This document shows positions 1-38,280 of a DNA stretch of 38,280 nucleotides, in pieces (positions within the stretch are counted from its first letter, which is position 1; each line of letters starts with the position of its first letter). The position numbers were made by a program, and so were the translations under genes. This stretch comes from Verrucomicrobiota bacterium. Its GTDB lineage: Bacteria > Verrucomicrobiota > Verrucomicrobiia > Palsa-1439. The notes beneath the pieces are model-generated. The model was not told the origin of the DNA and ran no database searches. It saw only the letters and a list, made by a program, of their open reading frames with translations. The stretch is from the NCBI GenBank assembly GCA_016871575.1, contig VHCW01000042.1, positions 1 through 38,280 on the forward strand. Reading direction: 5' to 3'.

Positions 1-12
1 CCCGCCCGACGC

Positions 13-28
13 GGCCTCCGCAGAGGCC
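13..28. repeat. short GC-rich hairpin at window edge
   Basis: GGCCTC and GAGGCC arms (13-18 and 23-28) flank the loop CGCA, and one further C-G pair extends the stem. It lies downstream of the minus-strand AbrB-type gene and could help end that transcript, but there is no T-run. The rest of 1-127 shows no convincing gene. Confidence 0.35.
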
Positions 29-127
29 GTCGTCCTTTGAAACTGCTGATGACTCTTGGGCAGAGGGTTCAGAGCCTCAATCAAATCGAAAAACCATCAC
101 AACCTTTCGTACGGTGAAACAAATGGG

Positions 128-373
128 CTAAAGCTCCCGTTCCCGTTTGCGGTCATCCATCAGGGCCTTCAGGACGCCGGTGCCCTTGAGTGAGCCGCGC
201 AGCGTCTTCAGGTATTTCGGGGTGATCGGCTTCAGGACAATGTGGTCGCCTTCGACGTACACCTGCGCCCGCGTTCCCTCGTCAATCTCAAACTCCCTGC
301 GCAGCCAACGAGGAATTACCAACCGCCCTCTCGCTCCGAAGCGGATGACAGCGGTTCGAGCGGTCGTGTTCAC
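128..373 (-). CDS. AbrB/SpoVT-type DNA-binding protein (antitoxin-like)
   Basis: A small cytoplasmic protein of about 81 aa with a single SpoVT/AbrB swapped-hairpin domain in its N-terminal half (GRLVIPRWLR, then IDEGTRAQVYVEGDHIVLKP). A basic and acidic tail (KGTGVLKALMDDRKREREL) follows. Proteins of this kind are DNA-binding antitoxins or transition-state regulators that bind palindromic or AT-rich operators. The start is uncertain: a TTG at 394 and a GTG at 373 are both in frame and neither has a Shine-Dalgarno sequence. The GTG is preferred because a promoter-like pair (381-409) would place transcription start almost on it, and the domain is complete from there. No PIN or MazF-type toxin is visible, but the downstream side runs off the window after 127 nt. 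Family assignment is firm; the role as antitoxin or regulator is not. Confidence 0.72.
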   Translation of the reverse strand: MNTTARTAVIRFGARGRLVIPRWLRREFEIDEGTRAQVYVEGDHIVLKPITPKYLKTLRGSLKGTGVLKALMDDRKREREL

Positions 374-380
374 GGTCGAA

Positions 381-409
381 CTTATACCAAGCAATGCACG
401 GCAAGTGAA
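381..409 (-). promoter_or_regulatory. candidate promoter of the AbrB-type gene
   Basis: On the minus strand TTCACT (404-409) and TATAAG (381-386) are separated by exactly 17 nt. Transcription would begin about at the GTG codon at 373, giving a leaderless message. This rests on consensus matching only. Confidence 0.35.
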
Positions 410-650
410 GCGGTCGTTTCTGTTAGCTTCGATATTTGTTCTTCCGGAACAAACCGGAACGCTAGCTTGCTTCAGGCGCGCGCGGGCATGAAGCCCGCGA
501 CTACCTTTTCCGCTTACAACGCTGAAACAATTGTTTCAGTGAAATAAGCGAAATAAGCACGAAGGGTATGGGGGGATGGCCAGAGCGATTGACAATGCTT
601 GTTGCCGCAGGCTTGCCTTGCCGTCGGGGTTGTGACAATCTCGCGCCACT
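395..650. other. divergent spacer with three palindromes
   Basis: This 256-nt stretch separates the minus-strand AbrB-type gene from the plus-strand esterase operon and holds no convincing gene. It carries a 7-bp inverted repeat TTTGTTC/GAACAAA (435-453), a 7-bp GC hairpin CGCGGGC/GCCCGCG (481-499), and an 18-bp perfect palindrome nested in a 40-nt symmetric element (511-550). A TTGACA hexamer lies at 589-594 upstream of the esterase, with no good -10 box at standard spacing. Confidence 0.6.
511..550. repeat. 40-nt symmetric palindrome with 18-bp perfect core
   Basis: The core CTGAAACAATTGTTTCAG (522-539) is its own reverse complement. Outer arms CGCTTA (511-516) and TAAGCG (545-550) continue the symmetry about the same centre after a 5-nt mismatch on each side. 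The position between two divergent genes fits an operator or a small interspersed palindromic repeat. Confidence 0.65.
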
Positions 651-1361
651 ATGAAACGTTGCCTTATCGCTCTCGCCATTGTTGCGTTGTTGCCACTCAC
701 TCTCACCGCCGCTGACAAGTCCACCAAGACGAGCCGGGCACGGAAACCAAGTCCTTCGTTGGAGAAGGTCGAGGATGTCGCCGGGTTGCCGCGCGTGATG
801 CTCATTGGCGATTCGATCTCGATGGGGTACACCGTGGCCGTTCGCGAGCTTCTCAAGGGCGTGGCCAATGTCCACCGGCCTCCGACGAACTGCGGCGACA
901 CCACGAAGGGACTCCAATCGCTCGACGAATGGCTCGGCACGGGCAAGTGGGACGTGATCCATTTCAACTGGGGCCTGCACGATTTGAAGTATCTCGACGA
1001 GAACAAGAAACTCACCACGCCCGACAAAGGTAAACAGGTCAATCCGCTGCCGGTTTATGAGAAGAACCTTCGCGAACTGGTCGCGCGCCTGAAGAAGACG
1101 GGCGCGAAGTTGATCTGGTGCAGCACGACGCCGGTGCCGGAGGGTTGCGACGGGCGCGTGAAGGGGACCGAGCTGGAATACAATAAGGTCGCGGCGAAGA
1201 TTATGAAGGAAAATGGCGTCGCCATTGATGATCTCCACGCTTTCGCAACGAAGCGACTCTCCGAGATTCAGCTTCCGAAGAACGTGCATTTCCACGCGGA
1301 CGGCTCGAAGAAGCTCGCGGAGCAGGTTGTCGCCAGCATCAAGTCGCAACTCGGCAAGTAA
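651..1361 (+). CDS. secreted SGNH/GDSL-type esterase
   Basis: A 236-aa protein with a Sec signal peptide (MKRCLIALAIVALLPLTLTAA) and one SGNH-hydrolase domain. Block I is GDSISMGY, with the nucleophilic serine. The central HFNWGLHDL segment supplies the block III-like region, and NVHFHADGSKKLA near the C-terminus holds the catalytic His. Such enzymes remove acyl groups, often acetyl esters, from glycans. It is the first gene of a four-gene plus-strand operon and ends 10 nt before the next start. The ATG at 651 has no recognisable ribosome binding site but directly begins the signal peptide. The exact substrate cannot be read from sequence; glycan deacetylation is inferred from the neighbours. 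Confidence 0.88.
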   Translation: MKRCLIALAIVALLPLTLTAADKSTKTSRARKPSPSLEKVEDVAGLPRVMLIGDSISMGYTVAVRELLKGVANVHRPPTNCGDTTKGLQSLDEWLGTGKWDVIHFNWGLHDLKYLDENKKLTTPDKGKQVNPLPVYEKNLRELVARLKKTGAKLIWCSTTPVPEGCDGRVKGTELEYNKVAAKIMKENGVAIDDLHAFATKRLSEIQLPKNVHFHADGSKKLAEQVVASIKSQLGK

Positions 1362-1371
1362 GGAGGTCGTT

Positions 1372-4300
1372 ATGAAGTGTTTCGTCATCTGCGTTGCTGT
1401 CGCTGTTGCTCTGACATCAATGGCGGCGCCGCGGCTGAGCGAGCCGTGGCAGGGCGTTTACACGGGCGCGTCGGCCAACGGCAAGGACGTGATCGGTCTC
1501 TGGCAGTTTCAGGCAGGCGCGGAGACGAACGATTCGTCGGCCAACAAGCTGCACTTGAAACTTCAGGGAGCGGTCATCGCCAAGGACGGCAGGTTCGGGT
1601 CGTGTCTGGAATCGTTTCGCGGCCATCCGTTTGGCGACAAGAAACACGCGGCCATCGTGGCGAACAAGCCGGTGTTGACGCCGAAGGGCGCGTTCACGAT
1701 TGAGATGTGGATCAAGCCGAAGAAGGACTTGGAAGGTTATCCGGAGGCGTTCCTGCTCGACAAGAAATATGTGGCGGACACTGACTACCAGTTCGTGCTA
1801 AGCGCCGCGAGCAAGGGCGGTGGGCCGCGCCATTTGGTCATGCGGCTGGGGTTCGGCGACAGTTCGGCGGCGTACAGCTCGGAGTCAGCGCAGTTTGAAG
1901 TGGGGAAGTGGTATCACGTTGCGTTCACCTACAACGGCGCGGGCGAGGGCCGGTTTTACCGGGACGGCGCGGTGTTCGGCGGCACCACGAAACCGGACCG
2001 CGGCAGCATCGTGGCCGGCAAGCAAGCGCTGCACATCGGCGACCGGGTTGGCAGTCTCTATCACGGTTTCCCCGGTTACATCGCGCAGGTGCGCATCTGC
2101 AGCGGCGTGCTGGAGTTTCGCTCCGCCATGTTCGCATCGGTGTCCGACCGCGATGTGTTTGTCCGTATGGAAAAAACCGCCGAATTGCAGTTCACCGTCA
2201 CGAACCTGCAGCAAATGAAGCTCAAAGGCGCGACGGCGGTGTTTGCCGTTGAAGGCGCCGCTGAAAAGACACTTGCATTGCCGGAGTTGAACGCCGGGGC
2301 GACGCACACAATCAAGTTTCCCTTCGACGCGTCGTTGCGGCCCGGCGAATACAAGCTGCGCGCCAGCATTCACATCCCGGGTGACAAGCCGTACACCAGC
2401 GAGGAATCATTTCCCGTGACCATCGTGTCGCGTCCGTTGCCGCACCGGATGCCGGTATTGATGTGGGGCGTCGGCGCGGGCAACGTGCTGAAGGAACTGC
2501 CCCGGCTCAAAGAGATCGGATTCACGCACTGTCTGGGGATGCGCGCGGATGATCGCTTGGTTTTCGAGGCGGGCAAGCCGGTCGCTGCCGATGACCCTGA
2601 ACAAGTGGCGGAACACAAACGGATGTTGAACATCGCGCTTGCAAACGATTTCGGCATTTGTACGAGCTTGTCACCGGGACGTTGGGCCGCCGGCAAGAAG
2701 GAGTTTCGGCGCATTGACCGCAAGGGCAAAAGCAACGAGGAACGCGCTGCCGTGTGCGGGCTGTTCCCGGAAGTGCAAAAACTTTGCTACAACGTCGGCG
2801 CCTCGATGGCGCAGACGTATGGCGCGTTCCCGTCATGGCAGGCGGCATTGTTGCACACCGAAGTGCGCGACGCGGCCGGGGTGTGTTATCACGATCACGA
2901 CCGCGCCGCCTACCGCAAGGCCACCGGCGCGGATATTCCCGCCGAAGTCACCGCCAAGTCGGGCGTGAAATATCAGGACTTGAAGGATTTTCCCGCTGAC
3001 CGCGTCATCCCGGACGATCATCCGCTGTACCGCTACTTCCAGTGGTATTGGAAGACGGGCGACGGATGGAACATCTTGAACACGGAGTTGCATCGCGGCC
3101 TGAAGTCCACGGGGCGCAACGATCTCTGGACGTTCCACGACCCGGCAGTGCGCGTGGCGAGCGTGTATGGCAGCGGCGGCGCAGTGGACGTGATCTCGCA
3201 GTGGACGTACTCGTATCCCGACCCGATCCGCATTGGCGTGGCGACGGATGAGTTGTTCGCGATGGCGCGCGGCGCGGCAAACCCGCAACGCGTGATGAAG
3301 ATGACGCAGATCATTTGGTACCGCAACCAGACCATGCCGGCCAAGAAAGGCGACGAAGTCACCAAGGCGGTCAAGTCAGTGTTTGAAGATACTGACCCGG
3401 ACAGGATATTCCCGACCATTGCGCCGATGCACCTGCGGGAAGCGTTCTGGACGAAGATGGCGCGACCGATTCAGGGCATCATGTATCACGGCTGGCAGTC
3501 GCTCGTGCCGGTGGAGGGCAGCAAGAGTTCCTACCGCTACACCCATCCGCAAACGCAACACGAACTGCGGCGGCTGGTGAAGGAAGTCGTCGAACCGCTC
3601 GGCCCGGCGTTGATGCAGGTGCCCGACCGCAAGAGCGACGTGGCGTACTTGGAGAGCTTCGCGTCGCAGATGTTCGCGCGGCGCGGCACATATGGCTGGT
3701 GCCACACGTGGTGCGGCGACGCTTATCAGATGTTGATGTGGGCGCAGTTACAGCCGGAGATTGTGTATGATGAGACAGTCATGCAGCGCGGCCTCGATGG
3801 GTTCCGCGTGCTGGTGATGTTCGACTGCGACGTGTTGACCGCGACAGTCGCGGCGAAGGCAAAGGAGTTCCAGAAGAAGGGCGGCATCATCGTCGGCGAC
3901 GAACGGCTCTGCCCGGCGATCAAACCCGACATCGTCATCCAGAGCTACACGCGGACGCGCAAGGCAGACGAAGACCGTGCCGCGCTGATGGTGAAAGCCG
4001 ACGAATTGCGCAAGGCGCTGGACAAACGATATAGCCACTATGCCGACTCCTCGAATCTCGATGTCGTCACGCGCTGTCGCGTGTTCGGCAAGACCGACTA
4101 TCTGTTTGCCATCAACGACAAACGCGAGTTCGGCGATTACGTTGGGCAATTCGGACTCGTTCTGGAGAACGGTCTGCCGTCGAAGAGCATACTGACGCTG
4201 GAGCGCCAGCGTGGTTTCGTGTATGACCTCATCGCCGGTTGCGCTGTGCCTGCGGCGGTCGCCGGTAATTGTTTGCAGATTCAATCACAACTCGGCCCGT

Positions 4301-4638
4301 GCGAGGGTCGCGTGTTCATGGTCACCGATGAACCGATTGCCGGCGTCCTGATCGAAGCCGGCGACAAAGCCAAACTCGGCCAATCTGTTCCCTGCTGGAT
4401 TTCCATAGTGGACCAGATGTACCGTCCGATTGACGCCGTCATTCCCGTGCGCGTGGAGATTCGCGACCCGAGTGGCCGCGACGCGGAGTGGACCGGTTAC
4501 TACGGCGCGGCAGGTGGCCGGTTGTCGCTGAAGCTGGACTTCGCATCCAACGATTCGCCCGGCGTCTGGCAAATCCGCGTTCGTGAACTCGCTTCCGGCC
4601 AGATCGCGAGCCATTATGTGCGTGTGATGAGACCATGA
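1372..4638 (+). CDS. secreted LamG plus beta-galactosidase-like multidomain protein
   Basis: A 1088-aa protein with a signal peptide ending near residue 19. A LamG/concanavalin-like module covers about 40-250 (GLWQFQAG, FTIEMWIKP, WYHVAFTYNG, RFYRDG). An Ig- or Fn3-like stretch follows to about 355, then a long TIM-barrel-like region from HRMPVLMWGVG onward. Around 775-860 the pattern FRVLVMFDCDVLT...FQKKGGIIVGDE resembles the GATase-like trimerisation domain of GH42-type beta-galactosidases. The start is fixed by AGGAGG (1361-1366) before ATG 1372; a longer frame from 1213 lies inside the esterase gene and lacks a signal. It ends in an ATGA overlap with the next gene. It is probably a glycoside hydrolase on the cell surface or in the periplasm; catalytic residues and substrate are not assigned. 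Confidence 0.82.
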   Translation: MKCFVICVAVAVALTSMAAPRLSEPWQGVYTGASANGKDVIGLWQFQAGAETNDSSANKLHLKLQGAVIAKDGRFGSCLESFRGHPFGDKKHAAIVANKPVLTPKGAFTIEMWIKPKKDLEGYPEAFLLDKKYVADTDYQFVLSAASKGGGPRHLVMRLGFGDSSAAYSSESAQFEVGKWYHVAFTYNGAGEGRFYRDGAVFGGTTKPDRGSIVAGKQALHIGDRVGSLYHGFPGYIAQVRICSGVLEFRSAMFASVSDRDVFVRMEKTAELQFTVTNLQQMKLKGATAVFAVEGAAEKTLALPELNAGATHTIKFPFDASLRPGEYKLRASIHIPGDKPYTSEESFPVTIVSRPLPHRMPVLMWGVGAGNVLKELPRLKEIGFTHCLGMRADDRLVFEAGKPVAADDPEQVAEHKRMLNIALANDFGICTSLSPGRWAAGKKEFRRIDRKGKSNEERAAVCGLFPEVQKLCYNVGASMAQTYGAFPSWQAALLHTEVRDAAGVCYHDHDRAAYRKATGADIPAEVTAKSGVKYQDLKDFPADRVIPDDHPLYRYFQWYWKTGDGWNILNTELHRGLKSTGRNDLWTFHDPAVRVASVYGSGGAVDVISQWTYSYPDPIRIGVATDELFAMARGAANPQRVMKMTQIIWYRNQTMPAKKGDEVTKAVKSVFEDTDPDRIFPTIAPMHLREAFWTKMARPIQGIMYHGWQSLVPVEGSKSSYRYTHPQTQHELRRLVKEVVEPLGPALMQVPDRKSDVAYLESFASQMFARRGTYGWCHTWCGDAYQMLMWAQLQPEIVYDETVMQRGLDGFRVLVMFDCDVLTATVAAKAKEFQKKGGIIVGDERLCPAIKPDIVIQSYTRTRKADEDRAALMVKADELRKALDKRYSHYADSSNLDVVTRCRVFGKTDYLFAINDKREFGDYVGQFGLVLENGLPSKSILTLERQRGFVYDLIAGCAVPAAVAGNCLQIQSQLGPCEGRVFMVTDEPIAGVLIEAGDKAKLGQSVPCWISIVDQMYRPIDAVIPVRVEIRDPSGRDAEWTGYYGAAGGRLSLKLDFASNDSPGVWQIRVRELASGQIASHYVRVMRP

Positions 4639-6698
4639 AGCACAGCGTGTTGATTGTCGCGGTTCTTCTAGCGCAGGCGGCTGGGGCAAAGGAAGTGTTT
4701 CAGACGCCGAACAACGGCAGCAACCTCGGTGTCTGGCGCATCACCAACGAACCGGCAATCCGTCACTGGGCGAACTACCACAACACACAATGCTGGAGTC
4801 CTGACGGGCGTTATCTCTGTTACACGCGCTACGGATTGCTCGACGGCCGATATGGCGACGCCGCGGACGAGGTCCATCTCTACGATTTGCTCAAGAACGA
4901 AGACCGTCTTCTTGAGCGCGGTTTCAATCCGCGCTGGGCCAAGACGCGCAACTGGCTTTTCTATGTTCGCATCACCGGCGACGGAAGAGGCAAGCGCGAA
5001 CAGGTGGTCGAAGTCCGCTGGCTCGACCTCGACACGGGCAAGACAAAAACACTCGCGGCTGGCGTAGAGGCGCTTGGCGAAACCACGCACGACGACCGGT
5101 GGATCCTCGGCGCAAAACGCTTCCGTGGAGAAACCCCCGAGTTCGTCACGGTTCGTATCGCGCTGCCCGGCGGCGCGGTCGAGGAACTGCGCGAGGTCGT
5201 CGGCAGCCAGTTGCTGCCGAACCCGCGTTACCCTGTGTTCTTCACGCGCCAAGACCACAAGAGCGAGCCGTTCGGCGCGACGCGCTGGTTCTACGACCTC
5301 GACGGTCGCAACAAGCGCATGGGCGTGCCGACGCTCCAGCAGTGCCACATGAGTTGGATCGGCAACGGCGAGTTTCTGCTGCTCGGCAACGGCCTCGTGC
5401 GTGGACGCCGGTGGAACGAACCGTTCCCCAGCAGCGTTCACATTCTTGCGGCCATCGGCGTCGGTGACATCAGCCCCTGTGGACGCAGTGGCCGCTACGT
5501 TTGCGGCGACCACAACGTCGCCGACCTGCGTAGCGGCGATGGCCGGCATTTCATTGAGCCGCTTTCGATCATCTGTTACCCAGCGACGGTGAAAGACGAC
5601 TCCGGTATTTACGATGCCGACCCCAAAGGCAGCCCTGATGGCACGAAGATCTGTTTCGTGTCCAACTACGACCTCAAGGACGGCCCGCTGACCTGCGTCG
5701 AAAGTCCTTTGCGTGGCGATGTGTTGCAAGTCAAGTCCTCGGTGGGGTTCCCGGAGAGCGGTTCGCTCGTTCTGCGGCGCGAGGTGTTGGGCTACCGTCG
5801 AAAAACTCCAACCACCTTTGAAGGGGTGACTCGCAGTCTGCACAACACGATGCAAAGTCCGGCGACTCCCGGCGCGCCGGTAACCTCGTTCGAAGCGCGT
5901 TGCCTGACCGATACGCAATGGCGGCAAATCCCCGGCGCGCAATCAGCGATGCGCAAGTCCATCGGCGATGAAAGCCCAGCATTACTGCGTCAACGTCAGA
6001 CCGATGTCTATGTCACTGTCATTCGCAAACCCGACCGTCCATATTTGCGCGCGACCCAACTCATCCCCGGCGAGGAACACTACGAGACGGCTGGCTATCA
6101 TTTGCTTCGCGACGGGCGCAAGGTCACCGAGAAGCCGTTGCCGATTGGCGCGAGCATTGAGCTTCAGCCCGGCGAGTATAGGGCCATTGCAGTCGAGTGG
6201 TCCGGCTTGGAGAGCGAGCCGTCGCTGCCGTTGCGTGTCGAGAAGCCCGCGAAACTGCAAGTGCTGGCACAGCCGCCGCAGGACTTTTCTTGGACGAGCG
6301 ACCGTTGGCTGGAAGGACGGTCGGTCCGCGAGATCGTGCATCTCCACGATGGCGTCATTCACCGGGAATGGTATCGCAACGGCGTTCGCCTACAACGGCA
6401 CGATCTTAACGCTGAAGGCAAGGCGATTCGCCGGCTCGCATTCGAGAACGGCAAACTTGTGCAGCGTGAGTATCACGATAGCGACGGCAAACTGCTCAGC
6501 CGCGAACTGTTCGACGCGGCGGGCTTCATCACCGAGTGGATACGCTTTGACCAAACGGCGGAGCGGGACCACTGGTGGTTTGACCGCGGAATGCCGGTGA
6601 AACACATCTCGAAAGAAGGCGAGTTTGTGAAGCAGGGCGACGAATGGGTGGCGACGAAACAAGGCAAGCGCCAGGAAAAGAAAAAGCGGAACCGCTGA
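4635..6698 (+). CDS. secreted TolB-like beta-propeller protein with YwqK-like C-terminal repeats
   Basis: A 687-aa protein with a signal peptide (residues 1-18, MKHSVLIVAVLLAQAAGA). The N-terminal half is a propeller of the TolB/WD40-like or oligogalacturonate-lyase-like kind, with blades marked by CWSPDGRYLCYTR and KGSPDGTKICFVSNYDL. A region around 455-540 looks like an Fn3 fold (YETAGYHLLRDGRKVT). From about 560 a run of short strands such as HREWYRNGVRLQRHD, REYHDSDGKLLSRELFD and ITEWIRFDQTAERDHW resembles MORN_2/YwqK-type repeats. The tail is strongly basic (KQGKRQEKKKRNR). Its start codon overlaps the upstream stop as ATGA, indicating translational coupling. It may bind or cleave a uronate-containing glycan; no catalytic set could be confirmed. 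Confidence 0.8.
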   Translation: MKHSVLIVAVLLAQAAGAKEVFQTPNNGSNLGVWRITNEPAIRHWANYHNTQCWSPDGRYLCYTRYGLLDGRYGDAADEVHLYDLLKNEDRLLERGFNPRWAKTRNWLFYVRITGDGRGKREQVVEVRWLDLDTGKTKTLAAGVEALGETTHDDRWILGAKRFRGETPEFVTVRIALPGGAVEELREVVGSQLLPNPRYPVFFTRQDHKSEPFGATRWFYDLDGRNKRMGVPTLQQCHMSWIGNGEFLLLGNGLVRGRRWNEPFPSSVHILAAIGVGDISPCGRSGRYVCGDHNVADLRSGDGRHFIEPLSIICYPATVKDDSGIYDADPKGSPDGTKICFVSNYDLKDGPLTCVESPLRGDVLQVKSSVGFPESGSLVLRREVLGYRRKTPTTFEGVTRSLHNTMQSPATPGAPVTSFEARCLTDTQWRQIPGAQSAMRKSIGDESPALLRQRQTDVYVTVIRKPDRPYLRATQLIPGEEHYETAGYHLLRDGRKVTEKPLPIGASIELQPGEYRAIAVEWSGLESEPSLPLRVEKPAKLQVLAQPPQDFSWTSDRWLEGRSVREIVHLHDGVIHREWYRNGVRLQRHDLNAEGKAIRRLAFENGKLVQREYHDSDGKLLSRELFDAAGFITEWIRFDQTAERDHWWFDRGMPVKHISKEGEFVKQGDEWVATKQGKRQEKKKRNR

Positions 6699-7720
6699 TG
6701 TCGAGGATGATCCATACGGCTTTGTTTCTCGCGCTTTTCCTGTCGTCAGTTGCGTCAGCAGCCGAAGCGCCCAAGCTGCAATTCGATCCGATCAAGGATT
6801 TCACTGCATGGCAGACCGCGTTGCGCAATCGGCTGATCGAGATCCTTGCGTTGCCGGACAGTCCGCGCCAGGCACCGCAAGCATCGGTCACACCGGAGCC
6901 GCCAACGAACTTGTACAGGATTGAGCGGGTTGAGTTCGAGGCTGAACCGGGCGAGACCGTGCCCGGTTATTTACTGCGACCGCGCAACGGCAAGCCGCCG
7001 TTCCCGGTGATGATTTGCCTGCAAGGACACTCGCCGGGAATGCACATCTCGCTTGGTCGAGCCACAACAGCGAAGGAAAAGAAATCCATCGAAGGCGGAC
7101 GAGACATTGCCTTGCAGGCAATTCAAAATGGTTGGGCGGCTCTGGCCATTGAGCAACGGGCGTTCGGCTTGCGAGCCGAGAAAGGCGTCAGTTGTCAGGA
7201 TGCGTCACTGCGGGCGTTGATGCGGGGACGTCCCATCACCGGGCAACGCGTCTGGGACGTTATGCGGGCGATTGATTTCCTCGGCACCCAACTGGATCTC
7301 GACATGACCCGCATTGGTTGCATGGGCAACTCAATGGGTGGCACGGTCAGCTTTTACGCGGCCTGCGTGGACCCACGGATACGATTGGCGGTCGTCTCGT
7401 GCTCGTTCTGCACATTTGCCGATTCATGGCTGTCGCTTCCGCATTGCGCGTGCGGTTATCTGCCCGGCATATTGCAAACAGCCGACATGCCCGACCTCGC
7501 CGGTCTGATTGCGCCGCGACACCTGCTCATTGTGGCGGGGAAAAAGGACGCAATTGCCCGGTTCGAAGGCGTTGAGGAAGGCTTCCGTTTGGCGCAGCGC
7601 GCATTCACAGCCGCTGGTGTTGCTGGTCACATCCATCTGCTTGCCGCCGAAGGCGAACATCGGTTCTACCCGGAGCTTGCTTGGCCGGTGATCGGTGAAG
7701 TCCTCAGAAGTTGGAAGTAA
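6698..7720 (+). CDS. secreted alpha/beta-hydrolase (dienelactone hydrolase / acetyl esterase type)
   Basis: A 340-aa protein with a signal peptide (SRMIHTALFLALFLSSVASAA) and one alpha/beta-hydrolase domain. The nucleophile elbow is GNSMGG with Ser212, the acid is in the VAGKKDA segment, and the His is in EGEHRFYPE near the C-terminus. The N-terminal VPGYLLRPRNGKPPFPVMICLQGHSPG stretch, with its oxyanion region, is typical of dienelactone-hydrolase-like and acetyl xylan esterase-like proteins. ATG 6698 overlaps the upstream TGA as TGATG; a second ATG at 6707 is also possible. It is the last gene of the plus operon and ends 4 nt from the stop of the opposing operon. Likely role: glycan ester hydrolysis. 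Confidence 0.85.
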   Translation: MSRMIHTALFLALFLSSVASAAEAPKLQFDPIKDFTAWQTALRNRLIEILALPDSPRQAPQASVTPEPPTNLYRIERVEFEAEPGETVPGYLLRPRNGKPPFPVMICLQGHSPGMHISLGRATTAKEKKSIEGGRDIALQAIQNGWAALAIEQRAFGLRAEKGVSCQDASLRALMRGRPITGQRVWDVMRAIDFLGTQLDLDMTRIGCMGNSMGGTVSFYAACVDPRIRLAVVSCSFCTFADSWLSLPHCACGYLPGILQTADMPDLAGLIAPRHLLIVAGKKDAIARFEGVEEGFRLAQRAFTAAGVAGHIHLLAAEGEHRFYPELAWPVIGEVLRSWK

Positions 7721-7724
7721 ACTG

Positions 7725-10292
7725 TTACCGACCGGGCGCTAACAGCCGGTCCGGCGCCTGCGACCAGTAGGGCGGCAGGTTGTCGCTCAGCGAGATCGAA
7801 TAATCTTCCATCGTCCCCTGGGGCGCTCGCGACGGCGCAACCGACCACGCCTGGCCGTCCTGTCCCGCTGGCACTTGGATTTTGAAATCAACTTTCAGCT
7901 TCTCACCGGTGTGACCGGCGGCGACTTCCTTGCCGGACGAATCGAACACCGTCAGTTTCGCCGTCTCGCCGGGGCCGGGCGATGTGAGCGTGACGGTGAA
8001 GACCTTCGTCTTCGGCGGCACGTAGAACCACAACCGTCCACTCTCGCCGAGCAACGCCAGTTCGCGGCCGAGGATGACGGCGTGGTCGTTGTGCAGCGTG
8101 ACTTGCCCGGCGTTGCGGACGGTGCTCAAGACAAGGTTGCAGATGCCGCCCGCAGGCACGGCGACTTCGATGTTGGCCGTCTTCCCGGGTTCGATAGTAC
8201 CGTTGGCGAGCATTTGCCGCGTTGCCGAGTAAAGGTTCCATCGCGCCACTTCAACGTTGGCCTTGCCGACTTTGCGAATGGTGACCGTGGCGCGGAATTT
8301 TTCGTTCGTGCCAAGCGATGCAACCATGCCGAAGTTACCGCGAAGCGAGACGGGCGCGAGTTTCGCCGGCGCAACCGTTTCGGCAAGGGACTTCAGCGGC
8401 TGGCCGTTGTAGGCAACTTCACGAACGGCTTTCGTGTCGAACGCGCGCGACTCGACCCATGCGCAGTAAGCGAGGTTGACGACGTTGTCGTTCTCGATCA
8501 GCTTGCGATAGGCGCGCAGGTCGGAGAGCGCATCTTGAAGCGCCATGAACTCGCCGCTGGCGCGCGCCCGGCTTGCCGCAACGCATTTCTCGGCGTGTGT
8601 GAGGCCCTTTTCGAGGAACGCGACGCGCGCGACGGCAACGGTGTCGTTCTTCGCCGCGCTCGCAGCGGCGTCGAGCAATTTCCGCCCGCGCGCGAACGCG
8701 TCCGCCGTGAAACACTCGTGGGCCATGCGCGGGTAAAGCGCCCAGTTCGCTTTCAGTCTTTCCTGCGCAGCTTTGAATCGCTCGCGGTTGGTCGTCGTGT
8801 AGTTCTCCCAGTAGTCGAAGTACGCCTTCACCGGCTTCGCCGCCGGGCCGAAGCCGTTGTAATACTCCGCCAGCACATCGTCGGCTTTCTTGTCGAGACA
8901 ACTCTGCCAACGGGCAAACAGATACGTCTGCGGTCCTTGTGTCGCCCACATCGCAGTGAGCGAATCGAAGTCGGTCGCGATCATGCCGTTCTTCGCGTGG
9001 TGGGCGAACTCGTCGGAGAACTGATGCGTGTAGAGAAACGGCATGCAGTAACCTTCGAGCGTGTAATTCGGACGGAGAAACAGTTTGCAGCCGGTCTTCG
9101 CCCAGCCCTGCCACATCGCGATGCACTGTTGGTGTTCCACTTCGGTGCGCGGGAAGAATGCGTCGGGCACCAAGCCGATCCAGACGTGGTCGTTGAGCGT
9201 CTCACGCACAGGCGGTGGCGCGTAGTTGACGTAGGCGTAGCCGGTGACAATGACGTCGCGATCGTGCTTCGCCGCCATCTCCTGCAGCGTCCGCCAGAAA
9301 CGCGCGTACCGGTCGGAGACGATTCCGTGTTTGCTGAAACGCTCGGGGTAGAGTTTCTCGTCGGGCCGCGGCACATCCCACGCCTTGCAGCGGTCGCAGA
9401 CGCAACGTCCAAAGACATCGTTCTCGCAGCCGTTGATGTTCGGTTTGTTGTCGGGACTGGCGGCGCACGCCTTGAGCCAGTTCTCGATGATTTGCGCGTG
9501 GAAACCAGGGTTCGAGACGCACATGGCGGTCCGGTCGCCGCGATTGCCGTATTGGGGGCCGCGTTTGCCGTCGTCGAGCAGGTTGAACCAATCCGGGTGC
9601 TCCTTGCCGTATCGCTCCCACCACGTCGTAAACGAGTGTCCCCAGCGCATCTTCCGCGAATGTCCCATGCGCTGGCGGCGCAGCCATTTCTCCTGGTCAG
9701 CACGCACTTTCTTCAGTGCCTTCGGTGAGAACGTGTCGCCGCCCGACGCGCCGGGCCGTCCATCCAGCGTGCTGCGCAACCGGCGGATGATCAATTGCGG
9801 TGAGACTGTCTTGTTCGTGTCGGGTACGATGATGGTCTTTGTCGCCGGCACGTGCTCGCCGAGTTCTCCGGGCCAGAGCCAGCGAACGCCCATCACACTT
9901 TCCAGCAGTTCATAAACGCCGAACAATGTTCCCGCCCACGTGTCTGGATTGAGCGGCTTGCCATCGCTGTCGCGGCCCTCAATGTGGAGCGCGTTGTTTT
10001 CCGTGTGCAACGTGAACGAATCCGGGGAAAGTTTCGTAGTGGCTGGACTCAGGTACACCCGTGCGAGTCCTTTTGGTTCTTGCCCTTGGTTTACGACGGC
10101 CAGTTTTGCGCCGGTTGCCTTCTCGACGTGATAAACAAGTTCCTCTGCCGCATACTTCAGAACCTGCGAAGGTGCGGCAGGCAAGACGACGACGGCTCTG
10201 GCTTGGCCCTCGATGACGAGCGGCACCTCGGCGCGGCTGGCAGGGGACAGCAGAAACAGCGTGCAGGACAAGAGTGCTGGGTGGAGTTTCAT
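7725..10292 (-). CDS. secreted DUF4838 protein (glycoside-hydrolase-like), copy B
   Basis: An 855-aa protein with signal peptide MKLHPALLSCTLFLLSPASRA. An alpha-glucuronidase/GH20-like N-terminal domain follows (KYAAEELVYHVEKATGAKL, then FGVYELLESVMGVRWLWPGE, about 40-170). A large DUF4838 barrel comes next, containing a C-x-C-x2-C cluster at Cys297, 299 and 302, and a beta-rich C-terminal region about 690-850 completes it. DUF4838 proteins occur in glycan-degradation loci but have no activity I can name. The start at 10292 has GGGAG upstream and overlaps the UroD-like stop as ATGA, so a longer frame to 10421 is rejected. It is the last gene of the minus array and ends 4 nt from the convergent operon. 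It is a distant paralogue of the 18326-20728 gene. Confidence 0.85.
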   Translation of the reverse strand: MKLHPALLSCTLFLLSPASRAEVPLVIEGQARAVVVLPAAPSQVLKYAAEELVYHVEKATGAKLAVVNQGQEPKGLARVYLSPATTKLSPDSFTLHTENNALHIEGRDSDGKPLNPDTWAGTLFGVYELLESVMGVRWLWPGELGEHVPATKTIIVPDTNKTVSPQLIIRRLRSTLDGRPGASGGDTFSPKALKKVRADQEKWLRRQRMGHSRKMRWGHSFTTWWERYGKEHPDWFNLLDDGKRGPQYGNRGDRTAMCVSNPGFHAQIIENWLKACAASPDNKPNINGCENDVFGRCVCDRCKAWDVPRPDEKLYPERFSKHGIVSDRYARFWRTLQEMAAKHDRDVIVTGYAYVNYAPPPVRETLNDHVWIGLVPDAFFPRTEVEHQQCIAMWQGWAKTGCKLFLRPNYTLEGYCMPFLYTHQFSDEFAHHAKNGMIATDFDSLTAMWATQGPQTYLFARWQSCLDKKADDVLAEYYNGFGPAAKPVKAYFDYWENYTTTNRERFKAAQERLKANWALYPRMAHECFTADAFARGRKLLDAAASAAKNDTVAVARVAFLEKGLTHAEKCVAASRARASGEFMALQDALSDLRAYRKLIENDNVVNLAYCAWVESRAFDTKAVREVAYNGQPLKSLAETVAPAKLAPVSLRGNFGMVASLGTNEKFRATVTIRKVGKANVEVARWNLYSATRQMLANGTIEPGKTANIEVAVPAGGICNLVLSTVRNAGQVTLHNDHAVILGRELALLGESGRLWFYVPPKTKVFTVTLTSPGPGETAKLTVFDSSGKEVAAGHTGEKLKVDFKIQVPAGQDGQAWSVAPSRAPQGTMEDYSISLSDNLPPYWSQAPDRLLAPGR
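7730..7751. terminator. weak hairpin at the convergent 3' ends
   Basis: Arms GACCGG (7730-7735) and CCGGTC (7746-7751) with a 10-nt loop lie inside the last codons of the minus-strand gene and just after the plus operon stop. There is no T-run on either side, so a terminator role is only a possibility. Confidence 0.2.
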
Positions 10293-11383
10293 GGTTGCTC
10301 CCGTGGGATGTTCGATTTTGTGAATTGCTGACGGAGGTCTTCGACGGTCTCGAAGATGCTTGCGACTTGCGCGTCGGTGACGGTGTTGTCCATGTTGATG
10401 CAACAGACGCCGGTCAGCCACGGGTTCGCTGAGTGGCTTACCAAACGGATGATCGTTGCGCGAATCTCCTCCGTCGTCTGCCGTGTGATGCCGACGGGGT
10501 CAAGACGGATGTTCAGGAACGTGTGGGGTAGATGTTTGCGGACTTCCGCGATGTCGCCGCCCCAGCCGACATCGAGGAAATCCAAGTGCGGCACCTTTGC
10601 ATAGCTCGCAGCAAAACGGTGCGGGTCTTTGCCGCAGTGGTGGATGCCGAATGGGCGGTGGCGATTGCTCCACGCCGCGTCAATCGGCAACACAAGCCGC
10701 TCGTAGTCCTCGGCGGAAATCATCGTGTTGGAGCATTCCGAGTGCAGCCAGACCGGCTGGCGGAAGTGGCGCACAGTGCGGTTGACAGAAACGGAACTGC
10801 TGCTGGTTTCGGCTTCGATACCGTTGGCAAACCGTTCGATGACGGCGGCAATGTTGCGGAACGCCATTGCGACCGGCTCCGGCGAGTCGGCCATGTCGAG
10901 GAACAACTCCTGTCCACGCAAATCGAGCGCGAGGTTGAGGACGCCAGACCAATTGATGTCGCCGAGCAGGTAGCCGTAGCGTGTTTTCAGCGTGTCGCGC
11001 AGTCGCTCGAATCGTTTGAATGTCGCGCTGCGGAATGGCGCTTCAGCATCCACGTCGAGCCGGTCGCGATTGGCAGGAATGATGTCGGGCGGGGCGTCGG
11101 CGCGGTAGCGGACTTCGCAGCCGAGCATCTCCGATAGCAAGTAGCCGGCGGCGTTGTGAACCGCGCCGATGATTGGCAGGTCGCGGTTGCGGTCGGCGCC
11201 GAGACCGTGGCGGCCAAATCGTTCGTGGAGCACCGATTCCATTCGTCGTTCGCTCTCGACACGTTTGGCGGGGTGATAGAAGAAGTCCTCGTCGAAGCTG
11301 ATACCGGCGTGGGCGTGCCACCACGATGGGTGCAGCACAATCTCCACCGGCAACATCGTGTGGTCATGTTGGCTTGGAGTCAT
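10289..11383 (-). CDS. UroD/MtaA-family protein with a corrinoid-methyltransferase-type H-x-C...C motif
   Basis: A 364-aa cytoplasmic protein (no signal peptide) of the uroporphyrinogen-decarboxylase superfamily. Recognisable segments are CSNTMISAEDYERLVLP, GIHHCGKDP, and VCCINMDNTVTDAQV near the end. In the methylcobamide:CoM methyltransferases (MtaA/MtbA) of this superfamily, zinc is held by H-x-C and a later Cys. Here His248-x-Cys250 and Cys327/328 sit at the matching places, so a methyltransferase role is more likely than haem synthesis. ATG 11383 overlaps the GH28 stop as ATGA, and its own stop overlaps the DUF4838 start the same way. A longer frame to 11593 would lie inside the GH28 gene. 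No corrinoid-binding partner is in the window. A role in demethylating methyl-ether or methyl-ester sugars is inferred only from context. Confidence 0.8.
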   Translation of the reverse strand: MTPSQHDHTMLPVEIVLHPSWWHAHAGISFDEDFFYHPAKRVESERRMESVLHERFGRHGLGADRNRDLPIIGAVHNAAGYLLSEMLGCEVRYRADAPPDIIPANRDRLDVDAEAPFRSATFKRFERLRDTLKTRYGYLLGDINWSGVLNLALDLRGQELFLDMADSPEPVAMAFRNIAAVIERFANGIEAETSSSSVSVNRTVRHFRQPVWLHSECSNTMISAEDYERLVLPIDAAWSNRHRPFGIHHCGKDPHRFAASYAKVPHLDFLDVGWGGDIAEVRKHLPHTFLNIRLDPVGITRQTTEEIRATIIRLVSHSANPWLTGVCCINMDNTVTDAQVASIFETVEDLRQQFTKSNIPREQP

Positions 11384-12810
11384 TTGCTGTCTTGTACCAC
11401 ATTGCGGCAGTTTTTCATTTGCAAAGGCGGACCGCTGGCTGCCTTGATGTTCACGTTCGACATGACCAGTCCATTGACATCGGTGGCAGTCAGGCCGGTC
11501 TTGGCCGAAATCGAGAGGCGCTCCAACGTCACGTTTTCGATGGATTGTTCGGGCAGCCCGGTGATTTCCACGGCGGCGCGTGCTCCTTCGCAAGAAACAT
11601 TCTGAATGTGGATTCTGCGAAACAACGGGGCTTTGCCTTCACTCGTGACGGCCCAGGCTTTGTAGAAAGTGTTGATCAACACTGCGCTCCCTAAAATGTT
11701 TTTCATCGTAATCCCGCGAACCCACACGTCCTCGACCACACCACCGCGGCCACGTGCGCTTTTCAGGCGCACCCCGTACAGCGTCCCGTCGTACACGCAA
11801 TCATGGACCAGCACGTGCCGCACATCGCCCGACATGTCGCTGCCGATCACCGCGCCGCCGTGGCCGCGTTTGGTGAGGCAGTAGCGGATGACGACGTTTT
11901 CCGTGGGGCGGCCCACGCGCCAGCCGTCTTCATTCAGCCCGGATTTCAAGCAGATGCAGTCGTCGCCGGTGTCCAGCGTGCAATACTCCACCAGCGCGTT
12001 CCGGCAGGAGTCGAGGTTGATGCCGTCATTGTTGGGACCTTTGGGGGGGCCGGCGTTCTGGACGGTCACGCCACGGACGATCACGTTCTCGCAGTAAATG
12101 CACTGGATGGTCCAGAACGGCCCCGCGTCGAGCGAGATGCCCTCGATCAGCACGTTGCGGCAATTGATGGGCGAGATGAACTGAGGCCGAAGTGGTTTGT
12201 CTGGAGTGCCGAAGACCCGATCTGCGACGGGTACACCGCGTCGGCCATAATCGAGCAAGAGCGCGGCCATATCGTTCTGGCGCTCCAGCCATCCCCACCA
12301 GGGTTTCCCTTGGCCAGCGAGCGTGCCTTGGCCGGTGATGGCGATGTTCTCGCAATCCCGCGCATAAACCAGCGGCGAGTAGTTGTAACATTCGAATCCA
12401 GCCCAGCGGGTGAACACCACTGGCAGATAGTCCTTTGGATCAGTGCTGAACAACAACACGGCATCCTTCTCCAGATGCAATTCAATGTTACTCTTCAAGT
12501 GAACCGCCCCGGTCAACCACGTTCCCGCCGGCACCAGCACTCGTCCACCACCTGCTTTGGAGCATGCCTCGATTGCCTGCTTAATCGCCGCCGTGCACAG
12601 GGTCTTGCCGCCGCTCACCGCTCCGTGGTCACGGATATTGACGACTCGTTTCGGAAAAACGGGGCGCTTTGGTTGTGGCATCGCGAACGGTGTGCGAACC
12701 GGTTCGATCTCCGTTGGTAGCATGGATGCGCCAATGCGTTTCGCATCTGTCTGCGCTATCGCACCCACCGCCCAAGTCAGTCCCAGCGTAAGAAGCAGTC
12801 GTGTGTTCAT
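11380..12810 (-). CDS. GH28 polygalacturonase-family glycoside hydrolase
   Basis: A 476-aa protein with signal peptide MNTRLLLTLGLTWAVGAIAQ and a right-handed beta-helix of the GH28 type. It opens with the usual VVNIRDHGAVSGGKTLCTAAI strand-turn. All four GH28 active-site blocks are present: Asn260-Asn-Asp262 for NTD, Asp283-Asp284 (GDDC), Gly316-His317-Gly318 and Arg348-Leu-Lys350 for R-x-K. It should therefore hydrolyse alpha-linked galacturonic acid or a related pectic or acidic glycan. The variant NND block and long N-terminal region fit exo-acting or unsaturated-oligomer-specific members, though that is inference. ATG 12810 has GAGG upstream; the longer frame to 12951 lies in the neighbouring gene. 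It is coupled by ATGA to the UroD-like gene downstream and sits 10 nt after the GH28-like paralogue. Confidence 0.93.
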   Translation of the reverse strand: MNTRLLLTLGLTWAVGAIAQTDAKRIGASMLPTEIEPVRTPFAMPQPKRPVFPKRVVNIRDHGAVSGGKTLCTAAIKQAIEACSKAGGGRVLVPAGTWLTGAVHLKSNIELHLEKDAVLLFSTDPKDYLPVVFTRWAGFECYNYSPLVYARDCENIAITGQGTLAGQGKPWWGWLERQNDMAALLLDYGRRGVPVADRVFGTPDKPLRPQFISPINCRNVLIEGISLDAGPFWTIQCIYCENVIVRGVTVQNAGPPKGPNNDGINLDSCRNALVEYCTLDTGDDCICLKSGLNEDGWRVGRPTENVVIRYCLTKRGHGGAVIGSDMSGDVRHVLVHDCVYDGTLYGVRLKSARGRGGVVEDVWVRGITMKNILGSAVLINTFYKAWAVTSEGKAPLFRRIHIQNVSCEGARAAVEITGLPEQSIENVTLERLSISAKTGLTATDVNGLVMSNVNIKAASGPPLQMKNCRNVVQDSK

Positions 12811-12820
12811 AGTTGATTCC

Positions 12821-14401
12821 TCATTTGACCGACAACGCGTCCTTCGGCACTTCAGGCGCGACATCGGCAGGCTTGGTTGCGCTTCGGAGATCATTTGCAA
12901 TGAGCGCAATATTGCGGCTGCGGTCGCCGGTGAGTTTAACGAAGATGCCACGTGGCGCGCAACCGGAGATCAAGGCCCCGTTGGTCTGCCGCAGCCAGAT
13001 CAGCGCCGGCGTTTGCGCGACGCTTTGCGCGGTGAGATTGGACACCGTTACGTCCTGCGCGTCATCGAAGAACAAGGCGGGACGCTGGTCGGGCTGGGCG
13101 AACCGCAGGTCGAGATGCGTGAGCCGTACGTTGCGCGCGTGACGAACCCAGAAACCGTAAGCCGGCAGCCGCCCCGCCTCGCGGTTCTTGAACATCTCGA
13201 CTCCTTCGGGCGCGAACATGAAAAACTCCGGATACCGCTCAGGCCATTCGGGCACGTCGCGCAATGCGTCTTCCCTGATGCCGCCGCCCTTGAACGTGAT
13301 GCGGATGTTGTCCAGCGTGATGTTCTCGACCGGATGGTCCGGTAGTCCGGTGATCGCGCAGCCGGTCAGGTTCGTTACGTCTTCAGCCTGCACGTTGCGG
13401 ATAATAACGTTTCGCAAGATGCCGGGCGATGGTGTTTCCTGGCCGCGACCGCGGTTGCCGAGCCGCACGAAAATGGGATTTGCCACGCTGTGCATGTTAA
13501 TGTTGGAAATCCTTACCCGCTCCAGCTTTCCACCGTCAACCAATTCGAGGGAGATGCCGCAGCCTGAGTTGGTCACCACGCAATCGGAGACGGAGAAGTT
13601 GATGAAACCGCCTGTCGAATCGGTGCCGCACTTGATGGCGTTGCAACGGCTGCTGAGGATGCAGTTGGTCACCACGACGTTCTCGCACGGCCGGTCGGAG
13701 GTGCTTTTCAGGCAGAGCGAGTCGTCACGCGAGATGATCCGGCAGTTGGCGATGCGCACGTCCTTGCAGCCGTCGAGGTCCAGGCCGTCTGTGTTGGTCG
13801 GCCCGACGTTCTCCACGGTGATGCCCTCGATCAACACGTCTTCGCAGGCCAGGTAGTTCTGCATCCAGAACGCCGAGCGTTTCAGGGTGATGTCGCGGAT
13901 CTTCACGTTGCGACACTCGCTGAACCGCAGCACCAGCGGCCTCATGCCTTCCTTCGTCTTGCGGGACCGGATGCTGCCGATGAGCGCCTTCATTTCGGCG
14001 CCCCAACTTTGGCCGTCAATCGTTCCGCGGCCCTCGATGGCGACGTTCTCGGCCTTTTCCGCCGTGATCAGACTGCAACGCCCGTGCTCCGTTGTGAACC
14101 GCGACGGAAACGCGTGCGGGTTTTCCGGATAGTCCGACGGATTCGGGCTGCCGAGCAGCGTCGCGCCGCGCTCGACGTGCAGCGTCACGTGGCTTTTCAG
14201 GACGAGTGATCCAGAGAGATAGGTGCCGCCAGTCAGCCGCACTGTTCCGCCGCCGGCGGCTGCGCACGCATCAATCGTCTTCTGTATCGCCTGCGTGCAA
14301 AGCGTCTTCCCATCGCCCACCGCACCGTAATTGGTGACGGAAAACGCATGCAGCGTGGCTAGCGGAGTCAGCAGGAGGGTGAAAGCCAGAATGTGTTTCA
14401 T
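12821..14401 (-). CDS. GH28-like beta-helix protein lacking two catalytic blocks
   Basis: A 526-aa protein with signal peptide MKHILAFTLLLTPLATLHA and a GH28-type right-handed beta-helix (FSVTNYGAVGDGKTLCTQAI). The aspartate blocks are kept: Asn203-Thr-Asp205 (TNTDGLDLDGC) and Asp226-Asp227 (SRDDSLCLKS). The GHG block is replaced by SRCNAIKCGT near 251-260, and no R-x-K block follows at the expected place (GCGISLELVDGG). About 150 C-terminal residues beyond the usual GH28 core form further helix coils. The start overlaps the upstream GH50-like stop as ATGA. It could be a GH28 relative with changed specificity or a glycan-binding helix. It belongs to the set of six genes sharing the LLLxPLAxLHA-type signal peptide. 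Confidence 0.87.
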   Translation of the reverse strand: MKHILAFTLLLTPLATLHAFSVTNYGAVGDGKTLCTQAIQKTIDACAAAGGGTVRLTGGTYLSGSLVLKSHVTLHVERGATLLGSPNPSDYPENPHAFPSRFTTEHGRCSLITAEKAENVAIEGRGTIDGQSWGAEMKALIGSIRSRKTKEGMRPLVLRFSECRNVKIRDITLKRSAFWMQNYLACEDVLIEGITVENVGPTNTDGLDLDGCKDVRIANCRIISRDDSLCLKSTSDRPCENVVVTNCILSSRCNAIKCGTDSTGGFINFSVSDCVVTNSGCGISLELVDGGKLERVRISNINMHSVANPIFVRLGNRGRGQETPSPGILRNVIIRNVQAEDVTNLTGCAITGLPDHPVENITLDNIRITFKGGGIREDALRDVPEWPERYPEFFMFAPEGVEMFKNREAGRLPAYGFWVRHARNVRLTHLDLRFAQPDQRPALFFDDAQDVTVSNLTAQSVAQTPALIWLRQTNGALISGCAPRGIFVKLTGDRSRNIALIANDLRSATKPADVAPEVPKDALSVK

Positions 14402-15765
14402 GGCGCGAGTTCCTTCAGGCGTTTCAGTGCGGTAGCGAAACCCTCACGATAGACGCGCACAAAGGTGTCGCGCGGGGTGCCGTCACTTCGCAGGATGCCC
14501 TGGCGAAGGCCGCGTCCGTGATTGGCGGGACGATCAATGTATTGGCAGCGGAGGTAGCCGAGCATGTATGGCTTGGCGAAGGTGGCCCGGAGAAAGTCGG
14601 CGGTGGCCTTTGCGGCAGCGGCTTCGTTGGGCATCTGTTCGAAAATGGTGCGCGGATGTTCAGCGGTGGGAAAACTGATTGTGTGATCACAGACGAGAAC
14701 GGGTTTGCCGGTGACTGCGTGAAGCCGGTCCATATCGGCTTCCGGGAAGTGTGTGCTGGCAGGATAGAGAGGCGAGTAACGATCGCCCGGCTGCACCGCG
14801 ACGGCGTCAATCCAGGGCGTCGCAGCCTTCAGCACCGACTCCGGCGCATCACCGGCCAGGTAGCGATCTCCGAAGACGAGATGATTCGGGTCGGCCTGAC
14901 GTTGGGCTTTGCCGACGACATCGTAAAAGCGCCGCGCGATCTGCGCGAGGAAGGCGTCATCGTCTTCTTGCACCACATGGCGGCCCACGGCGATGGCAGT
15001 GAGATTGGCGTCGCGGAGTTGGTCGAGCGAAGTGAGGGCCAGGCCGTAGATCTCGTTGAGGTCGTCGAGGCGATTGGCGTAGCATGTTTCGAGAAAGGCG
15101 GCGTAAGCTTGGCGGCCGGGCGCGGCGGGCGGCAGGCCGCGCAAGGCGCTGACCCACTCAGTGCCGCGCAGGGCGCGTGTCTTGATCAGGTCCCAAGTCG
15201 GCGTGTCAGTCCAGAAGTAGCCGATCACGAAGGGATTATTGCGGAGAGGAGCGGCGACCTTCGTGATGCGCTCGGTGACGTCCTTGACCCAAGCGGGATC
15301 GAACACATCGGGGAAATGGTAGCCGTTGGGAGAGTCGCGCTTTGGATCGGAGCGATGTTTCTCGATGGCCGCAAGCATGATGGTCGCAAACCACGGCGCT
15401 TTGGTTCTCAGTGGCGCGGGCGCGCCGTAGCCGAGAGTGGTGAGGTTCCAGTCAATAAACTGCGGCCGCAGTGTCCGGCTCCAAAACTCTTGCCACGCCG
15501 CATCGCCACGGACGTGGAGACCTTTCGCAGCGGGTTGCTGAAGCATGTCGAGGTGATTGATGCCCAGAGCCAGATAGGCGTGACCATCCGGTGTGACAAG
15601 GTGGTGGCGTTCATGTGTCTTGGCCAACCGAAAGAAGCCCGTGGGTCTGGATTGGAAGGAAGAGAGACCAAAATAAGAGTTGCCCTCAGTGGCGTGCAGC
15701 GCGGCTAGCGGGGCGAGCAATAGGCTGGTGAGGGCGTGGATGAAGAGAATGCGAGGTCTATTCAT
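14398..15765 (-). CDS. secreted GH50/agarase-like (GH-A barrel) protein with altered catalytic positions
   Basis: A 455-aa protein with signal peptide ending at LLLAPLAALHA (about residue 25). The motif FFRLAKTHERHHLVTPDGHAYLALGINH (residues 44-71) is the hallmark entry of GH50-type beta-agarases and relatives. A TIM barrel is expected after it. Where GH50 enzymes have a Y-F-x-D-N-E acid/base segment, this protein has GYFWTDTPTW (182-191), and where a nucleophile Glu is expected after GKP it has Asp360 (GKPVLVCDH). It is thus either a divergent subfamily using Asp residues or a non-catalytic relative. ATG 15765 begins the signal peptide; the ribosome binding site is weak. It lies 28 nt after the 15794 gene and overlaps the GH28-like gene by ATGA. 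Confidence 0.75.
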   Translation of the reverse strand: MNRPRILFIHALTSLLLAPLAALHATEGNSYFGLSSFQSRPTGFFRLAKTHERHHLVTPDGHAYLALGINHLDMLQQPAAKGLHVRGDAAWQEFWSRTLRPQFIDWNLTTLGYGAPAPLRTKAPWFATIMLAAIEKHRSDPKRDSPNGYHFPDVFDPAWVKDVTERITKVAAPLRNNPFVIGYFWTDTPTWDLIKTRALRGTEWVSALRGLPPAAPGRQAYAAFLETCYANRLDDLNEIYGLALTSLDQLRDANLTAIAVGRHVVQEDDDAFLAQIARRFYDVVGKAQRQADPNHLVFGDRYLAGDAPESVLKAATPWIDAVAVQPGDRYSPLYPASTHFPEADMDRLHAVTGKPVLVCDHTISFPTAEHPRTIFEQMPNEAAAAKATADFLRATFAKPYMLGYLRCQYIDRPANHGRGLRQGILRSDGTPRDTFVRVYREGFATALKRLKELAP

Positions 15766-15793
15766 GATGGTACTTTCGCCACTTCATATGAGT

Positions 15794-17212
15794 TCAGCGG
15801 TCGGTGTAAATCAATGACAGTTTCCTAGGCGGATTTTGGCGTGCGGCCCAGAGTTGCAGCAGGGACATCATCAAGGAGTCGCCATTGGTCACCGCCTCGT
15901 AGTGATCGTGTTTGTGAGTGGCCTTGGGCAATGGACAGCCATCGGACAGGAACAGTTCCACGGCCTTGCGGGCCAGTTCGTCGGCGCGGTCGAGGTAACG
16001 GGCATCGCCTGTCATCTCGTGTGCGTTGAGCATGAGGTAAATCACCTTGCCGAAGATATCGGGATGCAGCGGAAAGTCGAGGTTGACGGGATTGCTGAGA
16101 TGAAGATCGGCCACGGCGAGGATGCGCTCGCGATACTGCTCCGGTTTCATCTGCCCATATCGCAGCAACAGCAGATTCGCCGGGCCGGCGATTTGGCCAC
16201 CGGCGCCGCCGTAGCCGCCGGACCAGAGGTTTGGCGATTTGAGCTTTGGTGCGACATCCTCGGAGGCGGGGATGTCGTTGGCGCGGGCCACGGTACGCAG
16301 CTTCGCCGCCAACGGCTCCGGCAGCAGGGCCGCCGCCTCCCACAACGACACGGCGAACCCCACGTCCTGCGCCTTCCGCGTGCCGGGGCTTTTGAGGTTG
16401 CCGCCCACTACCATGCCGCCGCTCAGGCGCATCCGCTCCTGCAGGTCCACCACCGTCTCGATCGCTTTCAGGAAAACCTTGTCTTGAGTTCTCTTGTAGG
16501 CGAAAGCCCACGTCTCTATGTAAAAACCGCCATGCCGGGGATACGGCGCATCGGCCGGTATGGGGTTCTTGCCGCTGATATCCCCGTGGCGTGAGTAGAG
16601 GCCTGTCTTCTTGTCGCCGATCTGATGCTCCCAGAGTCCGTGGGCAAATTTCTCGCAAGCCTCCGGCGCCAGATTCCAGCAGCGCTCCCAGAGCACCCAC
16701 GGACGGTAGAACTCATGTCTGTGCGATTTGATCGGCACATCGTTCAGTAGATCCCAGCCTGCATGTTCGCCCCAGTAGAGCAATCCCGTCACCGGACTTT
16801 GGCAGTGCTCGAAGAAATACTTCAGCGAGGCATCGGCCTCGGCAGCGTAGCGTTTCTCGCCGGTGATTTCGGTCAACGCGTAGAGCACTTGGTAGAGATT
16901 CAGGCAATGCATGGGATTCGCCCCGGTCAACATCCGGTCGTTGGGACGGATCAGCCATTCCTCGAAAGTGAGCGCCTTCGCTTTCTTGAGCGCGTCACCC
17001 TCCAGCATCTTCAACGTGCGGCGGTCGAGCGCCTCAGCGAACAGCGGCGAGTGCTCCTTGCCGTAGGTGTCCCGCCCGCGCTCGATCATGCAGTCGGCGT
17101 AAGCGCGGACGATCTTGAGATACCGACCGGTATCACCTGACGGTTTCGGAGCGCACATCGCGGTCAGCGGTGCCAGCAGCAGGGCGGTGAGGAGAGTGAT
17201 GGTAGGTTTCAT
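15794..17212 (-). CDS. secreted alpha/alpha-toroid protein (GRDTYG motif), putative glycan-active enzyme
   Basis: A 472-aa protein with signal peptide MKPTITLLTALLLAPLTAMCA. The rest is rich in helices spaced like a six-hairpin alpha/alpha barrel: YLKIVRAYADCMIERGRDTYGKEHSPLF near residues 31-58, then repeated helices around LYQVLYALTEITGEKRYAAEAD, FYIETWAFAYKRTQDKVFLKAI and YLMLNAHEMTGDARYLDRADELA. Similar toroids are found in polysaccharide lyases and GH88/GH105/GH127-type enzymes, but I do not recognise the family well enough to assign an activity. The many aromatic, Glu and His residues facing the predicted cavity fit an enzyme. It lies 37 nt after the preceding gene and 28 nt before the GH50-like gene, so it is probably co-transcribed. 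Confidence 0.72.
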   Translation of the reverse strand: MKPTITLLTALLLAPLTAMCAPKPSGDTGRYLKIVRAYADCMIERGRDTYGKEHSPLFAEALDRRTLKMLEGDALKKAKALTFEEWLIRPNDRMLTGANPMHCLNLYQVLYALTEITGEKRYAAEADASLKYFFEHCQSPVTGLLYWGEHAGWDLLNDVPIKSHRHEFYRPWVLWERCWNLAPEACEKFAHGLWEHQIGDKKTGLYSRHGDISGKNPIPADAPYPRHGGFYIETWAFAYKRTQDKVFLKAIETVVDLQERMRLSGGMVVGGNLKSPGTRKAQDVGFAVSLWEAAALLPEPLAAKLRTVARANDIPASEDVAPKLKSPNLWSGGYGGAGGQIAGPANLLLLRYGQMKPEQYRERILAVADLHLSNPVNLDFPLHPDIFGKVIYLMLNAHEMTGDARYLDRADELARKAVELFLSDGCPLPKATHKHDHYEAVTNGDSLMMSLLQLWAARQNPPRKLSLIYTDR

Positions 17213-17249
17213 GTGTGTGATTCCAGTTTCAGATCATGGGACGAACAGC

Positions 17250-18329
17250 TTAGCGACTTCCTTCAGTCGCTTCGACCCGCTGGGTCTGGTACAGACGCGC
17301 ATCGCTAAAGATGTCGGTCCATTTCACCGTGTCGGTGTAGGTTTCCGTCAGCAACTGTTGCAGCAGGCCGAAAGCGCCCACCGCGCCTAGCAGGACGTGC
17401 AAGTCCGGTTTGCGCGCGAAGAACACCGGCCACTGCGCGACCAGTCCGCGTCCATGCCGGCGCGCGGCTTCGAGGATGTCCGCGCGGCGATGCTGCGGCG
17501 CGAGCGAACGCATGTAGGCGAGGCCGTAGAGAGCGTCGAGTTCCATGTAGTTGCCGTAGCTCAGCCACGCGCCGTCGGGCTTTTGCAGCGCGAGGATGCT
17601 GTCAATGACGCGCTCGGGCAGCGGGAACCGCCGGTTGTTGTGCTGGTAGATCGGCCAGATGTGCGCGCCGCCGCCCAACGGCTCATACGGCCCGGCGTGC
17701 GCCACGCCCTTGCGCCACCAACCGGTCTGCGGGTCGAGATTGGCGTCGAGCCAGTCGAGAACGGCGTTGCGCCAAGCATCGGTGCAGCGGCGGCTCATGC
17801 TGAAGCAGTGCATTCCGCCCCAGAACAGATGCGAGCCGCTCCACTGCTTGCGCCAGTCCACCGTCTCCAACCACGGGCCGGCTTTCTCCACGGAATCGAA
17901 CGCGTCGTAGAGCCGCACAGGATGCTTCTGCTTTCCGCCGAGGACGCCGAGCGCGCCCACGACCATGCCGTTGGCGTGCTGGGGCGAATGGTTCGCCCGC
18001 GCGGGGCCGTAGGTGCCATCGGGCCGAGCGAAGGAGTTGATGTGGTCGGCCCACGCGTTGCGTTGTGTTGGCGTCAGTGTCTTCTGCAAGTCCTCGCCCA
18101 TCACCGTGCGCATGTGAGCCACGTCGCAGGACGCGTAGAGCGACGGCGCATTGGTCTTGCCCGGCCGGTCGAAATACCAGCCGATCGGTTTGCCCGGCAC
18201 CTGCAACGCATCGGCATAGTTCAGCGCCTCGCGGCGGATTGCTGCCAGCGAAACCGGTTCGTCAGCATGCAGCGCGGCCAGTGGGGACAGCAGCAGGGCG
18301 GTGAGAGTGAGTATGAGGATCTGTTTCAT
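17250..18329 (-). CDS. secreted alpha/alpha-toroid protein of unknown function
   Basis: A 359-aa protein with signal peptide MKQILILTLTALLLSPLAALHA. Helical repeats recall terpenoid-cyclase or prenyltransferase-like toroids: DHINSFARPDGTYGP, GPWLETVDWRKQWSGSHLFWGG, WRNAVLDWLDANLDPQTGWWRKG and VIDSILALQKPDGAWLSYGNY. The repeated x-D-G-x-W/Y turns are typical of that fold. In a glycan locus it may be a lyase- or hydrolase-like enzyme, but no catalytic set is recognisable. Its ATG overlaps the stop of the DUF4838 gene as ATGA, so the two products are probably made in step. No firm function is proposed. Confidence 0.7.
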   Translation of the reverse strand: MKQILILTLTALLLSPLAALHADEPVSLAAIRREALNYADALQVPGKPIGWYFDRPGKTNAPSLYASCDVAHMRTVMGEDLQKTLTPTQRNAWADHINSFARPDGTYGPARANHSPQHANGMVVGALGVLGGKQKHPVRLYDAFDSVEKAGPWLETVDWRKQWSGSHLFWGGMHCFSMSRRCTDAWRNAVLDWLDANLDPQTGWWRKGVAHAGPYEPLGGGAHIWPIYQHNNRRFPLPERVIDSILALQKPDGAWLSYGNYMELDALYGLAYMRSLAPQHRRADILEAARRHGRGLVAQWPVFFARKPDLHVLLGAVGAFGLLQQLLTETYTDTVKWTDIFSDARLYQTQRVEATEGSR

Positions 18330-20728
18330 GGTAATGGGGTCAGCGGCTTCAGTGTGGCCGTGCCCTCCAAACAGGCCGACGATTGGTCGGCACGCCAGAG
18401 AAAATAGAGCTGGAGATTGGGAAGCGCACCCTTTGCGGTCGTCGCGCCGCTGAACGACGATGGGTCAATGACGAATCGGCGCATGGCCGCTGTCGGCCCG
18501 GTCGCGAAGGGAACCATGCACTCGGCCAGAACCCGTCCGTTGCCCGTAGCTCGAAGTTCCAAGAGGCCGTCCGCTCCTTTCATGGCGACTTCGAGCACGA
18601 GCGGACGGCTGTCGGTCGGCAGGTTGCGGCCGATGGCGTGAAGCCATTGGGCCTTGAGCCGGCCGTTGCGACGCGGATCGTCGTCACTGTGAATCACCAC
18701 GTTCGTCACGGTCTTGAATCCAAAACCTTCTGCCACGCCGCGGGTGGAATCCATCGCGACCGTCTGCTCAGGCTTGTGCCACGGATGTTCCTTGCGTCCG
18801 AGCGGCACCAGCAGGCTCGCGGTGCGCCGCGCCAGCGCGGGCGATTCGCCGCCGGATCGAACCGACGGATGCCGTGCCGTGGTTACGGCGGTCTGCAACT
18901 GCTGTTCCAGTGGAACCAATGGCCATTCGCGCTCGGTGAAAGTGTCGAACTGGACACTGGAGCCGCGGAACCACTCCGGGTGTTCGCGCAGCCGGGCCAT
19001 CACTGCTTCTTTTCGCGTCGCGAGCTTCGCGCCCAACTCCGCCGCACGCGCCAGGTCGGCAGCACCGCTGAACACGGTTTCCTTGAATCGCCAGATGTCG
19101 GTGAAGACAGCGCTGAAATCGGTGAAGGCCGCGACCATGTCGAGGCGTTTGCGTTCGGCGTCGGTGAGTGTGCCTGCGGCAGCCTCGCGCAACGCCGCAT
19201 CGAGCCGCGCGTGGTAATCGGGCGGGCAACGGGAAAACTGCTGGGTGTCCTTGAATGGCCACTCCTTGCCCCAGACCGGCGTGACATCGCCGGGGCGAAC
19301 GTCGTCCTTGCGCCAGGAGCCGGCTGCGACGTAGTAACGATACATCGCGCTGCCGGCCGCGCCGAACGTGCGGTCGCAAAACTCGCGGAGCAGCCGTTGC
19401 ACGTCGTCCTCGGGATTCCACAACAGCCGGCGGATGATGTAGAGCTTCGGCGCGTCAAAGGCCCACAGCGGATAGGCCTCGGCGCGATACAGGAGAAGCT
19501 GGTTCGCGCGGTAGTAGCGGAAGTTTTCCTGGATGATCTCCAACGGGAGATTCGGCACCACGTAGCCCGCGCCGTAGATGTACTCGTAAGTGCCGAGCCG
19601 CGGCGCCAACCCATGCCAAAGGCTGTGCCGGTCGCCGGCGACATTCACCAGCACGTTATCCGGCAGCTTGAGGGCGCGCGGCGGAAGGCCCACGTCACCG
19701 TAGGCGAGCACGCCCACCATGCGAGGCGGGTAATTGCCACGCAACGCCTCGGCGACGCGCGTGACAAACTGATAGTAACTCTGCGGCCAACCGACGCGGC
19801 GACATTCGGCGCACTGGCATTGCACACGCTGGCCGTCGTTGATGCCAAGCGAATAAAACAACCGCCTCCCGTCGTAGGCGGCGCGGCCCTTGGCAATGGC
19901 GACTTCGAGCGTCTTGGGATTGGTGTAGCACGGGTGCCACGCTTGGAAATTGTTGTTGCCGCCCGCTCCTTCACCCTTGGCGCGCGTCGCGGGCACAAAG
20001 CGCTGGCCGTCCTCCTTCAACGGGAAAATTTCCGGATGCTTCGCCAGGCTCTCCTCGATGGGGAAAATATGGATCATGTTATGCGTCACGGACTCGTGGT
20101 GCATCCGCATGCTCTTGAAGAAATCCTCGGCGCTGAAGAACCCGCGCTCCTCCATGGCCACGCCGCTCGTGGGGCGCTGCTTTCGATCTCGCGCCGGGTC
20201 GCGCGCCGCCAGGCCGCTCATCACCCGCGCGACCACGAACGGCCGCGCCACCGACCGGCCTTCCTTGAGTTCAACAGTCTTCCGCGGCGGCAAACAAAGG
20301 CCAAGCTCACCGGGAAAAGCCCAGTGCACTCCGATATGATCCTCCAGGAACGCCATCACCCCGTAGCCGGTTGCCACCGGCGTCCGGCCGGTGATGGTGA
20401 TGACGGCGCGCGGCTGTGACGTCACCTCGATTTCGAATGCATCCATGTCACGGACATCGGCAATCGCTCCCGGTGGAAGCTGGTACCAGTAGCTGGCGCG
20501 CGTGCGGACGACCAACTCGACCGGCGCGCCCGTCCCGTTCAACTCATCGCGGCCGAGGGCGAGCTTGAGATACTTGACCAGTGTCCCGCGAAGTTCCCCC
20601 GCCGCCGTATCAAACGGTCCTTCCTCGCGCACCGTGATATTGGACACGAAATCGAGCTTCACGCCAGCGGACACAATGCCAGCCAGCGGCGCCAGCAGCA
20701 GGGTTGTCACGGCGAGAATGCGTTTCAT
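18326..20728 (-). CDS. secreted DUF4838 protein (glycoside-hydrolase-like), copy A
   Basis: An 800-aa protein with signal peptide MKRILAVTTLLLAPLAGIVSA. The N-terminal alpha/beta domain (VATGYGVMAFLEDHIGVHWAFPGELG) is the alpha-glucuronidase/GH20-like module, and the DUF4838 barrel follows with a C-x-C-x2-C cluster at Cys304, 306 and 309 (VQCQCAECRRVGWP). A beta-sandwich-like C-terminal region runs from about 640 to the end. The ATG has AGGAGA about 9 nt upstream, inside the end of the esterase gene, and starts 4 nt after that gene's stop; a longer frame to 20935 is rejected. It resembles the 7725-10292 protein in layout and Cys-cluster position, so the locus carries two diverged members. Glycan binding or cleavage is inferred from the domain and context. 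Confidence 0.85.
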   Translation of the reverse strand: MKRILAVTTLLLAPLAGIVSAGVKLDFVSNITVREEGPFDTAAGELRGTLVKYLKLALGRDELNGTGAPVELVVRTRASYWYQLPPGAIADVRDMDAFEIEVTSQPRAVITITGRTPVATGYGVMAFLEDHIGVHWAFPGELGLCLPPRKTVELKEGRSVARPFVVARVMSGLAARDPARDRKQRPTSGVAMEERGFFSAEDFFKSMRMHHESVTHNMIHIFPIEESLAKHPEIFPLKEDGQRFVPATRAKGEGAGGNNNFQAWHPCYTNPKTLEVAIAKGRAAYDGRRLFYSLGINDGQRVQCQCAECRRVGWPQSYYQFVTRVAEALRGNYPPRMVGVLAYGDVGLPPRALKLPDNVLVNVAGDRHSLWHGLAPRLGTYEYIYGAGYVVPNLPLEIIQENFRYYRANQLLLYRAEAYPLWAFDAPKLYIIRRLLWNPEDDVQRLLREFCDRTFGAAGSAMYRYYVAAGSWRKDDVRPGDVTPVWGKEWPFKDTQQFSRCPPDYHARLDAALREAAAGTLTDAERKRLDMVAAFTDFSAVFTDIWRFKETVFSGAADLARAAELGAKLATRKEAVMARLREHPEWFRGSSVQFDTFTEREWPLVPLEQQLQTAVTTARHPSVRSGGESPALARRTASLLVPLGRKEHPWHKPEQTVAMDSTRGVAEGFGFKTVTNVVIHSDDDPRRNGRLKAQWLHAIGRNLPTDSRPLVLEVAMKGADGLLELRATGNGRVLAECMVPFATGPTAAMRRFVIDPSSFSGATTAKGALPNLQLYFLWRADQSSACLEGTATLKPLTPLP

Positions 20729-20732
20729 GGGA

Positions 20733-22298
20733 TCACTTCTCCTGCGCCAGCGGCCAGGTGTCCGTGCGAAACGGCGAGGCGGGCAGGCCGGCGCCGTTGA
20801 TGAGATTGCAAATCGGATTGCCGGCCCACGCATAGCGGACGGCGACGGGCTTTGCCACGCGCGGACTGCTGACGATGATCGTCTCGCCGTCAACTTTCGC
20901 ATCGGCCCAAACGAACTTTTGATCTTCACCGGCAATGGCGAAGCCTTTCAACTCGCTGCCGTCCTTCGCCTTCAAACCGCCGGTGGTGTGCGTGAAGCGG
21001 AGGCGGATGCTCGAACCCTCCACGTTCATGCTTTCGCAGATCGGGCCGGAGTATTCGAGTTTCTCGCCATAGATCAACGCGCGGGCGTTGAGCGCAAGCC
21101 GGTGAGCGACGGCCTGCTTGTTCTTCGGATGAATCTGGCCTGCCTCGCCGACATCAATCGCCACAGCCATGCCCGTGTTCGGCGCCTTCAGCGTTTGAAG
21201 TTGCGCCTCCCGGATGCGCGCCCAACCGCTGTCGGATGGTTCGGTTTTGGTTTCGCGGAAGTTTGCAAGCTGCACGAACAGGAACGGGAAATCGCCCTGG
21301 CTCCACGTGCGCCGCCAGTCGGCGATGAGCGTTTTCATGACGTTGGTATATTGCTCCGGCCAATTATCGTTTGACTCGCCCTGATACCAGAGGACACCCT
21401 TGAGCGCGAACGGTGCGAGCGGCGCGATCATCGCGCTGTAACCGCCGGACGTCATGCGCTTGTAGGTCGGGAACCAACCCTCGACTGCGGCGGGCGCATC
21501 GAGACGTCCGTCGCCGTGCCGCTGGTCAGCACTCCACTCGGCTGCGCGGCGCAGACGCGCCCGCAACTGGCCCTCGAAGTCGCTGTCCACGGCGTCGAGC
21601 ATCTTCGCAGCCTGCGCCTCATCGCGATACCGCGCGAGATAGCCGTCATCGGGTCCAAGCGAGTGAATCGCGCCCGCGCTCATCCACAACTGCGCCGCCG
21701 TCGCGCCCCACGACGTGTCAATCAGGCCGACGGGCGTTTTCTGCGTCTCGTGGATTTCGCGTCCGAAGAAAAACGCCACGGCCGAAAACCCGGCGGCGGT
21801 GCGCGCGTCGCACACAACCCAATGCCCACGGCAATCCTGCTGCGGCGCGGCGGCGAGCGTGCGCGTGACTTGGAAGAAACGAATCTGCGGCAGTTCGGCG
21901 CGCTTCGCCTCCTCCGCCCAGTTCTGGGCGCTCTTCGACTCGAACGCCATGTTCGATTGCCCGCTCGCAAGCCACACATCGCCGACGATCACGTCCGTGA
22001 ACTTCACCGAGTTTCCGTTGCCGAGTACGATGAGTTCGCCTGTCTGTCCGGCCTCCATCGGGTCGAGCAACACCATCCAGCGCCCGGTGGCCTTGTCCAC
22101 AGCGGCGTGCTTCTCCTGTTTGCCGAACTTCACGATGACGCGCTCGCCAAACTGCGCCCAGCCCCAGACCGGCACCTTGATGCCGCGCTGGAGCACCATG
22201 TGATTGCCAAAGATGGCCGGCAGGCTGACCTCGGCTTGAGCAATGCCGGCGAATGCCAGCGCAGCCAGTGCTGCGACCAATGCGCGTAGAAACTTCAT
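20733..22298 (-). CDS. sialate O-acetylesterase family protein
   Basis: A 521-aa protein with signal peptide MKFLRALVAALAALAFAGIAQA, close to the usual length of bacterial sialate O-acetylesterases. It begins with the characteristic ALPxIFxxHMVLQR-type segment (SLPAIFGNHMVLQRG). The catalytic serine block is SGQSNM (Ser115), followed by GVLWYQGESNDNWPEQY, and the His lies in AGQIHPKNKQAVAHRLAL. The family removes O-acetyl groups from sialic acids, but in environmental bacteria it often acts on other acetylated glycans such as xylan, so the substrate here is open. The start overlaps the stop of the large upstream gene as ATGA. It is followed after 4 nt by DUF4838 copy A. Confidence 0.93.
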   Translation of the reverse strand: MKFLRALVAALAALAFAGIAQAEVSLPAIFGNHMVLQRGIKVPVWGWAQFGERVIVKFGKQEKHAAVDKATGRWMVLLDPMEAGQTGELIVLGNGNSVKFTDVIVGDVWLASGQSNMAFESKSAQNWAEEAKRAELPQIRFFQVTRTLAAAPQQDCRGHWVVCDARTAAGFSAVAFFFGREIHETQKTPVGLIDTSWGATAAQLWMSAGAIHSLGPDDGYLARYRDEAQAAKMLDAVDSDFEGQLRARLRRAAEWSADQRHGDGRLDAPAAVEGWFPTYKRMTSGGYSAMIAPLAPFALKGVLWYQGESNDNWPEQYTNVMKTLIADWRRTWSQGDFPFLFVQLANFRETKTEPSDSGWARIREAQLQTLKAPNTGMAVAIDVGEAGQIHPKNKQAVAHRLALNARALIYGEKLEYSGPICESMNVEGSSIRLRFTHTTGGLKAKDGSELKGFAIAGEDQKFVWADAKVDGETIIVSSPRVAKPVAVRYAWAGNPICNLINGAGLPASPFRTDTWPLAQEK

Positions 22299-25144
22299 TT
22301 GGCCTCCAGTCGGAGAATGCGGTAGGACGCGGCGAGCAGTTCAAGCTGTAATTGTCCGCCGGCCACGGCGTACGCTTCATCGGTGTAGGCGTCCCAAGCC
22401 GTCAGTGTCCGGCCATCCAGACCGAGCTTGGGAAGATTCAGCGCCGCTGCCACCGGGCACGGTTTCGCGCCGAAGTTCGACACGATCACCAGCGCGTTGC
22501 GGCCGGGATGGACATAGAGCGCCGCGCGCAATTGCGGGTTGTTCAACGTCACCAACTCGGCGCTACGCCAGAACGGATGGAACTTGGCGGAGCGGGTGTC
22601 GAAATCATCCTGAAGCATCCACCACAACGCGCCGGGATGTGCAATCTGCGAGACACCGCCGCGCACTGCGTAGGGTTGATAGCGGTTCAATTGCAACTTC
22701 GGTTTCTGAGTGTCTTTCGCCGGCAAATCGGTCCACCAATAGGCTGGGTCAAGATGGCTGCCCATCATGCGAACCGACATGCCGGAGAGCAGCGTGTACA
22801 TATAGAGCCAGTTCGGTCCAAAAGCGTGCTTGGGACCCTTGGTGAGAATTTCCACCGGCACACCCATCCGGTATTGATAGCAATTCCAAGTCTCGGGCGT
22901 GGGCAAGTCCTCCGCCTTCCCGGTCCAGCCCATTTTTTCGCCGCCCATGTGCAGGTCGGCAAAACCACCCACTGGCGCGAAACCGCGTGCGCCGGCGTGT
23001 AACTGGATGAAACCGTCCTTCTGGTAAACATGGAACAACCAGCGGAAACGTTTGGCCAGTTCACGGGCGGCGAAGATTGGCGTGCGGCCTTGCAGTTCGC
23101 CGCGTTCGTCCCGCCAGCCGCAGCCGTGCCGCTCGTTACTGCAAGGCCAGACGTGCCACGTGTTGTCGGCGTGCATGCTGCGGACGCCGTAGTAATCCAC
23201 GCTCTGTTTCCAACAATGCAGATAGTAGTCAGCCATGCCCGGTGCCGCGGCACAGGTGAGGAGCGCGGTGTTGCGGTCCACGCCGCGGAGCGGTTCCCGA
23301 ACCAGTCCCATCAGATACGGAGCCACATCGGAATCTTGCGTGCGATTGAACCCGAACCCACCGTAGGTGACCAAGCCAAGACCGGCGTCGCGTATAGCCT
23401 GCACGCTACGTCGCCAGATGGGATCGGCGACAAACTCCGTGCCATAGAAACCGGACAAAGCCCCCATCGTCTCGTGGAGCGGATAAACCAAGTCACCGCC
23501 ATAGGCACGAAACCAATCAAGTCCGCTTGGATCCTCTCCCGCCGGCAGCATGAGACCCCGGCCAAACCGACCCTCGACGGTTTTCACGAAGACGCCGCCG
23601 TAGCGCGCACCGGCCCAGCCGAATTGTCCTTGTGGCGCGACCAGCGGCTGACTGGCGTAGCCGCCGCGCGAAAAACGCACGCAGTCCAGCGTGTCTAACA
23701 GACGCGCGCTCGGTTCTGCCTTCAGTGGGCGATCCCAGCGCGCGGTGATTTCCGTGGACGGCAGTGCCCGGTCATGGAGCGCGATTTCGTCCACTGCGAG
23801 CGTCTTGACGCCGCCGAAGCGCAAGCTGTTGGTTGCGACCTTCGACCAGACCGACCACGGCACGGCTGATGTCGCAGCCAGCACGGTTCCATTGGCTTGG
23901 CGCGAGTGCCAGATGCACTTCACCTGTTCGCCAGCGCGTTGCCACGTGAGTGCCAGTGGAAACCAAGTGGCGGCGCGCGTCAGCGGTCCCAAGCGGGCGA
24001 TCGGTTTAGCATCCGCCGAGGCGGCGACATGCCAGAACTCGATTTGATACTTGGTCGCGCTGTTGCGAATGGCCTTCAGCAGCCCGCGGCTGCCGCCCAA
24101 GTCCGCCACCGGACATTCGCCTAGTGTGGGAGCGCAATGAAAGATGAGTGTGCCGGCTTCCATTGTTCCCAAATCGAGGCGCGGATAAGTCAATGCGTTG
24201 TCGGCGATGTCGCTAATCGCACGTTGGTTGCTGTCGAGCGAGGGCAAACCTTGGCTGCGGCGCTTGGCGTATTGATAGGACAGATCAAGCTCCCGCACAG
24301 GTAGCGCCTGCAAACCGAAAGTCAGCGTGAGCGCGCCGGTCAAGTCGCGGCCTTCCGCGCCGATGAATCGAACTTTCCAGTTTACCTGGTTCCCGTCGCG
24401 TGGCGTTTCCAAGCACGGCGCCGCGCCGATCTGCCAGCCCTTGGCCCATTCGCAGAACCACGCCAGCCCGGTCTCCATGTCGGACACTTCCTGATAAGGC
24501 GCGAAGTTCGTCGAAACCACACTTACGCCGAACTGGGCGCGCTCGCCGCGATAGGGCAACGCGAGTTCCAGATTGCGCAGCCGTGCGTTACCGGTTGCGG
24601 CAGGCGTAAGCGTCAGGTCGTAGCGCAACATGCCGTCATATTCCAGCGTCGTGCGCAACGTCGCGCGGACAGCCGGCCAGCGTCCCTTCGCTTCCCAGAC
24701 CACTTTGCCCGGCACGGCGAAAATCAGCCGCCGCTGCCACGTCGCCGCAACGCCATCCAGCGTCAGCGACGACGGCGCAGCCAACAGGGACAGGCCGCGA
24801 CTCGTAATGGCCTCCGGCAAACCGGAAGGACCCAACTGATACTCGCGCAACACGACGCGCGCGCGGTCGCCTTCAATCTCGATGGGCGTCCATGGTGGCA
24901 GCACGTCGTCCGTCACACCGATGCGGTTGCCGAACCACGACGGCGGCGACTTCTCGATATTGACGTTGCCGGTGGTTATGCGCGACTTGCCGCGAACATC
25001 TTCAAGGTCGTCCACTTCCTCAAACAGCTTCTTCGCTGGCGACGGAACCGGTTTCTCTTGCATGCCGCCGTCTTGAGACCGGACTGTTGCCAAGGATCCC
25101 AACGCCACAAACAACATCAGGAGAGTCTGACGATTTGAATTCAT
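22295..25144 (-). CDS. large secreted LamG-containing glycoside-hydrolase-like protein
   Basis: A 949-aa protein with signal peptide MNSNRQTLLMLFVALGSLATVRS. The N-terminal 300 residues are beta-sandwich-like (GLSLLAAPSSLTLDGVAATWQRR). A LamG-like lectin module follows, about 315-475 (GTLIFHCAPTLGE, FPLALTWQRAGEQVKCIW, VDEIALHDRAL). A barrel region comes next, with ADNTWHVWPCSNERHGCGW and ELAKRFRWLFHVYQKDGF, and a small C-terminal beta domain (ALVIVSNFGAKPCPVAAAL) typical of glycosidases. The layout recalls the GH123/DUF6067-like group, from memory and not firmly. ATG 25144 is one nucleotide after the sulfatase stop; a longer frame to 25186 lies within that gene. Its stop overlaps the esterase start by ATGA. 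Confidence 0.78.
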   Translation of the reverse strand: MNSNRQTLLMLFVALGSLATVRSQDGGMQEKPVPSPAKKLFEEVDDLEDVRGKSRITTGNVNIEKSPPSWFGNRIGVTDDVLPPWTPIEIEGDRARVVLREYQLGPSGLPEAITSRGLSLLAAPSSLTLDGVAATWQRRLIFAVPGKVVWEAKGRWPAVRATLRTTLEYDGMLRYDLTLTPAATGNARLRNLELALPYRGERAQFGVSVVSTNFAPYQEVSDMETGLAWFCEWAKGWQIGAAPCLETPRDGNQVNWKVRFIGAEGRDLTGALTLTFGLQALPVRELDLSYQYAKRRSQGLPSLDSNQRAISDIADNALTYPRLDLGTMEAGTLIFHCAPTLGECPVADLGGSRGLLKAIRNSATKYQIEFWHVAASADAKPIARLGPLTRAATWFPLALTWQRAGEQVKCIWHSRQANGTVLAATSAVPWSVWSKVATNSLRFGGVKTLAVDEIALHDRALPSTEITARWDRPLKAEPSARLLDTLDCVRFSRGGYASQPLVAPQGQFGWAGARYGGVFVKTVEGRFGRGLMLPAGEDPSGLDWFRAYGGDLVYPLHETMGALSGFYGTEFVADPIWRRSVQAIRDAGLGLVTYGGFGFNRTQDSDVAPYLMGLVREPLRGVDRNTALLTCAAAPGMADYYLHCWKQSVDYYGVRSMHADNTWHVWPCSNERHGCGWRDERGELQGRTPIFAARELAKRFRWLFHVYQKDGFIQLHAGARGFAPVGGFADLHMGGEKMGWTGKAEDLPTPETWNCYQYRMGVPVEILTKGPKHAFGPNWLYMYTLLSGMSVRMMGSHLDPAYWWTDLPAKDTQKPKLQLNRYQPYAVRGGVSQIAHPGALWWMLQDDFDTRSAKFHPFWRSAELVTLNNPQLRAALYVHPGRNALVIVSNFGAKPCPVAAALNLPKLGLDGRTLTAWDAYTDEAYAVAGGQLQLELLAASYRILRLEAK

Positions 25145-25145
25145 G

Positions 25146-26489
25146 TTACTTGGTTTCCGTTTCAGTACGTGACCGGCTGCTGACACGTGCGAGATGATTG
25201 TTCAGTTCTTGTTGGAGGCGGATGAACTCCGGGTGATTGGACGGAAGCGGCTTCTTCTCCGCGGGATCATCGCGGAGATTGAAAAGCTCCATCGGCTTCG
25301 ATGGTGTGGGTTGCACGAGTTTCCAGTCGCCACGACGGCAAGCATAGAGAGGCTTGCCGGCGTCGCTGCCCGCCGTCTTGCCGGCGGTCACGGTCCAGAG
25401 GAGCGTGCGCTCTTCCTCCGGTTGCAAGAAACTCCGTCCGTTGATAGTGGAATCGTACGATGCGCCGGCGGCCTCGCAGATGGTAGGGTACAAGTCCATG
25501 CCGAGGACGACACGATCGTTCTGCGACCCCGGCGCGATGCGGCCCGGCCAGACCGCACAACACGGCACGCGGATGCCGCCTTCGTAGAGATCGTTCTTGC
25601 CGCCGCGCAAACCGTGCGGCTGCGTGAGGCCGGGCCGGCCGCCGTTGTCGGAGGTGAACACGACGAGCGTGCGCTTGTCTTCGCCGGTGGCCTTGAGGGC
25701 CGCGAGCACCTTGCCGATGCTGTCGTCGAGGTGTTCGATTTGCGCGATGAATTGCGCCTGAGCTTCTTTCAGGTTCGGCAAGCGGGTGCGGACGCGTGCC
25801 AACCAGTCCGCTGGCGCTTGATGCGGCGAGTGGGGGGCGTTGTAGGGCAGATAGAGAAAGAACGGCGCGTCGGTTCCCGCGCTGTTCCGTATATAGTCAA
25901 CGGCCCAGCCGGTGAAAATGTCGGTGGCGTGTCCCTCCACCGCGAGCGGCGTGGCGTTGTGCCAGAGACCTTTCGCCGTGCCCTTCTGCTGGGCGTGGGT
26001 GAAATAATCCTTGAGCATCGGCCCGGTGAAACCGCGAAACTCGTCGAAGCCGTTCTCGGTCGGCAGGTTTGGCGTGGACTCGCCGAGATGCCATTTCCCG
26101 ATGAGCGCGGTGCGATAGCCGACCTTCTTCAACACGTTCGGGAGCGTGACAGCGGAAGCGATGAGGCGTTTGGTGTCGCCTGCCGGCGAGTTTCCCGGCG
26201 GTGCGACAAGATCTGGGTAACGCCCGGTCATCATCGCTGCGCGGCTGGGTGAGCAGAGCGAACTGCTGGAGTAGAACCGCGTGAACCGCATCCCTTGTGC
26301 AAAGAGTTTGTCGAGGTTCGGCGTCTGGACTTGTTTGGCCCCGCAGCACGAGAGATCGGCGAACCCAAGATCATCGGCGACGATGAGAAGGATGTTTGCC
26401 TGCCGAGGCGTGTTCGGCTTTGACGTTTCGGCGGCGTGGAGCGTGGCTAGCGGCGCCAACAGGAGAGCGGTGAGGAGAAAGGGTTTCAT
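25146..26489 (-). CDS. secreted formylglycine-dependent sulfatase
   Basis: A 447-aa type I sulfatase with signal peptide MKPFLLTALLLAPLATLHA. Metal-binding Asp39-Asp40 lie in ILLIVADDLGFADLSCCGA, and the sulfatase signature is Cys79-Ser-Pro-Ser-Arg83 (LCSPSRAAMMTGRYP). Cys79 is the residue oxidised to formylglycine. GKWHLGE, VVFTSDNGG and a C-terminal DWKLVQ segment complete the family pattern. It should remove sulfate esters from a glycan outside the cytoplasm. The ATG at 26489 starts the signal peptide; upstream in-frame codons to 26573 run into the palindromic spacer. It is the first gene after the only large gap in the array and could have its own promoter there. No active formylglycine-generating enzyme is in the window. 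Confidence 0.95.
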   Translation of the reverse strand: MKPFLLTALLLAPLATLHAAETSKPNTPRQANILLIVADDLGFADLSCCGAKQVQTPNLDKLFAQGMRFTRFYSSSSLCSPSRAAMMTGRYPDLVAPPGNSPAGDTKRLIASAVTLPNVLKKVGYRTALIGKWHLGESTPNLPTENGFDEFRGFTGPMLKDYFTHAQQKGTAKGLWHNATPLAVEGHATDIFTGWAVDYIRNSAGTDAPFFLYLPYNAPHSPHQAPADWLARVRTRLPNLKEAQAQFIAQIEHLDDSIGKVLAALKATGEDKRTLVVFTSDNGGRPGLTQPHGLRGGKNDLYEGGIRVPCCAVWPGRIAPGSQNDRVVLGMDLYPTICEAAGASYDSTINGRSFLQPEEERTLLWTVTAGKTAGSDAGKPLYACRRGDWKLVQPTPSKPMELFNLRDDPAEKKPLPSNHPEFIRLQQELNNHLARVSSRSRTETETK

Positions 26490-26642
26490 AGCCGCTGTGA
26501 TAGCCACTTGCTGCCGCGTTGTTCGTTCTTCATTATTGGCTCTGTCGTCATGGAATCGGTTTTCTGCTTCCAAGGAGGGGCGGTTTGCAACCGCCCCACT
26601 GCGGCGCTTGCAAAGCGCCGCTCCTTGGGCTGCCAGCCAGAC
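26490..26642. other. 153-nt spacer, the largest gap in the minus array
   Basis: No gene is visible here. The spacer separates the GH109-like gene stop from the sulfatase start and contains the cruciform element at 26570-26628. It may be a break between two transcription units, an RNA processing site, or the landing site of a small repeat. Confidence 0.6.
26570..26628. repeat. three-way-junction palindrome (REP-like element)
   Basis: Outer arms CCAAGGA (26570-26576) and TCCTTGG (26622-26628) enclose two perfect 9-bp hairpins. The first is GGGGCGGTT/AACCGCCCC (26577-26597, loop TGC) and the second GCGGCGCTT/AAGCGCCGC (26601-26621, loop GCA). Only ACT separates the two hairpins and nothing separates them from the outer stem. 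There is no T-run, so it looks like an interspersed palindromic unit more than a standard terminator. Confidence 0.75.
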
Positions 26643-28040
26643 CTACGCCAGCACTTTGGTGGTTCCGCCGCGTTCGAGGTTGATGTCCATGTTGGGTTTG
26701 TTGGTCTTCCACGCGCCGGCGGTGAAGTCGGGGACATCAATCGAGTTGGAACGATTCAGGACCGACCATTCACTCAACGGGACAATCGCGCTCCACGCCG
26801 CCGCGTCATACACGTCCTGGTCGAGCGGGAGGCCGTTGCGCAGGCAATCAATCAGGTGCCAGTCTTCGAGCAGGTCGCTGCCGCCGTGACCGGCCTTCAT
26901 CTGAGCGGCGAGTTCGCTCATCTTGCGGGTGATTCTCGGCGTGTATTTTTCCACTAATGCCTTGTATTCCTGCTCGGACACCCATTTGTGATTGCCCGTG
27001 GCAAGCTTCGGAGGCGGCGGATCGTAGAGCGCGGCGCCTTTGGTTCCGTAGATGCCGTGGATGACGTTGTGCGGCGACGGCGACGTGGCGTCGTGCTGGA
27101 GCATGATGGTGCGTCCCATCGTTGTGCGGATGGTGGTGACGTTCATGTTGCCGCGATACGTCTTCCCGGCAAACGGCTTGAAGAACTCGTCCGTGGCAGC
27201 CAGTTCTTTCGCTCGCGCTTGCATCATGAAGTCGTTGCTCTCGACGGAGACGAGGAACTCGAACTTGTCGCCCCGGTTGATGTTCATCACCTGAGCAACC
27301 GGGCCAAGGCCGTGCGTCGGGTAGATGTTCCCGCGACGGGAGCCGTAGAGCTTGAGCCACCACATGTCCCAGTACATGTTCTTGTTGAAGTTGTTCTTCA
27401 TCTTGCTGGTGCTGTAGGCGCAGTCGCCGTGCACCACGTCGCCGAAGAATCCTTGCCGGGCCATGTTCAGCGTCATGATCTGGAAATCCATGTAGCTATC
27501 GTTCTCCATCATCATGCAATGCTTCCGCGTTCGCTCGGCGGTCTCCACCAACTGCCAGCATTCCTCGATGCTCCCCGCCGCCGGCACTTCGGACGCGACG
27601 TGTTTGCCGTGGTTCATCGCATAGACGGCCATCGGCGCGTGCATGTACCAGGGCGTTGTCACGAACACCAGGTCAACGTCGTCGCGCTCGCAGACTTTCT
27701 TCCAGTCTTCCGGTCCCGTGAACATCGCGGGGTTGTGTGGTGTGCCGTCCAGACGTTTCCTGGCCGCAGCCGCCTTTTCGGGGCGGATATCGCAGAGCGC
27801 CTTGATCTCGACGCCTTCGATGCGCCGCAGGATGTTCAAGTGGGCCGGGCCGCGCTGGCCGAGGCCGATGATGGCGACCCGCACTTTGTCCAGCGCCGTC
27901 GCAGCGTAGCCCGACATGTTGAAACGCTGGACGTGGGCGCGCCTCGATGGCCTGCTGTCCCGCTGGGAGGTGCAGCCGCAGGCGAGAGCCAGGCTGGCCA
28001 AGCTGGTTGTTTTGACGAAGTTTCTTCGGGTGGTGTTCAT
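26643..28040 (-). CDS. Tat-exported GH109-like Gfo/Idh/MocA glycosidase
   Basis: A 465-aa protein with a Tat signal (TTRRNFVKT, twin Arg 5-6) followed by a hydrophobic stretch ending in Cys-rich ALACGC. The NAD-binding Rossmann motif is GLGQRG (59-64). Three segments match GH109 alpha-N-acetylgalactosaminidases: SEVPAAGSIEECWQLVETAE (150-169), MMMENDSYMDFQ, and NIYPTHGLGPVAQVMNINRGD (238 onward). In GH109 the NAD cofactor stays bound and supports an oxidation-elimination hydrolysis. The likely substrate is an N-acetylgalactosaminide or related hexosaminide, though close family members may have other specificity. ATG 28040 has AGGAG at good distance. It lies 7 nt after the beta-helix gene and is the last gene before the 153-nt gap. 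Confidence 0.88.
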   Translation of the reverse strand: MNTTRRNFVKTTSLASLALACGCTSQRDSRPSRRAHVQRFNMSGYAATALDKVRVAIIGLGQRGPAHLNILRRIEGVEIKALCDIRPEKAAAARKRLDGTPHNPAMFTGPEDWKKVCERDDVDLVFVTTPWYMHAPMAVYAMNHGKHVASEVPAAGSIEECWQLVETAERTRKHCMMMENDSYMDFQIMTLNMARQGFFGDVVHGDCAYSTSKMKNNFNKNMYWDMWWLKLYGSRRGNIYPTHGLGPVAQVMNINRGDKFEFLVSVESNDFMMQARAKELAATDEFFKPFAGKTYRGNMNVTTIRTTMGRTIMLQHDATSPSPHNVIHGIYGTKGAALYDPPPPKLATGNHKWVSEQEYKALVEKYTPRITRKMSELAAQMKAGHGGSDLLEDWHLIDCLRNGLPLDQDVYDAAAWSAIVPLSEWSVLNRSNSIDVPDFTAGAWKTNKPNMDINLERGGTTKVLA

Positions 28041-28047
28041 GGGACTC

Positions 28048-29385
28048 CTATCTTGGCGCCGGTTCGCTGCCGTGGGCGAGCAGGTTGTTGGCGATCACGT
28101 TGTCTTTGCCGCGTTCGATGCGCAACGACGGGGCCGGTTTCCGGTCGGCGCGGTTATCGCGGATCAAACAGCCGGTGACGATGCTGCCGGTGAAATCGCG
28201 GAGCAACAGGCCGGCACCGTCGCTGTCGAGGATCGTGCAGTTGCCGATGTTGAAGCCGCTGCACTTCTCCAGCAGCACGGCGGCAGGCTTGCGCAACACG
28301 CCGTTGACACGGAGACCGCTCAAGGTGCAGTCCGTGCAGTTGGCGAAGACGATGCCGCCGTTGGCCTTCGCGGCTTCGCCGGTGAAGTAGCGCGGGTTCC
28401 GGTCGAAGCTGTTCGGGCCGACGACAACGTTGCTGCTGTCCTCGACCAATAGATCGTGCTCGTAGGCGGCCCCGAAACTATTGCCGCTGATGACGACGCC
28501 GCGCGCGTGACGGACGTGAACGTTCACGCGTACGTCGCTGAGGATGTTGTCGGCAATCGCGAGATGTCCCCACTGTGTCTTCTCGTCCTTGCCTTTGCCG
28601 AGGAACACGACGTTGGCGGAACCGGGCGTGGTGCCGGTGTGTTGCAGCGTGCAACCCACAATCGCCACCTCGGCGATGGAACCACCGGTGCAGTCGAGCA
28701 GAACGTTCGCGGTCGGGGGAGTGTTGGTGGACATGTTGCCTTCGATGTCGCACGTGCCGATTTGCAGGTTGCGGACGCCGCCGCCGCGCGACACGACCCC
28801 GCCGCCGGCGTTGTAGCTGATGTGGCAGCCGATGATGTTCGACTGGTGCAGGTCAACGTTGTCGTAAAACACGCCGACGCCGGTGTTGTTGTAGATGTGG
28901 CAATCACTGATGATGACGTTGCGATTGCGCGTGGTCAGATGAATGCCGTGGCGCGCCTCGCGCACGGTCGTGCGGGTGATGGTCAAGTGCATTGTCTTCG
29001 TCGCCTCGATGCCGTCGGCTTCGGGATGTGCGCCGACGATTTCGAGTCCGTCCACCATCGGCGCGCGCTGGCGTTCCCAAACGTTTGGCTTGAAGCTGCT
29101 TGGTCCCGCCGTGCCCTCGTGCGTGCCGACAAACTGGAACGCCGGTCCCGGACCCGCCATCACGATGCGCGCCGTGCCGTCGCCGATGAGCGATGTGAAC
29201 CCGGTCTTGTCGAGTTCGATGATCACGGTGCGCGTGAGCCGGTAGGTGCCGCGCGAGAAGCGGATCGTGCCTGTGCCGCTGTCCACGGCTTTCTGGATTG
29301 CCGCCGTGTCGTCCTTCGAAGGCACAAGCATCTGCGCGGATGCGGCGTGGGCAAGGACGAAAAGAATGCAAAGGATGTGTTTCAT
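28048..29385 (-). CDS. secreted right-handed beta-helix protein
   Basis: A 445-aa protein with signal peptide MKHILCILFVLAHAASA. The body is a parallel beta-helix: it starts with DDTAAIQKAVDSGTGTIRFSRGTYRLT and runs through repeated coils such as RNVIISDCHIYNNTGVGVF, NIIGCHISYNAGGGVVSRGG, GVVISGNSFG and FNIGNCTILDSDGAG. The fold is that of pectate lyases and other polysaccharide lyases or hydrolases. No GH28 catalytic blocks are seen, so lyase, hydrolase, epimerase or binding roles are all possible. AGGAG lies about 13 nt upstream of ATG 29385, a longer spacing than usual. It is 8 nt after the propeller gene and 7 nt before the GH109-like gene. Confidence 0.8.
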   Translation of the reverse strand: MKHILCILFVLAHAASAQMLVPSKDDTAAIQKAVDSGTGTIRFSRGTYRLTRTVIIELDKTGFTSLIGDGTARIVMAGPGPAFQFVGTHEGTAGPSSFKPNVWERQRAPMVDGLEIVGAHPEADGIEATKTMHLTITRTTVREARHGIHLTTRNRNVIISDCHIYNNTGVGVFYDNVDLHQSNIIGCHISYNAGGGVVSRGGGVRNLQIGTCDIEGNMSTNTPPTANVLLDCTGGSIAEVAIVGCTLQHTGTTPGSANVVFLGKGKDEKTQWGHLAIADNILSDVRVNVHVRHARGVVISGNSFGAAYEHDLLVEDSSNVVVGPNSFDRNPRYFTGEAAKANGGIVFANCTDCTLSGLRVNGVLRKPAAVLLEKCSGFNIGNCTILDSDGAGLLLRDFTGSIVTGCLIRDNRADRKPAPSLRIERGKDNVIANNLLAHGSEPAPR

Positions 29386-29393
29386 TGTTCTTC

Positions 29394-31232
29394 TCACTCC
29401 TGTTTCGGAAGTTGGCAACGCATTAGACGTGAACCGGCGCCGAAGTAAAGCATTCCGTTGTGCGTGATGCAGAAGCCGAAGGCTTGTTTCAACGATGGGT
29501 TGCGCGCGACGACTTTGGTGCTGTGGTCGGTGGGGTCAATCGCGATGATGGCATCCTCACCGAGTCCGTAGATCAAGCCGCGCGGGCCGAACGGTTCGTC
29601 GGCAAGTTCCGGGTAGTGCAGACCCTTGACGGGCAGAACGCCGGTGAAGACGGTTTTGCGCGCGACGGGATCGAAGACGTAGAACTTGGTTCCGCCGTCC
29701 GCAACACCATACACGAGTCCGTTGGCGGCGCGCACGACGGCGCCGTAGGTCTTCGTGCCCGGCAGCGGTTGCGCCGTGAACACGACTTTCTCCTGTTTGC
29801 AGTCCCAGAGGAAAATACAGGCTTCCTTCTCGGTGGGAATCGCCGAGGAACCGCCGTGGATGCTCGACGTGCCCAGCAACTCTCCCGTCTTGGGCACGCT
29901 GACGAGACGGTGAATGCTTTGATTGGTGATGATCTGTGTCCATGTCTTGTGCGAGAAATCGTCGGGGTTCACACGCACCAACGCGCCGCCGAGCCGGCCT
30001 TTGGATGGCCACGTGCCACTGTAGAGCATGGCGTCGGGACCGAGCGCCAACTGCGCCGGGCGTTCCTGGCCGTTGACGGTGATGATGTGGCGCGGGTTGT
30101 CGGGTTTGCGAATGGGCTGCGACGGGTCGAAGAAGTCCACGCTGGCGCGCATGTAGCTGCTCAGGAACAGCCCCTTCGAGTGGTTCAAGGTGTCATAGAC
30201 CTGAATCGGTCCGCTGGTGAGGATGCCGAAGTTCGTCATGCAGCCAGTGCGTGTGTCGTAGCGGAACGAGAATGCCGGGAACACAGTGCCACCGTAGATG
30301 CAACCGTCGCGTTCGCAGCCCACGCTGAAGATGTTTCGCGGCGATCCCTCGAAGCGCGTCTGAAGGAAACTGACGCTCTTGGTCTTTGCGTTGGTGATCG
30401 CAAGGCGGCCGTCGTCGCCGATGCTGCCGATGATTTTGTCGCCGATCTGCAGCGGGTTGGTCCGCCGGTGTGCCGGTTTCGTTTTGCCGACCGTGATGCC
30501 GTCGCGCCGGCACAGAAACACCGTGCCGCCGGCGCGGCCGTACACTTGGCCGTCGTCTCCGATCCACACACTCGGCGCGCCTTGGGCTTTCGTCAGCCCC
30601 GTCGGCAGAATCTGTTTTTTCTCGCCGGTGACGGCGTCCACGGCCCACAACTCGCGGTGATGAAGGCCGACGGGACAATAGACAACGTTGTCGTCACTGA
30701 TGGCCGGGTGGATGATGTAGCACTCCTTGGGATCGTCGGAGAGCCGTCCCAGGCTGTCCACTTTGCCGGTGCGCGGGTCGCAACGAACCAGCGTCGTCTG
30801 CGGATACGTGCCGACGTAGAAACACCCGTCCGGCCCGACCGCGCTGCCAATCCAGTAGGACGCGGGCTTGGCCGGCACGCCGAGGTCCGTTAATTTGCGT
30901 TTTACCACGTCGTACTTCAGGAAATGGCCGGGGTTGCCGGTGTAGGCGTAGAGGTTTCCATCCGCGGCCTTGGTCATCGTGATGTGGCTGCGGCCAAAGT
31001 GTGTCGTCTCCAGACGGATCACGTCACCGTTATCGAGCCGCACGCCGACGAGGGCATTCTTGTCCTCAGCTTCATACGCAGCCCACGCGATGTGATGGCC
31101 GTCCGGGTCGTGCGTAATCTGTTGCAACGCCAGCGTGCGGACGCGCGCCGCTTCGCCGAGGTCTTCCACCGTGACACCGGTCAGCAAGGAGGTGGCGACC
31201 GCAGCGAGAAGATGGGTGATGAGGAGTTGCAT
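29394..31232 (-). CDS. secreted beta-propeller protein of unknown function
   Basis: A 612-aa protein with a probable signal peptide (MQLLITHLLAAVATSLLTGV). The whole length is made of propeller-like repeats containing a D-G-x-x-Y/F/V turn: AADGNLYAYTGN, GPDGCFYVGTYP, GDDGQVYGRAGG, ERDGCIYGGTVFP, GPDAMLYSGTWP, AANGLVYGVADGG and THNGMLYFGAGS. This gives at least seven blades and probably more than one propeller or a large one. Such proteins act as lyases, lactonases or binding scaffolds; no catalytic residues can be pointed to. ATG 31232 is 4 nt after the upstream stop; a longer frame to 31304 lies in the methyltransferase remnant and lacks a signal. Confidence 0.78.
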   Translation of the reverse strand: MQLLITHLLAAVATSLLTGVTVEDLGEAARVRTLALQQITHDPDGHHIAWAAYEAEDKNALVGVRLDNGDVIRLETTHFGRSHITMTKAADGNLYAYTGNPGHFLKYDVVKRKLTDLGVPAKPASYWIGSAVGPDGCFYVGTYPQTTLVRCDPRTGKVDSLGRLSDDPKECYIIHPAISDDNVVYCPVGLHHRELWAVDAVTGEKKQILPTGLTKAQGAPSVWIGDDGQVYGRAGGTVFLCRRDGITVGKTKPAHRRTNPLQIGDKIIGSIGDDGRLAITNAKTKSVSFLQTRFEGSPRNIFSVGCERDGCIYGGTVFPAFSFRYDTRTGCMTNFGILTSGPIQVYDTLNHSKGLFLSSYMRASVDFFDPSQPIRKPDNPRHIITVNGQERPAQLALGPDAMLYSGTWPSKGRLGGALVRVNPDDFSHKTWTQIITNQSIHRLVSVPKTGELLGTSSIHGGSSAIPTEKEACIFLWDCKQEKVVFTAQPLPGTKTYGAVVRAANGLVYGVADGGTKFYVFDPVARKTVFTGVLPVKGLHYPELADEPFGPRGLIYGLGEDAIIAIDPTDHSTKVVARNPSLKQAFGFCITHNGMLYFGAGSRLMRCQLPKQE

Positions 31233-31236
31233 TTGA

Positions 31237-32223
31237 TCAACAGAGCAGGTCCTTGCGCGCCGCCGACACGATGCGCTCAATCTCTCGCGCCATCGCCGGC
31301 TCAACCGCAGGCGGCGGCTGGCTCGCCACCAGCTTGCGCCACGCGTCGTCGGCTTGTTTCAGGAGTTTGTCGTCGCCGCACGGGGCCGGCTCCGCGTGGT
31401 TGCAGTAGTTGCGGTCGAACAGTTGCGGGTTCCAGCCGATGTTCCGGAAATGTTTCGCGGTGTGTTCGCTTTCCAGATAGGTCTCCTTTTCGCAGAACAG
31501 CATCTCGTTGATCAAGTCCACCGCGCACGTGTCGGCGTTGACCTCGATGCCGCGGTGGAACCGGTAGATCGCCTCGTTGATGTCCAGGTCAATCATCGCC
31601 TGCGTCGGCGAGAACGCCGCGCCGTTGTCGAGCGCGCCGATGGCCAGCGGCAGGCTCACCGCGCCGCCAAACGCCATCTGCCGATACGTCTTCATGAACG
31701 CCGCCTGGAGGCCGGGGACTTTCGCCTCGACGTAGCCCGGCTCGACGTTGAGGACGATGCCGTAACGGTGACGGAACAGTTGATGCAACGCCACATCGGT
31801 CAGGATCGCCGCCGGCGTGCAGTAGCAAACCTGCGTCGTCTTCATGTCCATCTCGCCGGTGATGCTCGTCGCGAAATAAAAGAGGTCCGGGTTGATCAGG
31901 CTCGTGGCGGTGATGGAGCCGAGGATTTCCGCCGCGGCGACGATGGCCGCACCGGCGGGCGTCATTGGCGCGGTGGCCCCGAGGATGGGCATCGGAGCGA
32001 AATTGACCGGGAACCCGTAGCGTAACGCTTCCTCCAGCACCTCGCACGAGCGCGTGTCCACTTTCAACGGCGACGTGGTGCAGTAGGCGGCAACGAAAAT
32101 CGGCGGCTGCGTCTGCAACGCCTCGCGGTTGCCGCCCGTGACGAGCGACGCCAGTTCGGCCAGATATTTCACCTCGCGCGCCGCGCTGGTGCCGACCCAG
32201 CCGGGCTTCCGCGCGTCGGCGTG
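31237..32223 (-). pseudogene. MttB-family methyltransferase, N-terminally truncated
   Basis: Open frame for about 325 residues of a trimethylamine-methyltransferase (MttB) superfamily protein, readable from HADARKPGW at about 32223; a GTG at 32172 could start a 311-aa product. Family features are LVTGGNREALQTQPPIFVAAYCTTSPLK, GATAPMTPAGAAIVAAAEIL and a C-terminus ending RNIGWNPQLFDRNY. Members are usually about 480-500 aa, so roughly 170 N-terminal residues are missing. No in-frame TAG is present, so it is a non-pyrrolysine type. Upstream it runs directly into the 5' part of a sulfatase gene, which suggests a deletion fused two genes. If expressed it would lack part of the barrel and probably be inactive. 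The full-length ancestor would have moved methyl groups from a methylated amine or similar to a corrinoid protein. Confidence 0.8.
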
Positions 32224-32456
32224 CAGGAGGGTACCGGACAGAAGGCGTGTGTGAACAACGCACCTTCCTTGACCAACCGGTCAAACGCCGGCGTGGACAC
32301 CGTTCGATCACCAAGCGCGCTGGCGTGCGGCCACGACCAGTTATCGGCCAGAATGAGCACCAGATTCGGACGCTCGATCGGGGCGCCGGCGGATGCGAGC
32401 GTTGAAAGACCGAGAATGGAGAGGAATCCGGCTGCGATCCGTGTTTGTCTGTTCAT
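32169..32456 (-). pseudogene. sulfatase 5' fragment ending at the active-site signature
   Basis: A 95-aa frame with signal peptide MNRQTRIAAGFLSILGLSTLASAG and a clear sulfatase N-terminus (RPNLVLILADNWSWPHASALG, TPAFDRLVKEGALFTHAF). It reaches CPVPSCTPTR, where Cys78 is the formylglycine position, and then leaves the family pattern (GSPAGSAPARRAR) before a TGA. About 350-400 residues are missing. From the same point the DNA reads as an MttB-type methyltransferase in another frame. Its ATG still overlaps the upstream Gfo/Idh/MocA stop as ATGA, so the 5' end keeps normal operon structure. The product cannot be an active sulfatase. A metagenome assembly join is an alternative to a true deletion. 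Confidence 0.85.
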
Positions 32457-33805
32457 GTTTCCGTCCACTGGCCGGGGACCGGGAGAGGATAACGGCCATT
32501 GGCGTCGGCCTTTACGGGTGATGGGCTGTCGAGGTTGAAATCCACGTTGGGACAGAACTTGAACTTGGACGCCAACATCTCGTCCCACGTGATGACTTTG
32601 CCCGTGTGGATCGCGGCGCGCCCCATGATCGAGACGAGGTTCGCGTACGCTGCGCGCTCGATTTCGTTGTGCGGACGGTTCTGGCGGATCGCCGTCAACA
32701 GCGCGTCCCACTCAGCGTCGTAGGGGCTGACGGATTCCTTTTCCGGCCGCCACGAGACGTTGTCGTTGCCGCAACGATGGTCCTTGTACAACTGCACGGT
32801 CGGGGCATGCACATTTCCGGAGAACTGCCCGGCGCACTTGGTGCCGTGAACCCACGTGGCAAATTCATTCTGGCAGCGGGGCTGATTCCGGCTGTTGACG
32901 AATGCCGTCGTGCCGTCGGGGAACGCGTACTCGATGGCGTACGTGTGCAGGTTCTGGCTGTAATCGTCGCCGGCCGGCTCGCGTCCGCCCATCCCCCTGG
33001 CGGAAACCGGCCACGCATCCTTGATCCAGCAACACTCGTCCACTTGGTGAATCATCATCTCGATGAACCAGCCGGAAGAAACCCAGTGGAAAAAATAGGG
33101 GCGGCGCAGTTGCTGAAGCAGCTCGCTTTCGTCGGGCTTGAGCCGTCCCATCCGCGCGCCGGCGTCCATGCGATACGCGCGGATCGCAATGACATCGCCC
33201 ATCGCGCCGTCGCGAATCTTCTGGATCATGGCCTGTCGAGCCGCCGAGTGCCGGCACATCAGGCCGCAGCCGATCTTCAAGTTCTTGCGCTTGGCTTCCT
33301 CGCCCAGGCGAAGAACTTCGTGCGTGCCGCCGGGATCGGGCGCAAAGGATTTCTCCATGAACACGTTGATCCCTTTCTCGACCGCATACTTCAGGTGCGT
33401 GGGGCGAAACGCCGCGTGAGTGGCCTGGATCATCACGTCGCCCGGCCGCAGGCAGTCAATGGCCTTGCGATAAGCATCGAAACCAATGAACTGCCGTTCG
33501 GCCGGCACGTCCATTTGCCCGGCAAAGTGCGCGCTGAGCGACTTGTGGGCGCGCGCCATCCGGTCTTGAAACACGTCGGCCATGGCAATCAGTTTTGTCG
33601 GGCCTGATGTGGACGACTGGGACAAGGCGTTGGCCGCCGCGCCGCCGCCGCGTCCGCCGCAGCCGACGAGCGCCAGGCGGATCGTGTTGTCCTCGCCGGC
33701 GTGGACCTTGGGCAACGTAAGCCCGGCCAGCGCCGAGCCGGCGATCACGCGCCCGCTTTGCGACAGGAATCCGCGGCGGGAAATGGTGTTAGTTTGGGGT
33801 TGCAT
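32453..33805 (-). CDS. Tat-exported Gfo/Idh/MocA-family oxidoreductase
   Basis: A 450-aa protein with Tat signal SRRGFLSQSG (twin Arg 10-11) and a cleavage-like VHAGED near 35. The nucleotide-binding motif is GCGGRG (48-53). The second Rossmann half carries MEKSFAPD (150-157) in place of the common EKP motif. The C-terminal alpha/beta domain has FHWVSSGWFIEMMIHQVDECCWIKDAWP and a conserved WDALLTAIRQNRPHNEIERAA helix. These proteins are NAD(P)-dependent sugar oxidoreductases, and secreted relatives include NAD-bound glycosidases; the exact reaction is unknown. AAGGA precedes ATG 33805, inside the last 17 nt of the ApbE gene. Its stop overlaps the sulfatase fragment start as ATGA. Confidence 0.88.
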   Translation of the reverse strand: MQPQTNTISRRGFLSQSGRVIAGSALAGLTLPKVHAGEDNTIRLALVGCGGRGGGAAANALSQSSTSGPTKLIAMADVFQDRMARAHKSLSAHFAGQMDVPAERQFIGFDAYRKAIDCLRPGDVMIQATHAAFRPTHLKYAVEKGINVFMEKSFAPDPGGTHEVLRLGEEAKRKNLKIGCGLMCRHSAARQAMIQKIRDGAMGDVIAIRAYRMDAGARMGRLKPDESELLQQLRRPYFFHWVSSGWFIEMMIHQVDECCWIKDAWPVSARGMGGREPAGDDYSQNLHTYAIEYAFPDGTTAFVNSRNQPRCQNEFATWVHGTKCAGQFSGNVHAPTVQLYKDHRCGNDNVSWRPEKESVSPYDAEWDALLTAIRQNRPHNEIERAAYANLVSIMGRAAIHTGKVITWDEMLASKFKFCPNVDFNLDSPSPVKADANGRYPLPVPGQWTET

Positions 33806-34847
33806 GGTGTTTTTTTCCTTTCATTAGATTTGGCGGAAACCGCCGGCTGGGAACCAGGCGAAACGGCTCGGTTCCATTGCGGATGACAAACAACGCGGCA
33901 AGTTCCGGACGCTCCTCCACCCAGCGCAGGCCGCGTTCCAGTCCGAGCACGAACAACGTCGTCGCCGCGCCATCCGCCGTCAGCGCGTCGGGGGCGATGA
34001 CGGTCACGCTCGCCAAGTGATGTTCCACCGGCCGACCGGTGGACGGGTCGAGGATGTGCGAGCGGACGCGCCCGTTTGAGTCGCGAAAAAACTGGTGCGT
34101 GTCGCCCGATGTGGACAACGCGCGCCCCGACAACGGCACGACGGCGATCAATTCCGCGTTGCGCGTGCGACTGTAGTGCGGTCGTTCCACACCGACCTGC
34201 CACGGACGACCGTCGGGACGGACGCCGAGCGCGACGATTTCGCCGGACACGGACACGAACAGATTGGTGTGGCCGCGTTCGCGCAACAGGCGGGCGGCTT
34301 CATCGGCGGCGTAGCCCTTGCCAATTGCGCCGAGGTTGAGTTGCAACTCGGGAATGCTCTTTTGCAGTTCATTGCCAGCCGTGACGCGCACGTGTCGCGC
34401 GCCGCACCGTCGTTTTGCGGCGAGAATCTGTGCGTCGGCGGGCGTTTCGCCGGTGTGTTTCTGGGGACCGAAGCCCCAGAGATTGACGAGCGGTTCCATC
34501 GTCGGATCGAACGCGCCTTTGGAGTCGCGCGCCAGTTTCAACGCCCGGCGCGTGACCTGCGCCAACTCCGCCGAGACCTTGACCGGCGTGGTGGCTGTGC
34601 TGCGATTGAACCGGGACAACTCACTGTCGGGCAGGTAGTGCGACATCTGGCGGTTGATTTCGTTGAAGCGATGTTCCACGGCGGCGCGCAGTTCCGCGAG
34701 CAGTTCATCGGTCGGCGCTGCACCGGCGATCTTGACGGTGTACGTCGTGCCCATTGTGTGTCCGGTCCACGCCAGCATCTTTGACTGTGCCGCGCTCGCC
34801 GGCAGCGCGAGGACGAGTACCGCAAGACAATGCAGCCGCCAGGTCAT
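33789..34847 (-). CDS. apbE: FAD:protein FMN transferase (ApbE family)
   Basis: A 352-aa protein with a signal peptide (LHCLAVLVLALPASAAQ) and the full ApbE pattern: HTMGTTYTVKI near 30, SELSRFNRS near 75, KGAFDPTMEPLVNLWGFGP (110-128), LNLGAIGKGYAADEAARLL (170-188), HILDPSTGRP (264-273) and DALTADGAATTLFVLG near 287-302. The family attaches FMN from FAD to a Thr of target proteins outside the cytoplasm. No target domain (FMN-bind type) is visible in the window. Its place between a SUMF1 protein and a Tat oxidoreductase gene is unusual for a housekeeping copy. The start is one nucleotide after the upstream stop; its end overlaps the next gene by 17 nt. Confidence 0.93.
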   Translation of the reverse strand: MTWRLHCLAVLVLALPASAAQSKMLAWTGHTMGTTYTVKIAGAAPTDELLAELRAAVEHRFNEINRQMSHYLPDSELSRFNRSTATTPVKVSAELAQVTRRALKLARDSKGAFDPTMEPLVNLWGFGPQKHTGETPADAQILAAKRRCGARHVRVTAGNELQKSIPELQLNLGAIGKGYAADEAARLLRERGHTNLFVSVSGEIVALGVRPDGRPWQVGVERPHYSRTRNAELIAVVPLSGRALSTSGDTHQFFRDSNGRVRSHILDPSTGRPVEHHLASVTVIAPDALTADGAATTLFVLGLERGLRWVEERPELAALFVIRNGTEPFRLVPSRRFPPNLMKGKKHHATPN

Positions 34848-34848
34848 T

Positions 34849-35811
34849 TCATTCTGGTGAGCAGGCGACCCGGAAACCGATGATGTCTATCTGCGGCAAC
34901 CACCAACGGCTCTTCGGCATCTGCGGGTCGTTCATGTGCCAGCCTTTTTCCTTGAAGGCTCTTGCCGCCGAGCGCAACTCGTCCGGCGGACTGCTGTGGG
35001 AACCGCCGCGGGCCACGTTCACTTCGCCCGTCTTCGGCCCGGTGGGATTCGCGAGTGGGGTTTCGCCGGCGCCTTCACGGTAGGCATCGGGCGCGTAGAA
35101 GTCATGGACCCATTCGTTGACGTTCCCGCGCATGTCGAAGAGTCCCCACGGGTTCGGCTTTTTCTTGCCGACGGGATGCGGCTCGCCCTTGGAATTGGTT
35201 TTGAACCACGCGACGTCCGTCAATTGCTCCGGGCCGTTGCATTCACCGAACGGCGTTGCGGTCCCGGCGCGCGCGGCGTATTCCCATTCCGCCTCGGTGG
35301 GCAGCCGGTATTTCTTGCCGGTTTTCTCCGAGAGCCATTTGCAGAACGTCACGGCATTGATCCATGACATGCCGAACGCCGGGTAATCCTTGCCAAAACC
35401 CATCGTCATGTCGCCATAGACCACGGTCGGTCCCGTGACGCCGTCCACGTCGGCGGACATTCCAGAATCATTCATCGCCGTGTCCTCGCCTTCCTCGGCC
35501 TTTTTTTTGCCGGCGGTCAATTCCGTGTAGTAGGAGAGGAACAACTCGATCGTGGTCTCGGTCGTGCAAAGATAAAAGGGGCTTACTTGCACCTTTCGTT
35601 GCGGGCCTTCGTGGTCCTTGCGGCCTGCTTCGGTGGCAGGGCTGCCCATCGTAAAGCTCCCGCCGGGGATGAGCACCATGTCGAAGGACAACTTGGCGCC
35701 GGCCTTGGTGGTAACGTTTTCCGTGTATTTGGGCGGCGGCGCGCCCGCTGCCACCCGCAACGTCGTGCCCATGCCAAGCAGAATCAGAAACACGGTGAAC
35801 ATGATTTTCAT
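34849..35811 (-). CDS. secreted SUMF1-domain (formylglycine-generating-enzyme-like) protein without the catalytic cysteines
   Basis: A 320-aa protein with a signal peptide ending near VAAGA (residue 24). A C-type-lectin-like SUMF1 domain follows: FDMVLIPGGSFTMGSPATEA, PAFGMSWINAVTFCKWLSEKTGKKYRLPTEAEWEYAARAG, GLFDMRGNVNEWVHDFY and a terminal GFRVAC. In active formylglycine-generating enzymes two Cys lie just after RGGS; here that stretch is RGGSHSSPPDELRSAAR (from 268) with no Cys, so it is unlikely to mature sulfatases. Its start overlaps the sulfatase stop as ATGA, hinting at a partner role such as glycan or protein binding. Its own stop lies 1 nt before apbE. Residues about 100-125 (KKKAEEGEDTAMNDSGMSAD) form a charged, low-complexity insert. 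Confidence 0.87.
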   Translation of the reverse strand: MKIMFTVFLILLGMGTTLRVAAGAPPPKYTENVTTKAGAKLSFDMVLIPGGSFTMGSPATEAGRKDHEGPQRKVQVSPFYLCTTETTIELFLSYYTELTAGKKKAEEGEDTAMNDSGMSADVDGVTGPTVVYGDMTMGFGKDYPAFGMSWINAVTFCKWLSEKTGKKYRLPTEAEWEYAARAGTATPFGECNGPEQLTDVAWFKTNSKGEPHPVGKKKPNPWGLFDMRGNVNEWVHDFYAPDAYREGAGETPLANPTGPKTGEVNVARGGSHSSPPDELRSAARAFKEKGWHMNDPQMPKSRWWLPQIDIIGFRVACSPE

Positions 35812-37406
35812 AGTGAGCCAATCTCTTTCATTCTTTGTGCGATTTTATTGATGAGCCGCGCGACATTGCCGCCGCTGCAATGCTGGCCGGCGACGGCGTT
35901 TTTCTTCCAATAATCCACGCCACTGAGGATGCCTTCTTGTTTCAAAATGTCAACTGCCGCGTTGAGATTGTCGGACGGTTTGAATTTCCGGGCCGCCGCG
36001 ATCAGCAAGTCTGCCGCGCGCGCGCCCTCCACCTGTCCCTTGGCGACAGCGTTCGCAAGCCAATAGTCGGCATCGGCGAGAACCTTCTTCTCAACAAGCA
36101 ATCGCACATCAGCCTTCAGATCGGGTGTGGCCTCCGGTCGCAATACTTGGCGTGACGGTTGGCTTTGTGCTCCGGCGCGGAGTTGGTCGAGTGCCTCCTG
36201 CAATCGCCGTTTTGCTTCGGCATCGTTGGTGGGCTTCTCAGCTAGTGGAGAATCGCTGATGTCCACGAACTTGCCGTCGCCGTACAGTTTGTAACGCTGG
36301 TCGGCAATGAAATACTCGCGCCCGACTTGTGCATAGACCCACGGACGCGGACGACCGGGCTTGCCAAGGATTTGCAGCGCGATGCTGTGACCGTCGAGCT
36401 TGAGTCCTTCCGGTGGCTTGGTTCCGGTCAGTTCCAGTACCGTCGGGAAGAAATCGGTGAAGTCGGTCAAGTCGGCGCAGACCGTGCCCGCCGGCACGCG
36501 ACCGGGACAATTGACGATCAACGGCTCGCGGACACCGCCTTCCGTGAGGTCCAATTTGGCGCCGAGCATGGGCTGGCCGCGGATGGTGCCGAGAGGATTG
36601 CCGTACGGACCGTTGTCGGAGGTGAAGAGGATGATGGTGTTGTCGCGGAGTTTGAGTCGCTCCAAATCGGCGACGAGCAGTCCCATTTGTTTGTCGAGAT
36701 AAGCGACCATGTCAACGACGAGGTTCTTGTCGTCCTTGCTGTCCGGCGTCCGCACAAACGGACCGTGCGACAGCACCGCCGAGTAATACACGAAAAACGG
36801 ACGGTTGCGATGACGTTTCATGAAGTCCACAAGGAACGCGTGTGTTAGGTCTGGGCCAAACTCCTCCGGCTTGCCCTGCACGACCTCGCCGTTGCGGTAG
36901 TAGCGCGGGTTCCAGTAACGGTCGGGCGTGGCGCGACCCATCCAGAGCATGGACTCGTCGAAGCCGAGACGTTTCGCTGCCCCGGCGTCATCAGCCGGGG
37001 CGCTCTGGCCGAGTTTGCCGATGGCACAGGTCGCGTAGCCGGCTTGCTGAAGAACGGTTGGGATGATCGGGTGAACGGCGGGATTAATCTCGGAGTTGCC
37101 GTTGCTGGTTGCGCCGGTACGGAACGGATACTTGCCCGTCAGCAACGCCGCGCGCGACGGCCCGCACAACGGCATCGAGTAACAACGCTCAAAACGGAGC
37201 CCCGTGGCGGCCAACTTGTCCAAGTGCGGCGTCTTGAACGGCTCGGCTCCGTAGCAAGAGACACGCGACAGGCCGACATCGTCCGACAGCACGAGGATGA
37301 TGTTTGGTTTATCCGCCGTGGCGGACTTGCCTACCGTGGCAGGTTTGTTCGCCGCCTGAAGCGCGGCAGCAAGGATACTCAGCCCTATCAACGCTCGTTT
37401 CAGCAT
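35808..37406 (-). CDS. secreted sulfatase with a duplicated C-terminal repeat domain
   Basis: A 532-aa protein with an N-terminal signal (MLKRALIGLSILAAALQAA) and a type I sulfatase domain to about residue 395. Metal ligands are Asp42-Asp43 (ILVLSDDVG), the signature is Cys81-Gly-Pro-Ser-Arg (LCGPSRAALLTGKYP), and IILFTSDNGPYG and IRGQPMLGAKLDLTEGGVREP are also present. The C-terminus adds a linker and two copies of an about 41-residue unit (434-474 and 485-525), each with VLxxxDYW or ILxxxDYW, then NAVA, a Gly-rich turn and a helix. This is the first gene of the minus array. ATG 37406 has only a weak CAGG upstream. It probably removes sulfate from a polysaccharide, with the repeats serving binding or anchoring. 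Confidence 0.94.
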   Translation of the reverse strand: MLKRALIGLSILAAALQAANKPATVGKSATADKPNIILVLSDDVGLSRVSCYGAEPFKTPHLDKLAATGLRFERCYSMPLCGPSRAALLTGKYPFRTGATSNGNSEINPAVHPIIPTVLQQAGYATCAIGKLGQSAPADDAGAAKRLGFDESMLWMGRATPDRYWNPRYYRNGEVVQGKPEEFGPDLTHAFLVDFMKRHRNRPFFVYYSAVLSHGPFVRTPDSKDDKNLVVDMVAYLDKQMGLLVADLERLKLRDNTIILFTSDNGPYGNPLGTIRGQPMLGAKLDLTEGGVREPLIVNCPGRVPAGTVCADLTDFTDFFPTVLELTGTKPPEGLKLDGHSIALQILGKPGRPRPWVYAQVGREYFIADQRYKLYGDGKFVDISDSPLAEKPTNDAEAKRRLQEALDQLRAGAQSQPSRQVLRPEATPDLKADVRLLVEKKVLADADYWLANAVAKGQVEGARAADLLIAAARKFKPSDNLNAAVDILKQEGILSGVDYWKKNAVAGQHCSGGNVARLINKIAQRMKEIGSL

Positions 37407-37440
37407 AGCGCCTGTAATCTACTTGGCGGGCATCGGCGCT

Positions 37441-37476
37441 GTAAACTGTAAACTCAGTTGCCGAAACTTAGTTGCC
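37441..37476. promoter_or_regulatory. tandem direct repeats upstream of the minus array
   Basis: GTAAACT occurs twice in a row (37441-37454). AAACTCAGTTGCC (37450-37462) is repeated as AAACTTAGTTGCC (37464-37476) with one mismatch and a 14-nt period. They lie 35-70 nt before the first start codon of the array, a suitable place for an activator or repressor site. Confidence 0.4.
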
Positions 37477-37507
37477 AAATGTGGCGCAGCCAGAATCAAA
37501 CCAGGAA

Positions 37508-37586
37508 TGTCATTCCGAGCTTGCGAGGAATCTCTGAAATCTCTCCGGAAGGAAGTCTGAGATTCTTCGCTTCGCTCAGAATGATG
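37508..37586. repeat. imperfect long inverted repeat (REP/MITE-like)
   Basis: The left arm, TGTCATTCCGAGC then GAGGAATCTCT (37508-37535), is answered by AGATTCTTCGC then CTCAGAATGAT (about 37559-37586), giving arms of about 27 nt with several mismatches around a short centre. Similar CATTCCGAGC...GAGGAATCTC elements are, from memory, common interspersed repeats in environmental bacterial genomes. Confidence 0.65.
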
Positions 37587-37724
37587 TCCGTGAAAAGGTT
37601 TCCCGACGGAGTCGAAGCGTTCTGAACCAGCCGACTCACATTTACCCGCCCCGGCCGACTTGTTTGCCCCAGCGCAGCGTCAGCGTGCTACGCTTGCTTT
37701 TCAAGCTTGATTGTATCGCTGGAT

Positions 37725-37753
37725 TTCATAGCCTGTCCGAAGCTAAGCATAAT
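37725..37753 (+). promoter_or_regulatory. candidate promoter of the last gene
   Basis: TTCATA (37725-37730) and CATAAT (37748-37753) are spaced by exactly 17 nt, about 70 nt before ATG 37822. An imperfect inverted repeat CTAAGCAT/ATGCTAAG (37743-37773) overlaps the -10 box and could be an operator or leader hairpin. Confidence 0.4.
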
Positions 37754-37821
37754 AGCACCATAAAGATGCTAAGTGGAATGCAGCAAAGCGAGCTGTTAGG
37801 TCAAAAGAAAGTGTGAGAAAC

Positions 37822-38196
37822 ATGAAGATGAAACTCGGTAACATCGCACGCGTCACAGGACTAGGTCTCGCCCTCTTCTGGGCAGGCATTCCAAGCGCTT
37901 GGACGGAGATTACTTTCGAGACGGGAGACGGGCCGCATGAGTTGTATTTCCTCTGGCAGGGATCGTTCACTCAAGCGGGGGCTCAGTCCGGAAATCTTCT
38001 GGACATGCCCGCGTTCATGACCGCGTACAACAAGGACATGATTGAGATGATGGAGATTCTCGAGGTTCGAGAACTGGATACGGATCAGATAATTGATTTC
38101 AACTACGTGACACCGCGTAAGGCCTCGCCCCCGAAGATGCGTGAAGTAGTATGGTACTACCCTAACCCCAATGCCTTGAAGGAATTCATCGGGTGA
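37822..38196 (+). CDS. small secreted protein of unknown family
   Basis: A 124-aa protein with a signal peptide (MKMKLGNIARVTGLGLALFWAGIPSAWT). The mature part of about 95 residues has no family I recognise. It begins EITFETGDGPHELYFLWQGS, continues with a Met/acid-rich segment (MIEMMEILEVRELDTDQIID) and ends with aromatic residues (EVVWYYPNPNALKEF). ATG 37822 was chosen over GTG 37813 and ATG 37828 because it starts a well-formed signal peptide; no clear ribosome binding site is present. By eye its GC content is lower and its codon use less GC-biased than the minus array, and it is transcribed away from that array. It may be unrelated to the glycan locus. The remaining 38197-38280 shows nothing assignable. 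Confidence 0.6.
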   Translation: MKMKLGNIARVTGLGLALFWAGIPSAWTEITFETGDGPHELYFLWQGSFTQAGAQSGNLLDMPAFMTAYNKDMIEMMEILEVRELDTDQIIDFNYVTPRKASPPKMREVVWYYPNPNALKEFIG

Positions 38197-38280
38197 TGTT
38201 TGCGACTTCATATTTGAACTCTCCGTAGGAATTGCTCGACTTTCGTTTGCGCGGCCACGGGCTGACCGGTTGCCGCACCG

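Follow-up and report, generated by a model that had tools for sequence, protein, structure and literature searches.

Does the region at positions 32456-31237 (minus strand), which begins as a sulfatase gene and ends as an MttB-superfamily methyltransferase gene, record a real rearrangement, an error of library or assembly, or a fused gene that is still in use? The window analysed here, 38,280 nucleotides long, covers contig C42 in full; the contig belongs to a draft genome of 257 contigs (5.19 Mb, 95% complete). On the minus strand, the fused region is preceded by a sulfatase (35808-37406), an FGE-like gene (34849-35811), ApbE (33789-34847) and an intact Gfo/Idh/MocA-type oxidoreductase (32453-33805; an open reading frame whose weak match to PF22725 falls short of the curated cut-off). 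It is followed by a gene for a DUF6923-like repeat protein of ~612 amino acids (29394-31232; PF21959, E = 1.3e-6), a beta-helix protein gene (28048-29418) and onward. The spacing at both outer ends is normal, as had been described in the initial annotation of this DNA: the ATG of the sulfatase overlaps the stop codon of the oxidoreductase as ATGA (32456-32453), and the ATG of the next gene, at 31232, lies 4 nt past the mttB stop codon.

The 5' part of the region (32211-32456, minus strand) encodes the first 82 codons of a secreted sulfatase, from the signal peptide through CTPTR, a C-x-P-x-R motif at residues 78-82 (Cys78). Read in frame from the ATG at 32456, it matches positions 1-54 of the 301 positions of the Sulfatase profile PF00884 (E = 9.4e-10), and it is 64-68% identical to the N-termini of the closest intact sulfatases, which were found in other genomes of the class. 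Similarity to the family ends directly after CTPTR, and the complete catalytic domain of PF00884 is absent. Where the closest intact sulfatases (in genomes G044 and G028) read PSCTPTRNAMLTG, the window reads PSCTPTRGSPAG; after CTPTR its frame goes on as GSPAGSAPARRAR and then stops. This continuation (32169-32210, minus strand) is a translation of mttB DNA into 13 unrelated codons followed by TGA (32171-32169), and intact sulfatase homologues extend for ~395 residues past the point where the window's frame leaves the family. The remnant shares the signal peptide, the N-terminal part and the CTPTR motif with formylglycine sulfatases (PF00884), but all sequence past the motif is missing.

The genome is rich in sulfatases, with 40 N-terminal matches. 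The minus strand of contig C123 (positions 10590-10949; locus L141) carries another sulfatase 5' end that lacks the rest of the gene. It extends from the signal peptide to about REGILLT and then runs into unrelated sequence and a stop codon, downstream of a beta-helix protein gene. Hence, such remnants do occur in this genome.

The 3' part of the region (31237-32213, minus strand), in a frame that differs from that of the sulfatase, consists of the last 324 codons and the stop codon of an MttB-superfamily methyltransferase gene, as indicated by a match to positions 192-493 of the 500 positions of PF06253 (E = 1e-38) and by its identity to homologues. It is open, without internal stop or frameshift, to the native TGA at 31239-31237. 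Intact MttB proteins of ~490 amino acids in four genomes (G052, G028, G013 and G036) are 88-90% identical to it from ARKPGW onward. At the position of ADARKPGWVG in the window these homologues read LLLLNTRKPGWVG, with LLLLNT preceding RKPGW. A full-length MttB was not found in the window, where residues 1 to about 175 are absent. The nearest named carriers of this mttB are mostly Verrucomicrobia metagenome bins. The remnant is closely homologous to intact members of the non-pyrrolysine MttB superfamily (PF06253; e.g. MtyB, PMC8604678) and, like them, has no in-frame amber codon. It differs from them in that its first ~175 codons are gone, and no adjoining corrinoid gene was seen beside its intact relatives. 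Only in characterised members of the superfamily is it established that a methyl group passes from methylated amines to corrinoid proteins (PMC8604678).

Comparison with intact homologues of both genes narrowed the break to ~5 nt (32213-32209, minus strand). The DNA of sulfatase homologues (L110, L126) agrees with the window up to and including CGC at 32211, the DNA of mttB homologues (L023-L026, L029) matches it from about 32213, and blastn similarity to intact mttB starts at 32211-32216. The partial matches to PF00884 and PF06253 abut exactly. The fusion of a sulfatase 5' end to an MttB 3' end, as claimed in the initial annotation, is thus borne out by the Pfam matches and by the divergence of both sets of homologues at the same point, and the homologue comparison likewise shows two truncated genes that meet at one breakpoint and have intact outer ends. 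The same annotation held that both readings share the bases at the join. This is correct for ~3 nt (CGC, 32213-32211), which fit both parent genes and probably represent the true overlap; the ~20 nt originally described are two open frames that overlap, not two homologies.

We consider that the region probably consists of two pseudogene remnants left by a real and recent illegitimate recombination in the lineage of this genome. A break-and-join event would have linked codon 82 of the sulfatase to about codon 176 of mttB by non-homologous recombination with an overlap of ~3 nt, in a local deletion or in a rearrangement over a longer distance. The joining would have taken place in the cell, and neither remnant is likely to be functional: almost the entire catalytic domain is missing from the sulfatase piece, and the N-terminal third from the MttB piece. 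Spontaneous deletions and rearrangements with short overlaps, as in Salmonella (PMC3411829), likewise have one breakpoint, two unrelated coding sequences and a short shared stretch. However, Salmonella deletion junctions confirmed by experiment have overlaps of at least 8 bp (PMC3411829), whereas the overlap in the window is ~3 nt and the event is deduced from its junction. The shortness of this overlap counts against recombination, as joins of two random points in the window share at least 3 nt in 6.4% of simulated cases.

The missing parts of the two genes bear on the same question. About 1.2 kb or, judged by the homologue in G044, about 395 codons of the sulfatase are absent, together with about 0.53 kb or 175 codons of mttB, in agreement with the earlier estimates of ~1.1 kb and 0.5 kb. 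The missing 3' half of the sulfatase was not found in the own assembly, where the best match is 53% identical (contig C21); this and the other leading matches that were read (C49, C114) lie in sulfatases with their own start. The assembly contains no missing 5' half of mttB except the N-terminal half of a paralogue on contig C92, an intact second mttB that is 67% identical to the window copy. The fused stretch itself is single-copy, without a second copy in the own genome. Because both missing halves are absent from an assembly that is 95% complete, a real event is favoured, although a metagenome-assembled genome may miss these halves merely through unbinned short contigs, which weakens the case for recombination.

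The main alternative is a chimera of library or assembly, in which the sulfatase and mttB loci of the same or of a co-occurring organism were misjoined and both genes are intact in nature. The draft state of the assembly, with its 257 contigs, would allow for such an error. Assemblers use k-mer overlaps that far exceed 3 nt, and hence a chimeric molecule would need to dominate to produce this join; the absence of both missing halves likewise argues against a misjoin. Furthermore, over 6 kb past the junction the tetranucleotide composition resembles that of the own genome about as closely as own segments resemble one another (0.56 versus 0.58), although this test is too weak to decide the matter. 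Conversely, the overlap is as short as in random chimeras, and split reads with short overlaps in Salmonella 454 data were indistinguishable from library chimeras (PMC3411829). The absence of any syntenic relative, broken or unbroken, and of any decay in the mttB piece also suits a misjoin. On balance we regard a chimera as unlikely, yet as an explanation that deserves serious weight.

How little the mttB piece has decayed is evident from 99 alignment columns without variation among 25 homologues: none of these columns has changed in the window. Since the piece has no stop, no frameshift and no change at these positions, the break is either an artefact or very recent, which accords with the recent event proposed earlier. 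The invariant codons comprise about 223 non-synonymous sites, and as none of these has changed, neutral divergence since the break is below ~1.3%; dating by decay yields an upper bound only. The synonymous divergence (dS) of the piece from its four nearest relatives is 0.47-0.67, compared to 0.43-0.63 among these relatives themselves. In contrast, its dN is about twice that of its sisters (0.054-0.063 versus 0.019-0.035), and the branch of the window protein is 3-6 times longer than theirs (0.10 versus 0.017-0.036). The extra changes fall on family-variable positions, and 17 of 21 are states that other homologues also show. They look as if constraint had been relaxed before the break, rather than as if decay had followed it.

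Relatives were searched for the fusion and for an unbroken version of the locus. Neither 57 relatives nor 24 homologous loci in a GTDB-wide scan showed the fusion, and the native N-terminus of MttB was kept wherever the contig did not end within the locus. As none of these homologues is fused, a conserved fused gene, named earlier as the finding that would overturn a deletion, was rejected. The undeleted locus that the initial annotation proposed to look for did not emerge either: searches that started from mttB, from the 5' end of the sulfatase or from either flanking gene revealed no relative with a window-type sulfatase and mttB adjoining, which counts against recombination. Nor was an undeleted arrangement of either flanking gene present among 384 genomes of the class, a sample without a close strain.

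The genes around mttB differ among the relatives. The mttB gene is preceded by a Gfo/Idh oxidoreductase in G052, G028, G013 and G036, as well as on the own contig C92; a ceramidase-like gene lies between mttB and an amino-acid permease in G028 and G013, and the permease follows mttB directly in G052. These mttB islands hold Gfo/Idh oxidoreductases, an open reading frame of ~136 amino acids, the ceramidase-like gene and the permease, and none of their genes was found in the window. No corrinoid gene occurs among the tested neighbours of mttB in the relatives; the suggestion that a corrinoid-protein gene was lost with the deleted stretch is therefore unsupported by these islands. Orthologues of the downstream gene (63-65% identity) in G028, G013 and G020 are located on other contigs, not beside mttB. 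Relatives of the upstream oxidoreductase occur in 58 of the 384 class genomes; a sulfatase adjoined none of the 15 loci that were read, and an FGE-like gene lies beside such a relative in G056 and G032. Gene order is too mobile to tell whether the sulfatase and mttB were formerly adjacent. As the two are adjacent in no relative and both flanking genes have their orthologues elsewhere, a local deletion and a longer-range rearrangement are equally possible.

One special case of recombination would be the insertion of a 3' fragment of mttB after codon 82 of the sulfatase, beside the downstream gene. The mttB of relatives never adjoins the downstream gene or a matching sulfatase, and similarity to their mttB regions stops at the stop codon, as would be expected from an insertion. 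However, this scenario calls for another breakpoint that coincides exactly with the mttB stop, where a native gene boundary would require none, and the loss of the sulfatase 3' part is still required; we consider it improbable.

That the region is still in use, with the sulfatase start and a GTGA-coupled re-initiation at GTG 32172 yielding a 311-amino-acid MttB C-terminal protein of retained or new role, is hardly credible: although GTG 32172-32170 does overlap the TGA at 32171-32169, the 311-amino-acid frame is open and every family-invariant position is retained, the GTGA belongs to the native mttB sequence (intact relatives encode Glu-Val-Lys there) and the start-stop overlap is hence coincidental, the N-terminal third of MttB is gone, the fusion is present in no other genome searched, and the longer protein branch and doubled dN at equal dS suggest relaxed rather than new constraint.

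If the recombination is real, the cell loses one of many sulfatases and one of two mttB copies, with the mttB on C92 staying intact. This would be one more fresh gene loss in a sulfatase-rich genome, an ordinary event that means little beyond annotation. If the join is artificial, contig C42 is chimeric at 32.2 kb. Automated annotation could wrongly call a 311-amino-acid 'trimethylamine methyltransferase' and a short 'sulfatase' here.

Some further observations were made at other mttB loci. On contig C92 of the own genome (14050-16890; L027), the Gfo/Idh oxidoreductase that precedes the intact mttB shares 75% identity with its counterpart next to mttB in G052, and this mttB paralogue is ~93% identical to the mttB of G044. 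Contig C50 of G036 (L140, minus strand) carries two MttB C-terminal remnants (7874-8275 and 8780-9214), ~0.9 kb apart, each with about 60-75 matching residues. On the same contig and strand, positions 1-6350 contain a reverse-transcriptase-like open reading frame, in which a YTDD motif is present, together with several FGE-type C-terminal ends, which carry N-rich RGGSWNNN/RNNNTPDNRNNNIGFR variants; a large kinase/NACHT-like protein with an FGE domain adjoins them. By eye, this stretch resembles a diversity-generating retroelement that has several targets.
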